Below, piece by piece: positions 1-64,000 of a stretch of 64,000 nt of DNA (its first letter is position 1; each line of letters starts with the position of its first letter). Source of the stretch: a virus. The position numbers and the translations under genes were made by a program. The DNA lies in the IMG/VR virus record IMGVR_UViG_3300031857_024884, positions 62,001 through 126,000 of that record; one strand, written 5' to 3'. A model generated the notes under the pieces. It saw nothing but the letters and a program-made list of their open reading frames with translations. It had not been told where the DNA came from and did no database searches.

Positions 1-687
1 CCAGTCGAAATTTGCGGAGTTATAACCACCAATGATTGTTGGTTTTATCTCATCTATAATTCTAAAGAACTCAACAAGTCCCGCTCTTTCTTGCTCTTCA
101 TCGGAACATTCAATAACTTTTTGAAATCCTTTATTTGTTTTTAATCCAATCATAAAAATACGACCGTCTTTTGGTTCTAATGAGGTCGTCTCCAAGTCAA
201 ATACAAACCTTGTGATGTCGTTGTATTCTTCATATCCTTTAAATAAACGTTTTTCTTTTTGGATTAGATATTGTTCTACTGGAGGTAGAACCATTATTAA
301 ATCTTTTGTTCTTTCTCCCCAAGGGTCTGCCCCACCATCTCTGAAGAATTGTATGAGTGAACGGTAACCTTTTAAAGATTTAACCATAAATTTAAGACCA
401 TCTTCCAATCTTTTATTTCCTTTGGTCTCAAGTTTCTCAATCATAATTCCGTATTTGGACATAGCCTCTTTTTGTAGTGCTTTTGATGATTGATAAAAAT
501 TTATCCCTTTAAGGTCTCCGACCCAAGCAAATGCGGTAAAATTATCTTTCTTGATAATCTTTCCTTGTCCTGGTGGTTCTTTTATTTTATAAATGGAATC
601 GGTTGCGTAATCGAATTCTATCGCAACAATGTGTTCTTCGGGGTCATTACCCTCTAAGAAGGATTTGATTTCTTCTTGACTAATCAT
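1..687 (-). CDS. Family B DNA polymerase, N-terminal part (runs off left edge)
   Basis: The minus strand is open from an ATG at 687 to the window edge, giving 229 residues without a stop. Residues 161-169 read FVFDLETTS, the Exo I motif of the 3'-5' proofreading domain (D164, E166). Residues 222-229 read YNSANFDW, matching Exo II (D228). This order is that of family B replicative polymerases such as T4 gp43, and the polymerase domain would lie outside the window. The role inferred is replication of the phage genome with proofreading. The first 150 residues match no motif I can name but have the length expected of the N-terminal domain. A promoter-like box lies about 60 bp upstream. Family confidence is high; the equivalence to gene 43 is by family only. 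Confidence 0.88.
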   Translation of the reverse strand, partial: MISQEEIKSFLEGNDPEEHIVAIEFDYATDSIYKIKEPPGQGKIIKKDNFTAFAWVGDLKGINFYQSSKALQKEAMSKYGIMIEKLETKGNKRLEDGLKFMVKSLKGYRSLIQFFRDGGADPWGERTKDLIMVLPPVEQYLIQKEKRLFKGYEEYNDITRFVFDLETTSLEPKDGRIFMIGLKTNKGFQKVIECSDEEQERAGLVEFFRIIDEIKPTIIGGYNSANFDW

Positions 688-744
688 AATAAAAATTTAA
701 AGTGGTTTATTCGCTCTCAAACTATTTGAGATTTACCTTACCTA

Positions 745-753
745 AATAAATAT
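745..753 (-). promoter_or_regulatory. Promoter-like box upstream of DNA polymerase
   Basis: Read on the minus strand this is ATATTTATT, a variant of the (G/A)TATTTAT(A) box that precedes many genes in this window. It lies about 57 bp before the polymerase ATG in the gap after the tail genes. Assignment is by similarity and position only. Confidence 0.4.
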
Positions 754-782
754 AAAATTAATCTAATGAATTGTCAAATAAC

Positions 783-1670
783 TTATGATATTCCCCACCT
801 ATTTTTTAAGAAGGTTATTATTTTACTGTGAGTATCAATTGAGTGTATTGTATTAAAAATTATTAATTCCCCAAAATAACCTTGATATAATTCCTCTACA
901 ATACTATTGGTTGGATTTACTCCTCCTAAAGAAAAATCAATTCCTATTGTAGTTCCTGTTGTAACGGTTGACTGAGTCATCGCGGTTGTCTGTATTCCAT
1001 TAACATACGTAAAAACGGAATTGTTTATTAAATCTCTAGTGTCTTGAGCCCTAATTGAAAAGATTCTTAAATTTTTTGACTGAAGTTCGGTTTCATCAGA
1101 GTTAATCTCAATTGGTACATTTAGTATTGTGTTATAATTATCTGTTTCTGTTTTTAAATAAATGTCTTTATTATCGACTACCGCAATATATTCTACATTT
1201 GAAGTTCTTGGTAAAGGTAAATATAATGGGTCATCGTTTAATATAAAATTTAGATTACTTGAAATATCAGCAGTTCTTCCCGATAACGGTTTTACTACAA
1301 GATAAAGAGTAAATGAATACCCACTTGTAGACATAAAACTAATATTTTGATTCGTTGTATAATAACTACCATCACAAGTCGCAACACAAGGAGGTGGCCA
1401 GCAAGAACCATATATTGCGGGAAAATAAAGTAAATTTTGACCCCCCAAAACATCCCAAGTTGGGGCACAATCGGTCGCAGCGGTAATTGCTGAATAAGTT
1501 TCCGCCGTGTATTGTCTAATTTCAGTAATTGAAGTTCCTGAAGAAGGTGATGACGGGGTTAAATAACTTGTATCAAACACCTGAAAATAAACCGTTGGGT
1601 TTAAAGTTATCGGGTCAATACTTCCTCCGTAATCAACACCACTTAATGAACTAAAAAATAGTCTAGACAT
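783..1670 (-). CDS. LamG/concanavalin-like putative tail adhesin
   Basis: A 295-residue protein, the last gene of the minus-strand tail region. The C-terminal part (about 205-295) has the pattern of phage lectin-like jelly rolls: a strand reading GYFGELIIFN followed by a helix and the ending FLKNRWGIS. This closely resembles the usual ending of LamG-type virion proteins. A central Cys/Pro-rich stretch (CWPPPCVATC, near residue 90) may be a disulfide- or metal-stabilised loop. The stop lies 2 bp outside the start of nothing else; the upstream neighbour 1673-2491 ends 2 bp away, so the two are probably co-transcribed. The inferred role is binding of host surface glycans. No enzyme motif is visible. 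Confidence 0.6.
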   Translation of the reverse strand: MSRLFFSSLSGVDYGGSIDPITLNPTVYFQVFDTSYLTPSSPSSGTSITEIRQYTAETYSAITAATDCAPTWDVLGGQNLLYFPAIYGSCWPPPCVATCDGSYYTTNQNISFMSTSGYSFTLYLVVKPLSGRTADISSNLNFILNDDPLYLPLPRTSNVEYIAVVDNKDIYLKTETDNYNTILNVPIEINSDETELQSKNLRIFSIRAQDTRDLINNSVFTYVNGIQTTAMTQSTVTTGTTIGIDFSLGGVNPTNSIVEELYQGYFGELIIFNTIHSIDTHSKIITFLKNRWGIS

Positions 1671-1672
1671 TA

Positions 1673-2491
1673 TTATGTATAATTTAAACCTTTATTCCAA
1701 TACATATTTGTTCCATCGTATGTAAAAGATAGAATATCAATTGCGTTTGCCGTTGCGGTTAAACTAACTAAACCAGCGCCACCATTAACAACTTTATGTG
1801 TTGCTGAGCCACCGTTAACCGTTCCTAAAGTTACCGTTCTATTTCCTCCCGAATCTTGAGTTAAAATAATTGTTCCGTAATCACCATTTCTAACATTACT
1901 TAAATTTAATGTTGTGTTTGCGGTTAAGGTTAGTTTATAGTTTGTACTATTACCACTTACATTCCACGTAACCGCAGTTGATGATGGTTCGGAATAAAAA
2001 CTGGTTGGGGAAGAAGATAGTGTCATCGTTCCTCCACTAGCATTTGATGTTTGAGATATGGAAATTCCTGTTCCTCCTGATAATGAGAACCAAGTTGTAT
2101 TTGACGTGTTTGATGCTCCACTATATACTCCTAAAAAACTATTTGTTGAACCACTTAATAGAGGTAAAGTTAACGCCCAAGCTGGTTTTGGAGAGCTAGC
2201 TAAATCTGTTGGAGCGCTAACAGTTATGTAGTCATTTACCGATGTTCCGTCAGCATCGTAAAATCTTATTTCTCTTGTATAAACACCACTCCATCTTCTA
2301 TTTGTTGCTCCTAAATTATAAGTATTATTTGATTCAGGTATAATACTTCTTGTGGTAGTTGTTCCTGTAATACCTAATGTCGTAACATTAATTGTCTGTA
2401 AAGTTGTATTTCCTGTTACGGACAAAGTACCGTTTATAAATGAGTTTCCTTGACTTGTAAAACCGTTTCTTACTATTAATTCGTTTGGCAT
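1673..2491 (-). CDS. Tail-fibre-like beta-structured protein
   Basis: A 272-residue protein rich in Thr, Ser, Gly and Asn. Near the N-terminus (about 18-35) it has the GTLSVTGNTTLQ type of repeat seen in the larger fibre genes here. It then has the motif YNLGATNRRWSGVYTREI (about 62-79), which is typical of phage tail-fibre shafts just before a distal domain. The C-terminal half is Gly/Thr/Asn-rich beta sequence ending YDGTNMYWNKGL. No S74 chaperone triad is seen. The start is preceded by GGGGAAG, one of the few purine-rich ribosome-binding sequences in the window. It is likely a distal fibre or fibre-attachment subunit; that role is inferred from composition and neighbours. Confidence 0.6.
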   Translation of the reverse strand: MPNELIVRNGFTSQGNSFINGTLSVTGNTTLQTINVTTLGITGTTTTRSIIPESNNTYNLGATNRRWSGVYTREIRFYDADGTSVNDYITVSAPTDLASSPKPAWALTLPLLSGSTNSFLGVYSGASNTSNTTWFSLSGGTGISISQTSNASGGTMTLSSSPTSFYSEPSSTAVTWNVSGNSTNYKLTLTANTTLNLSNVRNGDYGTIILTQDSGGNRTVTLGTVNGGSATHKVVNGGAGLVSLTATANAIDILSFTYDGTNMYWNKGLNYT

Positions 2492-2525
2492 AATTACTTC
2501 CCCTGTCCAGTAATGTTTATTTTAT

Positions 2526-2552
2526 TATAAATATATTAAAGTTATAAATATC
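2526..2552 (-). promoter_or_regulatory. Two promoter-like boxes upstream of 1673-2491
   Basis: On the minus strand two boxes occur in tandem: GATATTTATA (2543-2552, overlapping the end of the upstream gene) and ATATTTATA (2526-2534). They sit 35-60 bp before the ATG at 2491 and match the box found before other genes in this window. Confidence 0.5.
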
Positions 2553-3285
2553 TATATTTTGTTACGTTGTAGTTTTGTAAAACTTCTGATTGAGATAATG
2601 TTTTTCTATATATTAAATGTTGATTTAAATTTCCCGGCCAAGATAATTGTATTCCCGAAGGACCGGCGGAAAAATAACCTCCTGTATATATTTGAGCCGC
2701 GGCAACTCCGGCTATTGTTGTTACTAATGTTGTACCACTACCAAACACAACTCCATTAACATAAATTATTGAAGTTCCGTTATCAAAAGTTGCCACAATA
2801 TTATACCAATTATTTAAAACAGGAATTAAAGTTGATGTTGATAGTAAACCAGTTCTATTAGTGCCATTACCCCACTCAAAACCTATTCTATTAACATTAG
2901 ATGGTAATGAAGTCCTATTATCATAATATAACCAAAAATGACTATCAGTTGATTGGATTCCATTATTTATTAAAGTATAGATACTATTAGTAGATAGTGT
3001 TGAGAATGTACACCATATACTAAAAGTTGCATTTGTAAAATTTCTATAGATTGCGTTTGGTGAGACTCTGGCCGCATCATCAGTACCGTCAAAAATAAAA
3101 ACACCGCCATTATTTGAACTATACGTTACCCCATTTAGTAATGTGGCGTTGTTACCATATCCACTAATATCTCTCCAAGTTGTGCTTGTTTTATCAAAAT
3201 AAGAATTGGGAGAACCCGCATCTAAATATAAAACTAACTCCTCTTTAACTATTTTTGGACCTTGCCAATTTCCTACTGTACTCAT
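2542..3285 (-). CDS. LamG-type lectin-like virion protein
   Basis: A 247-residue single-domain protein with the full laminin-G-like (Laminin_G_3) pattern. VKEELVLYLDAG is near the N-terminus, then WRDISGYGNNATL, FIFDGTDD (about 67-74), NNWYNIVATFD with YVNG (about 155-175), and a terminal SQSEVLQNYNVTKYRYL. It is homologous to the proteins at 3551-4309 and 4306-4992; all three end in S(E/D)(E/S)xLQNYNxTK. The start overlaps the stop of the preceding 87-residue gene by 4 bp (ATGA type), suggesting coupled translation. It is probably a carbohydrate-binding tail or fibre decoration; the ligand cannot be told from sequence. Confidence 0.75.
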   Translation of the reverse strand: MSTVGNWQGPKIVKEELVLYLDAGSPNSYFDKTSTTWRDISGYGNNATLLNGVTYSSNNGGVFIFDGTDDAARVSPNAIYRNFTNATFSIWCTFSTLSTNSIYTLINNGIQSTDSHFWLYYDNRTSLPSNVNRIGFEWGNGTNRTGLLSTSTLIPVLNNWYNIVATFDNGTSIIYVNGVVFGSGTTLVTTIAGVAAAQIYTGGYFSAGPSGIQLSWPGNLNQHLIYRKTLSQSEVLQNYNVTKYRYL

Positions 3286-3545
3286 ATTATTGTTACATCA
3301 GTCCATTCTGAAGTTGATAGTATGTTTAAAATTTCTTCATAAGTATAAGGACCTTCTTTAGTTGTTAAACTATCCACTGATGAAGGAATTCCTTCGGTGT
3401 CCCATTTAACAAATGTTTTATCACCATCAACACTTTTTCTAACCGTGTCAATTGAAGTTTCACATACTTGTGTAAAATCTATTAATTCTAATTCAGATAC
3501 ATTAAATATCATAAATTTTCTATTCTCGTATAATTGTGTTTCCAT
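3282..3545 (-). CDS. Small hypothetical protein between LamG genes
   Basis: An 87-residue acidic protein beginning METQLYENRKFMIFN, with a Tyr/Glu segment (GPYTYEEILNILSTSEW) near the C-terminus. No domain is recognised. It overlaps the following LamG gene by 4 bp and follows another LamG gene by 5 bp, so it is part of the adhesin operon. A small adaptor or chaperone for the lectin-like proteins is possible, but this rests only on position. Confidence 0.55.
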   Translation of the reverse strand: METQLYENRKFMIFNVSELELIDFTQVCETSIDTVRKSVDGDKTFVKWDTEGIPSSVDSLTTKEGPYTYEEILNILSTSEWTDVTII

Positions 3546-3550
3546 ATTAA

Positions 3551-4309
3551 TTAAATATATCTTACTTTAGTTGAGTTATAATTTTGTAAAACTTCAGAAT
3601 CACTTAATTTTCTATCATATAATTTAATGTTAGATATCTTACCAGGAAAATATTGTGACGATGGACCGCTTGCGATAACAACATTTGATGAATTTTCCGC
3701 AGGACCTACTAAAGGGTTTCCTAATGGCGAAGTTAAAGATGTTACCGTTTTATTAAGTATTCCGTTTTTAAAAATTTTAATAGAGGTTAAATCCATAGTT
3801 ACTGATACACATATGAATCTATCTAAATCTGTATTTTCTAATGTTATTTGTGTGGATGATGTAACAAGATTAGACCCATTTTTAATCCCTAACCCAATAA
3901 CTTTGGGGTCAGAACTTAACACCCCTCTAAAACAATGTAATGACCACCCATTTGTGTCCCATCCAGCGTTAGCTCCTTTACTAATTAAATTAGGATATTG
4001 ATTTATGTTTGCAGGTCCAGACCAACTACTTGGAACATTAACCCAAATCTCAACGGAAAATGTCCCACTAGTAAAAGAAAGTGATGACAGATTACCTAAA
4101 TTAACATTTTCATTGGTACCGTCAAAAGAAAAAGAAGTTCCACCTGTTGTTACAAATAAGGGGGTGTTGTTTAGTTGACCAATAAACCCATTGGTTGTTA
4201 AATCATACCAAGTATTTCCGGTTTTTGGATACGAAAGAGTATTAACCGCGTCTAAGTATAATACTAATCCATTTGTAACTATTTTTGAACTTACAATACT
4301 TCCGCTCAT
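3551..4309 (-). CDS. LamG-type lectin-like virion protein
   Basis: A 252-residue LamG/ConA-type protein. The N-terminal IVTNGLVLYLDAVN is followed by YPKTGNTWYDLT, SFSFDGTNENVNLG, a core containing FICVSVTMD and IKIFKNGIL, and the terminal LSDSEVLQNYNSTKVRYI. It is a close paralogue of 4306-4992. A 31-bp stretch encoding the KTGNTWYDL region is identical in both genes (4198-4228 and 4884-4914), which points to recent duplication or gene conversion. Its stop-start overlap with the neighbour is 4 bp. The inferred role is glycan binding on the tail. Confidence 0.75.
   Translation of the reverse strand: MSGSIVSSKIVTNGLVLYLDAVNTLSYPKTGNTWYDLTTNGFIGQLNNTPLFVTTGGTSFSFDGTNENVNLGNLSSLSFTSGTFSVEIWVNVPSSWSGPANINQYPNLISKGANAGWDTNGWSLHCFRGVLSSDPKVIGLGIKNGSNLVTSSTQITLENTDLDRFICVSVTMDLTSIKIFKNGILNKTVTSLTSPLGNPLVGPAENSSNVVIASGPSSQYFPGKISNIKLYDRKLSDSEVLQNYNSTKVRYI
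4198..4228. repeat. 31-bp identical segment shared by two LamG genes (copy 1)
   Basis: This stretch is identical over 31 bp to 4884-4914 in the adjacent LamG gene. It encodes the same part of both domains, so it marks tandem paralogy and is a possible recombination site. Confidence 0.8.
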
Positions 4310-4992
4310 AATTGAAATCTCGCTTTTGTCGAATTATAGTTTTGTAAAATTTCTGATGAAGATAAGGCTCGATTATACATCGAGACTTGTGATATCCTAC
4401 CTAAAAACGTATTTCCTCCGATTCCTCTTGTCGCTATTTGAAATGGTTGTGATGAATCTAATATAACAGGACCACCACTTGATGTTGAGGTTCTTAAAAC
4501 CCCATTTAGATATAACTTAGTGGTTAAGTTATCATAACTAAATGTACACATTTGCCAAACACCTATAGATAAATCAGGTCCAGTAAGGTCTATAATATTT
4601 GAGGTCGGCCTGAAGACACATCTTAATTTTCCAATACTAACACCCATTTCCCAACCAACAGTGGCTCCACTAACAACTTTAGATACTATCGGTCTATAAC
4701 CTGTTGTCGCACCAGTACTCGGTAAAAAAATCCAAGCGTTTACCGTAATGTTATTTCCAACATCTAATATTGAATTGTTTCCACAATTTACATTATCATC
4801 TGTACCATCAAAAACAATACTACCACCATTTGAGGTATTAAATGTTGAACCACTATTTAAAGTACCAGTATTAGTACCAATACTTAAATCATACCAAGTA
4901 TTTCCGGTTTTTGGGTATGACCTAATATTTGCGGCATCTAGATATAAAACCAATCCATTTGTTACTATTTTTTGTCCGTAACTAAAACTCAT
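4306..4992 (-). CDS. LamG-type lectin-like virion protein
   Basis: A 228-residue LamG/ConA-like protein: IVTNGLVLYLDAAN, YPKTGNTWYDLS, SIVFDGTDDNVNCG, then WQMCTFSYDN with LYLNGVL, and an ending LSSSEILQNYNSTKARF. It overlaps both neighbours by 4 bp (ATGA), forming a translationally coupled chain with the long fibre gene 4989-7556. A likely arrangement is that the long fibre provides a shaft and these LamG proteins provide tips; this is inference from gene order. Confidence 0.75.
   Translation of the reverse strand: MSFSYGQKIVTNGLVLYLDAANIRSYPKTGNTWYDLSIGTNTGTLNSGSTFNTSNGGSIVFDGTDDNVNCGNNSILDVGNNITVNAWIFLPSTGATTGYRPIVSKVVSGATVGWEMGVSIGKLRCVFRPTSNIIDLTGPDLSIGVWQMCTFSYDNLTTKLYLNGVLRTSTSSGGPVILDSSQPFQIATRGIGGNTFLGRISQVSMYNRALSSSEILQNYNSTKARFQL
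4884..4914. repeat. 31-bp identical segment shared by two LamG genes (copy 2)
   Basis: Identical to 4198-4228. See that entry. Confidence 0.8.
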
Positions 4993-7556
4993 ATACTTCT
5001 AACTATTGTTTTTAATGTCCAACCCGTTGTTGTTGCCGAACTACTTAACACCGCATTATTTCCTGAAACCGCAACTGTGAAAGTAACTCCAGTTGTAACA
5101 CCAATATCGTTAGTTGAAACCTCAGTAAACTGAGAGCTTGACCCACTCCATATTGACATTATCGTTCCCGCTCTAGCACCTGTGCTTCCCGTACTAATTA
5201 AAGTATAATCAAAAAACGCTCCTGTATAGGCACTTGTCGGTATTGAATAAACCGTGGTAGTTCCTGCGGTTAGACTTGTTCTTGTTGTTGTGTTTAATGA
5301 CGGAGCTAAATAATTACCCATCAAAATTGTACTATCAGAGTTAACATCTAATATCGATAATCCTGAAATATCGTTAACCGAAAATAACGAACCTGAAAAA
5401 GAATCTGTAACACTAAATAATTCCGCGCTAGTTCCATTTCCTATAACCGAAAATATTGGTGACGATGTGCTATTACCTGAACCAATAACTGTTAACACGT
5501 TCTGACCTGTTCCAGAAAAATATCCCGTAGTACCTGTAAACGCTCTCACGTTTGTATTACCCGTAACATTTAATGTTCCTGTCATTGAGGTATTTCCAGT
5601 TACATTTAAATTACCGTTAATTGTTCCCGAACCTCCTGTAAAAGAAGATATTATTGTATTTCCGGTTATATTTAAACTATTTCCTGTAACGGATGTTAAA
5701 ATAGTATTTCCTGTTACAGTTAAATTACCGTTAATAGTTCCTGTTCCCGCAGTAAATGTTTGTAAATTTGTATTTCCGGTTACAGTTAAATTTCCATTAA
5801 TAGTTCCACCTGTTATATCAAATTTATTATTTAATGATGTTTGTAGATTGGTAACACCAGAAATAGGAATATTTATTAAACCCAAACCACTACCATATAT
5901 TGTTCCTCCCGATATTGTTGTCGCGGTTAATCCTTGACCTATCGTAGTATCTCCGGTTATTGTATATGAACCGTTTAATGTTTTTGAATTAACCCATAAA
6001 TCATATCCGTTATACCCACTAACTGTTAATAAATCTCCAACAGATTTATTTGTAATTCTAGCATCATGTAATTCATCTAATTCATAACCATTTTGAATGG
6101 AAACATATATAGAACCTGTTGTTGCGTTTGAAACAACTACCTTACCAATTCTAACATCATGGTCAGGGGCTTGTGGCTTTGTTGAAGTTAAGGTTCCTCC
6201 TGTATAAAGATACAATGGCGTTCCTGCGGTATAAGAAGAGGTGTCAAGACCTTCTAATACACCCCCAACAATTACATAACCATTATTATTGTTATTTATT
6301 TGAGTCATTGTTAGACCAACAACTGCTGCGGATGTACTATCTGCCGTAAAACTTGCCAAAGTTATTGTGGGTCTTTGTCCTTGTTCTCCGTTTATATAAA
6401 CCGCACTTCCTTTTGGAATTGGTGAACCAGTCTGATTGTTAACTCTCACAACTAATTCATGTCCCACTTTTAGTTGCACACCGGCATTTTCTGTATCAAC
6501 CTCTAAAGTTTTTAGAGCATCATTCCAATGAATTCTTCCTTCCTGATGAGTGGTATTTGCGGTTATATTAAAATCAATATAATCAACTGTTAAAGATGTT
6601 GCTGAAATTGTTGTTGCGGTTATCCCACTTTGAAATATTGTTTCCCCAGTTACAGTTCCTCCTGTAAATGTTCCTCCACCCGAAGCAGTCACTCCCGTGA
6701 CATCAAAAGTACCACCGGAATTATTTGTAAATATAATTGTAGATGAACTAGCACTATATGTACCTCCGGTCACATATATATCTAAAGGCAAACCTAAGTA
6801 TGTTGATGCGGATATCGTAGTTGCGGTTAATCCACTACTAAAAATTGTATCTCCACTAACCGTTCCTCCAGTAAATGTTCCTCCGCCAGTTGCGGTAATT
6901 CCTGTAACCGTGAAAGTTCCCCCACTATTATTTGTAAATGTTATTGTTCCGGCAGAATACGTTCCACCAGTAACTTTCGTATCAAATAAAGGAATTTCAA
7001 TATCGGATATTGTTCCGTTATTTGTGATTGTTCCTCCACTATTTATAACATCTCCATTAACAACTACTAACTGACTATTAGTTTCGAGTATTAAAGTACC
7101 CTGAACTATTATATCACCATATATGAAATATTGATAATTTGAATTAACGGTAACGGTATCTCCAGTTGGTATTAACCATTGATTTCCCTCATTTGAAGTT
7201 ATTCCTGATACAGGAAATGTTCCACCACTATTATTTGTAAACGTTATTGTTCCTCCAGAATAAGTTCCCCCCGTAACATAAACATCTAAAGGTAGTCCTA
7301 AGTATGTTGATGCGGATATTGTTGTTGCGGTTAAACCTTGATTAAATATTGTATCACCTGTAACTGTCCCACCACTTAACGGAAGATAATCTGTTGGAAA
7401 TGTTACTCCACTTAATATATAAGAAGTTAATCCACTTAAAGGTGTATTCTTTGTTGTCCCACTTGAAACGTCATAATTTACTATTACCAATAAATCGTCA
7501 TTCGTATAACCACTTGGTTGGACACTTGGTAACGCCGATATCTTTATATTTGCCAT
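4989..7556 (-). CDS. Long repetitive tail-fibre protein
   Basis: An 855-residue protein. The N-terminal third contains three or four copies of a roughly 70-residue unit with the motifs GLTATTISASTYLGLPLD, YVTGGTYS and ITFTNNSGGTF. The middle (about 330-530) is a globular segment starting near HQEGRIHWND and containing VGHELVVRVNNQTG, QAPDHDVRIGKVVVSN and ELDELHDARITN. A segment closely similar to it occurs in the fibre gene 18451-19884. Next come NGNLTVTGNT-type repeats of about 15-20 residues, as expected of a trimeric beta-helical shaft, then a Thr/Ser-rich C-terminal domain ending TTGWTLKTIVRSI. A box of the recurrent promoter type lies 15 bp upstream. The inferred role is a main host-recognition fibre. 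Confidence 0.75.
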   Translation of the reverse strand: MANIKISALPSVQPSGYTNDDLLVIVNYDVSSGTTKNTPLSGLTSYILSGVTFPTDYLPLSGGTVTGDTIFNQGLTATTISASTYLGLPLDVYVTGGTYSGGTITFTNNSGGTFPVSGITSNEGNQWLIPTGDTVTVNSNYQYFIYGDIIVQGTLILETNSQLVVVNGDVINSGGTITNNGTISDIEIPLFDTKVTGGTYSAGTITFTNNSGGTFTVTGITATGGGTFTGGTVSGDTIFSSGLTATTISASTYLGLPLDIYVTGGTYSASSSTIIFTNNSGGTFDVTGVTASGGGTFTGGTVTGETIFQSGITATTISATSLTVDYIDFNITANTTHQEGRIHWNDALKTLEVDTENAGVQLKVGHELVVRVNNQTGSPIPKGSAVYINGEQGQRPTITLASFTADSTSAAVVGLTMTQINNNNNGYVIVGGVLEGLDTSSYTAGTPLYLYTGGTLTSTKPQAPDHDVRIGKVVVSNATTGSIYVSIQNGYELDELHDARITNKSVGDLLTVSGYNGYDLWVNSKTLNGSYTITGDTTIGQGLTATTISGGTIYGSGLGLINIPISGVTNLQTSLNNKFDITGGTINGNLTVTGNTNLQTFTAGTGTINGNLTVTGNTILTSVTGNSLNITGNTIISSFTGGSGTINGNLNVTGNTSMTGTLNVTGNTNVRAFTGTTGYFSGTGQNVLTVIGSGNSTSSPIFSVIGNGTSAELFSVTDSFSGSLFSVNDISGLSILDVNSDSTILMGNYLAPSLNTTTRTSLTAGTTTVYSIPTSAYTGAFFDYTLISTGSTGARAGTIMSIWSGSSSQFTEVSTNDIGVTTGVTFTVAVSGNNAVLSSSATTTGWTLKTIVRSI
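6112..6158. repeat. 47-bp identity between two fibre genes (copy 1)
   Basis: Identical over 47 bp to 18956-19002 in the paralogous fibre gene. The flanking sequence is similar but diverged, so this is a conserved or recently exchanged core usable for recombination between the two fibre genes. Confidence 0.8.
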
Positions 7557-7569
7557 GAAGTCTTTTTAT

Positions 7570-7581
7570 GATATAAATATC
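7570..7581 (-). promoter_or_regulatory. Promoter-like box upstream of long fibre gene
   Basis: On the minus strand it reads GATATTTATATC, followed by ATAAAAAGA. It lies 14 bp upstream of the ATG at 7556. The downstream ATAAAAAGA element recurs before 10046-10789 and, as ATAAAAAAGA, before 23552-26392. Confidence 0.55.
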
Positions 7582-7600
7582 ATTGGATTATATTTGTTTA

Positions 7601-7636
7601 TATAAAAAAATAAAACCCCAACAAAAATTGGGGTTT
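7601..7636 (-). terminator. Rho-independent terminator after 7671-7916
   Basis: A 9-bp perfect stem AAACCCCAA / TTGGGGTTT (7613-7621 with 7628-7636) has a 6-base loop. On the minus strand it is followed by a T-rich run (7601-7612). It separates the small gene 7671-7916 from the fibre operon's own promoter box. Confidence 0.85.
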
Positions 7637-7670
7637 ATTATTAAGACATTTTATTAATTTTTATTAAATT

Positions 7671-7916
7671 TTATTTAACCGTTACATTATATAAGATTTT
7701 ATTTTCGGTTGATACTACTTCATCATATTTTACTTCTTTGTTTTTAACATAAATTGACGATTTATCAACCTCAAAAGATTTATCAAGATTTACCATCGAA
7801 TATAATTTTTCTTTTAAATCTAAATAAGTCGAACCTTCATTGAGGTGAACTGTTGTTGAGTAGTTCAACAAGGAGTTTTTTAATTTTTCTACATTAATTC
7901 TTACTGTTGTTATCAT
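7671..7916 (-). CDS. Small hypothetical protein
   Basis: An 81-residue basic/acidic mixed protein starting MITTVRINVEKLKNSL and ending KILYNVTVK. Its beta-strand and helix alternation (VRINV, YLDLKEKLYSMV, SSIYVKNKEV) is compatible with a small ubiquitin-like fold, but no family is recognised. It lies 16 bp downstream of 7933-10011 and is followed by a strong terminator, so it is the last gene of that transcript. The function is unknown. Confidence 0.6.
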   Translation of the reverse strand: MITTVRINVEKLKNSLLNYSTTVHLNEGSTYLDLKEKLYSMVNLDKSFEVDKSSIYVKNKEVKYDEVVSTENKILYNVTVK

Positions 7917-7932
7917 ATTTTTTTATTTTTTT

Positions 7933-10011
7933 TTAATCCCACCAAACATAATCATTGAACGTTCTATACGAATCATTATCCGACAATTCTTTATAAGTTA
8001 TTTCATTTTCAGAAACCAAATAAATATAATATTTATTATTTTCATTAATTATTAATACGTGATTATCATTACAAGAATCAGTAGTCCATATATTTGTAAA
8101 AGTGGTTATTTGACTATTTAATAGATTGAAATTGAAATCGTACAGATTTATTGTTATAAAATTAGTGATACTATCATTATAAACATACATAAATGTGGTT
8201 TCTCCAACACTTACAGAATACCCAGCCGAACCAATAGGTAAATTAAAAGTTGAGGTAAGACCGCTTTCAGTTAATAAACAACACTGAGAATTGGTATAAT
8301 CAATATATAATAAATTACCTCTTCTTAAAAAATCTTCTTTAAATGAAGTTTGTGGATTATAAGGATTAACCGTACTACCTGTAAAATTACCTATTTGAAA
8401 AGAAGATGAGTTTGGAATTATATAATAAGTATCACCTGTGTAAGGTCTAAAATGATATAAATTACCGTAATATTCTACATTTCTTTGATACACCCCTGTC
8501 AAATTAATACCGTTAATAACATCTCCTAAAGTTCCGGTTTCTGTTATATGTATTAAACTCATTTGAGTATAATTAGTATCATCAAAAAATGAACCAACAA
8601 AACCATTTCCACATTCAACCATATCACTAACTTGAGGATTACTAGACATTAAAAGATTTGTGTCATGATAGTTTATACCTGAACTTGTAATACTTAATAT
8701 TGAAACTTTTCCATCACCATTGTCGCAAGGAACAAAAATATTATCATTTAATGAAACATATGTTCTAATTGTTTTATCTTGGACTCCGCTATTTTGAAAA
8801 GTGAATGTTTGAATGTTTGTATCCCCACTTAACATGTATAATATATCACAATAACTAACGGAAGTTCCAATACCATTGTAACTTCCTGAATTATCATATA
8901 TCATTAAACTAAAAGAATCCGAACCACCATTATTTGGATATAGATTTTCATTTGTTGTTAAATCAGGATAACCCAGATAATTTAACCTATTATGTGTTGT
9001 GGTATTTAATGTATTTGTGTTACCGTCATAATGTATTATTAAATAATCAATACTACTGTCGGAATTGTTCCAATAGATTTCAATCAATTTATTATTACCA
9101 TAAAATGAATATCTATCTTGATTATAGATATTTGTTGTTAAATCGATATTTTGTAATAAATTACCATTTGAACCATCATATATTTTAATATATTCAAATG
9201 AACTTAAAGAATTATTATATTTTCTAATACGTATAAAATTACCGTCAAAATATGTTGAAAAATCCATAAACCCTGTTGAGTAGGTATAAACATCTCCAAA
9301 AGGAATTAAAGTATTATTATTTAAAATATTTAACGTAAATGTGTTGGCAGAAAGGTTTTGTTTTGCAACAATAATATTATTATTTGATAATACACCATCA
9401 TAATCATCAACTGTAAAATACGCTTCATTTTCATCATCAGGACTAAGTGTAGTAATTTCTTTACCATTAAAAATTTTTAAAACACGATTATAGTAATCTT
9501 CAAACGTTGCGTATTTACCTCCTAAAATATTATAATCGTAATCACAATTACAATTAGTTTGATAACTTTCAATTACATTACCTTCTGAATCTATAAAAAC
9601 AACCCATTGTAAATCACAAGTATTATCGTTTTGAAAATATATTGCGTAACCTGAATTTGTTATCGGATATAAATCATTTATATACCATCCCGTGCTATCG
9701 ATTCCTAAATTAAATACCGTTGCGGTTAAATCACCATAATTTAAATTAACAATACCATTATTATTATTTGTGGTTGTTTTTGACACAAATACAAAAGATT
9801 TAACATCAACAGGTTGATTAATTGTTAAATCATAAGTGTAGTCATAAAACGGAACATAAACTTGATATGTTCCATAAGGAAATTCTGTTATATAATTAAA
9901 CGGAATTGTCACATCACCAATATTTATTGTACCACCAGTCGATGGATTAAAAGTCACATTAGCAACTTTACCATTTAAATTATTACTCGTTATTCTAATT
10001 CCTATTGCCAT
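7933..10011 (-). CDS. Large virion protein with shared N-terminal attachment-like domain
   Basis: A 692-residue protein rich in Asn, Tyr, Asp and Ser, with many short repeated strands, consistent with a beta-rich extracellular or virion protein. Residues 1-75 (MAIGIRITSNNLNGKVANVTF, then NIGDVTIPF and YGTYQVYVPF) are homologous to the N-terminus of 22530-23549 ([29 protein letters not shown]). This suggests a common domain that docks different distal parts to the same site. The rest has no recognised motif; repeated strand/turn units with Asp-Gly and Asn-Gly could form a beta-propeller. A TATAAATA/TATTTATA box is 10 bp upstream. Confidence 0.6.
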   Translation of the reverse strand: MAIGIRITSNNLNGKVANVTFNPSTGGTINIGDVTIPFNYITEFPYGTYQVYVPFYDYTYDLTINQPVDVKSFVFVSKTTTNNNNGIVNLNYGDLTATVFNLGIDSTGWYINDLYPITNSGYAIYFQNDNTCDLQWVVFIDSEGNVIESYQTNCNCDYDYNILGGKYATFEDYYNRVLKIFNGKEITTLSPDDENEAYFTVDDYDGVLSNNNIIVAKQNLSANTFTLNILNNNTLIPFGDVYTYSTGFMDFSTYFDGNFIRIRKYNNSLSSFEYIKIYDGSNGNLLQNIDLTTNIYNQDRYSFYGNNKLIEIYWNNSDSSIDYLIIHYDGNTNTLNTTTHNRLNYLGYPDLTTNENLYPNNGGSDSFSLMIYDNSGSYNGIGTSVSYCDILYMLSGDTNIQTFTFQNSGVQDKTIRTYVSLNDNIFVPCDNGDGKVSILSITSSGINYHDTNLLMSSNPQVSDMVECGNGFVGSFFDDTNYTQMSLIHITETGTLGDVINGINLTGVYQRNVEYYGNLYHFRPYTGDTYYIIPNSSSFQIGNFTGSTVNPYNPQTSFKEDFLRRGNLLYIDYTNSQCCLLTESGLTSTFNLPIGSAGYSVSVGETTFMYVYNDSITNFITINLYDFNFNLLNSQITTFTNIWTTDSCNDNHVLIINENNKYYIYLVSENEITYKELSDNDSYRTFNDYVWWD

Positions 10012-10020
10012 TTTTTTATT

Positions 10021-10029
10021 TATAAATAT
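10021..10029 (-). promoter_or_regulatory. Promoter-like box upstream of 7933-10011
   Basis: On the minus strand it reads ATATTTATA and continues as AATA, so it also contains TATAAATA, the T4 late-promoter consensus, in the coding direction. It is 10 bp before the ATG. Confidence 0.55.
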
Positions 10030-10045
10030 TCATTTATTTTCTTTT

Positions 10046-10789
10046 TTATAAAAATTCAAAACCTAAATCATCAATTGGTAAATCAAAAACTCCTAAATCA
10101 CCGTCAGGTATTAATACAAATTCTATATCACCTTCAGGAATAAACATAAACATCAAATCGTTTTGAGGTGCCGGTGTCGGACTTGGTGTTATTGTAGGAG
10201 TTGGAGTTACTGTAGGAGTTTGAGTTGGCGTTTCAGTTATATTTATTGTTGTCGTAGTAGTTGTTATAGGGATAATTGTTGTTGTAGTAGTTGTTATAGG
10301 AGTTTGAGTTGGTTCAGGACAAGTTGGACAACTTGGACACGGAGTCGTTGTTGTAGTTGTTGTATAAGGTCCGTTAACGCAACAAGGAAATTCTGATGTA
10401 TAACAATTCTCATATGGTAAATCATCCGCGATAAATGACTCTTGAATATTAATAAAAAGTTTTTCTCTAATAGGTAATATTAAAACTCCGTCATCATTTC
10501 TTAACATAAACTGACCTTCATATCTACCTACTTTATTTGTATCTCTATTTGTAAATTGATAGTAAATATAATATTCAGGTTCTGCGTTTGGGTCAATAAA
10601 AGTTTTTTCTACAAATCCTGCGGGTCTTGAACTTATCTTAGCAACTCCCGTTTCAATATCGACCATTGAAAAGAAGATTGCTGATAATTCTATGGTTTTC
10701 ATAAAATTATCATAATCGTTACGACCATTCTTTACGACCTGTAATTTTAAAAGTGGGAGAGTACTATTTTTTTTGATAAAAAAATCCAT
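10046..10789 (-). CDS. Baseplate-upper-protein-like N-terminus with Thr/Pro linker
   Basis: A 247-residue protein. Residues 1-125 (MDFFIKKNSTLPLLKLQV, FFSMVDIETG, YYIYYQFTNRDT, GRYEGQFML) resemble the N-terminal domain of phage baseplate upper proteins (BppU type), a beta domain that anchors fibres. Residues about 140-210 form a low-complexity linker of Thr runs, CPSCPTCPEP, and TPTPT. The C-terminus (about 210-247) has repeated acidic beta pieces (FIPEGDIEF, LIPDGDLG). It is probably an adaptor between baseplate and fibre; the linker offers many possible O-glycosylation sites next to four glycosyltransferase genes. The BppU assignment is moderate. Confidence 0.55.
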   Translation of the reverse strand: MDFFIKKNSTLPLLKLQVVKNGRNDYDNFMKTIELSAIFFSMVDIETGVAKISSRPAGFVEKTFIDPNAEPEYYIYYQFTNRDTNKVGRYEGQFMLRNDDGVLILPIREKLFINIQESFIADDLPYENCYTSEFPCCVNGPYTTTTTTTPCPSCPTCPEPTQTPITTTTTTIIPITTTTTTINITETPTQTPTVTPTPTITPSPTPAPQNDLMFMFIPEGDIEFVLIPDGDLGVFDLPIDDLGFEFL

Positions 10790-10803
10790 CTATCTTTTTA
10801 TCA

Positions 10804-10812
10804 TATAAATAC
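10804..10812 (-). promoter_or_regulatory. Promoter-like box upstream of 10046-10789
   Basis: On the minus strand it reads GTATTTATA followed by TGATAAAAAGA, 14 bp before the ATG at 10789. It is nearly the same arrangement as before the long fibre gene at 7556. Confidence 0.55.
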
Positions 10813-10835
10813 TTTAATAATGTAAAATAAATAGA

Positions 10836-12506
10836 TTAACTTTCTTTTCTTAATTTACCGTCATAGTGTTCAAAACGGTTATGCTCAATTGGTGTTAATA
10901 GTAATAAACCAGGGTTAATTTTACTTTTAATTGTTTCTTGATATATATGACTCATCCAAGTTTGTTCAAATGGTCTATCCCATTTTGTTTCTTGAAACAT
11001 TTTTCTATTACCTTCTTTTGTTATAAAATGAGTCCAATTACAATAATAAATGTCACCACTAACATAAGGTAAACCTTTATAAGATTTAATATGTTTATAT
11101 TTCGACAAAGGAGAATCGGGGTCTAAACCTTGCACAGGAAGATTTGGTTTATTTGGCCAATGTTTTTGTCTAAAATCTTGCGGAACATTATACCACGGCC
11201 AACAAGTTGAATTATCTCCGTAGAATTCCGTGAAGTTTATTTTTAAAAAATCAAAATTTTCTTTCTTTAAAATATCTAAACATTTTTGATATAAATTTGA
11301 TGTGTATCTATTAAACCCATTTCTACAAGTTTCATTAGGTTTGTTTTGAAAAAACATATCATCTTCGCTCCACGCCATTATATCTAAATCAGATTCATTA
11401 AAATGGTCAGACACAAATTGCCTTCCACCACAAATTCCCAAATTATCTTTCTTTATGTGTTCAAAACCATATTGCTCACATAATTGTTTATATCTTGGAG
11501 TTGTTGATAAATCTGTTGAGTTGTCAAGTAAAAACTTTTTTGTTTTTGTTATAAAATCAGAGTCATATTCTAACATTGATTTAATTAATGTCTCAAACTG
11601 ATTTGGTGAATTAAATGTAATAACATATAAACCAACCTTACTCGTATCAATATTTTTAATCTCTTGTCTAATTGGTTTTTCCGATTTGACGACCACAGAA
11701 TCGTTTTTTAAATCCTCAAAAAATTTACCCATAAGACCATTACCTTCTATTTCAGAATAACTAAATGTGTTTGGGTATTTGTATAATAGAATTGTAAATA
11801 AACTTTCTTCAGTACCCATTAAACCATTGTTTAATGTCTCAACTAATAAATTGTAATATAGATTATTAATTTCGGTTATTGATTCTTTTCTACCACCAAA
11901 AAATCCTCCTCTAGCAACCTTATCAACTTTCTTACCTGAATAGTCATTCATCTTATCAAATTTGAACCCATGAATTTCGGTATTTGCTTCATAAGGAAAA
12001 CAAACAAAGTTAAAGTTATTAACGTATTTTGGCAACTTCTCTAAAACTTTGTCGTGAGTAAAATAACCAGGGTGAACAGTGTTTGTAAGACCAGCATCAA
12101 TCCAAAATAGATATTCGGAATTAAACCTATCAAGTATTTTCGCATCATGTAATAAAAACATCTTTGACATTACAAGTGGGTTATACATCTCAAGTTTTGC
12201 TTGAGTGGAATTTGTTAACCAACCTACTTGATTAAACCATTCTGGATTGTTTCTAATCTTTTGAATTAATTCATAATATTCGTTGGTCTTAAACCAAGAT
12301 TGATATCTTACAATAAACTGTGTATTTTCTTTACCTCTATGTTCCCAAACAAATGACTCTAACTCGGGGTCACCGAATATAATCATATTATTTTCTACTT
12401 TAAGTAGTTCTGAAAATTTTTGTTTGTAATGCTCGAATGAACGAGACCACCCTTCAGAAAGACTATCTCTTTTTATATCCCAAAGACCCGTAACTAATGT
12501 AATCAT
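10836..12506 (-). CDS. Two-domain glycosyltransferase (HtrL/YibB-like plus GT-A)
   Basis: A 556-residue protein. Residues 1-280 resemble the HtrL/YibB/WlaTC family of cell-surface sugar biosynthesis proteins: LVTGLWDIKRD near the start, then YLFWIDAGLTNTVHPGYF (about 129-146) and ARGGFFGGRKESI (about 197-209). Residues about 290-556 look like a second transferase: VGLYVITFNSPNQFETLIKS, GICGGRQF, and an acidic AWSEDDMFF motif that could bind metal and nucleotide sugar. The stop-start overlap with 12503-13351 is 4 bp. It is the last gene of a four-gene glycosyltransferase group inside the tail-fibre region. The likely role is building a glycan on virion or host surface molecules; substrate unknown. 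Confidence 0.7.
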   Translation of the reverse strand: MITLVTGLWDIKRDSLSEGWSRSFEHYKQKFSELLKVENNMIIFGDPELESFVWEHRGKENTQFIVRYQSWFKTNEYYELIQKIRNNPEWFNQVGWLTNSTQAKLEMYNPLVMSKMFLLHDAKILDRFNSEYLFWIDAGLTNTVHPGYFTHDKVLEKLPKYVNNFNFVCFPYEANTEIHGFKFDKMNDYSGKKVDKVARGGFFGGRKESITEINNLYYNLLVETLNNGLMGTEESLFTILLYKYPNTFSYSEIEGNGLMGKFFEDLKNDSVVVKSEKPIRQEIKNIDTSKVGLYVITFNSPNQFETLIKSMLEYDSDFITKTKKFLLDNSTDLSTTPRYKQLCEQYGFEHIKKDNLGICGGRQFVSDHFNESDLDIMAWSEDDMFFQNKPNETCRNGFNRYTSNLYQKCLDILKKENFDFLKINFTEFYGDNSTCWPWYNVPQDFRQKHWPNKPNLPVQGLDPDSPLSKYKHIKSYKGLPYVSGDIYYCNWTHFITKEGNRKMFQETKWDRPFEQTWMSHIYQETIKSKINPGLLLLTPIEHNRFEHYDGKLRKES

Positions 12507-13351
12507 AATTCAAACATATTATAAAAATATTTTATATTAGGGTCATTATGGTGCTCTCTTTTATACCAATCATCGAATTCCAATAAAGTAAAATTATTTT
12601 TTTCATTAAAATATAGACAAGACATTATTAGTTCTTCCATATATAATTGATTTTCATTTCTTAATAATTGTATTAATAAAGTTTCAAACTTATCACAAAA
12701 TTCTAAAAATTTTTTTGGTGTTCCCCCAAAAAGACCTCCGATAATATGTTTAGACCTATCAAATTCTTTATAATAATGTTGGGGTATTTGTTGCGACCAA
12801 AAAAATTGTCCTTCATTATTTTTAGATAATAAAAGAATCTTATCTGAAGTTAATTGATTTAAATGGTTTAAATATTTTTGACTAAATAAACTTATTTTAT
12901 AATGACCTTCTCGACTATTATCTTTTTGGTATTTTTCAGGAAAAATACCTCCATGAGATAATCCAGAGTCAATCCAATAAACCCTATCATAATTATAAAT
13001 TTCATTTATGTTATATTTCCACATAAATTTATTATACTGAATTTCATAACATCTATCGGTTCTTTTCATCTCCTCCAAATTTTTTAATTTTCTAATCTCA
13101 TCAAAATATTTGGTATTGTGTAAATCAAAAATTACAAATGATAATTGTTCTTGAGGCATTTTAAAATTATTATAGAATACATTTTTTAGATTTTCTATTT
13201 CATCTGATGAAGTGAAACAAACACATTTTGTGGGATTCATATTCAAAATGTTTTGAAGACTTATCCTATAATGATACTCTCTACTAGGTCTTCCGCCAAA
13301 CTCAGTGCCCCAAAGATTTGAATAAATAGAGGTTATAAAAAGTGTTTTCAT
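12503..13351 (-). CDS. HtrL/YibB-like putative glycosyltransferase
   Basis: A 282-residue protein with the HtrL/YibB layout: FITSIYSNLWGTEFGGRPSR at the N-terminus, YDRVYWIDSGLSHGGIFPEKY (about 119-139) equivalent to the WIDAGL motif of the neighbour, and HIIGGLFGGTPKKF (about 202-215). It is a single-domain paralogue of the N-terminal half of 10836-12506. The 4-bp overlap implies translational coupling. The substrate and linkage are unknown. Confidence 0.65.
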   Translation of the reverse strand: MKTLFITSIYSNLWGTEFGGRPSREYHYRISLQNILNMNPTKCVCFTSSDEIENLKNVFYNNFKMPQEQLSFVIFDLHNTKYFDEIRKLKNLEEMKRTDRCYEIQYNKFMWKYNINEIYNYDRVYWIDSGLSHGGIFPEKYQKDNSREGHYKISLFSQKYLNHLNQLTSDKILLLSKNNEGQFFWSQQIPQHYYKEFDRSKHIIGGLFGGTPKKFLEFCDKFETLLIQLLRNENQLYMEELIMSCLYFNEKNNFTLLEFDDWYKREHHNDPNIKYFYNMFEL

Positions 13352-13367
13352 AAATTTAATTTTTTTA

Positions 13368-14087
13368 TTATTTGAATCTTTTATTATATTTTTTGTTATT
13401 TAAATCCACAAAATGTGGGAGATGATAAGGCGCAAAATCTCTAGTCGGAGTTAATCTATTAAGTTTTTTTGAATTAATTATTCTATCCAACATATCTCCA
13501 TCTTCTCCACCCCAACCAACATATTTTTCATCAAACCCGCCATTACCTAATATTAAATCTATATCACAAATAAAAACGCCACCTAATCCACCCGCTCTTC
13601 CGTTTAAAGGTCCGTATTTTTTTTCACCTGAATACGCATACCACCAATCTGTGGTTTTTTCATCAACGTTGCCGGTTTTAAATATTAAGTCTAAATCCTC
13701 TTCTTTTAGTTTTGCAGCATCAAAAGTCACAATATCCCCCTTTTCTAAATTATTAATAATGTTTAATATTTGTAAAAAATTAGATTCATTAAAAAAAGTA
13801 TCGCAATCAAACATAAATACAAAATCAAAATTTTCATTTTGTTTTAATATTAGATTTATTTTTTCAGACCGTTTATAATCCCCTAACTCGTAAGGTATAT
13901 GAATTGAATCGTAAATTACTTTAATAGGTGAAAAATCATATAGTTTGAATTCGCATTCAATATTATTTTTATTTAAAAATTCGGTTAAATCTATAATTTT
14001 TGGAAACGTAAATTTAACATTTCTTTCTCTGGTAGACTGACTTTGACCATCAGTCCAAAACAACATTGTTAATAATATTTTTTTCAT
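13368..14087 (-). CDS. GT-A fold glycosyltransferase
   Basis: A 239-residue protein with a DxD-type motif in FDFVFMFDCDTFF (about 88-100) and the C-terminal acceptor-site pattern KYVGWGGEDGDMLDR (about 193-207), characteristic of galactosyltransferase-like (GT7/GT27 C-terminal) proteins. A Gly-rich loop (NGRAGGLGGVFICD) precedes it. The start overlaps the stop of 14084-15331 by 4 bp. The inferred reaction is sugar transfer from a nucleotide sugar, possibly Gal or GalNAc. Fold confidence is good; donor confidence is low. Confidence 0.75.
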   Translation of the reverse strand: MKKILLTMLFWTDGQSQSTRERNVKFTFPKIIDLTEFLNKNNIECEFKLYDFSPIKVIYDSIHIPYELGDYKRSEKINLILKQNENFDFVFMFDCDTFFNESNFLQILNIINNLEKGDIVTFDAAKLKEEDLDLIFKTGNVDEKTTDWWYAYSGEKKYGPLNGRAGGLGGVFICDIDLILGNGGFDEKYVGWGGEDGDMLDRIINSKKLNRLTPTRDFAPYHLPHFVDLNNKKYNKRFK

Positions 14088-15331
14088 AAATTTCCTGTTA
14101 ATCTATCGCACCACCCCTTAGATTTACTATATGGCCAAACAACCCAATACTTTGGTTTAATTGTTGTTTGAAATTCTCTCCATATTTTACAATATCCGTC
14201 AGGGTCGGTCATCATTCTGTTTATTTCATTTATATCGGCATCTTTTCGATATATTGTCTCATCTTTTTCATTATGAAACGCTACCACCCAAAAATCATAA
14301 TCTTTTTCAGGAACTTGATTAAAGTGAACATCAATACAATGTTTAAAGATTGATGAGAAACTTTTTAACCATTCTTCTTGAGATTCGTAATTATATGGAT
14401 TAGGAGGGTAATTTTTATCTAAAGTATATTGTTGAACTCCTCTTAATGAAAATTTAATTCCTGCATACTTTTCATAATCTTCTAAAGTTCTTTCCTTACC
14501 AAAACCATACTCACCAAAATCAATCATTTCCTCACCATCCATACCGAATAGTTGTCTATTTAATTTGTGTGATTGGTCGTTCTTTTTAAACCACTCCTTG
14601 TCATCATCCCACTGTTTTGTACGATTCTTTCTTGTGTACTCGTGCCAAATTAAAACTTTATGAGGATGAAATAAATCATATCCATGAGTATAAGCTCTCA
14701 CAGCAATTGAGATTTCTTCTCCGTGAAAATAGTAATTTGGATTATGAATAACTTCTTTTGAAAATTGTCCCAAAGTAAAACAATAGTGAGCGGAATAAAA
14801 TCTTGTCGTAACTGGTTCGGTTAAATTTTTCCAATCTGGAATTGTTTCAGGTAAAAAGAAAACCGCTCCTTCAGGGATAAATCTATCAAATACCATTCTC
14901 CAAGGTTCATTAACTCTTCCATTTGGGTCATTGTCAGGGTCAAACGATGATACATATCCTGTTAATAATGGTTTTTTATAACCTTTCTTTTGAAGGTCTC
15001 TAACCATATTAATCATTTCAACATCCCAATTTGGAGCGAACCTCATGTGTGAGTCAATTTGTAATGTATATTTTTCGTTTTTATATAATTGTTGGACTTG
15101 ATTTCTTGCCCAACAAACACCTTTTGATTCTGTGTATAAAACATTTAAAACTCTGAATCTTTTATCATTTTTATACTCTGATAAATCATCAAATTTATCA
15201 TCAGGGTGATATTGTCTACAAATACCTAAAACTAAATTTTGTGGATTCTTTGCGTTTTCCAACATACTTTTAATTGTTGGAATTAATTGTGGGTCTCTAT
15301 AAGATGCAATTTGAATAAAAATCTTTGACAT
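14084..15331 (-). CDS. GlcNAc-type glycosyltransferase
   Basis: A 415-residue protein with the signatures of the 'Glycosyltransferase (GlcNAc)' family: FIQIASYRDPQLIPTIKSML at the N-terminus, GICRQYHP, KGVCWARNQVQ, and LQIDSHMRFAPNWD (about 89-102) with the DSH metal-binding motif. Residues 180-235 contain FHGEEISIAVRAYTHGYDLF and WHEYTR. Known members add GlcNAc to hydroxyproline in Skp1 of eukaryotic protists or occur in bacteria and large phages. It is the first gene of the four-gene glycosyltransferase group in the tail region. Confidence 0.8.
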   Translation of the reverse strand: MSKIFIQIASYRDPQLIPTIKSMLENAKNPQNLVLGICRQYHPDDKFDDLSEYKNDKRFRVLNVLYTESKGVCWARNQVQQLYKNEKYTLQIDSHMRFAPNWDVEMINMVRDLQKKGYKKPLLTGYVSSFDPDNDPNGRVNEPWRMVFDRFIPEGAVFFLPETIPDWKNLTEPVTTRFYSAHYCFTLGQFSKEVIHNPNYYFHGEEISIAVRAYTHGYDLFHPHKVLIWHEYTRKNRTKQWDDDKEWFKKNDQSHKLNRQLFGMDGEEMIDFGEYGFGKERTLEDYEKYAGIKFSLRGVQQYTLDKNYPPNPYNYESQEEWLKSFSSIFKHCIDVHFNQVPEKDYDFWVVAFHNEKDETIYRKDADINEINRMMTDPDGYCKIWREFQTTIKPKYWVVWPYSKSKGWCDRLTGNL

Positions 15332-15359
15332 TTTTTTATTTTAAAAATAAAAAAAATCA

Positions 15360-15368
15360 AATAAATAT
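15360..15368 (-). promoter_or_regulatory. Promoter-like box upstream of glycosyltransferase group
   Basis: On the minus strand it reads ATATTTATT, 28 bp before the ATG at 15331, in the 54-bp gap after 15386-15898. It matches the core of the recurrent box. Confidence 0.4.
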
Positions 15369-15385
15369 GAATAGATTAATAAAAA

Positions 15386-15898
15386 TTAAGGACAAGAACC
15401 TGATACGCAAGGAGACCCTAAAGTAACTGAACAATCTGATACAATGATTGGATTTGTTCCACAATAATAAGATATCGTATTTTGAGTTACGGTTATTGGC
15501 GCTAATGTAACCCCAAAACAATCTGTATAATAAAACACACCATTTGTGATTGTACTTGCAGATACCGTAATACATCTACAAGTTGAAGTAGGTGTAGGAG
15601 TTGGGGTTGGAGTCATTGTGGGTGTTGGTGTTGGACTAACAGGGCAACCATAATATATGAATTTTTCACATCCACTTGATGTATCGACTAATTTAACAAT
15701 GACTGAATCCGCACCTGTAAAAGATATATTCGCTGGTGGAGGAAAAGGGTTTGGTAATGACGATGGTAATTCGAATGATACGGTTGGTGGGATTGTTGTT
15801 GAACCCGAAATTAAAAAACAATATGTTAATGTTATATCACAAAGATAAACATCGTAAGGTCCTGTCCCTGTTGCTCCTGTTATTTCTATTGTTTGCAT
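15386..15898 (-). CDS. Short virion protein with Pro/Thr linker and Cys pairs
   Basis: A 170-residue protein. The N-terminal half (MQTIEITGATGTGPYDVYLCD, then VKLVDTSSGCEKFIYYGC) is a small beta-rich Cys-containing domain. [17 protein letters not shown] linker (about 90-107) follows, then a second Cys-containing half (CRCITVSASTI, YYTDCFG, CSVTLGSPCVSGSC). Similar linkers occur in 10046-10789, 22530-23549 and 23552-26392. It is probably a structural adaptor or tip protein; no enzyme motif. Confidence 0.55.
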   Translation of the reverse strand: MQTIEITGATGTGPYDVYLCDITLTYCFLISGSTTIPPTVSFELPSSLPNPFPPPANISFTGADSVIVKLVDTSSGCEKFIYYGCPVSPTPTPTMTPTPTPTPTSTCRCITVSASTITNGVFYYTDCFGVTLAPITVTQNTISYYCGTNPIIVSDCSVTLGSPCVSGSCP

Positions 15899-15903
15899 TT
15901 AAT

Positions 15904-15913
15904 TATAAATATC
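15904..15913 (-). promoter_or_regulatory. Promoter-like box upstream of 15386-15898
   Basis: On the minus strand it reads GATATTTATA, 5 bp before the ATG at 15898, just outside the stop of the upstream gene. If used, its transcript would be almost leaderless. Confidence 0.5.
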
Positions 15914-16870
15914 TTACCAAGAAGTTATTATTACAATACCATTACCACCTCTACCTCCGGCGCCTCCAGTATTACTATATGCTCCTCCACCTCCTCCACC
16001 GCCAGAGCCATAACCACCATTACCTCCAGTTCCACCGGTAAATGTACCAACTCCATTATTTGTTGAACCCCCTCCTCCAGCACCACCTGTGGTTAAGAAT
16101 GGTTGTTTTGATGTTGATAAAGAAGAAGGGTTTAAACTAATAAATCCAGAATTGGCCGTTCCACCATTGGAACCGAGACCTAAAACACCACCATTTACTC
16201 TTGGTATAAATCCTGACGAGTTTATTGACCCTCCAGAGTATACCGTAGCACTACTTTGAGCTCCACCACCTCCCGCACCTCCAGATGTTATACCCGTGAT
16301 AGTAACGTCAACTCCAGCGGAAAGATTTTGACCTGAAAGACCAATTTGGCCACCAATTGAATTTACAATTCCCAAATTAGACAATAATCCGTTTGTCGAT
16401 GTAAACGATGTCCCGGCAGTTCCTCCAGCAACCGTGTTAGGTCCGGCAATCCCACCTGAACCTCCTGTTGCCGCGGCGTTTCCACTGGCCAAAATAACAT
16501 TTGCTGCGGACGCACTATTTGTTACAGAAACATATGATAATGAACCATTACCACCCACAGTTCCGTTTGTTCCTGAACCTCCACCAGGTCCTGAAGTCCC
16601 ACCAGGTCCTACCAAAATATAAAGGTTATCCGGTATAAGGTTTGCGGTAAAAAATCCTGTCGTTACAGAAGAAGACGCCCCTCCTCCGCCACCTGTTGCA
16701 GGAGCACTACCACCACCTCTACCTCCACCACCACCACCTCCACCACCTAATACAAACAAGTGAACAAATTTACAATTTCTTGGTTTTTGCCATATTTGCC
16801 AAACAGTCGTTCCTTGAGCATAAAATACTTGTGTATTTGTTATATTTGGTAAGTTAAAAAAATCTATCAT
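15914..16870 (-). CDS. Glycine-rich fibre-tip/adhesin-like protein
   Basis: A 318-residue protein. Residues 1-45 (MIDFFNLPNITNTQVFYAQG, VWQIWQKPRNCKFVHLFVLG) are followed by Gly runs (about 47-70) and repeated Gly-rich segments such as LVGPGGTSGPGGG and TGGSGG, ending GGRGGNGIVIITSW. This layout is that of phage proteins with the glycine-rich domain related to the gp38-type tail adhesins, where Gly-rich strands pack as polyglycine II. It is a paralogue of 16882-17802 (same N-terminal block and same GGRGGNGIV ending). The inferred role is receptor binding at the fibre tip. Confidence 0.7.
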   Translation of the reverse strand: MIDFFNLPNITNTQVFYAQGTTVWQIWQKPRNCKFVHLFVLGGGGGGGGGRGGGSAPATGGGGGASSSVTTGFFTANLIPDNLYILVGPGGTSGPGGGSGTNGTVGGNGSLSYVSVTNSASAANVILASGNAAATGGSGGIAGPNTVAGGTAGTSFTSTNGLLSNLGIVNSIGGQIGLSGQNLSAGVDVTITGITSGGAGGGGAQSSATVYSGGSINSSGFIPRVNGGVLGLGSNGGTANSGFISLNPSSLSTSKQPFLTTGGAGGGGSTNNGVGTFTGGTGGNGGYGSGGGGGGGAYSNTGGAGGRGGNGIVIITSW

Positions 16871-16881
16871 ATATTAAAAAA

Positions 16882-17802
16882 TTAAAAAGTTGTTATAAAT
16901 ACAATTCCATTACCTCCTCTACCACCATTACCAGCACCCTCTTCACCACCACCGGCACCTCCCCCACCACACCCAATTTCACCATTACCACCAGAACCAC
17001 CCGTAGCGGCGGGACCTGCACCACCACCTCCAGCACCACCTGTTGCAGCAAAAGGAAACTTTGTTGATGAATACGTTAAAAGTGTTGGTCTTATAGTAAT
17101 CAATCCATTTGTTCCGTCATTAGTAGGTGTTCCTCCTGCCGACCTACCTAAAACCCCATTTGCTAATATACTACCACCGGCACCCCCATTTGATGTACTT
17201 CTTCCGCCACCACCACCACCACCTGTCAATATGAAAGTGTTTAAAGCAGTAACAGTCCCTCCGGCGTTAAATCCTGGGGCACCACCATTTGCCCCTGAAA
17301 TACCATTAAAACTTGACCAAGTACCTAATGATGATAAGAATCCTTCTGATGTTACAAACGCGGTACCTCCAGTTCCGGCAGTACCGCTGCCTACGGTTGA
17401 TGTTCCTCTTGAACCTCCCCCCGCACCAACAATTCCTGATTCAATAATAACATTTGAAGAAGTTGTGTTTGGTTGTATTGAAATGGTCGAAATTCCACCT
17501 GAAGAACCGGCAGCATTTACACCTCCAGCTCCACCCATACCAACATTTATATATAATGTATCGGGTAACAAGAAAGAGGGAACAAATATTTTTGATATTG
17601 ATGAACATCCTCCTCCACCACCTCCAGCAATTGATAGGGAGGTACTATTTGTAGAACCTCCTCCACCACCACCTCCACCTATTGCGGTTATAAAGACAAA
17701 ATTTGTATTTTTTGGTTTTTGCCAAGTCTGCCAAACAGTTGAACCTAAACCGAAAAAAGTTTGATGGTTTGTTATTTGTGATATATTAGAATAATCAATC
17801 AT
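16882..17802 (-). CDS. Glycine-rich fibre-tip/adhesin-like protein (paralogue)
   Basis: A 306-residue paralogue of 15914-16870: MIDYSNISQITNHQTFFGLG, TVWQTWQKPKNTNFVFITAIG, then Gly runs and the terminal GGRGGNGIVFITTF. The N-terminal 40 residues align without gaps with the neighbour, while the Gly-rich segments differ in loop sequences, as expected when only receptor-contacting loops vary. It overlaps 17795-17989 by 8 bp. No signal peptide or enzyme motif. Confidence 0.7.
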   Translation of the reverse strand: MIDYSNISQITNHQTFFGLGSTVWQTWQKPKNTNFVFITAIGGGGGGGGSTNSTSLSIAGGGGGGCSSISKIFVPSFLLPDTLYINVGMGGAGGVNAAGSSGGISTISIQPNTTSSNVIIESGIVGAGGGSRGTSTVGSGTAGTGGTAFVTSEGFLSSLGTWSSFNGISGANGGAPGFNAGGTVTALNTFILTGGGGGGGRSTSNGGAGGSILANGVLGRSAGGTPTNDGTNGLITIRPTLLTYSSTKFPFAATGGAGGGGAGPAATGGSGGNGEIGCGGGGAGGGEEGAGNGGRGGNGIVFITTF

Positions 17803-17989
17803 TATTTAAATCCCAAGTCGGTGTTGGTGAATCACCATCAACTATGTAATAACCGTATGGTGGTACTAATTCTAAAGTATTCCCATCCAAATCAGAAAAC
17901 CTAACAAATCCAATTTCACTATTTAAATCACAGATTTGATAAAATTGTCCTTCATAACCATATTCAAATTGACATAAACTATATTTCAT
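17795..17989 (-). CDS. Small hypothetical protein
   Basis: A 64-residue acidic protein, MKYSLCQFEYGYEGQFYQIC at the start and PPYGYYIVDGDSPTPTWDL near the end. It has two Cys residues 15 apart and many aromatic residues. The 8-bp overlap with the following glycine-rich gene and a 12-bp gap from the gene before suggest it is translated as part of the tail operon. No family recognised. Confidence 0.5.
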   Translation of the reverse strand: MKYSLCQFEYGYEGQFYQICDLNSEIGFVRFSDLDGNTLELVPPYGYYIVDGDSPTPTWDLNND

Positions 17990-18001
17990 AATATTGTATT
18001 T

Positions 18002-18427
18002 TTAATATTTACCCCCAATAACCGTTGCTTGCCATCCCGCAGAATTTGGTGCGGTACCAAGTGTGACATAAATTCTATCACTAGGTGCTAGTCCAAAATT
18101 TAGAGGTAATTCATAATTTGACTGTGCTGCTACCTCAGAATTTGTTATTGTTGGTAATGTTATTTCGTCTATTAACGCATTATTTGCTGCGGTAGTCGTT
18201 GTTGAACCGTTATTTATCCAAACCCTAGCAACAGTGGCACTATTATTAGTCCCTAATGGTCTAAATCTAATTCTTTGCACATAACTACCGTTTGTTGTGT
18301 CGGCAGTAAACGCTAAATAAATGGTTCCTCCCGTTAAATCTTTTGTTGTGTTGGCAACTGTCATCGCTGAAATCGTCCATTGTACGTCAGGTTCTCTTGT
18401 GTAAATTGGTTGTACGTTTGCTGGCAT
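18002..18427 (-). CDS. Beta-rich virion protein of unknown role
   Basis: A 141-residue protein starting MPANVQPIYTREPDVQW, with IYLAFTADTTNGSYVQRIRF and LNFGLAPSDRIYVTLGTAP. The alternating polar/hydrophobic pattern suggests a small jelly-roll or Ig-like virion protein. Phage decoration or fibre-accessory proteins of this size occur next to fibre genes, but I cannot assign a family. It lies 23 bp downstream of the fibre gene 18451-19884. Confidence 0.55.
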   Translation of the reverse strand: MPANVQPIYTREPDVQWTISAMTVANTTKDLTGGTIYLAFTADTTNGSYVQRIRFRPLGTNNSATVARVWINNGSTTTTAANNALIDEITLPTITNSEVAAQSNYELPLNFGLAPSDRIYVTLGTAPNSAGWQATVIGGKY

Positions 18428-18450
18428 AATTTATATTTTTTATTTTTTTA

Positions 18451-19884
18451 TTAAACTGTTATATTTGATGTACTAAATGCGTAAGCCAAACCATAATTAA
18501 ATATGGTTGGTGACGTATTATCGGTATACTCAACAACACCTGTTGTTGAATTTCTTACTAAAATTTGGGTGGATGTTATACCACTTGTCGGGGTTGACGT
18601 TATGGTAACCGTTGACGCACTTGACGTACCGGTAACTAATAAATTTCCATTAAACGTCCCTGTAGTACCTGTGACATCTCTTACGTTTGTATTTCCCGTA
18701 ACAGTTAAATTACCATTAATTGTTCCTGTTCCCGCGGTAAACGATTGTAAAGTTGTGTTACCCGTTACAAATAACCCGTTATTAATCGATGTACTTCCTG
18801 TTATTGTATAAGAACCATTTAAAGTTTTTGAATTAACCCAAACATCATTTCCGTTATAAGCACTTAGAGTTATAATATCCCCAAATGTCTTATTTGTTAT
18901 CCTAACATCGTGTAGCTCATCTAATTCGTATCCGTTTTGGACTTGAACGTATATTGAACCTGTTGTTGCGTTTGAAACAACTACCTTACCAATTCTAACA
19001 TCGTGGTCAGGAGCTTGAGGTTTTATATCTGTTAATGTTCCTCCGGTTAAAAGATATAATGGTGTTCCCGCACTATATGAACTTGTATCTAACGGTTCAG
19101 AAATACTTCCGACTAACAAACCATTTAAAATAACATATCCATTATTATTGTTACTTATTTGTGCCATTGTTAAACCAACTACCGACGCAGACGTAGTATC
19201 AGCAGTAAAACTCGCTAATCTAATTGTTGGTCTTTGACCTTGTTCACCATCTATATAAACCGCTCTTCCTTTTGGGATGTCAGCTCCGGTTTTATTAACA
19301 ACTCTAAGAACTAATTCATGACCAACTTCTAATTGAACTTCAGGATTTTCGGTATCAATCTCCAAACTTTTAATATCATTATTCCAATGAACTCTACCCT
19401 CAACATGAGTCGTACTGGCGGTTTTATTAAAATCTATATACTGAACATTAGATATAGTATTTGCCGTAATACCCGAAGTAAATACCACTCCTCCCGTTAC
19501 AGTACCTCCTGATAATGGTAAGTAATCACCTGTTATACTTGAAAGGGTCCTATATTCAACATTACCAGTTGTGGAATTTCTTGTTAAAATTTGTGAGTTT
19601 GTATTATTATTTACAGGTGTTGAAAATATATTAAATGAATTTCCCGTGACTCCCGAAGTGAATATAGTATTACCTGAAACGGTGCCTCCTGAAATTATTG
19701 ATAGTCTATCCCAACCAATTTGTCTAACTTCAGTAGCACCAGTTGTTCCACTTGTATATATTGTGTAAAGTTTTGCATCGGCAGTGTTAACCGCTAATTC
19801 ACCAATTGTAAGACCTGTTAAATCAGGTATCTTATCAATAACATTTGACCTTCTTAAAAGAAAGGTTGTTTTTCTATTCGCCAT
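18451..19884 (-). CDS. Tail-fibre protein, paralogue of the long fibre
   Basis: A 477-residue protein. After an N-terminal block (MANRKTTFLLRRSNVIDKIP, LTIGELAVNTADAKLYT) typical of phage fibre attachment regions, residues about 150-360 match the central globular segment of 4989-7556: HVEGRVHWNNDIKSLEIDTE, VGHELVLRVVNKTG, QAPDHDVRIGKVVVSN. The C-terminus has NGNLTVTGNT repeats and a short end domain. Part of the shared DNA is identical (18956-19002 versus 6112-6158). It is preceded by its own box and by a terminator that isolates it from 19999-21633. Confidence 0.72.
   Translation of the reverse strand: MANRKTTFLLRRSNVIDKIPDLTGLTIGELAVNTADAKLYTIYTSGTTGATEVRQIGWDRLSIISGGTVSGNTIFTSGVTGNSFNIFSTPVNNNTNSQILTRNSTTGNVEYRTLSSITGDYLPLSGGTVTGGVVFTSGITANTISNVQYIDFNKTASTTHVEGRVHWNNDIKSLEIDTENPEVQLEVGHELVLRVVNKTGADIPKGRAVYIDGEQGQRPTIRLASFTADTTSASVVGLTMAQISNNNNGYVILNGLLVGSISEPLDTSSYSAGTPLYLLTGGTLTDIKPQAPDHDVRIGKVVVSNATTGSIYVQVQNGYELDELHDVRITNKTFGDIITLSAYNGNDVWVNSKTLNGSYTITGSTSINNGLFVTGNTTLQSFTAGTGTINGNLTVTGNTNVRDVTGTTGTFNGNLLVTGTSSASTVTITSTPTSGITSTQILVRNSTTGVVEYTDNTSPTIFNYGLAYAFSTSNITV
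18956..19002. repeat. 47-bp identity between two fibre genes (copy 2)
   Basis: Identical to 6112-6158. See that entry. Confidence 0.8.
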
Positions 19885-19932
19885 TAAAAATCTCTATATA
19901 GAGTCACGTTATTAGGTTATATAACCTCACTT

Positions 19933-19941
19933 AATAAATAT
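19933..19941 (-). promoter_or_regulatory. Promoter-like box upstream of 18451-19884
   Basis: On the minus strand it reads ATATTTATT, 48 bp before the ATG. It lies just downstream of the terminator at 19951-19980, the expected order for a new transcription unit. Confidence 0.45.
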
Positions 19942-19950
19942 GTATAAAAT

Positions 19951-19980
19951 AAAAAAGGGAAGTAAATTCTTCCCTTTTTT
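19951..19980 (-). terminator. Strong hairpin terminator after 19999-21633
   Basis: A 12-bp perfect stem AAAAAAGGGAAG / CTTCCCTTTTTT has a 6-base loop. T-runs lie on both strands so it could act in both directions; the gene context is minus strand. Confidence 0.88.
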
Positions 19981-19998
19981 AAATATAAAGTTATTGCA

Positions 19999-21633
19999 TC
20001 AATATTGACCCCCATCGAGTACGTCAAATTCTGCCAATACCCTAACACCATTAATTGATGATGGCGGAGTTATTTCATCGGTGACATCAGTACTTCTAAT
20101 AACGATATCATTTAATTGAGTTATCCAACCTCTATTAGAATACCCTGTTGGGGAGGTATATTCTGAAACATTTGGAACATTGTTTGATGTTAATCCTGTT
20201 AAATTTTGTAATCTAATAATATCAAAATTAACATCTCCACTAGAAACTCCATTACCATCTTGAATTGTAAAACCGGCATTAACTGAAGTTACAGTTGTAG
20301 AACCTGTTGGGTTATAGTTCAAATAAATGTTAGGGTCTTCAACATATAAGTTAGTAGTAAATGCGGATATACTAGGTCCGAAAACCGTTAATGAACCTTG
20401 GACTGTAACATCTCCACTCGCATCAATGTTTTGAACCGATAAAGTATCTGTTCCATCATTATATCCAAAATTACTTTCAGTTGTTAATAAACCACCTGTT
20501 GTTGTATAAACAACTCTATTAGTACCTAAACCTGTTACCGTTAAATTACCATTAACAGTTAAACCTGTAACGGTATTAATAACATCAGAATAAGTGTTAC
20601 CACTATTATCTTTAATTGTAAATGTGTTATTAGAGTAAGTAAAACCTGTTACAAATACATCACTATAAGGTAAATAATAAGGACCTCCAGCCTCAGGATT
20701 ATTATAAGATAATTGAGTTTGACCTGTAATATTACTTGTTGAAGGGTATGTTGATATTGTACCTCCTGTTACGTATGTATCAGTTCCGTCAATACCTGTT
20801 ACTGTAAAAGCGGGTTTACCACTATCGTTATAGTTAAAGGTAATTGTTCCTAAACTATAAGTACCACCAGTTACAAATGTGTTCTCACCTGAGAAAGAGT
20901 GAGGACTTCCTATTGGAGTACCGTGATATTGTAATAACCAACTTGTATAATCCGTATCATTTGTTGCGGGTGTGTAAGTTGCGCCGGTTACATAAACATC
21001 AGTGGTTTGTACGTATCCCGTTAAATAATTTAAATTTATAATTTCTAGAGGATTTGTCCCCGAAACAGTTTCGTCATATAAAGTTGTACCACTTAAATTA
21101 GTATTTCCTGTTACAGTTAAATTACCATTAATTGTTGTACTACCACCAGTAATTGAAGATAATACAGTATTTCCTGTTACAGTCAAATTACCGTTAATAG
21201 TTAACCCTGACACTGAGTCAAATGAAGCGGTTTTTGTAGGACCTCCTTCACTTTGAGTTATTGTGAACGAATTTGTATTTGGGTCGTAAGTAAAACCCGT
21301 AACATGTCTATCAACACCCTGAATAGAAGATATTGGAGCTAAAACAAATCCTGTTGATGTGCCTGAAAGGAATTGACCTGATAAATTGGTTACTCCGCTA
21401 TAAGATGTTATTTTATCTCTAATTTTTAATTGATATAGGTTTGAACCCACCTCAAAAAAGCCTGATGTTGGATTATCCGATGATACAAATCCTCCTCCGC
21501 TCGCGCCTGAGTAATATAGTATACCGTCAAATAAGTTTACTACCGCTTCACCTTTTAATGCGGTTGCCCCCGATAGAGGTTGATTTGATGTTAACGAGTT
21601 TTTGGTTATTAACCGTGTTTGTCTTGTTGCCAT
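19999..21633 (-). CDS. Tail-fibre-like repetitive protein
   Basis: A 544-residue protein. The N-terminal block (MATRQTRLITKNSLTSNQPL, LKGEAVVNLFDGILYYSG) resembles fibre attachment regions of the neighbours. It then has NGNLTVTGNT repeats (about 145-190), YVTGGTY units, and a C-terminal segment with FTTNLYVEDPNIYLNYNPTG followed by an end domain containing YSNRGWITQLNDIVIRS. The mixture of repeat types is the same as in 4989-7556, so the three fibres are probably mosaics of shared modules. The inferred role is a structural fibre. Confidence 0.68.
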   Translation of the reverse strand: MATRQTRLITKNSLTSNQPLSGATALKGEAVVNLFDGILYYSGASGGGFVSSDNPTSGFFEVGSNLYQLKIRDKITSYSGVTNLSGQFLSGTSTGFVLAPISSIQGVDRHVTGFTYDPNTNSFTITQSEGGPTKTASFDSVSGLTINGNLTVTGNTVLSSITGGSTTINGNLTVTGNTNLSGTTLYDETVSGTNPLEIINLNYLTGYVQTTDVYVTGATYTPATNDTDYTSWLLQYHGTPIGSPHSFSGENTFVTGGTYSLGTITFNYNDSGKPAFTVTGIDGTDTYVTGGTISTYPSTSNITGQTQLSYNNPEAGGPYYLPYSDVFVTGFTYSNNTFTIKDNSGNTYSDVINTVTGLTVNGNLTVTGLGTNRVVYTTTGGLLTTESNFGYNDGTDTLSVQNIDASGDVTVQGSLTVFGPSISAFTTNLYVEDPNIYLNYNPTGSTTVTSVNAGFTIQDGNGVSSGDVNFDIIRLQNLTGLTSNNVPNVSEYTSPTGYSNRGWITQLNDIVIRSTDVTDEITPPSSINGVRVLAEFDVLDGGQY

Positions 21634-21645
21634 TATTTTTTACTT

Positions 21646-21654
21646 TATAAATAT
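21646..21654 (-). promoter_or_regulatory. Promoter-like box upstream of 19999-21633
   Basis: On the minus strand it reads ATATTTATA and continues AAGTAAA. The 16-base string ATATTTATAAAGTAAA is identical to the one upstream of 52283-53743 on the other strand. It is 12 bp from the ATG. Confidence 0.6.
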
Positions 21655-21669
21655 ATCGTTTATTTTTTT

Positions 21670-22527
21670 TTAAAAATTTCCACCGTTTAAAATATCATAT
21701 TGTATTATTGAGCTATCGGCGGTTATTGTTCTTGTATTACCCGAAGAATCTAAACCTAAATCAATCTCGGGAGTTATAACTTTAACTGTCGATGACCAAT
21801 AAGTACTTGTTCCACTAACGGTATTTATGTTTCTAAATCTTTTAATACCCGTTCCCAAATTTATAGTGTTATCTGAGTTTGGAGTAATATCTGAAGATAA
21901 TGTTATACCTGATAAATCACAACCTATTAATTCTTTAGTAATTATTTGATTGTAACAAGTTGCGGTGATAGTTGCAGATGGATTAAATTTTTTCCAATTT
22001 GCGGTTGTAAATGTTTCTCCACTAATACCCTCAATTGTATTTGCCGTCCAAGCGGAAATAAAATTAATACCTACTTGAGTATTACTTTTTATTGTTGTTC
22101 CAAAATCAGAAAATACTGCCGTTGGACCACCAGGACCTACCGCTCCTGTTGCGGTTGCTGCCGTCCATAAATTATAATAATTTGGTATTTGAAATTGATA
22201 TACTTGGTCTTGATTAATAACATACGCCAACATACCAATTCTTCTTCTACCTGAAGATATATTGTCTGAATTTAAAGTTAATACATTAAATGAAAATAGA
22301 GAACCATTACTAACATTTAATTGTATTGGTATCGTATTTCCAGTGTACTCTACAAGACCCACCGTAGATGGAGGTATTGTAAAATAAAGGTCATCAATAT
22401 CATAAACCTCCATAAAACCACCAGTTGATAGCACACTAAAATTAGTACCAAAAACGTTATCTCTTTTGACACTAATATTCCCTAAAGAATATAACGGAGT
22501 TATTGGGTTCTTATAGTTAAAACTCAT
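21670..22527 (-). CDS. Virion protein of the tail region, unknown family
   Basis: A 285-residue protein: MSFNYKNPITPLYSLGNISV at the start, a beta-rich middle with GLVEYTGNTIPIQLNVSN, and a C-terminal TPNSDNTINLGTGIKRFRNI segment. That last segment is the fibre motif 'NxxNLGxxxxRFxNI' seen before distal fibre domains. Asn/Thr-rich composition supports a fibre or fibre-accessory role. It lies 2 bp from 22530-23549. Confidence 0.58.
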   Translation of the reverse strand: MSFNYKNPITPLYSLGNISVKRDNVFGTNFSVLSTGGFMEVYDIDDLYFTIPPSTVGLVEYTGNTIPIQLNVSNGSLFSFNVLTLNSDNISSGRRRIGMLAYVINQDQVYQFQIPNYYNLWTAATATGAVGPGGPTAVFSDFGTTIKSNTQVGINFISAWTANTIEGISGETFTTANWKKFNPSATITATCYNQIITKELIGCDLSGITLSSDITPNSDNTINLGTGIKRFRNINTVSGTSTYWSSTVKVITPEIDLGLDSSGNTRTITADSSIIQYDILNGGNF

Positions 22528-22529
22528 AC

Positions 22530-23549
22530 TTATGGTGATGTTGCATTACCTCTGAAATAAATATTTTGAGAGTCGGTTATTTGGAATATTGTATTTGGGA
22601 AAGTTGTATAAACTTTATAAGTTGTATTAGGGATTGTTGACCCTGTATATGTAAATGTATATGAGTTTATCGTTCCTTCAGTAGCAACTGTTGTAAACAA
22701 ATTAGGGTTATCTGCGGTATTAACATCAATTAATACTTGAGTTTCGTTATTAGTTAAAGATGTAGGTATAATCCAAGTATACCAAGCTTTACTTCCAATA
22801 CTATTCTCTACCACATGAGTTGTTAAGAAATTATATTTAACTTTGGCATTTCCAAATGAATCAACCCCACCACTTATTTGAGGTACGGTTTGTTTAATAA
22901 TTGATGGAAATTCTCCGTTAGTCCATCCTGTAAAATCAACATATCTGTTTAAGTCGGAATTAAATATTGTTTGGTTTTGAGTTGGTTGAGATGTATTTGT
23001 AAATCCATAGAAATTAGACCCTGAATCAAACATCCATTGACCAATACTTGTTGAACCACTAATTGGTTCAATAAATAAGTATGCAAAATAAACAGGAGTT
23101 GGGGTAGGAGTTGGAGTTGAGGTATTTGTTGGGGTTGGTGTGTAACAAGGAGTTTTTGTAACTGATGGGGTTGGAGTATTGGTTGGGGTTGGAGTTTTAG
23201 TTGGTGTCGGCGTTCTTGTTGGTGAAGGTATATTACAAGGGTTGTATGTAGGCGTTGGACTTGGGGTAGCAGTTGGTGTTGGTGTAGGTGTTTTTGTGGG
23301 AGTATTTGTTGGTGTAGGAGTTGGTGTTGGTTTTGGTACATTTAAAATAGTAGGACAATCAGATTCTAAAACTAGAATTGTATATGTACCATAAACAGTT
23401 CTTGGTGGTTCTAACAAATAAGGTTGGAAAATAAAAGGTAAAACTTGATTACCTAAATTTATTGCAATTAATTCGTCCGCAGGTTTAAAAATGATGTTTG
23501 CAATTTCACCTTCATAATTAATACTTTTTATTGTAATACTTTGACTCAT
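22530..23549 (-). CDS. Virion protein with shared N-terminal domain and long Pro/Thr linker
   Basis: A 339-residue protein. Residues 1-70 ([32 protein letters not shown]) are homologous to the N-terminus of 7933-10011. Residues about 73-150 are a PTPTPTPT-rich linker with Ser, Asn and Cys interruptions. Residues 155-339 form a beta-rich domain ([49 protein letters not shown]). The layout is anchor, flexible arm, then distal domain. The DNA of the linker is highly repetitive. The inferred role is a spacer between tail attachment point and a receptor-binding or enzymatic end. Confidence 0.58.
23095..23345. repeat. Degenerate short tandem repeat encoding PTPT linker
   Basis: Tandem variants of a 6-base unit (GGTGTT, GGAGTT, GGTGTA on the plus strand) encode Pro-Thr on the minus strand. 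The unit is imperfect and in frame throughout. Length variation by slippage would change only linker length. Confidence 0.75.
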
Positions 23550-23551
23550 AC

Positions 23552-26392
23552 TTAAAACTTATTTTCTACCGCTAAACAAATCTCACCGTTTTCATTAATT
23601 AATCTTTGCATGTTAGCAAAACTTATAAACGCACTACCTTTAACTCCCCATGAACGACCCCAACTATTCTTAATTCTAAATAGTTGTTTTTTTGTATCGA
23701 TACCATTAATTACGTAAGCATGACCACCCATAATTCTACCTGATATTTTTATTAAACCATTTTTATCAGGATAAAACATTCCATTATACCAATTTGTCCC
23801 AACAACAACAGGTCCTTGAGTTAATACGGTTTTAATTAATGTATCTAAATTATATGCCCATAAATAAGAACTAATCTTATTTTGACTTTTTAAATATTTT
23901 GCTCCAGCTCTAACCGAAGTTCCATCATAATTTTCTCCCATCCACTCATCAATTTTTTGAGCTTCTCTATATATTAAAGTTGGATTTGTGTTTGGTTTAG
24001 GTCCTGAGTGTTTTATAGGACCGTCATCAATAAAATGAGCCCAAGAATACCCAACGCATTGAGGAGTATTACCTTGGTTCCCCCACCACCCATTATCATC
24101 CCAATACATTTGAGTTACCGTGGTTTTTGGTAAAGTTAATTTATTCTCTATTAAATACTTTTTATCTCTTTCATCAATTTTTAATTCTCTACCTAAACCA
24201 TATGGAGTTGTTGGAATTATTGTTGTTGTAGTGGTTGTAACGTCTTCTATTTCATATGTAAAATCATCTACGCATTTTATTGTTGAGCAATCTGGACAAT
24301 CAGGGTTAAACATTCTAAATGTATTTTTTAGAATATTAAAATTATGTTTAACCTCTGGTGATGACATAGGGGTTACATACATTCTGAATTGGGATATTGC
24401 TCCCTCAAAAGTACCTGCAAAATTTTGTTCAATTAAAATATTGGTGTTTAAACCACTAAGAGTTGTTGCCGATAAAACATTATTTGGAAATAACTCAGGG
24501 TCTTGTATGTATGGTCCGTTTGGTAATGTCGTAGATGAGAAAATTAAATTTTCTCTTAACCCTTGAGTCCCTCCACCCCAAGATACGTTAAACGGAACTC
24601 CGACTTGTTTTTCTTTATCCGTATTTAATGCTCTTGGAATTATTTCCTCAAAATTCTCAACCGTATAATGTAATTTTCCATTAACATAAAATTTTAATCT
24701 TCCATTTCTATATTTTTTCTCTTCTAACCATTTTTTATTTAAATTTGTTAGTGTTATCTGTAACGATTCTTCTTGTCCATTTGTATATGGTGGAGCGATT
24801 AACGACACCGAATTATTCGCTAATGAGTTTAAAAAAGCGGTTTTTGTAATATCCCCCAATCCACCTTTATAATTTAAATCACATTTATCCCAAAAAGAAT
24901 ACCTTTCCCAAACAACATTAATTTGAAACCAATGTTCTTCATTTAACCAATTTGGGTTTTCTTTTTCACATCTAGGATAGATTGGTGGAGTACAGTATTC
25001 TGTTATTGTATAACCCGTGCTCCATGTTTTCCCAGTTGTTTCGCAACTTCCTGTAGTAACACATTCACCTGTAAATCTTAAAAATCTAACACCTATTTGT
25101 GGATTTTTAATGTCTCCACAAAGTTTAAGTGAAAACGCATTTGACATACTATCATATAATGGGTCTTTTTCACAAGTATCTTCTATAGAGGTAAATCCTG
25201 TTACCGCACAATCAGAACAATTAGTACATCCCGAACAGTCCGTACAAGTAGGTGTACATTGGGGAGTCACAACACAATTATTTGGTGTTGGTGTTGGGGT
25301 AGGAGTTGGTGTTGGAGTTGGATAAATAATTGATTCACAATTATGGTATTGACATTCCCACCCACAAGTTTCGCACGCAATTTCGTTACATCCACAACCA
25401 CAACTAGTACTAATATCTTTATTACCGTTACATCTATCACAACCATAATTAACATGAGGGTCGTGAACATTATCTTTAGACCTTGGTGGATAAACGTATA
25501 TACATCTACTATTTGTAATTATTTTATTACAACAAGCACATGTTGTTAAGCCGGTTAATTCTGAAGTTACTCTCGTATAACCTGTAAAACAATTTGGAGT
25601 TTTATCCGCGTGATGATAAAATTTGTTTTCTGCTCTGGTTCCAAAATAAAAGAATGTGTTTTTATTATTTGGGTAAATATTATTTAATGTTGTTTCATTT
25701 GGTTCGGGATAAAATTCATTAATAAATCTTGGCTTAAGTATCATTTCAACTGACCAACCTTTATTCATCCTTTCTGGAAAAATATCATAATCGTAACCAA
25801 ATAATTTATAAAACCCTTGATAAAATCCTCCGTAAAGCTCCTCATATCTACCCTCAAATGGAGAGTTTTTACTTACAACTTCATATAGTATTGTTTTATT
25901 GAATCCTGAAAACATAATATTGGGTGAACTTGTGTAACCTGTCACCTGAAACATTTTAAATCTTCTATCAAAATGTAATCTGTCGAATTTTAAACTATCA
26001 GAAAAAAGTCCATTTGTAAATGTAATTGTCTGAGCGGTTAAACCTGTAACTAAACCATTGTCAGTTCCCGTTAAACCAATATCACAGGATGTTGAAGAAG
26101 TAAAACAAGTTAAATCTTTTTCATCGGGATTATAGTAGTTTTGTGAAACAAATATATTATTTGGATTATAGTTTTTATATATTAAAGTTAAATTTTGTGT
26201 TGTTACACTATTATTAGTATCAAAATAAAAAGGTAATTTGTTCCCGTATGTTTGAGCAATCAAATATGGCGAAAAAACAACCTCCTGATTAAACTCCAAT
26301 TCATCCGAAGTTAAAGACATGTCTTGAGTGTCTAATGACAACTTAGGAAACAAATTGTTATAAACATATTGATTAATATTTTGACTTGACAT
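23552..26392 (-). CDS. Large virion protein with C-terminal papain-like cysteine protease
   Basis: A 946-residue protein. The N-terminal two thirds are structural, with Cys-rich pieces ([26 protein letters not shown]), a [11 protein letters not shown] linker near residue 360, and a LamG-like end ([14 protein letters not shown]). After a Thr run, residues about 740-946 form a peptidase C1 (papain-type) domain: [10 protein letters not shown] (Q778, C779), GGHAYVING (H891) and [10 protein letters not shown] (N909). All catalytic residues of a cysteine protease are in the expected order. The gene is first in the minus-strand tail block. The protease is likely carried on the virion and may cut host surface proteins during entry or a phage protein during assembly; the target is unknown. 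Confidence 0.78.
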
Positions 26393-26401
26393 CTTTTTTA
26401 T

Positions 26402-26430
26402 GATAAATACATTAAAGCGAAGTATTTATT
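26402..26430. promoter_or_regulatory. Divergent pair of promoter-like boxes
   Basis: Between the divergent genes 23552-26392 and 26444-27289 lie GTATTTATC read on the minus strand (26402-26410) and GTATTTATT read on the plus strand (26422-26430). They form an inverted repeat with ATAAATAC and GTATTTAT arms and an 11-bp spacer. Each arm faces the gene it would serve. Confidence 0.55.
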
Positions 26431-26443
26431 TATAAAAAATAAT

Positions 26444-27289
26444 ATGATTAGTTATAACAAAGAATATTTTTATAATAATTGTCATTTCTTTATGAAGGAC
26501 AATGGAGATACCATTTCATTATACTATTCTGTGGCTGATACTTTATTAGAATCAAGGAAAAAAGTAACAAAAAAAGAATTTGATAAGAAGGATGAAAAAA
26601 AAGTTAAAACCATAGTTAACAAATTTTTAAAAGGTAAGAATAAACCCACAAAAAAAGATTTAGACAAAGAATTAGATAATGTTGAAAACGGTGGAGAAAT
26701 TGATGAATTAATCGATTCTGACGGTGGGTTATTGGGTTCAAAAACTCCATTATATAACATGACACTCGCTCCAAAGAAAACTATGGACCAAACAATTGTT
26801 ACCGCTAGAATTTCTAACGACCCTGTAACAAGAGGATATCGTGTATATTGGGGTGAAAGTAAAGATAAGAAAGATAATGTTGTTTCTGAAATTGATTTTT
26901 CGGACGCTTTTGGATATGAAGAAACTGTGGATAAAGACTTTAGTGAAACTTTAAAAACTTTAAAAAACATGGGTATTGATGACCCTGAAGAAAGAGTTAA
27001 AAGAACTAAACAATTGGGTAAATTACCTAAGGCTAAAAAAAGAAAAGGTAAATTGAAACAAAGATTAACAGAAAAAGATAGTATCGAAGAGGCTCAAAAA
27101 CAAAAAATGATTAAAATGGTTGAGGATATACTAACCAAAAAATCAAAAGGAGACTCTGATGTTGTAAGTAAAGAAGATAAAACAATTAGTAAAATATTAG
27201 TTAAGAATTTACAATCAATTAAAAAAATTGCCGAAAAAGAAGGTATTAGTCTTAATCAATTAATCAAAGCTTTAAATACCGATGAATAA
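26444..27289 (+). CDS. Hypothetical charged protein
   Basis: A 281-residue Lys/Asp/Glu-rich protein; an internal ATG at 26492 (MKDNGDTISLYYSV) is an alternative start. The middle (about 105-150: NMTLAPKKTMDQTIVTAR, RGYRVYWGES) looks folded, and the C-terminal third is a Lys-rich helical region (KLPKAKKRKGKLKQRL) ending in ISLNQLIKAL. No family recognised. It is the first of five overlapping or closely spaced genes up to 29041, and its stop overlaps the next start by 8 bp. It may be a head or tail assembly protein. Confidence 0.6.
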   Translation: MISYNKEYFYNNCHFFMKDNGDTISLYYSVADTLLESRKKVTKKEFDKKDEKKVKTIVNKFLKGKNKPTKKDLDKELDNVENGGEIDELIDSDGGLLGSKTPLYNMTLAPKKTMDQTIVTARISNDPVTRGYRVYWGESKDKKDNVVSEIDFSDAFGYEETVDKDFSETLKTLKNMGIDDPEERVKRTKQLGKLPKAKKRKGKLKQRLTEKDSIEEAQKQKMIKMVEDILTKKSKGDSDVVSKEDKTISKILVKNLQSIKKIAEKEGISLNQLIKALNTDE

Positions 27290-27749
27290 AGATTTATACG
27301 GAGAGAGAGTTGAATTACCTGAAGACGTTGTTGGATATTTACAACAATGTTTTGATGCTGCGAAAAATGCTGATGAAAATACTGAAGGATATAAAAGAAA
27401 TAAAGAACTAAGAGATTCTCGGCACACAACATATCAACAACTTAAAAGAATGAAAAATTGGTTTGATTCTTTTAATGGTCACGAAAATGAATTACCATTT
27501 ATTTTAAATGGAGGTCATTATGTTAAAGGATGGGTTGACAGAACTTTGGGTAGTATGAGAGATGAGGTCGAGTTGGGTAAAAAAGTAAAATCACCGGTTT
27601 TACCTAATCAATATATCGCTCCACACGAAAAAAACAAAGACCTATCAAGCATGAACAGACCCTCAAAAGAACACGGTAGTAGTATAGATGATTTAAAAAT
27701 CACTGAAGACGTAAAAAGAATAAATAATTTAATCAAAAAAATAATTTAA
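27282..27749 (+). CDS. Hypothetical protein
   Basis: A 155-residue protein starting MNKDLYGERVELPEDVVGYL. It is mostly alpha-helical in appearance (YLQQCFDAAKNA, TTYQQLKRMKNWFDSF), with HYVKGWVDRTLGSMRDEVEL in the middle and a helical C-terminus (RINNLIKKII). It overlaps the previous gene by 8 bp and lies 1 bp before the next. No family can be named with confidence. Confidence 0.6.
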   Translation: MNKDLYGERVELPEDVVGYLQQCFDAAKNADENTEGYKRNKELRDSRHTTYQQLKRMKNWFDSFNGHENELPFILNGGHYVKGWVDRTLGSMRDEVELGKKVKSPVLPNQYIAPHEKNKDLSSMNRPSKEHGSSIDDLKITEDVKRINNLIKKII

Positions 27750-27750
27750 T

Positions 27751-28044
27751 ATGCCAACACAAGAACCTTTAAATTTTGAACAACCTAAAAATAAGTTGAG
27801 CGAAATCGCAGATGCGGAAAGAGCGAAATTATTTCCGAAAAATGATTTTAAAAATACCAATCAATATTCCTCAGTAAATCCTGACGCATTAGCTGACGGT
27901 GATGACCAAGGAAAAGGTACGGGTAATTTTTTAGATGTTTATAATCAAGAGGCCGGAGCTATTCAGGATATTCTTGAAAGAAAGGCTGAAGTTGTTTTAA
28001 ACAATTACAAACCAAATAATCCTTACACTACACCAAGCGCGTAA
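27751..28044 (+). CDS. Hypothetical small protein
   Basis: A 97-residue hydrophilic protein (MPTQEPLNFEQPKNKLSEIA; later YNQEAGAIQDILERKAEVVL). It is probably largely disordered at the ends with one helix near residues 67-85. Its stop TAATGA overlaps the start of the WYL-like gene. It belongs to the same operon; function unknown. Confidence 0.55.
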   Translation: MPTQEPLNFEQPKNKLSEIADAERAKLFPKNDFKNTNQYSSVNPDALADGDDQGKGTGNFLDVYNQEAGAIQDILERKAEVVLNNYKPNNPYTTPSA

Positions 28045-28451
28045 TGAAACTTTACAACATAGCAAAATCTCTTATCTTAGAAGTAGCGTCAATTGATTCT
28101 ATTGTTGATGCAATTAAGAAAAAAGATAAGATAATTATATACTATGATGGAGACGAACCAGGAGGTAGAGGATTAAGAGAAATTGAACCCGTATGTTTTG
28201 GTTATAGTAAATCCGATAACCCAGTATTAAGAGCGTGGGATTCAAAAGGAGCGTCTCATACAGGTTATAAAGGAAAACAACCGTTACCAGGATGGAGATT
28301 ATTTAGAGTCGATAAGATATTATCTTTTAGACCATCTGGCGAAAAATTTAACGATGTTAAACCCGGTTACAATTTGGCCGGAGATAAAGGAATGGTTAAT
28401 GTTATAATAAACGCAAAATTTGATGATAACGAAGAAGAATATTTAGCATGA
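28044..28451 (+). CDS. Stand-alone WYL-like domain protein
   Basis: A 135-residue protein. Residues 25-110 fit the WYL/SH3-like beta-barrel pattern: DKIIIYYDGDEPGGRGLREIEPVCFGY, then PVLRAWDSKG and WRLFRVDKILSF. WYL domains sense ligands or nucleic acid in bacterial regulators, and here no helix-turn-helix is attached. The first residues, MKLYNIAKSLILE, form a short amphipathic helix ending in ILE, a pattern like T4 capsid-targeting sequences. It overlaps the next gene by 4 bp. A phage regulator or an injected effector are both possible; neither is proven. Confidence 0.6.
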   Translation: MKLYNIAKSLILEVASIDSIVDAIKKKDKIIIYYDGDEPGGRGLREIEPVCFGYSKSDNPVLRAWDSKGASHTGYKGKQPLPGWRLFRVDKILSFRPSGEKFNDVKPGYNLAGDKGMVNVIINAKFDDNEEEYLA

Positions 28452-29041
28452 AAACAGAAAATGATTTAATAGCAAAATTAATGATATCCAAACAAATAAT
28501 GGATAAACATAAACAAATGCCGAGAGCTGGCGCGGACTCAATGCCAATGAATGGTAATGTACCTGAAGTACAAGAATTTTCAACACCAATGGCAAAATAT
28601 TCTTTACCTCAAGAATATCTACAAGAAGCATCGATACCTCAACAAAGACCTCCACAAGAAATGACAAAAGATAGAGTGCTATCTTCAAAATTACCGGACG
28701 AGATTAAAAGATTAATGATTGAACATCCAATATCTCAACCAAATTCTATGTCAGGTCCTACAATATCAACTGATATAGTCGAAAAGGCCGCTAGATTAAT
28801 GAATACAGACGCTTCAGGGAAACAAATTGGTCAATCACAACCAAAACCTCAAGTACAACAACAGTCTGTCGGATTAGATGTTAGTACCATTAAATTAATT
28901 GTTAGAGAAACTATTGAAGAGGTATTATCTGAAAACGGTTTATTGGTGGAGTCGACTTCCAAATCAAATGAAGTTTTTACATTTAGAGTTGGCAAACATA
29001 TTTTTGAAGGTAAGTTAACTAAGATTAAAAAAGTTCAATAA
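28448..29041 (+). CDS. Hypothetical Gln/Pro-rich protein with C-terminal helix-strand domain
   Basis: A 197-residue protein. The first 130 residues are Met/Gln/Pro-rich and probably disordered. The C-terminal 65 residues are ordered: a helix STIKLIVRETIEEVLSENG, then FTFRVGKHIFEGKLTKIKKV as beta strands. Such 'disordered arm plus small end domain' proteins in T4-like phages are often head or neck components, but no family is recognised. It is the last gene before a clear terminator. Confidence 0.58.
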   Translation: MKTENDLIAKLMISKQIMDKHKQMPRAGADSMPMNGNVPEVQEFSTPMAKYSLPQEYLQEASIPQQRPPQEMTKDRVLSSKLPDEIKRLMIEHPISQPNSMSGPTISTDIVEKAARLMNTDASGKQIGQSQPKPQVQQQSVGLDVSTIKLIVRETIEEVLSENGLLVESTSKSNEVFTFRVGKHIFEGKLTKIKKVQ

Positions 29042-29062
29042 AAAGATTAATTAATCTATCTT

Positions 29063-29092
29063 AATCCTCACATAAAAAGGTGGGGATTTTTT
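29063..29092 (+). terminator. Terminator after the 26444-29041 gene group
   Basis: A 9-bp stem AATCCTCAC / GTGGGGATT with one T-G wobble (29063-29071 with 29080-29088) is followed by a T-run. Confidence 0.85.
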
Positions 29093-29128
29093 ATTTATTT
29101 TTTTCATTAAAAAATTAAATTTTACATT

Positions 29129-31150
29129 ATGGATAATTATAAAACTTTACCTGAAGACTTTGATTGGAAATTATATTTGAAATATAATCCTGATTTAAAA
29201 AAAGCGGGGATAATAACAAAAGAAAGAGTTACTCACCATTATCTTAATTATGGACGTAAAGAAAATAGATTGTATAAAAAAAATGAAAAATGGTTATCTT
29301 TAAAAAATAAAGAGAATAAAATTAAAATATTTAATAATTTATGTGAAAAATTATTAGGTTATTTAGAACCTAATTTCCCTAAAATATCTGAAAATTCTAA
29401 AAATAAATCTGTAATAGTTGAAACTAGATGGAACAAACAGATTGAATTCACAATAAAAAATACTATACAAAAGTTGGGTGACGGGTGGGGTCATATTATT
29501 TTTTGCGGAAACAATAATTTTAATGAAATTAAAAATTTAAAAAAAGAAATATCACCTAATATTGAAATCATTAATTTAGAAAACAAAAAAATAGATAGAA
29601 ATTCATATAATAATCTTCTATTAAGTTTGGAATTTTGGGAAAAAATTTCTTGTGAGAAAGTATTAATTTATCAATCAGACACTTTTATTTTTAAAGAATT
29701 TGACAACTCTTTTTTAGAATGGGATTATATTGGTGCTCCTTGGGGACCATCTGCACATTCCGACTCAATAAAAAAAGACTATAATTTAGATTTTGATGTT
29801 TATTTTGGTAATGGAGGATTAAGTTTAAGGTCGGTAAACGCTATGATTGAAATTATAAAAAATTATAATTCATTTAGTGTTAAACCATCGGACATCGACC
29901 AAAACTACGAAGATTTGTTTTTTTCATATTTTATTAGAAAAATAAATAAATATAATATACCTAATGTTGAAATTTGTAAAAAATTTTCTTTTGAACACGA
30001 ATTTTATGATGATACTTTTGGGTGTCATCAACCATTTGTCGATAGTTTTTTTGATGATAATCTTTTTGAAAGATTTTTAAAAAAGTTTAAAGGTGTTAAT
30101 CTATATGGATATGGAAATACTGATAGCGGATTAGGTCAAATCATGAGAAGTGTGATAAAATCACTTAAAAAATCTAAAATACCTTTTAATATAAATCTCC
30201 CAAATTCATTTAACGATAAAAATTATATGTTAAATGAAGAATTTAATTATTTCAATAGTAATTTAATAATATGTAATCCTGAGACAAAGTTTTTAAACCT
30301 TGTTGGTGAAAATTATATTAAAGATAAATATAATATTGTATTATGGGCATGGGAACTACCCGATGTTCCGGATACTTGGATTAAAGAATCTAAAATATTT
30401 GATGAAATTTGGACAATCTCCAAATTTTGTGAAGATTCTTTTAAAAGAAATATTTTAAACAAAAACATAAAAACTTTAAATATACCTACAGATTTTTTTG
30501 ATAAAAAAAATAAAGATAATATTAAAAAAAAATTAGGGTTTGATGGTAAATTTGTTTGTCTATTTTCATTTGATTACGGTAGTGATGTTAGTAGAAAAAA
30601 TCCTTTTGCGACAATTAAGTCATTTAAAAAAACGTTTCATAATGATGAAAACGTTGTTTTAATTATTAAAACTCATAATTGTAATGACAATGATTTTATT
30701 AATCATAACGAGTTTAAAGATGATAGAATTATCTTAATTAATAAAACATTAGATAGAGAATCAATTTCAGATTTATTTAACAGTGCTGATTTATATATTT
30801 CTTTACATCGTTCAGAAGGTTTAGGGTTAACAATGATGGAGGCAATAAATTTAGAAATTCCTGTTGTTTGCACAAATTTTTCAGGTAATTTAGACTTTTG
30901 TGACGAAAATTGTCAATTAGTTAATTATAATCTTACAAAGATTGATGCAAGTCATAACGCATATCTTGAACTAAACAATAAATCTAATTGGGCCGAGCCA
31001 GATATTGATGACGCTTCAAAAAAAATATTGGAAGTTTACAACAATTATAATTTTTTTGAAGAAAAAATAAAAATAACGAAACAAAAAATGTTAGATAAAT
31101 TTAATTTAGACAAATTGTCCGAGTTTTTAGAAAAAAATCTTATAACATAA
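29129..31150 (+). CDS. Fused glycosyltransferase: DUF5672-type plus GT4-type
   Basis: A 673-residue protein with three parts. Residues 1-50 (DFDWKLYLKYNPDLKKAGI, HHYLNYGRKENRLY) match a short module often found at the front of bacterial glycosyltransferases. Residues about 110-260 resemble DUF5672 (GWGHIIFCGNNNF, KVLIYQSDTFIF, WDYIGAPWG, YFGNGGLSLRS). Residues about 325-660 are a GT-B, GT4-like domain: YGYGNTDSGLGQIMRS, WAWELPDVPD, and the nucleotide-sugar E-x7-E motif in SEGLGLTMMEAI. Two sugar transfers by one polypeptide are likely. It opens the large glycan island after the terminator. Confidence 0.78.
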   Translation: MDNYKTLPEDFDWKLYLKYNPDLKKAGIITKERVTHHYLNYGRKENRLYKKNEKWLSLKNKENKIKIFNNLCEKLLGYLEPNFPKISENSKNKSVIVETRWNKQIEFTIKNTIQKLGDGWGHIIFCGNNNFNEIKNLKKEISPNIEIINLENKKIDRNSYNNLLLSLEFWEKISCEKVLIYQSDTFIFKEFDNSFLEWDYIGAPWGPSAHSDSIKKDYNLDFDVYFGNGGLSLRSVNAMIEIIKNYNSFSVKPSDIDQNYEDLFFSYFIRKINKYNIPNVEICKKFSFEHEFYDDTFGCHQPFVDSFFDDNLFERFLKKFKGVNLYGYGNTDSGLGQIMRSVIKSLKKSKIPFNINLPNSFNDKNYMLNEEFNYFNSNLIICNPETKFLNLVGENYIKDKYNIVLWAWELPDVPDTWIKESKIFDEIWTISKFCEDSFKRNILNKNIKTLNIPTDFFDKKNKDNIKKKLGFDGKFVCLFSFDYGSDVSRKNPFATIKSFKKTFHNDENVVLIIKTHNCNDNDFINHNEFKDDRIILINKTLDRESISDLFNSADLYISLHRSEGLGLTMMEAINLEIPVVCTNFSGNLDFCDENCQLVNYNLTKIDASHNAYLELNNKSNWAEPDIDDASKKILEVYNNYNFFEEKIKITKQKMLDKFNLDKLSEFLEKNLIT

Positions 31151-31202
31151 AATAATTATAAATCTATAATAATAACATTGATTTAAACAACTTAATATAT
31201 TA

Positions 31203-31226
31203 TATTTTCTCTTATAAAAGAAAATA
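31203..31226. repeat. Short inverted repeat in leader of 31232-32446
   Basis: An 8-bp stem TATTTTCT / AGAAAATA with an 8-base loop ends 5 bp before the ATG. It is AT-rich and weak; it could affect translation or be chance. Confidence 0.3.
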
Positions 31227-31231
31227 AAATT

Positions 31232-32446
31232 ATGTCAAAAATTAATGTTTTAGTTATCCCTTCAGACAAAACAGGAGTTGGGAAGTTCCGTTCAGTAGAC
31301 CCTCATGTAATGTTACAAAATATGTATCCCGATGATTTTCATGTGGATATTGATTATGAACCAAAAGCGAATGATATAAATTTTTGGAAAAAATATCAGA
31401 TAGTCCATATTCACAGAAGTGTTGGTCAAGATTATGACCAAGTACCTAATTTAATCAATCATTTAAAATCTATGGGAATTGTCGTTATTGTAGACTTGGA
31501 CGACTATTGGTTACCAACAAAAGAACATCCGATACATAGCATAATTGTTCAAAACAAGATTGACCAAAAAATTATGGCCAATCTTAGAGCCGCTAGTTAT
31601 GTTACAACAACTACAAGGGTATTTGCGGATGAAATTAGAAAATTAAATAAAAACGTTGAGGTTTTTCCAAATGCAATAAATCCTGATGAACCTCAATTTA
31701 AAGAGCCAACACTACCTTCAGATAAGATTAGAATTGGTTGGTTAGGAGGTTCTTCTCACTTACACGATTTAATGTTATTAGATGGTATGGTTTCTAAAAA
31801 CTCAGAGTTTAATGATAAAGTTCAATACGTTGTATGTGGATTTGACCTTAGAGGAACTGTAACGGAAATTAATAAAGAAACGGGGGAACAAAAGAAAAGA
31901 GATATTAAACCACATGAAACTGTTTGGGCAAGATATGAAGAAATATTTACAAACAATTATAAAATTGTTGATGAAAACTATAAAAATTTCTTATTAGAAT
32001 TTAAACAAGAAGAGTATACTTCTGATACAACAATACCTTATAGAAGAGTTTGGACTTTACCTGTAACATCTTACGCTAAAAACTATTCAAAGTTTGACAT
32101 ATCTTTAGCCCCAATTAAAAATCATATTTTCAACCGAGTTAAATCTCAATTAAAAGTTATTGAAGCAGGTTTCTATAAAAAAGCATTAATAGCTTCAAAA
32201 GTGGGTCCTTATACAATTGACTTGACACATTCATTAAAAGATGGTAACTTTGTTAATGGTAACGCTTTATTAGTTGAAGAATCAAGAAATCATAGTGATT
32301 GGAACAAATACATTAAGAAATTAATTCAAAATCCAAATATGATTGAAGACATGGGTAATAGATTATATGAAACAGTTAAAGATACATATCATCTTAAAAA
32401 TGTTACAAAGAATAGAGCAGATTGGTATAAAACTTTAGTAAAATGA
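31232..32446 (+). CDS. GT4-like glycosyltransferase
   Basis: A 404-residue GT-B fold protein. The N-terminal Rossmann half has INVLVIPSDKTGVGKFRSVD, YQIVHIHRS and VVIVDLDDYWLP (about 90-101). The C-terminal half has EVFPNAINPDEP, IRIGWLGGSSHLHDLMLL, FDISLAPIKNHIFNRVKSQLK and a final helix. This 'IDLDDYW ... NxIDP' layout is common in phage and bacterial GT4-like proteins. It overlaps the next gene by 4 bp. Substrate unknown. Confidence 0.72.
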   Translation: MSKINVLVIPSDKTGVGKFRSVDPHVMLQNMYPDDFHVDIDYEPKANDINFWKKYQIVHIHRSVGQDYDQVPNLINHLKSMGIVVIVDLDDYWLPTKEHPIHSIIVQNKIDQKIMANLRAASYVTTTTRVFADEIRKLNKNVEVFPNAINPDEPQFKEPTLPSDKIRIGWLGGSSHLHDLMLLDGMVSKNSEFNDKVQYVVCGFDLRGTVTEINKETGEQKKRDIKPHETVWARYEEIFTNNYKIVDENYKNFLLEFKQEEYTSDTTIPYRRVWTLPVTSYAKNYSKFDISLAPIKNHIFNRVKSQLKVIEAGFYKKALIASKVGPYTIDLTHSLKDGNFVNGNALLVEESRNHSDWNKYIKKLIQNPNMIEDMGNRLYETVKDTYHLKNVTKNRADWYKTLVK

Positions 32447-33144
32447 TAAAAATTCCAATAACAAAAATTTTATTTATCGATATTGAAACTGTCGGAGGAT
32501 GTAAAGATTTTAATTCTTGTGGTGAATCAAAACCTGAATTAGCCAACAGATTTGAAAAATACTTCGATTGGTTTCAAAAAAGATTTCCTGAAGATTCCTC
32601 ATTAAACATTAATGATATGTTTTCTAAACGTTCAGGTCTTGTACCTGAATTTTCAAAAATTATTTGTGTTAGTGTTGCGTTTGTAATGGATAATGGTGAT
32701 GTTAAAAAACAAACATTTTCAGGTCATGACGAAAAAGAAATCTTAATCGGTGTTCAAAAATTACTTGATAGATGTGGTAAATTAGATTTCTTTCTTTGTG
32801 GGCATAATTTAAAAAACTTTGATATTCCTGTCCTTGCAAAAAGAATGATTATTAATGGTATTTTACCACCATCAATATTACCTTCATACGACACAAAACC
32901 TTGGGAGGTTAAGGCGATTGACACCAAAGAGATATGGCAATACGGGTCATATAGTTCTATAGGTTCATTGGATTTATTATGCTCTTGTCTTGGAATTGAG
33001 ACGCCAAAAAATGGGGAGGTTACGGGAGAAAATATTCATGAATATTATTGGCGTGAAAAAAGTTTGGAAAAAATTTCAGAGTATTGCGAAAAAGATGTTA
33101 ATGTATTAATAGAAATAATTAAAAAATTAAAAGATTTAAAATGA
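32443..33144 (+). CDS. 3'-5' exonuclease (DEDD family, PolB-like)
   Basis: A 233-residue nuclease with the DEDD motifs: LFIDIETVGG (D13, E15) as Exo I, CGHNLKNFDIPVLAKRM with D127 as Exo II, and YCEKDVNVLIEI (D218) as Exo III. It is of the predicted PolB-like 3'-5' exonuclease type found in many bacteria and T4-like phages. It could act in DNA repair, proofreading or nucleotide salvage. It overlaps both neighbours by 4 bp and forms a small DNA-metabolism pair with the dUTPase inside the glycosylation island. Confidence 0.85.
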   Translation: MIKIPITKILFIDIETVGGCKDFNSCGESKPELANRFEKYFDWFQKRFPEDSSLNINDMFSKRSGLVPEFSKIICVSVAFVMDNGDVKKQTFSGHDEKEILIGVQKLLDRCGKLDFFLCGHNLKNFDIPVLAKRMIINGILPPSILPSYDTKPWEVKAIDTKEIWQYGSYSSIGSLDLLCSCLGIETPKNGEVTGENIHEYYWREKSLEKISEYCEKDVNVLIEIIKKLKDLK

Positions 33145-33740
33145 TTAAAGAACCTGATTTTAACAAATTAAAAGAAGACTTGGATAAACTTAATAGTTAT
33201 TTATCCGACAATAAAGAAGATATTGATTTTGATATTATCTATGATGAATACGGTGTCGATATCAAAGCTCTTGAGTCTGACATGATTAACCATACTGGAA
33301 AATTAGAATTGGGATATTATAGAGTTAATGACGATTCAACATCACCATACTATAATTATGAATCGGATTCAGGGTTTGATTTATACTCTACAGAAGAAAT
33401 TACTATTGTAGGTTTAGGAAGAGCGTTAATTCCAACAGGATTATCTTTTGACATCAAAGACGGATATGAAATTCAAGTTAGAAGTAAAAGTGGGTTAGCG
33501 ATTAATCAAGGGTTAATGTGTCTTAATTCACCTGGCACAGTTGATAGCGGGTATTTGGGTGAGGTTAAAGTTATACTTTTTAACACAAATAAAGAACCAT
33601 TTACAATTAAAAAGGGGATGAAAATTGCGCAAGCGGTTTTATGTCCTGTGGTTAATGGTAAGTGGGTTGACTTGGTTGAAAGGAATGTTCTTCCTGAAAA
33701 AGATAGAGGTAATAACGGATTTGGAAGTACTGGTATATGA
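33141..33740 (+). CDS. dut: dUTP diphosphatase (trimeric type)
   Basis: A 199-residue protein carrying all five dUTPase motifs: SDSGFDL (75-81), RSKSGLA (114-120), GTVDSGYLGEV (132-142), GMKIAQ (159-164) and DRGNNGFGSTG (188-198). It hydrolyses dUTP to dUMP and diphosphate, keeping uracil out of phage DNA and feeding thymidylate synthesis. The first 55 residues are an extra acidic, helical N-terminal extension compared with typical dUTPases of about 150 residues. It overlaps the exonuclease and the next glycosyltransferase by 4 bp each. Confidence 0.95.
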   Translation: MIKEPDFNKLKEDLDKLNSYLSDNKEDIDFDIIYDEYGVDIKALESDMINHTGKLELGYYRVNDDSTSPYYNYESDSGFDLYSTEEITIVGLGRALIPTGLSFDIKDGYEIQVRSKSGLAINQGLMCLNSPGTVDSGYLGEVKVILFNTNKEPFTIKKGMKIAQAVLCPVVNGKWVDLVERNVLPEKDRGNNGFGSTGI

Positions 33741-35242
33741 TAACAATAATTTATTCCACTCATAAAGATTTAGATTATAATCTTAAATTTAAAGAACATT
33801 TAGTTAAAAGTGTTGGTATTAAAGACGTTCAAATCTTAGAATATTTAAATCATAACCAATATTCTTTAGCTGAAATTTACAACAAAGGAATTAATGAATC
33901 GATATATGATATTGTTGTATGTTGTCATAATGATATAAAATTAGAAAAAAATTGGGGTAAAAAATTATTAGAAGATTATTCTAATAATTCAGACTTCGGC
34001 ATAATCGGAAAGGCAGGTAGTTGTTATTTTCCTGAATCAGGAATTTACTGGGAGAAAATGAAAGAGACTATGGTTGGGCAAGTTTATCATCAACCTCAAG
34101 GACAAAAGAAATGGTTAAGTAGGTATTCTCCGAAATTACCTTTTTTAGTTTCCGTTGTAACAATTGATGGTCTTTTTATTTCTTTTGATAAAAGAAAAAT
34201 TAAACATAATTTTGATGAGACTATAGGTAGATTTCATTTTTATGACCATTCTTTTTGTATTCCTAATTATTTGGATGGTATTAAAATAGGTGTTACATCT
34301 TCTTTTGAAATTACTCACGAATCTGTGGGTCAACCCAATCATGAGTTTTTTACATCAAAATCAAAATTTTTGGAAAAATGGGGAAGTAAACTACCGTTAG
34401 ATTTAAAACCTGAAAAAATTTATATACCTCAAATTAAAGAACGACCAATAAAAAATATTGGTAAAGTAGCGGTAATAATCCCAACCAAAGGAAAAGTTGA
34501 GATGTTGGAGAATTGTATTAAATCTTTCTACCAAAATTGTAACTCTAATCTATTTGACATTTTTATTGCCGATACGGGTTCTGAACCTGATGAAAAAGAA
34601 TATATTAAAACTAATATATTAAAGTTGGGTAATATAAAATTAATAGAATACGATTATTATAATTTTGCAAAAATAAATAATGACGTGGTTAAAAACCATG
34701 TTAACAGTGAATACGAGTTTTTACTATTTTGTAATAATGATATTGTTGTGTTAAATAACGTTATATATGGAATGTTAAATACATTTAAAAATAATAAAAA
34801 TACCGGAACTGTTGGCGCAAGACTTCATTATGAAGATAATACAGTGCAACATGATGGTATTACGCCGTTTTTTGATAAGTTTAAAGTATTTGTTTTAAAA
34901 CATTTTGGTGCTAAACATTATTACAATCATTCAGTTAATTTACACGATGTTCTTGGTTCTACCGCAGCATTGTTAATGATTAGAAAAAAAGTTTTTGAAA
35001 TTTGTGGATATTTTAATGAAAAATATGATATACATTTAGAAGATTTTGAACTAAATTGTAAATGTCTAACTTTAGGTTATGTTAATTATTGTGATAGTAA
35101 TTTAGTAGCATATCATTTAGAAAGTCAAACAAGAAAAAATGAGCCTGAAAGAAAAGAAAGAGAAGAGAAGGATTATTTAGAAAACCTAACTCCATTTGTA
35201 ATTGATAATTTAAAATATTTAAAAAAATTTATTAAACAATGA
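33737..35242 (+). CDS. Two-domain GT2-type glycosyltransferase
   Basis: A 501-residue protein with two GT-A halves. The first (about 1-230) has TIIYSTHKDLDYNLKFKEHL, YDIVVCCHNDIKL and FYDHSFCIPNYLDGIKIGV. The second (about 240-480) is a clear family 2 domain: VAVIIPTKGKVEMLENCIKS, DIFIADTGS, YEFLLFCNNDIVV (DxD-like NND), VLGSTAALLMIRK and IHLEDFELNCKCLTLGY. The second half resembles rhamnosyl or hexosyl transferases of O-antigen synthesis. Adjacent coupling with dUTPase (4 bp) and 35239-35994 (4 bp). Confidence 0.78.
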   Translation: MITIIYSTHKDLDYNLKFKEHLVKSVGIKDVQILEYLNHNQYSLAEIYNKGINESIYDIVVCCHNDIKLEKNWGKKLLEDYSNNSDFGIIGKAGSCYFPESGIYWEKMKETMVGQVYHQPQGQKKWLSRYSPKLPFLVSVVTIDGLFISFDKRKIKHNFDETIGRFHFYDHSFCIPNYLDGIKIGVTSSFEITHESVGQPNHEFFTSKSKFLEKWGSKLPLDLKPEKIYIPQIKERPIKNIGKVAVIIPTKGKVEMLENCIKSFYQNCNSNLFDIFIADTGSEPDEKEYIKTNILKLGNIKLIEYDYYNFAKINNDVVKNHVNSEYEFLLFCNNDIVVLNNVIYGMLNTFKNNKNTGTVGARLHYEDNTVQHDGITPFFDKFKVFVLKHFGAKHYYNHSVNLHDVLGSTAALLMIRKKVFEICGYFNEKYDIHLEDFELNCKCLTLGYVNYCDSNLVAYHLESQTRKNEPERKEREEKDYLENLTPFVIDNLKYLKKFIKQ

Positions 35243-35994
35243 CACATAAAACATTTATATTTATTCACGACCAAGAACTTCTTTTACAATTTGAACAAAA
35301 TAATAAATTTAAAAATTTAAAAGATTATTGTTATGTTTTTGTTGGTAAAAAAGACGTTTCCAAAATTAGTAATTTAAAAAATGTATTAATCGCAAGAAAT
35401 TTTAAAGAAAATTTAGAAGACTATCCTCTTTTTACCGCATTTACAGGATGGTATATGATTTGGAAAAATAATTTGGTGACTACAGATTATGTTTCGTTAA
35501 TTGAATACGATGTAGTATTATCAGAACAGTTTGAAACAATAATAGATAACTTCTTCAATGAAGATTGTGACTTGGTTGGGTATGTTCCAATTAGATTAGA
35601 TAATTACCATTTTATTAATAACAATAATTGGGTTAGAAGTGTATTACCGGCAATTAAAAAAATACATAACTTAGATGTAAAAAATATTATTGATTCTATC
35701 GTTAAAACATATCCGGATTCATTTTGGTCATCAACTAATAACATAACATTTAAAAAAGAAATTTTTAACGAATATATGAATTGGTTTGAACCATTAATAG
35801 ACGAAATAAAAGAGGATGAATATTGTGGTCACGCTCAAGAAAGAGCAATTTCATTTTTCTATTTAATAAAAAATAAAAAAATGAAATTAACCAGTGGATT
35901 AATAAAACACTTCCAATTAAATTCGCACGGAACTCAAACCCACCATGTTGATTATGATGAAAGTCATAAAAAATTAATTAATAATAAAATTTAA
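35239..35994 (+). CDS. Putative GT-A glycosyltransferase
   Basis: A 251-residue protein: TFIFIHDQELLLQF at the start, VSLIEYDVVLSEQF with a possible acidic metal motif (E-x-D), DLVGYVPIRLDNYHF, and CGHAQERAISFFYLI near the C-terminus, a pattern seen in phage and bacterial sugar transferases of the 'YD..G...E' type. The family is not certain. Coupled by overlap to the preceding glycosyltransferase and followed within 5 bp by 36000-36683. Confidence 0.55.
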   Translation: MTHKTFIFIHDQELLLQFEQNNKFKNLKDYCYVFVGKKDVSKISNLKNVLIARNFKENLEDYPLFTAFTGWYMIWKNNLVTTDYVSLIEYDVVLSEQFETIIDNFFNEDCDLVGYVPIRLDNYHFINNNNWVRSVLPAIKKIHNLDVKNIIDSIVKTYPDSFWSSTNNITFKKEIFNEYMNWFEPLIDEIKEDEYCGHAQERAISFFYLIKNKKMKLTSGLIKHFQLNSHGTQTHHVDYDESHKKLINNKI

Positions 35995-35999
35995 ATATT

Positions 36000-36683
36000 A
36001 TGTATGATAATATAATTGTCTTAACTTTTGCGAAAGGAAATTTTATTGATTCGCAAAATAAATTAAAAAATCATTTAGATAGAATTGGTATTAATAAACA
36101 AATTAATTTAACCCAAGATGATTTACCAAAATCATTTTTAGAAGAACATAAAGAAATTCTATTGTATAAAAGGGGATATGGGTATTGCATTTGGAAACCT
36201 TTTATAATATTAAATGAGTTAAATAAAATTGGTAAAGAAGATATACTACTTTATGTTGATTCAACTGATTTACCATTAAAACCTTTTTTTGATTCTATAG
36301 TTGAACATTTTAAAAATAACGATTATTTTTTCGTTAATAGAGGTTATAATCATGGACAGTGGACAAAAAGAGATACTTTTGTATTAATGGAATGTGATAG
36401 TCCCGAATATCATAATTCGGTGCAATTAGAGGCCGGAGTTGTTGGATTAAAAAATAACGATTTTAACGTAAAATTTGTCGAAGAATGGTACGAATTTACC
36501 AAAAATAAAAATATTTTAACTGAAATACAAAACGTGAGTGGACTACCAAATATAAATAATTTCAAAGAACACAGATATGACCAAAGTATTTTGACAAACT
36601 TATTTATCAAAAATAAGTTAAAAAGTATAAATTTTGGAACTGATAAAATAAAATATAATTATTTCCAACCATCAATTTATTAA
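36000..36683 (+). CDS. Putative glycosyltransferase (capsular-polysaccharide type)
   Basis: A 227-residue protein with RGYGYCIWKPFIILNEL (about 58-74), LLYVDSTD (about 84-91, DxD-like), VQLEAGVVGLKN and HRYDQSILTNL (about 193-203). The 'GxGYxxWKP ... DxxD ... RxDQS' set is shared by a group of capsular polysaccharide and phage glycosyltransferases. The substrate is unknown. The start ATG at 36000 follows the previous stop by 5 bp. Confidence 0.62.
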   Translation: MYDNIIVLTFAKGNFIDSQNKLKNHLDRIGINKQINLTQDDLPKSFLEEHKEILLYKRGYGYCIWKPFIILNELNKIGKEDILLYVDSTDLPLKPFFDSIVEHFKNNDYFFVNRGYNHGQWTKRDTFVLMECDSPEYHNSVQLEAGVVGLKNNDFNVKFVEEWYEFTKNKNILTEIQNVSGLPNINNFKEHRYDQSILTNLFIKNKLKSINFGTDKIKYNYFQPSIY

Positions 36684-36686
36684 AAA

Positions 36687-37409
36687 ATGAATTTAATTTT
36701 AGAAAATCAAAAAGAATCTAATTTGGACAAAATATATCAAACATTTATGTCCGAATTTTTAAAAGATGAATTATTGTTAAAACACAGAATCCACATAGAA
36801 AAAAATAATTTAGGATATGGTGAAAGACCGTTTCATACTATGTGGAGGGAACTAATAAAATTACAACCAAAAGAATTCAAATTTTTAGAAATTGGGGTTT
36901 ACAAAGGTCAAGTTCTTAGTCTGATAAAATTGTTATCAGACAATTATGATAAAAAAGTAGAATTTTATGGTGCGTCGCCTTTTGATAGTTCGGGAGATAA
37001 ATTTTCTATTTATGAAAAGACTAATTACGAACAGACAATTAAAGATTTATTTAAATATTTTAATTTGAATTTTGATTCAAATATTAATTTAATTAAAGGG
37101 GACTCGACTAACACCGAAATTAAAACCAAGTTAATTAACATGAAATCTTTTGATATTGTTTATATTGACGGATGTCACGATTACAATTGTGTTATTTCAG
37201 ATATAGAACTCACAAAACAAATTGTAAAAGTTGACGGATTTGTTGTTTTAGACGATTCTTCTTGTTTTAAATCGTTATCTAACGAACCGGGAAGATTTAA
37301 AGGTCATATAGACGTTTGTAATGCGGTTAAAGAAAAATTAGAATCAGATACTGATTTTGTTGAATTAATTTGTGTTGGTCATAATAGAGTTTTTAAAAAA
37401 ATAAAATAA
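36687..37409 (+). CDS. Class I SAM methyltransferase (Methyltransf_24-like)
   Basis: A 240-residue protein. FKFLEIGVYKGQVLSL (about 68-83) is the SAM-binding glycine motif; FDIVYIDGCHDYNCVISDIE (about 153-172) and GFVVLDDSSC (about 181-190) are the conserved acidic and metal-binding parts of cephalosporin-hydroxylase-like and Methyltransf_24 proteins, which O-methylate sugars. The N-terminal helical 60 residues are extra. The location among glycosyltransferases supports methylation of a glycan. Confidence 0.72.
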   Translation: MNLILENQKESNLDKIYQTFMSEFLKDELLLKHRIHIEKNNLGYGERPFHTMWRELIKLQPKEFKFLEIGVYKGQVLSLIKLLSDNYDKKVEFYGASPFDSSGDKFSIYEKTNYEQTIKDLFKYFNLNFDSNINLIKGDSTNTEIKTKLINMKSFDIVYIDGCHDYNCVISDIELTKQIVKVDGFVVLDDSSCFKSLSNEPGRFKGHIDVCNAVKEKLESDTDFVELICVGHNRVFKKIK

Positions 37410-37410
37410 C

Positions 37411-38097
37411 GTGAAATATATATATCCTCATTTAGGTCTTGGAGATTTTTTTATTTGTAACGGTATGCTCCGTAAAATTATTAGAGATGATGAAGAATAT
37501 CTAATTTTTTCCCATAAACAAAACTTAGAAAGTTTAAAATTTATGTTTAGAGATTTAAAAAACATAAATTTTATTTCAGGTTACCAAGACTATGCGACTA
37601 ATGACAATTTTGTGTATGAATACATTTTAAAAAATAAAATACAAAAAGAAGACATTATAAGAATAACTTTAACTAATAAATTTATGTCACATAGCTTCGA
37701 TGAAAATTTTTATTTAAGTAATTCTATTGATTTCAATGAAAGATGGAATAACTTTAAATGTGAAAGAGATTTCAAAAGAGAATTAATTTTTTTTGAAAAA
37801 TTTAATCTTATTAAAAAAGAATATATTTTTGTACATGATGACAATTTTAGGAATTTTAATATTAGAAATGAATTTTTAAAAAATAAAAAAGTTATTAGAC
37901 CTATACCAGAACTTACGAAAAATGTTTTTGACTACTTAACTCTTATTGAGAACGCTAAAGAAATTCATTGTATGGATTCATCATTTAGAATGATGATTGA
38001 CTCTTTCAATTTTGAAAATGAACTATTTTTTCACACATATTGTAGACCTAGTAAAGATTTTGCCAAATCTAAACTTAATTGGAAATTAATAAATTAA
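37411..38097 (+). CDS. Putative GT-B/GT9-like sugar transferase (GTG start)
   Basis: A 228-residue protein starting at GTG, 1 bp after the previous stop. The N-terminus IYPHLGLGDFFICNGMLRKI has the Gly-rich 'GLGD' loop seen in GT9-like and fucosyltransferase-like proteins. The C-terminal FDYLTLIENAKEIHCMDSSF (about 174-193) resembles their 'xxL..A...I..DSS' donor-binding region. At 228 residues it is short for a GT-B enzyme (usually over 300), so it may be a reduced member or not an active transferase. Confidence 0.5.
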   Translation: MKYIYPHLGLGDFFICNGMLRKIIRDDEEYLIFSHKQNLESLKFMFRDLKNINFISGYQDYATNDNFVYEYILKNKIQKEDIIRITLTNKFMSHSFDENFYLSNSIDFNERWNNFKCERDFKRELIFFEKFNLIKKEYIFVHDDNFRNFNIRNEFLKNKKVIRPIPELTKNVFDYLTLIENAKEIHCMDSSFRMMIDSFNFENELFFHTYCRPSKDFAKSKLNWKLIN

Positions 38098-38101
38098 AAA
38101 A

Positions 38102-38722
38102 ATGTTAGAAAATTATAAAGAATTACCCAACGGTGTTATTAAACAATCGGTAATAAACAAAAGAAAATACGACACGGAATATATTGAGAGGAGTTATAAT
38201 ACATATGGTGAATTGGGTGTTAGAATGTCCTATTTAAGATATGGTTTTATTATAGGGAGTATTGGACATATTCCAAATTCAATACTTGATGTCGGTTATG
38301 GAAATGGTGATTTTTTATCTGTTTGTAAAAACACGATAAACAAATGTTACGGTTATGATATATCAGGATATAAATTACCTGAAGGATGTTTACTATCTGA
38401 ATCTATAGAAATTGAGGTAGATGTTGTAACTTTTTTTGACTCTTTAGAACATTTTGAAGATATATCATTTGTAAAAAAATTAAAAACTAAGTATGTTGTT
38501 ATTTCGGTTCCTTGGTGTCATAATTTTTCAGATGAATGGTTTTCTAAATGGAGACACCTTAGGCCGAATGAACATTTATTTCATTTTTCTGAAAAATCAT
38601 TAATAAATTTTATGAATGAAAATGAATATGAACTTATTAATTATAATAATATTGAAGACATTATAAGAAAAAATACTAACAATGATAAAAACATATTAAC
38701 CGCGGTTTTTAAAAAAAAATAA
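38102..38722 (+). CDS. Class I SAM methyltransferase (Methyltransf_23-like)
   Basis: A 206-residue protein with motif I SILDVGYGNGDFLSVC (about 60-75), VVTFFDSLEHFED (about 113-125) as the post-II/III motif, VVISVPWCHNF, and the C-terminal HLRPNEHLFHFSEKSL typical of Methyltransf_23 enzymes that modify small molecules and sugars. It sits between other putative transferases. Substrate unknown. Confidence 0.72.
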   Translation: MLENYKELPNGVIKQSVINKRKYDTEYIERSYNTYGELGVRMSYLRYGFIIGSIGHIPNSILDVGYGNGDFLSVCKNTINKCYGYDISGYKLPEGCLLSESIEIEVDVVTFFDSLEHFEDISFVKKLKTKYVVISVPWCHNFSDEWFSKWRHLRPNEHLFHFSEKSLINFMNENEYELINYNNIEDIIRKNTNNDKNILTAVFKKK

Positions 38723-38723
38723 A

Positions 38724-39323
38724 ATGGGCACACTTAAAATATTTGATTTGAATCAATACAAAATTAAAAACAATCTATCTGTCTTTGTAGAAACGGGTAC
38801 TTATATGGGAGACAGTTTAGATTACGCATCATCATTTGGGTTTGAGGATATGTATAGTATCGAATTATTGGATAAATTTTACAATCTTTGCACCCAAAGG
38901 TTTAGTAAGAATCGCCAAATAAAATTAATAAAAAATAACTCCATTGATGGATTAATAGAATTATTACCTCAACTAACAAAAAAAAATTGTTTGTTTTGGT
39001 TAGATGCTCATTTACCTGATTTTTATGACAATAGTTTTGGTAATGATTATTTAAATAATAAAGAAATTTTTATACCTTTAGAGAAAGAATTAAGAATTAT
39101 AAAAGAAAGTAAAAATATTGAGAATGATGTTTTCATTATTGATGATTTAAGGATTTATGAGAAAGGAAATTACCAATCTGGAAATTGGGATGGGGTTTTA
39201 AAAAACGAGAAGACTTCTTCAGGTGTTAATTTTATTTACGATATATTATCAGATACACACACTATAGTTAAAGACTATAGGCATGAAGGATATATAATTT
39301 GCCAACCAAAAAAAAATTTATGA
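38724..39323 (+). CDS. Methyltransferase-like protein (Rossmann fold)
   Basis: A 199-residue protein: LSVFVETGTYMGDSLDYASS (about 18-37) is a degenerate SAM-binding motif, YSIELLDKFY follows with the acidic ribose-binding Glu, and LFWLDAHLPDFYD (about 92-104) and VFIIDDLRIY (about 137-146) are the later strands. The family occurs near sugar-modifying genes in bacteria and phages. The stop overlaps the next start by 4 bp (ATGA at 39320-39323). Confidence 0.65.
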   Translation: MGTLKIFDLNQYKIKNNLSVFVETGTYMGDSLDYASSFGFEDMYSIELLDKFYNLCTQRFSKNRQIKLIKNNSIDGLIELLPQLTKKNCLFWLDAHLPDFYDNSFGNDYLNNKEIFIPLEKELRIIKESKNIENDVFIIDDLRIYEKGNYQSGNWDGVLKNEKTSSGVNFIYDILSDTHTIVKDYRHEGYIICQPKKNL

Positions 39324-39814
39324 TAAAAACTATAGAATATAAGGGGAATATATACCCCATTTTTCAATCTCAAGGAAACGCATCGCAATATGCAATACCA
39401 TTTGCAAAACAAGTTTGTTATGGTGAAGGATATGATATTGGTTGTATGAAAAAAGAATGGTCGTTTCCAAACTCAATACCAATAGATTTGAGTTTTAATG
39501 ACGGATTTCACGCTTTGAACTTACCTAAAAAGAATGTTGACTATATATTTTCAAGTCATTGTTTAGAACATATTAACGATTGGGTTAGTGTTATGAATTA
39601 TTGGTATGATAATTTAAAAGAAGGTGGAGTTCTTTTTTTGTATCTACCTGATTACTCTCAAGTATATTGGAGACCTTGGAATAACTTGAAACATAAAAAT
39701 GTATTCACTCCCCAAATTATTTATGATTATATGTTAGATAGAGGTTATAAAAACATATTTAAATCAGGGATTGATTTAAATAATTCTTTCATGATTTTTG
39801 GAGAAAAAATATAA
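39320..39814 (+). CDS. Methyltransferase-like protein (Methyltransf_11-like)
   Basis: A 165-codon gene. The ATG at 39320 is chosen because it overlaps the previous stop as ATGA; a TTG 21 bp upstream is an alternative. The Gly-rich motif I is short and degenerate (YGEGYDIGCMKKEW), while DYIFSSHCLEHINDW (about 73-87) and LKEGGVLFLYLPDYSQVYW are good methyltransferase motifs of the Methyltransf_11 class. It is the last of four methyltransferase-like genes. Five bases later begins a sulfotransferase gene fragment. Confidence 0.65.
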   Translation: MIKTIEYKGNIYPIFQSQGNASQYAIPFAKQVCYGEGYDIGCMKKEWSFPNSIPIDLSFNDGFHALNLPKKNVDYIFSSHCLEHINDWVSVMNYWYDNLKEGGVLFLYLPDYSQVYWRPWNNLKHKNVFTPQIIYDYMLDRGYKNIFKSGIDLNNSFMIFGEKI

Positions 39815-39819
39815 AATAA

Positions 39820-39864
39820 ATGCCAATTTTTAATAACGAAATAACATTTAATTTAAGGTTATAA
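39820..39864 (+). pseudogene. 5' fragment of a sulfotransferase gene
   Basis: An ATG at 39820 opens a 14-residue frame, MPIFNNEITFNLRL, then stop. Its first 31 bases match the first 31 bases of the sulfotransferase gene at 40759 with two mismatches (MPIFNDEITF there). The fragment lies 5 bp after the methyltransferase stop, exactly where a full gene would start. It is best explained as the 5' end left or duplicated when the segment with the SDR gene (39868-40662) was inserted. Confidence 0.7.
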
Positions 39865-39867
39865 AAC

Positions 39868-40662
39868 ATGAATAACTTAGTTATAGGAAACACATCTCAA
39901 CTATCTTATTATTTCGCTGATAACTATAGAAAAGTTTCCGGTAGAAACTTTAATTTTCAAGAATATGAAAATTCAAAATGGGATAGGGTTTTTATTTGTA
40001 TTGGCGAATCTAAAAAATTCATAGAAAATATAAATGAATATTATGAAGTTAATTTTACAATTACGTTAGAATTTATTGAATTCTTCATAATAAGAGCAAA
40101 TAAAGTAATTATTTATTCTACATGCGAACTTTGGAATAAAAATTCAGGTCAAATAAATTTGTCAACCCCTTTTAATTTTTACAATACCCCTTATATAGAA
40201 TCCAAATATAAAATTACTAAACATATCATTGATAATGGTAGTAGATACTCAAACGTAATAATATTATTTCCATTCAATTTCAATTCTATATATAGAGATA
40301 AGAATTTTTTATTTGGTAAAATATTCAATTCAATTATAAATAAAGAAACTATTGAAATTGGAGATACTTATTTTTATAGAGATATTATTCATCCTAAATT
40401 TGTTGTTAAAGAATCAATTAATTGCGAATCTCACAAAATTATTGGGTCAGGAAGATTAACGTTTGTAAATGATTTTATAAGAAATTTATACTCTAATTAT
40501 AATATGAATTATAAGGAATTTGTAAAAGAAGATAAAAAATTATTTAAAGAATACGAAAGGTTTGAAGAGTATTATCTTAAAAGTGAATTTTGTTTATATT
40601 ATTATAACGATTTATTAAATGACACTATAAATGATATTAATTTAAAATTAATTGATGATTAA
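39868..40662 (+). CDS. Extended-SDR NAD(P)-dependent epimerase/dehydratase-like protein
   Basis: A 264-residue protein of the nucleotide-sugar epimerase/dehydratase (extended SDR) type. The N-terminus NLVIGNTSQLSYYF is a degenerate dinucleotide-binding loop. VIIYSTCELWN (about 80-90) supplies the Ser/Thr, and YIESKYKITKHI holds the catalytic YxxxK (Y109, K113). FYRDIIHPKFVVKE resembles the region before the substrate loop. It probably alters a nucleotide sugar for the nearby transferases. It is flanked by a 31-bp direct repeat, suggesting insertion. Confidence 0.7.
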   Translation: MNNLVIGNTSQLSYYFADNYRKVSGRNFNFQEYENSKWDRVFICIGESKKFIENINEYYEVNFTITLEFIEFFIIRANKVIIYSTCELWNKNSGQINLSTPFNFYNTPYIESKYKITKHIIDNGSRYSNVIILFPFNFNSIYRDKNFLFGKIFNSIINKETIEIGDTYFYRDIIHPKFVVKESINCESHKIIGSGRLTFVNDFIRNLYSNYNMNYKEFVKEDKKLFKEYERFEEYYLKSEFCLYYYNDLLNDTINDINLKLIDD

Positions 40663-40758
40663 TAAGAATTCCCAAAATCACATCTCTAATTTAGAGGATA
40701 TACATATCATATATGGTTATAAAGATACCACAATAAATTTATAATTTTTTTTTGACTG

Positions 40759-40789
40759 ATGCCGATTTTTAATGACGAAATAACATTTA
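40759..40789. repeat. 31-bp direct repeat flanking the SDR gene
   Basis: Bases 40759-40789 and 39820-39850 differ at two positions. Both start at an ATG and together bracket a 908-bp segment containing the SDR gene. This looks like the trace of an insertion or of a recombination event between related gene starts. Confidence 0.75.
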
Positions 40790-41328
40790 TCCATATTCCA
40801 AAAACAGGTGGAGATTCTATTGAGAAATTTGTTAAGGATAACGGATATGATGTGAAATTTCGTTCTGTTAGAAAACAAGGTTATATAAATGGTCATAGTC
40901 CTCAACACTGTACCTATAGAGAACTTAAAGAGATGGGATTATTAACTAATAAAATTTTTACTGTAATTAGACCAAATATTGATAGAGTTATTTCAGAATA
41001 TTTTTATTTAAGAAAATATTCTAATGGTTTAGAACAATACGTTGAAAATTTTGACATTTTTTTAAATTATTTTTTAGATAAAAAAAATTCATTGATTTTC
41101 GATAATCACAATTTACACTATAAAGAATTTATTATTGGTGAAAACGGTGAAATTAGTAAAGATATTAAGATATTTAATTTCTTTGACGTTAAATCGATTG
41201 AGGAATATCTTGGTATGACTGGACTTTCAAATTTTCATTCTCTTAAACCTGATAATGAAAGGTATGAATTTAAATTAACTGAAGAACAAAAAAATAAAAT
41301 AAATAGATTTTATGATGAAAATAGTTAA
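40759..41328 (+). CDS. Sulfotransferase-like protein
   Basis: A 189-residue protein. FIHIPKTGGDSIEKFV (about 10-25) is the 5'-phosphosulfate-binding loop of PAPS-dependent sulfotransferases. TVIRPNIDRVISEYFYL (about 68-84) corresponds to the 3'-phosphate-binding region, though the canonical RNP is replaced by RPN. The C-terminus ends in FKLTEEQKNKINRFYDENS, like the last helix of Sulfotransfer_2 proteins. It would transfer sulfate from PAPS to a sugar hydroxyl. It lies upstream of the APS kinase gene that could supply PAPS. Gene overlap with the next frame is 17 bp. Confidence 0.75.
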   Translation: MPIFNDEITFIHIPKTGGDSIEKFVKDNGYDVKFRSVRKQGYINGHSPQHCTYRELKEMGLLTNKIFTVIRPNIDRVISEYFYLRKYSNGLEQYVENFDIFLNYFLDKKNSLIFDNHNLHYKEFIIGENGEISKDIKIFNFFDVKSIEEYLGMTGLSNFHSLKPDNERYEFKLTEEQKNKINRFYDENS

Positions 41329-41524
41329 TATACATATACCAAAAACAACGGGAGTATCTTTTTCCCACTCGTTAAAAGTTTTAAATTTAAATGTTAATAA
41401 CAAAAACAAATTTTATAGCGTGGATGATGTTTTATTAAAAAAAATAATTGATTTTCACGATGAAGATTATTCATTATATAATGAAATATTAAAAATATCA
41501 AATAATAGAAAAAATGATTATTAA
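41312..41524 (+). pseudogene. Internally deleted sulfotransferase gene
   Basis: A 70-residue frame with ATGs at 41312 and 41315. The start (IVNIHIPKTTGVSFSHSL) is a sulfotransferase 5'-phosphosulfate loop, and the end (IDFHDEDYSLYNEILKI) is the typical C-terminal helix of the same family. The roughly 100-150 residues between, including the 3'-phosphate-binding region, are missing. It still overlaps both neighbours, so it may be translated, but it can hardly be active. It is best read as a decayed third sulfotransferase copy. Confidence 0.6.
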
Positions 41525-42116
41525 TCATAATAAAAAATATGTGTTTGTTCATATACATAAAACAGCCGGAACATCTATAAGTATAAATATGTTAAAGTCA
41601 GGGGGGATAAAATATAAAAACAAACATTCATTTATAACTGAATTAGAAAATGAATATAAAAATTATTTTAAATTTTCTTTTGTTAGGAATCCTTGGGATA
41701 GATTAGTTTCTTGGTATAACATGTTTTTGAATTTAAAGGTTTCCAACGACTTTTCAAAATATGTTTTAAACAATTCAAAAAATTTTAGTGAATTTTTAAA
41801 TCTTACAGAAATTATTGTAGAAAAAATCGGACATGACAATCCAAATGGAGAGTATTACCCAAAATCAATATCATTTAATCAACTTGATTATCTCACAAAC
41901 AAAGAAGGAAATATAAATGTTGACTTCATTGGTAGGTACGAAAATATTAATGATGATTATAGAAACATTTCAACCAAACTAAATATTAGTTTAGACTTAG
42001 AGTGTAGGAATAAATTTAACCACGACCATTATAGAACTTACTATAGCGACTCAGATGCCGAAAAAGTTTATCATATGTATAAAAGAGATATTGATTATTT
42101 TGGATATGAGTTCTAA
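41514..42116 (+). CDS. Sulfotransferase (Sulfotransfer_2 type)
   Basis: A 200-residue protein with both PAPS sites intact: VFVHIHKTAGTSISINML (about 10-27) as the 5'-phosphosulfate loop and FSFVRNPWDRLVSWYNMF (about 54-71) as the 3'-phosphate-binding motif. FIGRYENINDDY (about 143-154) is the conserved central motif of the family, and the C-terminus is YSDSDAEKVYHMYKRDIDYF, typical of Golgi-type and bacterial carbohydrate sulfotransferases. It transfers sulfate from PAPS to a glycan. It lies 9 bp before the APS kinase gene. Confidence 0.88.
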   Translation: MIINHNKKYVFVHIHKTAGTSISINMLKSGGIKYKNKHSFITELENEYKNYFKFSFVRNPWDRLVSWYNMFLNLKVSNDFSKYVLNNSKNFSEFLNLTEIIVEKIGHDNPNGEYYPKSISFNQLDYLTNKEGNINVDFIGRYENINDDYRNISTKLNISLDLECRNKFNHDHYRTYYSDSDAEKVYHMYKRDIDYFGYEF

Positions 42117-42125
42117 TATTATTTA

Positions 42126-42707
42126 ATGGAAAATATATTTAAACAAACGTTATTAATTTCTAAATCGGATAGAGAAAAATTATTAAATCAAAAATCATTT
42201 GTTGTTTGGTTGACTGGTTTATCTGGCAGTGGTAAATCAACCATTGCAAATCAATTATCAATTTTATTACATGAAAAAGGAAAACTATCTTATATTTTAG
42301 ATGGTGATAATATTAGGTTAGGGATAAATAAAGATTTGGGGTTTTCAGATTCTGATAGAAAAGAAAACATTAGAAGAATTGCCGAAATTTCTAAATTAAT
42401 GAACGATGCCGGACTTATAGTTATAACCGCATTTATATCTCCATTTATTAATGAAAGAGAAGAATCCAAAAAAATAATTGGTGAAGAAAATTTTATAGAA
42501 GTTTTTGTAGATACTCCTTTAGATGTTTGTGAAAATAGAGACCCTAAAGGTCTTTATAAAAAGGCAAGGGCGGGTCAAATTAAAATGTTTACTGGTATTG
42601 ATTCTCCTTATGAAGAACCAATAAATCCAAGAATAAGAGTTAAAACTAAATCACACTCAATTGACGATTGCACACATTTTATTTATGATAAATTAAACTT
42701 GAAATAA
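42126..42707 (+). CDS. cysC: Adenylylsulfate (APS) kinase
   Basis: A 193-residue protein with WLTGLSGSGKSTIANQL (P-loop 31-38), LDGDNIRLGI (about 58-67), ISPF (104-107), DPKGLYKKARAG (139-150) and FTGIDSPYEEP (155-165). These are all hallmark motifs of CysC. It phosphorylates adenylylsulfate to PAPS, the universal sulfate donor. No ATP sulfurylase is in the window, so APS would come from the host. Its neighbours are two sulfotransferases and a DUF2061 protein, so the product is probably used for sulfation rather than sulfur assimilation. Confidence 0.95.
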   Translation: MENIFKQTLLISKSDREKLLNQKSFVVWLTGLSGSGKSTIANQLSILLHEKGKLSYILDGDNIRLGINKDLGFSDSDRKENIRRIAEISKLMNDAGLIVITAFISPFINEREESKKIIGEENFIEVFVDTPLDVCENRDPKGLYKKARAGQIKMFTGIDSPYEEPINPRIRVKTKSHSIDDCTHFIYDKLNLK

Positions 42708-42710
42708 TAA

Positions 42711-43142
42711 ATGGAAAATAAAATATATCAAATTAGATACAATACTAATTCAACTAAAGATAATGAAAGATGGAGATTACTTGAAAATGGTAACGAAATT
42801 TTAGTTTCTGACGTTATTATTGATGGAAATACGTACACTACAAAAGATTGGATTCTGGAAATAAATGATTATAAATGGCATATCAGTTGTAAAGGTGTTC
42901 TAAAATTAGAAAATAATGTTGCACATATTAAGACTGAAAAAAAAGAAAATACTATAGCAAGACATTTAGCAAAAACAATAACTTGGAGAATTGTTGGTAC
43001 TATTGATACGACATTAATAAGTTGGTTACTTACAGGTAATTTAAAAATAGGTTTAGCAATAGGAGGAACTGAGGTCATAACTAAAATGATTTTGTATTTT
43101 ATACACGAAAGAGTTTGGTATAAATTTGTTAAAACTAAATAA
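42711..43142 (+). CDS. DUF2061 membrane protein with N-terminal phage module
   Basis: A 143-residue protein. Residues 1-78 form a soluble module with YNTNSTKDNERWRLLENGNE and NDYKWHISCKGVLKL. Residues about 84-140 are DUF2061: ARHLAKTITWRIVGTIDTTL, then TGNLKIGLAIGGTEVITKMI and YFIHERVWYKF, with two likely membrane-spanning segments. From memory, DUF2061 genes often lie next to or are fused with APS kinase in bacteria, which points to a role in sulfate activation or transport. It starts 3 bp after cysC and overlaps the next gene by 1 bp. The molecular function is not known. Confidence 0.8.
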   Translation: MENKIYQIRYNTNSTKDNERWRLLENGNEILVSDVIIDGNTYTTKDWILEINDYKWHISCKGVLKLENNVAHIKTEKKENTIARHLAKTITWRIVGTIDTTLISWLLTGNLKIGLAIGGTEVITKMILYFIHERVWYKFVKTK

Positions 43143-43792
43143 TGTTAAATATTGTAACTGCACTATATAGATTTGAAAATTTAGAAACAATTTATAATTC
43201 TATTTTAATTAATGAAGACATCACTTGGCATATTTCTAAGTCAAATAAGAGAGAAGATATTGATTTAGAATTTATTAAAAATGACAAAAGAGTTAGATTA
43301 TACAATGTTGATTGTGAAGATACTGATGAAGTATCAAAAATAAATTACGCTCTATCAAAAATAAATAATGGTTATTTTTGTATATTAGATGACGATACTT
43401 TATTACATGAAAACATGTATATAAAGTATAAAGAATGTGAAGAAAATAATTTTAAAGGTATGTTAATTGGGGAGCAAATTAATCCTGACGGAAGATTAAG
43501 ATTAATTGCAAGTCCCCCAAAATTTAATTTTATTGATACCGGAAATGTGTTATCTCATTATGAATGTTTAAAAGAATGTAAAAAGCCAAATTTCTACCTT
43601 GAAGGGGTGAATAGAGAAGATTTTCTTTTTTGGAATTCAGTATATGAATTCTATGATAAAAAATGTGCAATATGGAATAACACTATTTCATATTATAATA
43701 AAATTTCTAAAGACGATAGATGGAAAAAAGAAATAAATAATAAAGAAGTTTTTAAAAAAATAAATAATTTAAAAAATAAACAAAAACTATAA
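43142..43792 (+). CDS. Putative GT-A glycosyltransferase
   Basis: A 216-residue protein: LNIVTALYRFENLETIYNSI at the start, NGYFCILDDDTLLHENMY (about 78-95) with the DDD metal/nucleotide motif of GT43-like and GT2-like enzymes, MLIGEQINPDGRLRLIA, and FIDTGNVLSHYECL (about 129-142) with YLEGVNREDFLFWNSV as the acceptor region. The Lys/Asn-rich C-terminal tail is disordered in appearance. It probably acts on the same glycan as the nearby sulfotransferases. Confidence 0.65.
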   Translation: MLNIVTALYRFENLETIYNSILINEDITWHISKSNKREDIDLEFIKNDKRVRLYNVDCEDTDEVSKINYALSKINNGYFCILDDDTLLHENMYIKYKECEENNFKGMLIGEQINPDGRLRLIASPPKFNFIDTGNVLSHYECLKECKKPNFYLEGVNREDFLFWNSVYEFYDKKCAIWNNTISYYNKISKDDRWKKEINNKEVFKKINNLKNKQKL

Positions 43793-44518
43793 ATGGAAAA
43801 AAGAAAAAAATCAACACAAAATACAGAACCACAAATTAAGTATAAAACAAAAAAAGAATTTATACTTGAGGTAATAAAGAAAAAATCAAAAGAAAAATTC
43901 TTATCCGAAAATCAAAAAAAATATTATAATCTTCTAACAAACAATCAAATAACAATTTGTTCAGGACCTGCGGGTGTTGGTAAAAGTTATATTGCGATGA
44001 AGGCGGCTTTAGATTTACTTGCCGACCCTAATAACAATTATGAAAAAATTATTATTGTTAGACCCGCAGTTGAGGCCGAAGAAAAACTTGGCTCGTTACC
44101 GGGAAATATGGAAGAAAAATTAGACCCATATATTTTCCCTTCTTATTACCTAATAAATAAAATTATCGGTAAAGAGGCTAGAGAAAAATTAAAAGAAAAT
44201 GACATTATTGAAGTATTTGCATTGGCATATATGAGAGGTATGAATATAGACAACTCAATTTTAATATTTGAAGAAGCTCAAAATTCTACCCCAAATCAAA
44301 TGAAACTTCTATTGACAAGAATTGGTTTTAATAGTAAATTTTTTATATCTGGAGATTTAGAACAAACCGACAGATATAAAGACAAAAAGCAAAGTGGATT
44401 ATGGGATGCTTTACAGAAATTTAAAAACATTGATGACGTTGGTGTTTTTGAGTTTGAAGATAAAGATATTGTTAGAAATCCACTTATTAGCAAAATATTA
44501 AAACAATACGAAGAATGA
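43793..44518 (+). CDS. PhoH-like ATPase
   Basis: A 241-residue protein with SGPAGVGKSYIAMKAAL (Walker A 58-65), IIIVRPAVEAEEKLGSLPGN (about 86-105), MRGMNIDNSILIFEEAQN (Walker B 156-164), and TRIGFNSKFFISGDLEQTD (about 175-193). This is the PhoH family of RNA-associated P-loop ATPases, very common in T4-like phages. An extra 40-residue Lys-rich N-terminus precedes the domain. It overlaps the next gene by 4 bp. The precise function in phage infection is unknown. Confidence 0.92.
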   Translation: MEKRKKSTQNTEPQIKYKTKKEFILEVIKKKSKEKFLSENQKKYYNLLTNNQITICSGPAGVGKSYIAMKAALDLLADPNNNYEKIIIVRPAVEAEEKLGSLPGNMEEKLDPYIFPSYYLINKIIGKEAREKLKENDIIEVFALAYMRGMNIDNSILIFEEAQNSTPNQMKLLLTRIGFNSKFFISGDLEQTDRYKDKKQSGLWDALQKFKNIDDVGVFEFEDKDIVRNPLISKILKQYEE

Positions 44519-45111
44519 GAATAGGTATTGAAGTTAATGGGGTTTTACGAAATACCATTGATAAAATTACTCAAACTTATCAAAAATTTTTAATTGATAA
44601 AACTGAAGGTATTGAAGACAACGGTGAATTTAAATATGAAATGATTTTACCTGTAGAGTCCTTAAATTTATCCGACCACTTAAAATTTCAAAATGAAGAA
44701 GAATTATACTCATTTCTTTATGAAGAATTTCCAATGGAAATATTTGGTCACGCACAATCAACAGAATATAACACATTTAATGATTTAAATGAAGTTTATT
44801 TAAAATTAAGGGAAGACCACGAATTAATTATTGTGTCAGATGAGATTGGTAAATCAAAACCATCAACTCTTTTTTTCTTATCTAAGTTTGGTTGTCAATT
44901 TGAAAAAGTAAAATTTTATAGTAATTATACAATTAATTCAATGTGGGATGAAATTGACGTTTTACTTACCGCAAATCCCGCCTTATTATTAGAATATCCG
45001 TCAGATAAAATTGTGATAAAATTTGATACGGTTTATAATAAACATTCTGAAAGTGATTTATCAATTAGTACGATAAAAGAGCTTGAGGAAAAATTAAAAC
45101 AAATAATATAA
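44515..45111 (+). CDS. HAD-like protein with altered nucleophile motif
   Basis: A 198-residue protein. The start MRIGIEVNGVLRNTI occupies the position of HAD motif I (normally DxDGVL), but the two Asp residues are replaced by Glu and Asn. LIIVSDEIGKSKPSTLFFLSK (motif II/III-like: Ser and Lys) and VLLTANPALLLE (motif IV-like) follow. The fold therefore resembles phage and bacterial 5'-nucleotidases or polynucleotide-phosphatase-type HAD proteins, yet phosphatase activity is doubtful. It overlaps PhoH by 4 bp and the next gene by 1 bp. Confidence 0.6.
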   Translation: MRIGIEVNGVLRNTIDKITQTYQKFLIDKTEGIEDNGEFKYEMILPVESLNLSDHLKFQNEEELYSFLYEEFPMEIFGHAQSTEYNTFNDLNEVYLKLREDHELIIVSDEIGKSKPSTLFFLSKFGCQFEKVKFYSNYTINSMWDEIDVLLTANPALLLEYPSDKIVIKFDTVYNKHSESDLSISTIKELEEKLKQII

Positions 45112-45392
45112 TGTTAAAAATTTTAGGAGAACACTATTACTTTGATTTAGATAAGATTGAAGAATATATAAATGTTGACACACCATTGGATGAATTTTCG
45201 GGAGAAACTGCACCTCAAAACACAATCAGTGTTGTAAGATATGATATGGTTAAATTATTAACTGAAACAATTTTAACTGAAGACGCTGAGACTGACGAAA
45301 CTCTCGGTTTAAAATCAAGTAATGGATTATCAATGCCATTTAAATTAGCATTTAACAGTCTTTTAAATAAAAAATTAATAAACAAATACTAA
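45111..45392 (+). CDS. Small hypothetical protein
   Basis: A 93-residue acidic protein, MLKILGEHYYFDLDKIEEYI at the start, SVVRYDMVKLLTETILTEDA in the middle, and LPFKLAFNSLL-like hydrophobic helix near the end (MPFKLAFNSLLNKKL). It overlaps the HAD-like gene by 1 bp and is followed after 1 bp by a glycosyltransferase-like gene. No family is recognised. Confidence 0.6.
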   Translation: MLKILGEHYYFDLDKIEEYINVDTPLDEFSGETAPQNTISVVRYDMVKLLTETILTEDAETDETLGLKSSNGLSMPFKLAFNSLLNKKLINKY

Positions 45393-45393
45393 T

Positions 45394-46455
45394 ATGACAC
45401 AAGAGCAAATTAAAAAGTTAGAGGGTTCAATTGATAACCTAAAACAAAAAAAATCAAGAATTTATCTTTTAGTTCAAGATACTAAAGGTAATGCTAAAGC
45501 GTCTATTTCTTACATTTACAATTTAGGAATGGCGTTACTGAGTGGAGGATTTAATCCGATTATGTTACATGAAAAACCAGACTACGTTGGGGTTGCTGGA
45601 TGGTTAGGTAAAGAATATATGGAAAAACTACCCCACAGAGCAATAGAGGGTCAAAATTTAGAAGTATCACCCGAAGATTTTATTATAATTCCTGAATTAT
45701 TTGGATTTGTAATGCCCCAAATTACAAAACTTCCTTGTGGGAAAGTGGTTTTATCTCAAGCGTATGACCATATTTTTGAAACATTACAGCCAGGACAAAC
45801 TTGGACTCAATTGGGTTTTTATAAATGTATTACCACATCTGAAAAACAAAAAGAATATATTGAGACAATTATGAGAGGTGTTTCTTTTGATATTTTACCT
45901 CCTTTTATTTCTGAAAATTTTGAAACTACAAAATATCCCGCAAAACCTGTAATCGCAATTCATTCAAGAGAACAAAGAGATACTGCAAATTTTATTAAAT
46001 CATTTTACGTTAAATACCCTCAGTATAGATGGATTACTTTTAGAGATATGAGAGGTTTAACAGAGAAAGAATTTGCAAACGCTTTTAAAGATTGTTTTTT
46101 ATCAATATGGATTGATGAGACAAGTTCTTATGGAACATTCCCACTAGAATCTATGAAATCAGGAGTTCCTGTTTTAGGATTAGTACCTAGTATGGTGCCT
46201 CAATGGATGAATGAAGATAATGGTCTTTGGATAAATAACAAACTTCAATTAATTGATTTTACATCTCAATTTTTACAAAATTGGTTGGAGGATAATGTTA
46301 GTGAAACTCTTTATGAAGGTATGAAAAAAACAATTTCAGAATTACTAACTAAAGATGATTTTTATAAAAAAACCTTATCTATTTTTGAAGAATTTATTAA
46401 TACAAGATTAGTATCTTTTGAAGAACAATTAAATAAACTAGAAACAATTGAATAA
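45394..46455 (+). CDS. GT4-like glycosyltransferase
   Basis: A 353-residue GT-B type protein. The N-terminal half has SRIYLLVQDTKGNAKASISY and FIIIPELFGFVMPQI; the second half has PVIAIHSREQRDTANFIKSF, RWITFRDMRGLTEKEFANAF (donor-site region) and SSYGTFPLESMKSGVPVLGL (about 249-268), where the Glu in PLESM corresponds to the GT4 E-x7-E region. It resembles phage homologues in which the donor motif is shortened. It precedes a GT2 enzyme by 1 bp. Confidence 0.65.
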   Translation: MTQEQIKKLEGSIDNLKQKKSRIYLLVQDTKGNAKASISYIYNLGMALLSGGFNPIMLHEKPDYVGVAGWLGKEYMEKLPHRAIEGQNLEVSPEDFIIIPELFGFVMPQITKLPCGKVVLSQAYDHIFETLQPGQTWTQLGFYKCITTSEKQKEYIETIMRGVSFDILPPFISENFETTKYPAKPVIAIHSREQRDTANFIKSFYVKYPQYRWITFRDMRGLTEKEFANAFKDCFLSIWIDETSSYGTFPLESMKSGVPVLGLVPSMVPQWMNEDNGLWINNKLQLIDFTSQFLQNWLEDNVSETLYEGMKKTISELLTKDDFYKKTLSIFEEFINTRLVSFEEQLNKLETIE

Positions 46456-46456
46456 C

Positions 46457-47260
46457 ATGGAAAAATTTGACGTATCGGTAATATTACCTATTAAATCTAT
46501 CGGAGCAAGAGGATTTGAAGAATATTTCACAAAATGTATCGAATCATTAAAGGTACAAAAAGTAAAAATAAATGAATTAATAATTGTTCATACAGACGAA
46601 ACTTCTTTGGTTGAGTATCTAAATGGATTTGATTTTGGAGACCTTAATGTTGTAAAACATTCTTGGACTAAAGAACCTAATTTTTCAGAACAAATAAACT
46701 ATGGAGTTAGAATTTCAAAATCTAAATGGATTTCTATTTTTGAATTTGACGATGAATACTCTAACATATGGTTTAAATCAGTTAAAAAATATGAAGAAGT
46801 TTATCCTGAAGTTGATGCCTTTCTACCAATAGTTGTTGATACTGACGAAAAAGGTAGTTTTGCGGGTTTTACAAATGAAGCAACATTCGCTCTTAATATT
46901 TCTTCTGAAATGGGAATTTTAAGTAATGATACTTTACAAACATATCAAAATTTTCAACCATCAGGTATGGTGATTAAAAAATCATCTTTCACTGATTTTG
47001 GAGGATTGAAAGGTTCGTTTAAATTAACTTTTGGTTATGAAATGTTTTTAAGATTAACTCACAATTCGTTAAAAATTATGACAATACCTAAGATTGGTTA
47101 TAAACATACTAACCTTAGAGAAGGGTCTATATTTTGGAATTACAAAAATGGAGATTCTATTTTGTCTGACGATGAGGTACGTTTTTGGATTGAATCGGCT
47201 AAAAAAGAATATTTCTTTATTAATGATAGAGCCATAAAATATGAATCCGAAGTTAATTAA
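46457..47260 (+). CDS. GT2 family glycosyltransferase
   Basis: A 267-residue protein; the ATG at 46457 is chosen over a TTG 9 bp upstream because it avoids overlap. It has VSVILPIKSIGARGFEEYF at the start, LIIVHTDETSLVEYL, ISIFEFDDEYSNIWF (about 85-99) with the DD metal-binding pair, FQPSGMVIKKSSF, and FGYEMFLRLTHNSLKI near the end. It is a standard GT-A family 2 layout. It overlaps the late sigma-factor gene by 1 bp, so the glycan genes and late regulator share an operon. Confidence 0.74.
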   Translation: MEKFDVSVILPIKSIGARGFEEYFTKCIESLKVQKVKINELIIVHTDETSLVEYLNGFDFGDLNVVKHSWTKEPNFSEQINYGVRISKSKWISIFEFDDEYSNIWFKSVKKYEEVYPEVDAFLPIVVDTDEKGSFAGFTNEATFALNISSEMGILSNDTLQTYQNFQPSGMVIKKSSFTDFGGLKGSFKLTFGYEMFLRLTHNSLKIMTIPKIGYKHTNLREGSIFWNYKNGDSILSDDEVRFWIESAKKEYFFINDRAIKYESEVN

Positions 47261-48009
47261 TGACCGAATCTCCAAATTTAACTGGAAGTACGAATGCGGA
47301 AGTAAAGAAGAAAGGTAGAAAACCAACTCAAACAAATTATTTTGATGTTAAAGAAGAATTGGCCGTTCTAAAATTTTTAGAAGCCAATTCCTTCGAAGAA
47401 AAAAATAAGATTTATAATGAGTTTCTAAAAAAACCTTTAGACAAAATGATATCTTCAATTATTAGAAGATATAAATTATATAGAAAAGATATGGATTTTT
47501 ACGAGATTCATATTGACACCCACTCGTTTTTGATGACCAAAATTGATAAATTTAAACCATCAAAAGAAAAAAAAGCATATTCTTATTTTGGAACTATATG
47601 TAAAAACTATCTAATGGGTCAAATTATTAAAGACCAAAAAGAGATAAATCGAAAAATATCATATGAAGATATCTCATCTGATTTGGAAAATAATCCTGAA
47701 TTTTCATATAGAATAGATAAAGACAACTTAGAGTCTGAACAAATAATATTTAAATTTTTAAATGAATTAGATGAATTTGTTAAAAAACCTGAGCTCACCG
47801 AAAACGAAGTTAAATTAGGATACGCATTACACTCTATATTTGAGAACTACGACCAAATTTTTGTGGGTAGTGATAATAATAAATTTAATAAAAATATTAT
47901 ATTACTAACATTAAGAGATATGACAAATCTATCAACAAAAGAAATTAGAGGGTCTATGAAAAAATACAAAGTAATGTACGCAAAATTAATACAAGCAATG
48001 GTTAAATAA
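47260..48009 (+). CDS. gp55-like late sigma factor
   Basis: A 249-residue protein resembling T4 gp55 and its homologues, the small sigma factors that direct late transcription. FEEKNKIYNEFLKKPLDKMI and SSIIRRYKLYRKDMDFYEIH form the region 2-like helices, FLMTKIDKFKPSKEKKAYSY with FGTICKNYLMGQIIKDQKEI the RNA-polymerase- and DNA-contacting region. The C-terminal half (ILLTLRDMTNLSTKEIRGSM) resembles a helix-turn-helix. It would bind host RNA polymerase and recognise the phage late box. A GRKP motif in the first 30 residues may be an AT-hook-like DNA contact. Confidence 0.85.
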   Translation: MTESPNLTGSTNAEVKKKGRKPTQTNYFDVKEELAVLKFLEANSFEEKNKIYNEFLKKPLDKMISSIIRRYKLYRKDMDFYEIHIDTHSFLMTKIDKFKPSKEKKAYSYFGTICKNYLMGQIIKDQKEINRKISYEDISSDLENNPEFSYRIDKDNLESEQIIFKFLNELDEFVKKPELTENEVKLGYALHSIFENYDQIFVGSDNNKFNKNIILLTLRDMTNLSTKEIRGSMKKYKVMYAKLIQAMVK

Positions 48010-48021
48010 AACAATCGCTAA

Positions 48022-48030
48022 ATATTTATA
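48022..48030 (+). promoter_or_regulatory. Promoter-like box upstream of 48035-48409
   Basis: It reads ATATTTATA and continues AATTATGG, so the box ends 4 bp before the ATG at 48035. It lies right after the late sigma gene. Confidence 0.5.
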
Positions 48031-48034
48031 AATT

Positions 48035-48409
48035 ATGGGAAGACCGGTAAAAAAAGAAATTAATTTAACGAAAGAATCAATTCTTTCTTTAATGCAAGAA
48101 ATTTATAATGAGCTTGTAGAACAGAGAAGTACTGCCATTAGGATTCAAAATAAAATGTTAGCAATGATGAAAGAAACCGAAGACATGACAGTACTTGGTC
48201 CTATAATTAAAGAACAACAAAAAATAATTAACGATTGTGTTGAGAAAAAATTATCTTTATCAAAATTACAATCAAGTATTTGGGAAAAATCAAATTCAAC
48301 TCAAGAAGCCTTTTCTTTGTCTGACTTAGATGTTGACGATACTATATTAACCAATTTAATTCAAAAAGATGTATCAAAAACTGATGAACCTTATAAAATG
48401 AAAAAATAA
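48035..48409 (+). CDS. Coiled-coil hypothetical protein
   Basis: A 124-residue protein. Residues 10-90 are a long helical heptad-like stretch (ILSLMQEIYNELVEQRSTAI, MLAMMKETEDM, IIKEQQKIINDCVEKKLSLS). The tail (SDLDVDDTILTNLIQKD) is acidic. It is the first gene of the tail/baseplate block and its stop overlaps the next start by 1 bp, so it may be a structural or chaperone coiled-coil partner of the 674-residue protein. Confidence 0.6.
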   Translation: MGRPVKKEINLTKESILSLMQEIYNELVEQRSTAIRIQNKMLAMMKETEDMTVLGPIIKEQQKIINDCVEKKLSLSKLQSSIWEKSNSTQEAFSLSDLDVDDTILTNLIQKDVSKTDEPYKMKK

Positions 48410-50433
48410 TGGCATCTATTGATAATCAGTCAGACTATGTAAAAATTAAAGATAGAATTAAAAGTATCAAGACTTATAATGATTTAAAAACTCAATATAG
48501 TCAGGTTAAAAAAAAGGCGGGAGACTCTTTTGAAAAGTCTAATAGTAAAGTTAATAAGGGATTAGATGATTTTCAAAAAAACGGTAAAAAATACGCAAAT
48601 AAAGAAGTAAAAAGTCAGTTTGAGCAACTTTTGGAAATGTTGCAAATTAGTTCTTCTGATTATAATGATAGAACTGAAAATCTAAAATCAAAAAAAGATA
48701 AATTAAATTCTAAAGTTAATAATTTAAAGGACACCAAAAATAGAATAAATAATCTTAATACTGTAAAATATGTTAAGAGTAAACTAACTTTAGCATTAAA
48801 AAACATAGAACCAAAAATATCTGAGATATTAAATAAAGAAATAATAAAAGTTATAGGTTGTGACCAACAACAAACTTATACCCAAGGACTATCAATTTAT
48901 ATAAAAGTAAAATCAATTGATTTAGCCAATTTATTAAAATTGGAACCCGAATCTGATGCGGGAAAATTATTATACGAAAAAAACCCAATTGTAATACAAG
49001 ATTTTCCATTCTCAATGAATAGAGAACTATATCAAAGAATACAATCGCCATCAAATTCATATAATGGACAGTATGGTCAAAATTATAAAGGAGCGTCAGG
49101 TCAAGATTTATTTAACATACAATTTTTTGAAAATCATCCTGTTACAGGTGTTGGTGGGGGTTGGTATAAAGTTACCTTATCAAATAGAGCAAATGATTCG
49201 ACTTCAGTTGTTGAATTTATTAATGATTACTATAAATCAATAAAATTATTTGATTTACATAACGTATTCGCCAATGTTATAAACGCGATGAGTGGGGCTA
49301 TTTCTATGAATATTGATTATAGTGTTTCTTTTTTAAAAGATGCTGGTTTCTTTGAAAGAATCTTATTAAGAATACTGGGTTTATGTTTTGATAATAAAGA
49401 AGAGATTGACGTTAGTGGAATTTCTAAATTAGGTGAAACAGGAAATGTTGATGATACTTTTTTTGAGTTAGATAGTGTTGATTTACGAGAAATTGACCAA
49501 AAAGTAACCAATATTAAAAATGGAGTTATTGAATTTTTACAATGTGATAATGTTAAAATACCAATAAATCCTGACGCGGTTTTAAGCGCGTTAAACAATT
49601 TAACTTTGGTAGATAATAATGTTGCGATTAATAAACCTGAAGAAGTTACAAACGCTTTATTAGAGAATTCAAATATTGAAGGATTAGGTGTTGACGCTCA
49701 AATAAGTTTTGCCGTTGATTGGGATTTTATTAATTCTTTAGTAAAAGGATTAATTTTTTCATTATTAAGTCCAAAAGTATTATTACCAATATATACCATG
49801 TTTGAGGCATTAGGTAAAACAGGTCTAGATTTAATAAATAGTTATGAATTATTTGTTAAATTCTTTAAAAAATTTGTGATAAATTTAGTGTCCAAAGTTA
49901 ACGCTTTATTAATTGAAGAGTTGTTTGAACTTCTAAAAAAAGATATAAAAAATCTTATTCAACAAGTAATTTTAGATGTGTCAAAAGAAAAGACAAATAA
50001 AAAATTAACAATGATTTTAAAATTAACCAATATTTTAATAGCTGCAGCTCAATTTATTGATGATTGGAGAAAATGTAAAAGTGTTATTAATGAGATTTTA
50101 AGATTACTTAGGGCAGCATCTACGTTCATAACTTCAAGTGGTGCTCAACAAAAATTACCTTTACCATTGTTATTCGCGTGTGAACTATTGGATGGGTTTT
50201 CAGAGTCAAGAGCGTTTTTAGGGGTTATAGAAGAATTACAAAGGATAGGAGTGCCTACAGGACCATTACCCGATGGAAGTCCTAATTTAGAAATGTTGTC
50301 AAGATTTGCACAAATAAAGGCAGTATCTGAGGAAGACGCGGAAAATAATAAAGTACAAATTGCGATAGGTTCATTAGCAATAACACCTGCGGGTGTAACT
50401 ATACCAGCAAGTGCGTTCGGTAAAAAATTTTAA
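48409..50433 (+). CDS. Large virion protein of the tail/baseplate block
   Basis: A 674-residue protein. Residues 1-130 form a Lys/Asn-rich coiled-coil-like region (KKAGDSFEKSNSKVNKGLDD). A central domain (about 150-450) has NPIVIQDFPFSMNRELYQRI, GVGGGWYKVTLSNR and AISMNIDYSVSFL. A strongly hydrophobic region follows (LVKGLIFSLLSPKVLLPIYT, about 445-464) and then helices (LKKDIKNLIQQVILDVS, FIDDWRKCKSVINEILRL). The C-terminus ends in IAIGSLAITPAGVTIPASAF, a beta end. It precedes the baseplate gp5-like protein and may be a tail-tube, tape-measure or baseplate-associated protein; I cannot choose. Confidence 0.58.
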   Translation: MASIDNQSDYVKIKDRIKSIKTYNDLKTQYSQVKKKAGDSFEKSNSKVNKGLDDFQKNGKKYANKEVKSQFEQLLEMLQISSSDYNDRTENLKSKKDKLNSKVNNLKDTKNRINNLNTVKYVKSKLTLALKNIEPKISEILNKEIIKVIGCDQQQTYTQGLSIYIKVKSIDLANLLKLEPESDAGKLLYEKNPIVIQDFPFSMNRELYQRIQSPSNSYNGQYGQNYKGASGQDLFNIQFFENHPVTGVGGGWYKVTLSNRANDSTSVVEFINDYYKSIKLFDLHNVFANVINAMSGAISMNIDYSVSFLKDAGFFERILLRILGLCFDNKEEIDVSGISKLGETGNVDDTFFELDSVDLREIDQKVTNIKNGVIEFLQCDNVKIPINPDAVLSALNNLTLVDNNVAINKPEEVTNALLENSNIEGLGVDAQISFAVDWDFINSLVKGLIFSLLSPKVLLPIYTMFEALGKTGLDLINSYELFVKFFKKFVINLVSKVNALLIEELFELLKKDIKNLIQQVILDVSKEKTNKKLTMILKLTNILIAAAQFIDDWRKCKSVINEILRLLRAASTFITSSGAQQKLPLPLLFACELLDGFSESRAFLGVIEELQRIGVPTGPLPDGSPNLEMLSRFAQIKAVSEEDAENNKVQIAIGSLAITPAGVTIPASAFGKKF

Positions 50434-50434
50434 T

Positions 50435-50656
50435 ATGAATAAGAAAGAGACCGTAGAAAAAATTTTAAAAATTACAAGCGAATATAAATCACATTCAAAT
50501 AAAGATTTAGTATTTGCAATGGATTTTATTAAAGAAGATTTTGAAAAAACTAAAGAAACTTTAATAAAATTAACACATCATTTAGATAACTTAGAAAACA
50601 CTTATAATTTAATATTAAACGAATACGAAAATAGAAATAATAAAAAACAATTATGA
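50435..50656 (+). CDS. Small coiled-coil hypothetical protein
   Basis: A 73-residue helical protein (MNKKETVEKILKITSEYKSH; DFEKTKETLIKLTHHLDNLE). A GTG 24 bp upstream is an alternative start inside the previous gene, but the ATG is chosen because it directly follows the stop of that gene. It overlaps the baseplate gene by 4 bp. No family recognised. Confidence 0.6.
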   Translation: MNKKETVEKILKITSEYKSHSNKDLVFAMDFIKEDFEKTKETLIKLTHHLDNLENTYNLILNEYENRNNKKQL

Positions 50657-52257
50657 GTTTTAAAGACGATTTTTTAAGGAACGCTGATGAAATACAATTA
50701 ACCAAGATTATATTTCCTGGAAAAGTTTTTGACAATAACGACCCAAAAAATTTAGGTAGATTAAGAGTTTTACCAGACCAAGATGTTAGTTATAGTAAAA
50801 TAACGGAGTCAATTCCAGGATGGAATGAAACCGTAGACGCTTGGACAAATAGAGACCCAATTTTATTTTTACCTTTATTACCATTCTATTTATATCAAAC
50901 CCCTTTAGTTGGTGAGTATGTTCATATTTTATATTATGACAAAAATTATAAAGATGGAAATCGTTTTTATATTCAAGGACCATTTTCAGACCCAAGATAT
51001 TTGGTAAAAGAAGATTTTAATTCCGCACAACAACAACTATCAACAGGTAATCAATATAAACAAACCGATAATATTACAAATTATACAGGTAGTGCAGGAA
51101 TATTTCCAAAACCCGGTGATAATAGTTTTTTAGGTAGAGGTAGTACTGATATAGTATTAAAACCTGAAACAGTTTTAATTAGGGCGGGAAAAACAAATAC
51201 TTCAAATTTAAAAATCGGTGTTGCACCAGAAAGAAATCAATTTAGGTCGTTTATACAATTATCAAACTTTACAAAAACATTAACGGAAGATGAAATAGAG
51301 GTGATATCTAAATTTGATTACACTTTAATTGATTCTAAAAAAATATTAATATGGAATGTTGATAATTTAGAAAACAATAGTGACCAATTTAATGGTTCTA
51401 TTGGAATTTATAACGTAATTCCAAATAGTTCTCCGTTAGTTAATACTCAAAATTTTAAATTAGGTACTATTAAAGAACTAACAATCGGTACAAATTATCA
51501 AGGACCGATTGAAGAGTTTGTATTTAAAAACAAGTCTATAAATGACATACAAAATTTAACTAATCAAATTATCCAATCATTATTTACGGGTAAAGTTGAG
51601 ATACCCGGATATACCATTAACAGTTCTAAAAATTTTGAGTCTTCACAAGTATTTCCTTTTGTAGTAACTCCATCAAAAATTTCATATGAAAAAGGTGGGT
51701 CATTTACCGGTAATACTGAAAACCCTGTTAGTAGAAGTATTAGAAAAAATTACAAAACATTGTTTGACGGGATACAAGTAAATTATGATGAAAATGTTAA
51801 AGGTTTTTTTATAGTATCTTCAAACCAATCAGGACAAGCGGTTATTGGACCAACTTACGGTATAATTCAAGAAGAAAACGCATCATTACTTTATTCTCAG
51901 AATCCAACAACATATGGGGTCATGGGAGCTGATAAATTATATTTCTTAACTCATAAAACTACTGGAGCTCCAAAAGGAGAGGTTGAATTATTATCAGATA
52001 CATTATATGGTCTTGAACCTGAAAATTTTATAGGTAAGGGTCGTATTGAGTCAAAAACATATTCAGTTGTTAGGGGTGATGAATTAATAGAGTTGTTACG
52101 AAAAATAGTATCTTATATAAAAGGTCACGTACATCCAATTTCAACACAAGCACCAGTTCCTGTCGCGTCAGGAAACGGACAAACAACTACTGAAATAGAT
52201 GAGATATTGGCTAATGCGGAAATTACAATTTTAAATCAAAATATTAGAATTAATTGA
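50653..52257 (+). CDS. gp5-like baseplate hub/spike protein (OB-fold)
   Basis: A 534-residue protein. Residues about 15-110 fit the gp5/VgrG-type N-terminal OB-fold: TKIIFPGKVFDNNDPKNLGR, LRVLPDQDV, PFYLYQTPLVGEYVHILYYD, RFYIQGPFSDPRYL. Residues about 115-500 form a beta-rich middle region without the T4 lysozyme domain. The C-terminus has DELIELLRKIVSYIKGHVHP (about 474-493), shared with cyanophage and other T4-like gp5-like proteins. It would form the central baseplate hub and tail-spike core. The lysozyme part of T4 gp5 is absent, so cell-wall digestion must come from elsewhere. Confidence 0.78.
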   Translation: MSFKDDFLRNADEIQLTKIIFPGKVFDNNDPKNLGRLRVLPDQDVSYSKITESIPGWNETVDAWTNRDPILFLPLLPFYLYQTPLVGEYVHILYYDKNYKDGNRFYIQGPFSDPRYLVKEDFNSAQQQLSTGNQYKQTDNITNYTGSAGIFPKPGDNSFLGRGSTDIVLKPETVLIRAGKTNTSNLKIGVAPERNQFRSFIQLSNFTKTLTEDEIEVISKFDYTLIDSKKILIWNVDNLENNSDQFNGSIGIYNVIPNSSPLVNTQNFKLGTIKELTIGTNYQGPIEEFVFKNKSINDIQNLTNQIIQSLFTGKVEIPGYTINSSKNFESSQVFPFVVTPSKISYEKGGSFTGNTENPVSRSIRKNYKTLFDGIQVNYDENVKGFFIVSSNQSGQAVIGPTYGIIQEENASLLYSQNPTTYGVMGADKLYFLTHKTTGAPKGEVELLSDTLYGLEPENFIGKGRIESKTYSVVRGDELIELLRKIVSYIKGHVHPISTQAPVPVASGNGQTTTEIDEILANAEITILNQNIRIN

Positions 52258-52265
52258 TATTTATA
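52256..52265 (+). promoter_or_regulatory. Promoter-like box upstream of 52283-53743
   Basis: GATATTTATA followed by AAGTAAA; it overlaps the stop codon of the gp5-like gene. The 16-base string ATATTTATAAAGTAAA recurs on the minus strand at 21639-21654. Confidence 0.6.
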
Positions 52266-52282
52266 AAGTAAATAACTTTTGA

Positions 52283-53743
52283 ATGTCAATTACTAATTCT
52301 TATTTCAGTAAAAACAATACAATAATTTCAAATAGTTTTACCAATACGGGAAGAAATCCTGTTACGGAATTATTCTTTGGTAATTTATTAACATCTCAAT
52401 ATCCTAGTGGGTATAGTAGATTCATTTTTGATTTAGATTTAACATTACTAAAACAAAAATATAATGATGGTACAATATCTCCTTGCGATGGAGGTATGAA
52501 ACATATTTTAAGAATGACGAACACAACGTCATTTAATTTTGATTTTTTAAATACATCAACATCCCAAGGAAGACAAAGAGCAACATCATTTGATTTGGTT
52601 CTACTTAGAATTCCATATATTAATGACGACCCCGAAACACCTCAAATTTGGGATGAGGGAGTTGGTTATGATTTTGCCGACTTGCAATATAATGTAGAAA
52701 TCGATAAAAATTTTTCAGATAGACCATCAAACTGGTTTCAAACAACTACATTAGGAGTTTGGACTGAGGATGGAATTTATAATAATAAAAATATCGGACC
52801 CGTACCATATTCTTCGTTAGTTGAGGTTGCAACTCAACATTTTGAATTTGGTAATGAAAATATCGAGTTTGATATGACAGATGAGATAAACGCAATATTA
52901 GATAATTCTTTATCAGGTATTACTGGATGGGTGGTAGCGTTTAAACCCCAATTAGAAAACTTAACAGGGTTAACAGATGTTTATGAAGTTCAATTTTTTA
53001 CAAGACACACACAAACATTTTACGAACCATTTTTAGAATCGTCTTATAACGATTTAATTGATGATGATAGAAATTTATTTAGTTTAGGAAAAACAAATAA
53101 ATTATATCTATATCTTTATGAAAACGGAAACCCAATTAATTTAGATAATAATCCTTTAGTCGATATATTAGATAATGCTGGTAATCCTATTGCCGGTCTT
53201 ACAGGTCTTACAACTTGCCAAAGAACTAAAGGGGTGTACGAAGTTATTGTTCCTCCGTTATCGGGTTATAAAACACCTTGTACCTTTACAGATAAATGGT
53301 ATGACCTAAGTGTTGACACATTTCCATTAAATCCATTACTAAATGAGTTTACATTACAACCATTTAAAAGTGTTTATCAAATTGGGACAACATCTCAAGA
53401 CCCAAAGATATATGGGTTTGATTATTACGGAATTAAACAAGATGAAAAAATATTTAACACCGATATTAGAAAAGTTGGTGTTGTTATAAAACAAGCATAT
53501 ACAACGAATAAATTATTACAAAAAGTTGACGCTTTTTATAGAATTTATGTGAGAGAAGGACAAACGGAAGTTCAAGTCCAAGATTGGACAAAAATTAATA
53601 GAACTCCAAATGAGTATTATTTTATATTTGATACAAGAGATAAAATACCAAATGAGTATTATATAGATTTAAAAGTGGAATCTTCGGGAGAAGTGAATAC
53701 TTATAAGAAACAAATTAAATTTCAGATTGTAGATTACAAATAA
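52283..53743 (+). CDS. Virion structural protein of the tail/baseplate block
   Basis: A 486-residue beta-rich protein: MSITNSYFSKNNTIISNSFT at the start, YSRFIFDLDLTLLKQKY, LVLLRIPYINDDPETPQIWD, WDEGVGYDFADLQYN, WFQTTTLGVWTEDG, and GITGWVVAFKPQLENLTGLT around residue 220. The C-terminal half contains ITG/LTGLT turns and a final strand domain (EYYIDLKVESSGEVNTY). The family is not recognised; the position directly after the gp5-like gene and the beta composition suggest a baseplate wedge or spike protein. It has its own promoter-like box. Confidence 0.6.
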   Translation: MSITNSYFSKNNTIISNSFTNTGRNPVTELFFGNLLTSQYPSGYSRFIFDLDLTLLKQKYNDGTISPCDGGMKHILRMTNTTSFNFDFLNTSTSQGRQRATSFDLVLLRIPYINDDPETPQIWDEGVGYDFADLQYNVEIDKNFSDRPSNWFQTTTLGVWTEDGIYNNKNIGPVPYSSLVEVATQHFEFGNENIEFDMTDEINAILDNSLSGITGWVVAFKPQLENLTGLTDVYEVQFFTRHTQTFYEPFLESSYNDLIDDDRNLFSLGKTNKLYLYLYENGNPINLDNNPLVDILDNAGNPIAGLTGLTTCQRTKGVYEVIVPPLSGYKTPCTFTDKWYDLSVDTFPLNPLLNEFTLQPFKSVYQIGTTSQDPKIYGFDYYGIKQDEKIFNTDIRKVGVVIKQAYTTNKLLQKVDAFYRIYVREGQTEVQVQDWTKINRTPNEYYFIFDTRDKIPNEYYIDLKVESSGEVNTYKKQIKFQIVDYK

Positions 53744-53747
53744 ATTA

Positions 53748-53756
53748 GATATTTAT
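53748..53756 (+). promoter_or_regulatory. Promoter-like box upstream of 53786-54031
   Basis: GATATTTAT, four bases after the stop of 52283-53743 and 29 bp before the next ATG. Confidence 0.5.
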
Positions 53757-53785
53757 GATTAATAAATTATTTTAGAAATAAAAAA

Positions 53786-54031
53786 ATGGAAAAGAAAGTT
53801 AAAAAAAATAAAACGGATGTTTTTGTCGAGAACGCGAAAAAGGTTATTGATGAAATTAGAAAAGACAAAACGTCATATAAAGAAAATGTTATGTCCAAAA
53901 AAGAAATAAATTCAGAACCAAAGAAAATTTGGTCATCTGAAAATAAAAATTCAGAATTTTTTAACAAATTCTTTCCTAAAGAAAAAATGGATGTCATTTT
54001 AGATAAATTTAAAAATAAAGAAAAACAATAA
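53786..54031 (+). CDS. Small Lys-rich hypothetical protein
   Basis: An 81-residue, highly charged protein (MEKKVKKNKTDVFVENAKKV; later FFNKFFPKEKMDVILDKFKN). It is mostly helical and Lys-rich, with no recognised family. It overlaps the following Cys-rich virion gene by 1 bp (TAATG) and may be an assembly partner of it. Confidence 0.55.
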   Translation: MEKKVKKNKTDVFVENAKKVIDEIRKDKTSYKENVMSKKEINSEPKKIWSSENKNSEFFNKFFPKEKMDVILDKFKNKEKQ

Positions 54032-55800
54032 TGTTATACGTTTATTCAGCAACAACTTGTGACCAACTATCATTCGTCCCAATTTCAATAACTAACAGAC
54101 CAATATATTATGTTGGTTCAGATATCGAGTTAACGCCAGGTCAAATATTATTAGTCCAAGATTTACATAGTCCTTCTAAAAAACAATGTGTTGAGGTATT
54201 AGTGGAGGTTACTGAAATAGAGCCAACACATTCATATGTTAGCACATATGATAACTGTTTAGATTGTTTTAGTGCAAACACATTAATCGCGTTAGTTCAA
54301 TCTTGTAATCCAGGTTCAGAATTTTTCTCAGAATTCCCGATTATTGTTAGTAATCTATATGAAATTGGAGATATATTATCAATTCCTGAGCTCCATTTTT
54401 TTGGTGAAAGTGAAAGTGAAAATATTTTATATTTTAATGATTGTTTTACAATTATTGATATAATTCCGTTTGAAGAAACTGAATTAATTCCGTTACCTAA
54501 CATAGTTGAGTATTCTCCTAGTAAAAGTTGTGAAGAATGTACATCTTGTTTGGGTAGATATTATTCGTACACCGATTGCGAAAATCCTGATGAAGTAGGA
54601 TTTATTTACAGTCATCAAAATTTAGTAACAGGAACAACCATATTGTTCCAATCGGGTACCACATCTTGTAAATTCATTGATTATGCCGATAGCATAATAC
54701 CATTTTTTACATTAAATGATTTTATATCAACATTTTCAGGAACACCTGTTGTTAATAGTACAGTTGTTTATAGTAGTTGTACAGAATGTTTGAATTCTTG
54801 GTCAACTTACGAAAGTTTTGGAGGTTTTGTTGATTTTAATCCTTCTTTTGAAGGACCTCCCGCATGGTTAATTTCAGGTTCAGATGGGGAAGTTGATTGC
54901 AACGAAGGTGAAGGATTAACTTACGTGTATCATCAATTTCAAACATCGGGTACTTTAACCTTAGATTATTTTTGGTCGACAATAGACGAGTGCAACCCAT
55001 TATGTGATTGGCCTTTTTATTGGGTTAGTTCTAATCAACCTAACGGTATTAATAATATTGATTACACAACATTTCAATTCGCATTTAGTTTAAACGAGGC
55101 AGGACAAATTACAATAAATTACAATGCCGGTGATTGGGTAACAATTGGTGTATATAGTACCGATTGTTGTTGTGACCCTGGTATTTTATTTATAACTAAA
55201 CCTGAACTCTACACCCTACACGAATTTACAACTTGTAACGGTGAGCAAGGATATGTTAATATACCGTCTGATAGTCAATTAGTTAATCCTGTAATAAAAG
55301 CCAATTACGGAACAACTCCAGCAGTTTGTGGAACAATAGGTGATAGTGTTACCGAAATAGGTATTGGTGAATTATATTACTCAAATGTTGATGACACTTA
55401 TTCTTCTTGTGAAGATTGTGGTCAATTATATGGGGTTACTCTTAGAGAGTGTACAACAGGTCAAGTTTATTATTTATCAATGACGTTAGAAAACATAGCT
55501 AAAGTATTAAACCAAGGGCCTATTTTTGCAAATGGTGGTACGGAATGTTATGAGTTATTAGATTCTTGTATATTACCAAATACAAGTGAATATATACCAA
55601 CATTATTCTATAGCAATTGTTTCTTATGTAATCAACCTTTATCGGCAGGTACGGAAAATATTGTTTGTGAGACTTGTGATGGAGGTGTAACGGTTTTTAC
55701 AGTTACTCCACCTCATCCTGTGTGGACAAATGAAAGAGGTAAGGCGATTACACAATTAGACGCGATTGCGTTAGGTGGAATGTTTGGATTAAATAATTAA
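54031..55800 (+). CDS. Cysteine-rich repetitive virion protein
   Basis: A 589-residue acidic protein with at least five copies of a Y/S-x-C-x-x-C unit: TYDNCLDCFSA, SKSCEECTSCLG, VYSSCTECLNSW, TYSSCEDCGQLYGV and FYSNCFLCNQPL. Each is followed or preceded by a 60-110-residue beta-rich segment ending in another Cys. The CxxC pairs might hold metal or form disulfides that cap small domains. The C-terminus is GKAITQLDAIALGGMFGLNN. It is the last large structural gene before the small-gene cluster; the function is probably tail fibre or baseplate-associated. Confidence 0.62.
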   Translation: MLYVYSATTCDQLSFVPISITNRPIYYVGSDIELTPGQILLVQDLHSPSKKQCVEVLVEVTEIEPTHSYVSTYDNCLDCFSANTLIALVQSCNPGSEFFSEFPIIVSNLYEIGDILSIPELHFFGESESENILYFNDCFTIIDIIPFEETELIPLPNIVEYSPSKSCEECTSCLGRYYSYTDCENPDEVGFIYSHQNLVTGTTILFQSGTTSCKFIDYADSIIPFFTLNDFISTFSGTPVVNSTVVYSSCTECLNSWSTYESFGGFVDFNPSFEGPPAWLISGSDGEVDCNEGEGLTYVYHQFQTSGTLTLDYFWSTIDECNPLCDWPFYWVSSNQPNGINNIDYTTFQFAFSLNEAGQITINYNAGDWVTIGVYSTDCCCDPGILFITKPELYTLHEFTTCNGEQGYVNIPSDSQLVNPVIKANYGTTPAVCGTIGDSVTEIGIGELYYSNVDDTYSSCEDCGQLYGVTLRECTTGQVYYLSMTLENIAKVLNQGPIFANGGTECYELLDSCILPNTSEYIPTLFYSNCFLCNQPLSAGTENIVCETCDGGVTVFTVTPPHPVWTNERGKAITQLDAIALGGMFGLNN

Positions 55801-55812
55801 AAATAATAAAAT

Positions 55813-56112
55813 ATGAAAACAATTAGATTAACAGAAAGACAACTAAGTGAATTAGTTCAAAAAGTAATAAAGGAGTCTGAAGACGAGGCTCCTTATGAAA
55901 AAGGTCCGAGAGGACAAAGAGCCGCAAGGTCAAGAGCAGATTACGAGGCAACACCAAAAGAAGATGAAATAAAAACATTATTTGGAAAATACCAAGATGA
56001 CATACCTCCAATTGTTATTAGATACCTAAGAAAGATTGGTAGAAAGACATTAACAAAACGTTTATTAGACCTTAATTTAATTGATAAAGAAACTGTAAAT
56101 GAAAAAGATTAA
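55813..56112 (+). CDS. Small protein with putative capsid-targeting tag
   Basis: A 99-residue protein whose first 21 residues, MKTIRLTERQLSELVQKVIK plus E, are an amphipathic helix ending in IKE. That matches the prohead-protease cleavage pattern (L/I)xE used by T4-like phages. After it comes a charged region (GPRGQRAARSRADYEATPKE) and a helical C-terminus (IPPIVIRYLRKIGRKTLTKR). The same tag starts the next gene. It may be packaged inside the head and injected with DNA. It overlaps the next gene by 14 bp. Confidence 0.6.
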   Translation: MKTIRLTERQLSELVQKVIKESEDEAPYEKGPRGQRAARSRADYEATPKEDEIKTLFGKYQDDIPPIVIRYLRKIGRKTLTKRLLDLNLIDKETVNEKD

Positions 56113-56578
56113 TATCACAGAAAAGCAATTACAGAGATTAGTTGGTAAACTAGTTAATGAAACATCAAAGACCTATGATGGTATAACTAATTATATGTTC
56201 TTTTCTAATTTAGAGCAAATTAAAAGACAATGTGAAGAGTTATTAAGTTTAGACCCAAAAATGGTTGAGGATATTTTAAATAACGGACATGATTGGGCGG
56301 ATGACCATATAACAGTTTCTAAAGAAAATATGAGTCAAGTGTATGACTTTATGATTAATGAAACTAAAAACTCAGGAGATATGTGGTCCGATGATGAAGT
56401 TATGATGGAAGGTCGTAAAAAAACAGGAACAAAACTATGTGCAAGAGGTAAGTCGGCAGCAAAATCTAAATTTAAAGTTTACCCTTCAGCATACGCAAAT
56501 GGTTACGCAGTCCAAGTATGTAAAGGAAAACAACCAGGAACTGACGGAAAAAAACGATGTTCCCCACCTTATTGTTAA
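56099..56578 (+). CDS. Tagged protein with cationic PSAYA-type C-terminal motif
   Basis: A 159-residue protein. Residues 1-19, MKKINITEKQLQRLVGKLV, are followed by NE, making an amphipathic tag like that of the previous gene. Residues 25-100 are acidic and helical. The C-terminal part (about 108-159) has GRKKTGTKLCARGKSAAKSK and FKVYPSAYANGYAVQVCKG, a short basic Cys motif I recall from phage and large-virus proteins, ending CSPPYC. The basic end could bind nucleic acid. A terminator follows 7 bp after the stop. Confidence 0.65.
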   Translation: MKKINITEKQLQRLVGKLVNETSKTYDGITNYMFFSNLEQIKRQCEELLSLDPKMVEDILNNGHDWADDHITVSKENMSQVYDFMINETKNSGDMWSDDEVMMEGRKKTGTKLCARGKSAAKSKFKVYPSAYANGYAVQVCKGKQPGTDGKKRCSPPYC

Positions 56579-56584
56579 ATAAAG

Positions 56585-56612
56585 AATCCCACAAAAGTGG
56601 GATTTTTTTTTG
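56585..56612 (+). terminator. Terminator after the tail/small-gene block
   Basis: An 8-bp perfect stem AATCCCAC / GTGGGATT (56585-56592 with 56597-56604) has a 4-base A loop and a T-run through 56611. Confidence 0.92.
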
Positions 56613-56640
56613 GCCAATTAAAAAAAAGTTCTTATCTTTG
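56609..56640 (+). promoter_or_regulatory. Bacteroidetes-type host promoter
   Basis: TTTG at 56609-56612 and TATCTTTG at 56633-56640 are separated by 20 bp. This fits the Bacteroidetes housekeeping pattern TTTG-N19-21-TAnnTTTG. It follows a terminator directly and precedes the ATG at 56645, so it probably starts an early, host-polymerase-transcribed unit. Confidence 0.75.
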
Positions 56641-56644
56641 TGGT

Positions 56645-57073
56645 ATGAATACAAACAACCTAAAACACAAAACAATTAGGTTTTTTCAAAAAGTTGGTTT
56701 AAAAATATTACGGGCGAGTAATCAATCCAACGAACCAAAACATTCAGAATTCGAGTATGAGTGTTTGGCAATTTGTAAAAACCTTATTCATAAAGAGAAA
56801 TCAAAATTATTAATCTCCCCAATTTCAGGGAAACGTTACATTAAGAGTGAAGATAATCAAATCTTTGTTATTATGGATAACGGAAAGATTACTATCGTAA
56901 ATCATCATTACAGTTACAATATTGACCTTACATATAAGGCTTATGATAGGTTACTCAAAACATTCGATAACGAGGTTGAGATTAGAAGACAAGTTATGGA
57001 AAACGAGATTAGGTCAAACGTAAAACATTCATTATCTAACATTTATAAAAATATCACAAATGACAAAGTTTAA
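56645..57073 (+). CDS. Hypothetical early protein
   Basis: A 142-residue basic protein. The ATG at 56645 is chosen because a start 48 bp upstream (56597) would lie within the terminator and promoter. It has MNTNNLKHKTIRFFQKVGLK at the start, SPISGKRYIKSEDNQIFVIM (beta hairpin) and ITIVNHHYSYNIDLTYKAYD in the middle, and a helical C-terminus (QVMENEIRSNVKHSLSNIY). No family is known to me. Probably expressed early from the host-type promoter and co-transcribed with 57060-57317. Confidence 0.65.
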   Translation: MNTNNLKHKTIRFFQKVGLKILRASNQSNEPKHSEFEYECLAICKNLIHKEKSKLLISPISGKRYIKSEDNQIFVIMDNGKITIVNHHYSYNIDLTYKAYDRLLKTFDNEVEIRRQVMENEIRSNVKHSLSNIYKNITNDKV

Positions 57074-57317
57074 AGGCGTATTTTGGATGGGATTTACAGT
57101 GGTTATGTTACCAATCGCATTAGTATTAATGATGATTACATTAACGTTAATAACCCCAAAAAAAGAAAATTCTACTGAAGTTAAAACATATTACGATACA
57201 GTTAAGGTAAAACAAAAAGTAATTGTTTACGACACCGTTAAAGTAATTAAAGAAATTAAAAAGAAAAAAGAGGTTAAAATAGAGGAAGAACCGATAATTA
57301 ATGATACTCTTAAATAA
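57060..57317 (+). CDS. Small single-span membrane protein
   Basis: An 85-residue protein with one strong hydrophobic segment (FWMGFTVVMLPIALVLMMIT, about residues 8-27, extending to LTLI) followed by a charged tail of repeats: YYDTVKVKQKVIVYDTVKVI, then KEIKKKKEVKIEEE. The YDTVKV unit occurs twice. It overlaps the previous gene by 14 bp and converges with 57310-58290 (8-bp overlap). It may sit in the host inner membrane; the function is unknown. Confidence 0.62.
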   Translation: MTKFKGVFWMGFTVVMLPIALVLMMITLTLITPKKENSTEVKTYYDTVKVKQKVIVYDTVKVIKEIKKKKEVKIEEEPIINDTLK

Positions 57318-58290
57318 GATATTTAATTAATCTTTCTAATTGAGCCTCGGTTATTTTAATTGTGTTCTCATTTCTTGGTTTATAGGAAACAAGTTTAGGT
57401 TTGTTTCCCGTACCTGATTTAGGGTTGGATTTTTCAGCCCTTCTTTTTTGTTGGCAAGCAGAACGTTTCTCAGAGTCAGACATTTTACCCGCAACACCTG
57501 CCGCTCTACATTTAGGATATGCCTTATCACTCGCCTCAGGTCTTCCGCAAGGGGGATGTTTACCATTTTCATCTTTACGACATATATTTACCCAAGGACC
57601 TTTTGGTTGTTTACTACCTTTAGGTTTCTTTTTTGTTCCAAACCAAACTGCCAAATCCTCATATAAAACATTTTTATTTCTATCTAACCATTCTTCTAAC
57701 GATTCTGTTTTTTTCTTTTGTTTTTTACCACCAGCATCGTGTGTTGGTATATGATATGAACCGTCTTTTCCTTTTTCCCACACTCCGACAGTTCTTAATA
57801 CATTATCTTTCATTTTTGATTTTTTAGCCTTTTTATTATGGTTATGAGAAACGTCATTACTAAATGGAGCGGTTTCATTTTTCCATTTTTTTAAACCCAA
57901 TTCAATAGGTCCATTATAAAGTCCAGCGCTTACACTTGTATTTGATTCCGATAAATCAATAACGTCTTTATTTTTTTTAACTTTTTGAACGACCTTTTTA
58001 TAAGGTGTATTCACAAATTTATTATTTACTTCGTTATTAAAATCTTTATTTCTAATTTTTTTAGATGTAGATTCTTTTTTTTTAATATTTTTATTATTCT
58101 TACTCATCTTTCCGTCTAAAGAATCATAGTTATTTTCGGCGTTAATATAGTTAGATACGGGTTTAAAAAAAGGGTCATTACTATTATCTAACCATTTTCT
58201 TAATCCAGGTCTTAATGGGGGATTATAAGAACCTCTTGAATGAAATGTGTATGTTACCTCATTTATTTTATCAATTCTATTGTCTTTCAT
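57310..58290 (-). CDS. Basic protein with C-terminal tag and CGR/PKCR motif
   Basis: A 326-residue Lys-rich protein. Two similar segments, GSYNPPLRPGLRKWLDNSND (about 15-34) and GLYNGPIELGLKKWKNETAP (about 117-136), appear to be internal repeats. The middle (about 195-300) has EEWLDRNKNVLYEDLAVWFG and GPWVNICRKDENGKHPPCGR with YPKCRAAGVAGKMSDSEKRS, a Cys-containing basic motif seen in T4-like phage and large-virus proteins. The last 16 residues, TIKITEAQLERLIKYLI, copy the tag found at the N-termini of 55813-56112 and 56099-56578. It is likely a nucleic-acid-binding head-internal protein. Confidence 0.62.
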   Translation of the reverse strand: MKDNRIDKINEVTYTFHSRGSYNPPLRPGLRKWLDNSNDPFFKPVSNYINAENNYDSLDGKMSKNNKNIKKKESTSKKIRNKDFNNEVNNKFVNTPYKKVVQKVKKNKDVIDLSESNTSVSAGLYNGPIELGLKKWKNETAPFSNDVSHNHNKKAKKSKMKDNVLRTVGVWEKGKDGSYHIPTHDAGGKKQKKKTESLEEWLDRNKNVLYEDLAVWFGTKKKPKGSKQPKGPWVNICRKDENGKHPPCGRPEASDKAYPKCRAAGVAGKMSDSEKRSACQQKRRAEKSNPKSGTGNKPKLVSYKPRNENTIKITEAQLERLIKYLI

Positions 58291-58306
58291 AATAAAAATT
58301 CTTATA

Positions 58307-58316
58307 TATAAATATC
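58307..58316 (-). promoter_or_regulatory. Promoter-like box upstream of 57310-58290
   Basis: On the minus strand it reads GATATTTATA and continues TATAAG. The 15-base string GATATTTATATATAA is identical to that upstream of 58545-59681. It is 16 bp before the ATG at 58290. Confidence 0.6.
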
Positions 58317-58329
58317 AAACAATATCAAA

Positions 58330-58548
58330 ATGGAAGAGCAAAAACTATTTGGAAAATTATTTAATACGATACCTTTATACGATGAAAATCATCTTGATAC
58401 TATACTATCAACGATGGATAAAAAAACCGCCTCATATATGTTAATACAGGCGGTTAAATATGCTTATCATCAGGGAGTCTTTAGTCTTGGAGAATCCGAA
58501 GTAATATCAAAATCAATTAGGACATATACCAAAGAAGAAATTGTTTAA
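58330..58548 (+). CDS. Small helical hypothetical protein
   Basis: A 72-residue protein (MEEQKLFGKLFNTIPLYDEN; YMLIQAVKYAYHQGVFSLGE) predicted to be all helical. It converges with 58545-59681 with a 4-bp overlap. It is short but has clear coding character and its own ATG in the divergent intergenic region with 57310-58290. No family recognised. Confidence 0.58.
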   Translation: MEEQKLFGKLFNTIPLYDENHLDTILSTMDKKTASYMLIQAVKYAYHQGVFSLGESEVISKSIRTYTKEEIV

Positions 58549-59681
58549 GGTTGATTAAATTGGTCAAATTCCATACTAGCCAATCCTGAGCCTCTACCAG
58601 TACTTCTAATTGGTTTAGATTTTGGGATTAATTTAACTTTTAAATCAGAGTCATATAAATGTTCATTATTAAAAATATTTGGTGTATTTTTATCGGGTTC
58701 TAAGTCTAAATAATAACCATTTCCACCATGGTAACTTGGAAACAATGAGTATAAAACCCCTCCTTCTTTTATCCTTACTACGGTAATAACCCCTGAAGAA
58801 GGATATTCGTTCCTCGTTTGAGGAATAGTTCCCCTGTCTACAAATACATTTGGAATTGTAACTTCGGAATTTTTATTTTTATCTATAAAAACATATTTAT
58901 ACTTACCCCCTTCAACATATTCTTCGGATGTTTGATTAGGATTTGAAACTCCTTGATTTGTTTTCCCATAATCGGCAGGAACATTACTAGGTGATATTAA
59001 CTTTAAAGGTTCTGTATCTTTAACAGGAGAATCCTGTCTAACTACTTTAGATAATATTCCCCAAGTGTTAGGACCAACAATACCATCAGGTTGTTTTGTT
59101 CTTGGACTAATAAGATTATTTTTAGTTTGGAAACTCATTACCGCTTTTTTTGTCATATCATCAAATACCGATGTTAAACTAACATCTTCACCAGCATCTA
59201 ATAATTTAGTTTGGATTGTTTTAACTAAAGGTCCTTTATCTCCTTTTCTTAAATAATATCCTTTTTGAGTTAATTGTTCAATTGACGTTGGGAAGGTTCT
59301 TTTTTGAACTGGATTTGTCAGACCCGTATTTGTAATTGTTTTTGTAAGAGTTGCTATTTGGGCGTCAGTTGGTATTTTCTTATTTGTTACTGCAAACTTA
59401 TATTGACTTATAATTGATGGGTCTTTTGCGTAAGTCTCACCTTCTTGTCTATTTTTATCATTACTTAATCTGACTTTTGTATCACTAGTAGGGTTACCAA
59501 ATCTTACCGCCTTTTTAGTTTGTTTATTAAAAACAACCGATGGTTGGTCACCTGTTCCAACAACTAAAACTTCCGTATTAGGATTATATTGTTCGCTTAA
59601 ATACTGTCTTTTTGTTGCATCCTCATGAAGACCCAAAATTCTTTTCTTTTCATCTTCCGTTATTATAAATAAGTTTTTCAT
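58545..59681 (-). CDS. Tagged protein with peptidoglycan-binding domain
   Basis: A 378-residue protein. It opens with MKNLFIITEDEKKRILGLHE (1-20), an amphipathic stretch ending in LHE, a good match for a T4-like prohead-protease site. A PG_binding_1 domain follows (about 135-215): YYLRKGDKGPLVKTIQTKLL, VFDDMTKKAVMSFQTKNNL and DGIVGPNTWGIL. The C-terminal part is beta-rich (VEGGKYKYVFIDKNKNSEVT, then GVLYSLFPSYHGGNGYYLDL). No lytic enzyme motif was found. The combination suggests a head- or tail-borne protein that meets the cell wall during DNA entry; alternatively it is a cell-wall-binding endolysin partner. Confidence 0.7.
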   Translation of the reverse strand: MKNLFIITEDEKKRILGLHEDATKRQYLSEQYNPNTEVLVVGTGDQPSVVFNKQTKKAVRFGNPTSDTKVRLSNDKNRQEGETYAKDPSIISQYKFAVTNKKIPTDAQIATLTKTITNTGLTNPVQKRTFPTSIEQLTQKGYYLRKGDKGPLVKTIQTKLLDAGEDVSLTSVFDDMTKKAVMSFQTKNNLISPRTKQPDGIVGPNTWGILSKVVRQDSPVKDTEPLKLISPSNVPADYGKTNQGVSNPNQTSEEYVEGGKYKYVFIDKNKNSEVTIPNVFVDRGTIPQTRNEYPSSGVITVVRIKEGGVLYSLFPSYHGGNGYYLDLEPDKNTPNIFNNEHLYDSDLKVKLIPKSKPIRSTGRGSGLASMEFDQFNQP

Positions 59682-59696
59682 TTAAATTATTTTATA

Positions 59697-59718
59697 TATA
59701 AATATCTTGATATTTATT
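59697..59718. promoter_or_regulatory. Overlapping divergent promoter-like boxes
   Basis: GATATTTATA on the minus strand (59697-59706) faces 58545-59681 and GATATTTATT on the plus strand (59709-59718) faces 59726-60097. The two are separated by 2 bp and form the perfect inverted repeat AAATATC-TT-GATATTT. The divergent genes start 16 bp and 8 bp away. Confidence 0.65.
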
Positions 59719-59725
59719 AAATACA

Positions 59726-60097
59726 ATGAAAACCGACAAAGAAAAATTTGAAAATGTTACCAATTTAATCCTAAAAAAAGAATATCCTTTTATTAAAAGA
59801 GTTGAGATTGTAAGAGTTAGAGAAATACTTAGAGAATTACAATCAGATGTATTAATTGTTTTAGATATTGATTTTATCGAGGAGCATGTTGATATAGATT
59901 GTTATGATAATATGTTAAATGACGACTCAATATTTTTTAGTTTGTGGTCTTTTAATCATTGTTCAGATATTAAAATGAATGAGAAGAAAATGAAAGATGA
60001 CCTATACGACCTTTATAAAATGATTATTACCCCTAAAGAAACTTTATATTCTTACAACATTAGCATAAGTGTTATCTCATATAATAATCTTATTTGA
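59726..60097 (+). CDS. Hypothetical acidic protein
   Basis: A 123-residue protein: NVTNLILKKEYPFIKRVEIV, REILRELQSDVLIVLDIDFI and YDLYKMIITPKETLYSYNIS. Alternating helices and beta strands suggest a small alpha/beta domain of unknown family. The 3' end overlaps the convergent HNH gene by 21 bp, and it has its own box 8 bp upstream. Confidence 0.6.
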   Translation: MKTDKEKFENVTNLILKKEYPFIKRVEIVRVREILRELQSDVLIVLDIDFIEEHVDIDCYDNMLNDDSIFFSLWSFNHCSDIKMNEKKMKDDLYDLYKMIITPKETLYSYNISISVISYNNLI

Positions 60098-60766
60098 TTT
60101 TCTAATATTTTCTTCTCCCCACATTGGTTGGAGATTAGAAAGTGACCAACATTTCATAAATTCAGAATCACCGATTTCCTTTATATTAAAGACCGAAATA
60201 GGTCTTAAATGGTCAACATGCCATTCCCCATAATTATCCCACGTCATACCGTCTTTAAATTGATTTTCTAAGTGAGATATAAGTTCTTCAGGAGTATATT
60301 TTAATATATCAAAATAATGTCCGTTTTTATCTACATTATTTTCTTTTAAAACTTGGTATATTGCAGTCCTAAAATTAGAGATTAGTTTATAGAGGGGGTC
60401 GTTTGCTTTACGAGTTCTTTCATAGTTACGTTTAACCTCACGAATTTTGTCTATGTTTTTTTCTCGATATTCTTTTAGATAATCTTTTCTATGTTCTTTA
60501 TTTTGTTCATACCACTTGTCATAATTTTTTCTTTTTCTTTCTTTGGTTTCAGGTTTAGATTCGTATTTTTGCATTGCGACTTTACGACCACCAATAAATC
60601 TTCTACCTGAAGAACCAATTTTAACACCGTTTTCTTTTAATATTCTTATTATAACTTGTATACATATGCCCGTTTTTTGAGATATAGTCTGAGAACCTAT
60701 TAATTCTTCATTATACATTTTAAGTATATTTGACAATTCTTCTTCAGTGGGAATATATTTTTTCAT
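60077..60766 (-). CDS. HNH endonuclease
   Basis: A 229-residue protein from the ATG at 60766, chosen over 60802 because the promoter-like box at 60771-60780 lies between. An N-terminal helix-turn-helix-like part (TISQKTGICIQVIIRILKEN) is followed by a Lys/Arg-rich linker. The C-terminal HNH nuclease reads DNYGEWHVDHLRPISVFNI (about 176-194) and CWSLSNLQPMWGEENIRKSN (about 207-226). It resembles free-standing phage homing endonucleases. It sits next to the capsid gene, as homing endonucleases often sit beside conserved targets. Confidence 0.8.
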   Translation of the reverse strand: MKKYIPTEEELSNILKMYNEELIGSQTISQKTGICIQVIIRILKENGVKIGSSGRRFIGGRKVAMQKYESKPETKERKRKNYDKWYEQNKEHRKDYLKEYREKNIDKIREVKRNYERTRKANDPLYKLISNFRTAIYQVLKENNVDKNGHYFDILKYTPEELISHLENQFKDGMTWDNYGEWHVDHLRPISVFNIKEIGDSEFMKCWSLSNLQPMWGEENIRKSNKIII

Positions 60767-60770
60767 ATAA

Positions 60771-60780
60771 TATAAATATA
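60771..60780 (-). promoter_or_regulatory. Promoter-like box upstream of HNH gene
   Basis: On the minus strand it reads TATATTTATA, 4 bp before the ATG at 60766 and just downstream of the capsid terminator. Confidence 0.45.
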
Positions 60781-60821
60781 GAGTATAAGAACAAAAAATC
60801 AATTGTTTTATTTAAATAATA

Positions 60822-60851
60822 AAAAAAGGTCAGATTTCTCTGACCTTTTTT
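60822..60851 (-). terminator. Terminator after the major capsid gene
   Basis: Stem AAAAAAGGTCAGA (60822-60834) with TCTGACCTTTTTT (60839-60851) and loop TTTC is perfect over the GC core. T-runs on both strands allow bidirectional use. Confidence 0.92.
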
Positions 60852-60871
60852 AGGTTTTATTTAAGATTTGA

Positions 60872-62782
60872 TTATCTCAATTCTCTTAAATCGAATGTAC
60901 GAACTCCGTCAACGGTAATTCTTGCGTAGAACCTGTTATTTACCATTTTTTTCGCGTATCTGGTCATAATACCTTTGATAGGCGTAAAGTTGAATGGATT
61001 GTACATTGTAGGTGTTAATTGTAGAGGTACGTACGGTGCGTAGATGTAACCTGTATCAAGTAACGATGTACCTTTATGTCCAATCAAAATTTGATTTGGT
61101 GGGAAATAAGGGTCACGGTATACTTGGTAACGACCTGCTAAAGTACCTACTCTTTCGATACCCATGTTGTATTGGTCTTGCTCTGGTGAAGCGTTAGATA
61201 CGTGGAAGTATTCTAAGTCATCGAAGATTGCAGAAACCTCACTTGATACAACAATCCAGTTAGCTCCACCACGAAGAGTTGACTTGTGAATTTGAGCAGA
61301 TAATTGGTTGATAGTTGTAATCAATGTTTGATTCCAATCTTTTTGAGTGTAAGATGTAGTTTGTTTAATTCTTCTCCATCCGTTATAATCCCAACGTAAG
61401 TTCCAAGCCGCACCTTTACGTAAGTCACGTAAGATTTCACGGTCAATTTCAGCCGCAACTTGTTCAGACAATAAAGCCGTTAATTCAGCCTCAGCATCAA
61501 TGTTATGGAATGCTGCAACGTCTTGAGCAAGTTCTGGTGACCATTGTGCTCTTAACTTTCTTTCAGTCACAGAAACTGTAACAGAATCAAGTTCAAAAGA
61601 AACCTCACCGATTTTGTCTTCAAACTCAAGTTCTTCATAACGTCTGTAAACAGCCGTGAAAGTAGAACCTGTTAATAAATCTTGGTCAACAACTGTAATA
61701 CCTGTGTAACCATCTAAAGATGTAGAATCACAATCAGCACAAGCGGGACAAGAAAGGTCAACTTCTAATAAAATACAACCATTTGCATTACAGATATTAT
61801 TAAATGAACCTCCGTTACCGTCAACTGGCCAAGTAGTTTGATAAGTACTACCGTAATCAACGATACCTTTACCATATTGTTGTGTTACAACACGGAATAA
61901 TAATGGTTTTGGAGCGCTTCCTTCACTAGTTAAATTAGTAATACAACCTCCTGTTGCGAAAGCGTCAAGTGAACCGTTATAGAAAATTTTCAAATCAGAT
62001 AAGAAAGTTTCTGTATCCATTTCGTTACCATCAGGTCCAATTAATTTACCAGCACCTGCCGCACTATTGAAACCACATAATTTAACGATTAATTTTCTAA
62101 CATTTTGGTCTTTTAAATCAACAGAAGAATCTGCTAAAGTAACTAAATCACTGTTTTCCCAAACAACAATCGGACCGTTAATAGTCATAGCTGACCATCT
62201 ACCTTTAGAGTAGTCAAATAAACCTGGAGGGTCTAAAGCCGCCTCATTTCCTTCATAGAATAAATCATAAAGATTTTTCTTGTAAGTTGGGTTGTAAGAA
62301 CCAGGTGAATAAGCCGGATTTGGGTCGTAACCCCCTGCTAATGCTGCTCCGTCTGTTGCTGGTCTATTTGGTGAACCTACTGGTGCGTAATGTGCTCCTG
62401 ATTCTCCCGCTAAAGGACCTACCGCCCCATAATTACCATTATTATAACCTTGAATCTTAGGTACGAAGTAGAACAATTTACCGATAGGTAAGTTCATAGC
62501 TTGTACAGATACGATGTCATTCGCTAATAATTTAGAGAATACACGTCTAACGATAGGGAATACAACTGTTTCAAATGCTCCGTTAGAACCTTCTGAAGTT
62601 GCTTCGTTTATCAAAAATGACGCTTGGTTTTCATATAACTGCGCCACGTTCTCTTTTAGGTGACCTTTAAGGCCTTCTAGGAATCCTAATTTATCCCATT
62701 TTGTGATTGTGTCTTCTTTGATAACTTTTAAATGTTTTAAACCAATGTTACCAACAAGACCTGATTCTAATAATGCTCCCAT
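60872..62782 (-). CDS. Major capsid protein (gp23-like)
   Basis: A 636-residue protein of the T4 gp23 family. The diagnostic block reads AFETVVFPIVRRVFSKLLAN (about 69-88), then DIVSVQAMNLPIGKLFYFVP. Residues 54-60, ASFLINE, are followed by ATSEG, giving a prohead-protease site (INE) at about the position where T4 gp23 is cut (after residue 65). The mature protein would start at residue 61. The centre contains a Cys-rich insertion (CPACADCDS, near 345) and the C-terminal third is strongly conserved (NNRFYARITVDGVRTFDLRE). It forms the hexamers of the phage head. Confidence 0.95.
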   Translation of the reverse strand: MGALLESGLVGNIGLKHLKVIKEDTITKWDKLGFLEGLKGHLKENVAQLYENQASFLINEATSEGSNGAFETVVFPIVRRVFSKLLANDIVSVQAMNLPIGKLFYFVPKIQGYNNGNYGAVGPLAGESGAHYAPVGSPNRPATDGAALAGGYDPNPAYSPGSYNPTYKKNLYDLFYEGNEAALDPPGLFDYSKGRWSAMTINGPIVVWENSDLVTLADSSVDLKDQNVRKLIVKLCGFNSAAGAGKLIGPDGNEMDTETFLSDLKIFYNGSLDAFATGGCITNLTSEGSAPKPLLFRVVTQQYGKGIVDYGSTYQTTWPVDGNGGSFNNICNANGCILLEVDLSCPACADCDSTSLDGYTGITVVDQDLLTGSTFTAVYRRYEELEFEDKIGEVSFELDSVTVSVTERKLRAQWSPELAQDVAAFHNIDAEAELTALLSEQVAAEIDREILRDLRKGAAWNLRWDYNGWRRIKQTTSYTQKDWNQTLITTINQLSAQIHKSTLRGGANWIVVSSEVSAIFDDLEYFHVSNASPEQDQYNMGIERVGTLAGRYQVYRDPYFPPNQILIGHKGTSLLDTGYIYAPYVPLQLTPTMYNPFNFTPIKGIMTRYAKKMVNNRFYARITVDGVRTFDLRELR

Positions 62783-62815
62783 TTTTTGTTTTTTTTTTAT
62801 TTTTTATTTATTTTT

Positions 62816-63337
62816 TTATTTATTCGGAACTAAAAACGTAGTTCCATCGTTTAATGTGTATAAATTAAATACACTTTGCCCTTCTCCATATAAATACTTA
62901 AATGTTTGAATGTTGTTTACTACAGCTAAATTTATTGTTACCGGATTAGTATTTGGTATTAACTTTGCAAAAGTTACTCCATTTCTAACCTCTGTAGTAA
63001 ATAATTCTTTAAAATTAATATTATTAGATATATTATTAATAATATTATTACCAGTTTCGGTATCAACAAAGAAACTTGTCATTTTATTTACAGAAGTATT
63101 AAGAATAACTTGAAACGCTCCTTTTAAATTTGTTTTACCGTCTAAATCAACAACTCTACTTACCAAATTAGTACTAATTTGTAATGGTAAATTAAGACTC
63201 CTATCTAATACTAGTCTATCACCAAAACCACTCTTTAAACTCACTACACCATTTTGTTTGTAAATATTATTAATACTTACAAAGTAACCAGACGGTTGAG
63301 GTTTAACACCTGCAAAATCTGCAACTTTTTCTGTCAT
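62816..63337 (-). CDS. Head-region structural-type protein
   Basis: A 173-residue protein starting MTEKVADFAGVKPQPSGYFV. It is beta-rich: RLVLDRSLNLPLQISTNLVS, MTSFFVDTETGNNIINNISN and VFNLYTLNDGTTFLVPNK at the end. Its C-terminal motif NL(Y)xLNDG is shared with the next gene (FNLIKMNDGSEIITKY), so the two may be distant paralogues. It lies 33 bp upstream of the capsid gene with no terminator between, so they are co-transcribed. It could be a head decoration, vertex or accessory protein; no family is recognised. Confidence 0.58.
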   Translation of the reverse strand: MTEKVADFAGVKPQPSGYFVSINNIYKQNGVVSLKSGFGDRLVLDRSLNLPLQISTNLVSRVVDLDGKTNLKGAFQVILNTSVNKMTSFFVDTETGNNIINNISNNINFKELFTTEVRNGVTFAKLIPNTNPVTINLAVVNNIQTFKYLYGEGQSVFNLYTLNDGTTFLVPNK

Positions 63338-63362
63338 TTTTTTTTGTGTTTTTTTTAGTTTA

Positions 63363-63854
63363 TTATGGTAAATTGTATTTAGTGATTATTTCTGAACCAT
63401 CATTCATTTTAATCAAGTTAAAAAGTTGATTACCTGTAGGTGTATCATAAATTACTTCTTTTGCACTTTCAATATAAAGTCTATTAACATATCCATCTAA
63501 ACCTTGAGCGGATTCAACCACTAAACCATTTTCGTTTTTAGTATAAGTTATTCCAAGATTTATATCAAAAGCACCAGAAGATATAATTGAGTCTACATCA
63601 CTGTTAGAAATAAAAAATGAAGAATTACCTTCTATTAATTCACCAAAAATTTTTAGAGTATAATATTTATTATTTTTATAATCAATAACAGGTAACATTG
63701 ATGACCATTTTTGAAGCGTTGGAAAACCTAATTCTCCTGTTAAATTTTCGATTTCTTTAAATACCGGTGCAATAGTTTGATTCGGCACATCTTTTGTATA
63801 AACAACTTTAACTTGTTTGTAATATTTTATGTTTTGAATTGGGCTTGCTGCCAT
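63363..63854 (-). CDS. Head-region structural-type protein (possible paralogue)
   Basis: A 163-residue protein: MAASPIQNIKYYKQVKVVYT at the start, NYKNNKYYTLKIFGELIEGN-like strands in the middle (YKNNKYYTLKIFGELIEG), and QLFNLIKMNDGSEIITKYNL at the end, similar to the ending of 62816-63337. It lies 25 bp upstream of that gene and in the same direction. The inferred role is an accessory capsid protein; evidence is only position and composition. Confidence 0.55.
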   Translation of the reverse strand: MAASPIQNIKYYKQVKVVYTKDVPNQTIAPVFKEIENLTGELGFPTLQKWSSMLPVIDYKNNKYYTLKIFGELIEGNSSFFISNSDVDSIISSGAFDINLGITYTKNENGLVVESAQGLDGYVNRLYIESAKEVIYDTPTGNQLFNLIKMNDGSEIITKYNLP

Positions 63855-63877
63855 TACAGTGTTTTTTTGTTTTTAAT

Positions 63878-64000
63878 TTATTTTATTTTTGCCATTAAAT
63901 CTTTCATTCTCAAAAACTGAGGATTCTCATATGTTTTTGATTCGATTAAATTACTAGCAGAACCTGTAGATTGTGATTTTTCAATAACTCTCTCAACTGA
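63878..64000 (-). CDS. C-terminal end of a head-region gene (runs off right edge)
   Basis: The minus-strand frame is open from the edge to a TAA ending at 63878 and encodes the last 40 residues, ending NPQFLRMKDLMAKIK. The Ser/Glu/Gln-rich, helical composition before that would suit a scaffold-type protein, as gp22 precedes gp23 in T4. Too little is present to identify it. Confidence 0.5.
   Translation of the reverse strand, partial: SVERVIEKSQSTGSASNLIESKTYENPQFLRMKDLMAKIK

Follow-up and report, generated by a model that had tools for sequence, protein, structure and literature searches.

In phage T4, capsid-targeting sequences (CTS) are N-terminal propeptides of 10-19 residues, and the protease gp21 cleaves after L/I-x-E (PMC9026906). 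An IPIII tag with Asp at P1 is blocked for cutting but not for targeting, the Alt protein is cleaved at both ends, C terminus included, and the CTS has already been proposed as a means by which T4-like phages vary the cargo of the head (PMC9026906). Separately, bS21-encoding Bacteroidetes phages of freshwater lakes were described by Chen et al. 2022 (PMC9723584). In the part of that article available to us, these phages carry bS21 on the opposite strand within a terminase-portal-protease-capsid block, as does the genome studied here; tags, propeptides and head cargo, the subject of the present analysis, are not reported in that part.

The window analyzed here is a stretch of 64,000 nucleotides, positions 62001-126000 within a virus record of 203,171 bp. 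Judged by gene order, the source phage is a member of a T4-like, bS21-encoding, Bacteroidetes-infecting lake clade. The gene for bS21 (ribosomal protein S21, PF01165; record 130015-130251, plus strand) lies between the minus-strand protease and portal genes, and the defining arrangement of the clade, an opposite-strand bS21 inside the terminase/portal/protease/capsid region, is present. The family is uncultured, and relatives are very common, with at least 600 matching stretches in an IMG/VR capsid scan. A gp21-like protease, which the first-pass annotation had named as a gene to look for, is present as Peptidase_S77 (Table 1), and the same domain was found in all eight long capsid relatives (8/8). 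The INE noted earlier at the matching site of the capsid protein is also real: the cut site LINE/A (LINE/ATS), E included, is invariant across 81/81 relatives.

Table 1. Tagged proteins and head genes. Positions are those of the window unless marked as record positions; a slash marks a proposed cleavage point.
Feature	Position	Strand	Tag, site or match
Candidate C-terminal tag-like end	27282-27749	+	DLKITEDVKRINNLIKKII; sequence only, weak
Candidate short tag on 135-aa protein	28044-28451	+	MKLYNIAKSLILE/V; sequence only, weak
Class-A tagged protein, 99 aa	55813-56112	+	tag MKTIRLTERQLSELVQKVIKE/ stops at E21 (codon 55873-55875); ORF, PSSM
Class-A tagged protein, 159 aa	56099-56578	+	tag MKKINITEKQLQRLVGKLVNE/ stops at E21 (56159-56161)
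Polyprotein-like head-adjacent protein, 326 aa	57310-58290	-	sites KINE11/V, DLSE115/S, VLYE211/DLAVWFG
Class-A copy, C-terminal in the 57310-58290 protein	57313-57363	-	TIKITEAQLERLIKYLI
Class-C tagged protein, 378 aa	58545-59681	-	tag MKNLFIITEDEKKRILGLHEDATKRQYLSE/ stops at E30 (59594-59592)
Major capsid protein gp23 (PF07068)	60872-62782	-	Gp23 E=3.2e-73; propeptide site FLINE60/A (62605-62603)
Peptidase_S77 (gp21-type) prohead protease	record 128762-129484	-	E=8.6e-23; ~2.8 kb past window edge
Portal_T4 (gp20) gene	record 130987-132813	-	just past window
Terminase	record 134929-136692		

Four neighboring proteins had been picked out earlier as sharing an amphipathic tag; all are open reading frames at the coordinates given for them, and their quoted sequences are correct. 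In L017 and G012, homologs of the 99-aa protein also have this cargo behind a class-A tag. After its tag, the 159-aa protein continues with a helical domain, candidate sites MINE88/T and VMME104/G and a basic Cys domain (phrog_27331); the basic Cys domain of the 57310 protein is phrog_23735, and the 58545 protein contains a peptidoglycan-binding domain (PF01471, E=1.2e-10). The N terminus of the 58545 protein is indeed a tag, but it belongs to class C and not, as its supposed relation to the others implied, to class A. LHE20 was considered as its cut site and dropped for YLSE30/Q, the better fit given the class-C statistics. A single-sequence structure model of this protein was uninformative (pLDDT 31).

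Several other genes of the region deserve mention. The protein at 60077-60802, in the stretch that separates the tagged genes from the capsid gene, looks by eye like an HNH endonuclease (HVDHLRPIS...NLQPMW), and no Pfam HNH match was found for it. A large structural-looking protein at 23552-26392 has a papain-family peptidase domain at its C terminus (PF00112, E=2.6e-6). The island at 29129-47260 resembles glycosyltransferases, methyltransferases and sulfotransferase-like genes by sequence; an APS kinase is encoded there at 42126-42707 (E=4e-68), as is a PhoH-like protein at 43793.

The tags are not limited to 55813-59681 or to a single tag sequence. A class-A position-specific scoring matrix (PSSM) was run at a threshold of at least 12 bits over 3,907 proteins, with shuffled copies as decoys, and gave 277 matches against 0 among the shuffled copies. 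These comprised 246 N-terminal, 5 C-terminal and 26 internal matches, about half of the last being upstream-start calls or fusions. Other module classes are B (MKIIITESQY), C (LITEEEKSRILGMH...L.E) and D (NEEIxRIKxLMGL..(I/L)xE). The search for further tagged genes that the first-pass annotation had suggested was productive in this genome (13 by PSSM and several others by eye), and class profiles gave 13 tagged proteins in G000, 47 in G001, 38 each in G002 and G009 and 21 in the fragment G012; large relatives thus carry about 40 tagged genes apiece. Because the profiles overlap and were iterated, these per-genome totals are safer than the class labels. A DNA pattern for class A matched 115 stretches of IMG/VR; of 84,980 bacterial and archaeal genomes, none contained it. 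No match was found by tblastn of the tags against INPHARED isolates, but queries of 23-30 aa may fall below its sensitivity, and we therefore do not claim that the tags are absent from those isolates. No report of these tags or tag strings was found in the literature, with subscription journals mostly outside the coverage. A second tag class, RMQxLAGI[I/L]xE (L258-L337), belongs to immuto-like T4-like phages from several lineages and is very common in IMG/VR; it occurs also in a cultured phage, Flavobacterium phage immuto, which has MKKQILSEQFRRMQKLAGIITE/S at 111675 and a similar tag at 25061.

The class-A tags stop precisely at the motif of the T4 protease, [I/L/V]-x-E, as the earlier remark that several tags end in (I/L/V)xE had anticipated. 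Among 219 non-redundant class-A tags, 204 had E at P1 and not one had D, while the background ratio of E to D was 12566:11934 (1.05:1); P3 was I, V or L in 202 of the 219, P2 was diverse, and conservation fell to background directly after the terminal E. Most of the 15 tags without E at P1 have [ILV]xE a few residues away, consistent with register shifts. Part of the set was collected by the class-A DNA pattern, which does not include P1, P2 or P1', and the 55 tags collected without it behave alike (94% E). In class C, [ILVM]xE lies no more than 22 residues from the core in 24/27 members. Against a reading of these boundaries as cleavage sites, some class-B members (MKYLITESQL...) have no obvious second [ILV]xE, though their ITE fits the motif, and the motif itself is short and common. 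Counted genome-wide, it is enriched only modestly over the first 40 residues (z 2.4-4.5) and not at all in G012, a result kept out of the main evidence, and the per-protein excess of [ILV]xE does not cleanly single out head proteins.

The 159-aa protein belongs to a family (the 56099 family) of 30 homologs with swapped tags. A single conserved cargo (YMFFSNLEQ...) stands behind 27 different tags, which fall into four or more sequence types (for example MKKINITEKQLQRLVGKLVNE, MRITESQLNNLVKKIVNE, MNLNSIIKKVLKE and MKTDLVSRVVKRVLRE) and all end in [ILVM]xE; when 24 members are aligned, E21 alone is invariant within the tag region. From these alignments, tags are swapped between genomes on the same cargo exactly at the E. 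The AlphaFold model of the protein predicts a helix at residues 8-23 and pLDDT below 50 at 21-26 and 93-110, placing both E21 and E104 (candidate MME104/G) in low-confidence linkers. Foldseek with this model found nothing in the PDB; its other matches were weak and all to uncharacterized proteins of uncultured phages.

The 57310 family (48 homologs) reads as polyprotein-like, with a putative [I/L/V/M]xE site ahead of each domain. Upstream of the DL[AG]VWFG motif, P1 is E in 30/30 distinct sequences and P3 is I, L or M in 28/30. The N termini of the family are short helices ending in ILRE/ATSD or alike, similar to the capsid site LINE/ATS, and an INE/AT(S/G)-type sequence is common to the capsid protein and the N terminus of the family. 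The sites before the C-terminal helices are non-canonical, with K or R at P3, which counts against a CTS interpretation. In G001, the DLAVWFG domain comes straight after the tag MIIDDTIKKILRE, and other relatives, among them L024, L047, L048 and L087, have a class-A tag between a 57310-type protein and an extra C-terminal domain. As these relatives have a further domain after the tag, the window's C-terminal copy represents one state of a modular protein. That copy had been raised as an argument against simple cleavage, but the objection is weak, since T4 Alt is also cut C-terminally (PMC9026906) and relatives carry internal tags.

Proximity of the tags to head genes in relatives, which the first-pass annotation expected, holds in part: the 56099 and 57310 families adjoin the capsid gene, but most tagged cargo lies far away, which counts against capsid targeting. 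Where relatives extend 7 kb or more past the capsid gene in the downstream direction, the 57310 family is present in 25/25 and the 56099 family in 20/25. Peptidase_S77 was found in 7/9 class-A contigs of at least 100 kb and in 4/4 contigs with the immuto-like tag class (RMQxLAGIITE), and overall in 11/13 tag contigs of at least 100 kb compared with 1/8 random-pattern contigs (pooled p=0.002). The tag contigs are mutually related and not independent samples, so this value is indicative only. Five tag contigs without S77 (G012, G042, G044, G046 and G047) were examined closely as possible counter-examples and rejected, since each proved to be a fragment, either from this lineage or from immuto-like T4-like phages.

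Most tagged cargo has no known domain. Tagged peptidoglycan-binding proteins occur at 58545 in the window, at record positions 158672 and 160227 and at 112660 in G001; elsewhere the cargo includes a phage lysozyme (G002 256758) and, in G009 (28908; L248:8908-10692), polyphosphate kinase 2 fused to a phage lysozyme. The protein at record 160227-161321 (L007:15227-16318) is tagged and combines peptidoglycan-binding and TseH-like (PF25218) domains, and its paralog at 158672 has the first 31 residues in common with a different C-terminal part. Two further proteins of the record combine several domains. One (L006:15527-17863; record 141024-143363) has nucleotidyltransferase-like, peptidase M23, peptidoglycan-binding and GH19-like regions in a single chain. 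The other (L004:17870-19387; record 56870-58390) is an Fe/Mn superoxide dismutase (PF00081, PF02777) with a C-terminal domain that by eye is like part of the 127468 protein; its N terminus, MKSILEKTSVLLEQ, may be a tag.

The likeness to T4 capsid targeting put forward at the outset was supported in sequence-level tests (S77, a boundary with E and never D, tag exchange and capsid-adjacent families), and at that level it is demonstrated that the tags and the protease exist, where exactly the tags end, that genomes exchange them and that the synteny holds. We consider it likely that the tags act as T4-type capsid-targeting propeptides and that the set has greatly expanded into a genome-wide modular system, with docking, cleavage, packaging and ejection inferred. 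Since the tags end exactly at the site of the phage's own head protease, the tagged proteins are probably loaded into the head and delivered with the DNA. The amphipathic helix would dock the tagged protein on the scaffold core during head assembly, and docking there would enclose the protein in the prohead; the product of 125878-127380 is a candidate for the scaffold. The gp21-type serine protease would then cleave after the tag-terminal [I/L/V]-x-E and release the cargo inside the head. The head-adjacent 56099 and 57310 proteins may also be cut between domains, which would yield small, basic peptides with Cys, probably internal proteins that associate with DNA. The remaining tagged proteins, among them those with peptidoglycan-binding, lysozyme or PPK2 domains and a large number of unknowns, would leave with the DNA at infection.

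A helix of this kind could instead dock proteins on the host membrane, the baseplate or a phage-induced compartment, with the terminal E merely the end of the helix. Class A and the short tags are strongly amphipathic, and membrane-targeting helices can look similar; the LTE start is also compatible with a helix N-cap. A helix end would tolerate D, K, Q or N, however, whereas P1 is E over D by 204:0 with P2 free, the same site recurs where folded domains meet and again in the capsid protein, and the tags accompany S77-type heads; docking of this sort seems to us quite unlikely. We also judge it very improbable that the tags are common only through duplication and divergence of small accessory genes, without present function: paralogous runs do occur, such as the MKYLITESQLDRVIFRYLD copies in G009, but cargo is unrelated across tags, the same cargo bears unrelated tags in different genomes, and conservation is restricted to the tag.

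A narrower possibility is that only the head-adjacent families of 55813-59681 enter the head, and that in the scattered tagged genes a similar helix serves another purpose. Synteny with the capsid gene has been established for the 56099 and 57310 families only, and class B is often without a second site, both of which would fit. We nevertheless think this unlikely, as the boundary rule seen in the head-adjacent genes holds for the scattered class-A and class-C genes too.

Capsid targeting of the T4 kind, if it operates here, allows a broader proposal that we offer tentatively and would not yet call probable: the head of this clade may be a general protein-delivery vehicle, in which a freely swapped cassette (h-x-E, helix, h-x-E), trimmed by the protease at N-terminal, internal or C-terminal positions, loads tens of proteins per genome for injection, and the cargo islands would be a fast-changing arsenal against host defenses and the envelope. 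If the capsid-targeting reading is true, a tag ending in [I/L/V]-x-E together with an S77 protease would predict which hypothetical proteins, very numerous in this lake phage group, itself one of the commonest, are packaged and injected, turning unexplained genes into testable injected effectors. It would also supply ready-made delivery tags beyond those of T4 and mean that T4-like phages diversify head cargo by exchange of short modules.

Among known systems, the head proteins of phiKZ and SPN3US, with propeptides cut at S/A-x-E, resemble this one in their many ejected proteins, gp21-related protease and redundant propeptide sites, but those propeptides are mostly longer than 100 residues, whereas the tags here are short, the site is [I/L/V]xE and there is no phiKZ-type head. 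Three features by which a CTS is recognized are present at the sequence level: a short N-terminal propeptide common to otherwise unrelated proteins, an end at a gp21 site with Glu and not Asp at P1, and an S77 prohead protease with a T4-type head in the genome. By eye and without an alignment, the tags have no clear homology to the T4 IPIII tag, and design alone is similar. The CTS of IPI, IPII, IPIII and Alt (PMC9026906, PMC5694885) are likewise short N-terminal propeptides ending in (L/I)-x-E on unrelated internal proteins, in a system with a gp21 protease, a gp23/gp20 head and hypervariable cargo. The tags here differ in being mostly 13-30 residues long and of several sequence classes, on about 40 genes per large genome compared with few in T4, and in lying also at internal and C-terminal positions with polyprotein-like cargo; packaging has not been shown here. 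Because variation of CTS cargo has already been stated for T4-like phages (PMC9026906), we regard the tags as a variant of the CTS and not as a new category.
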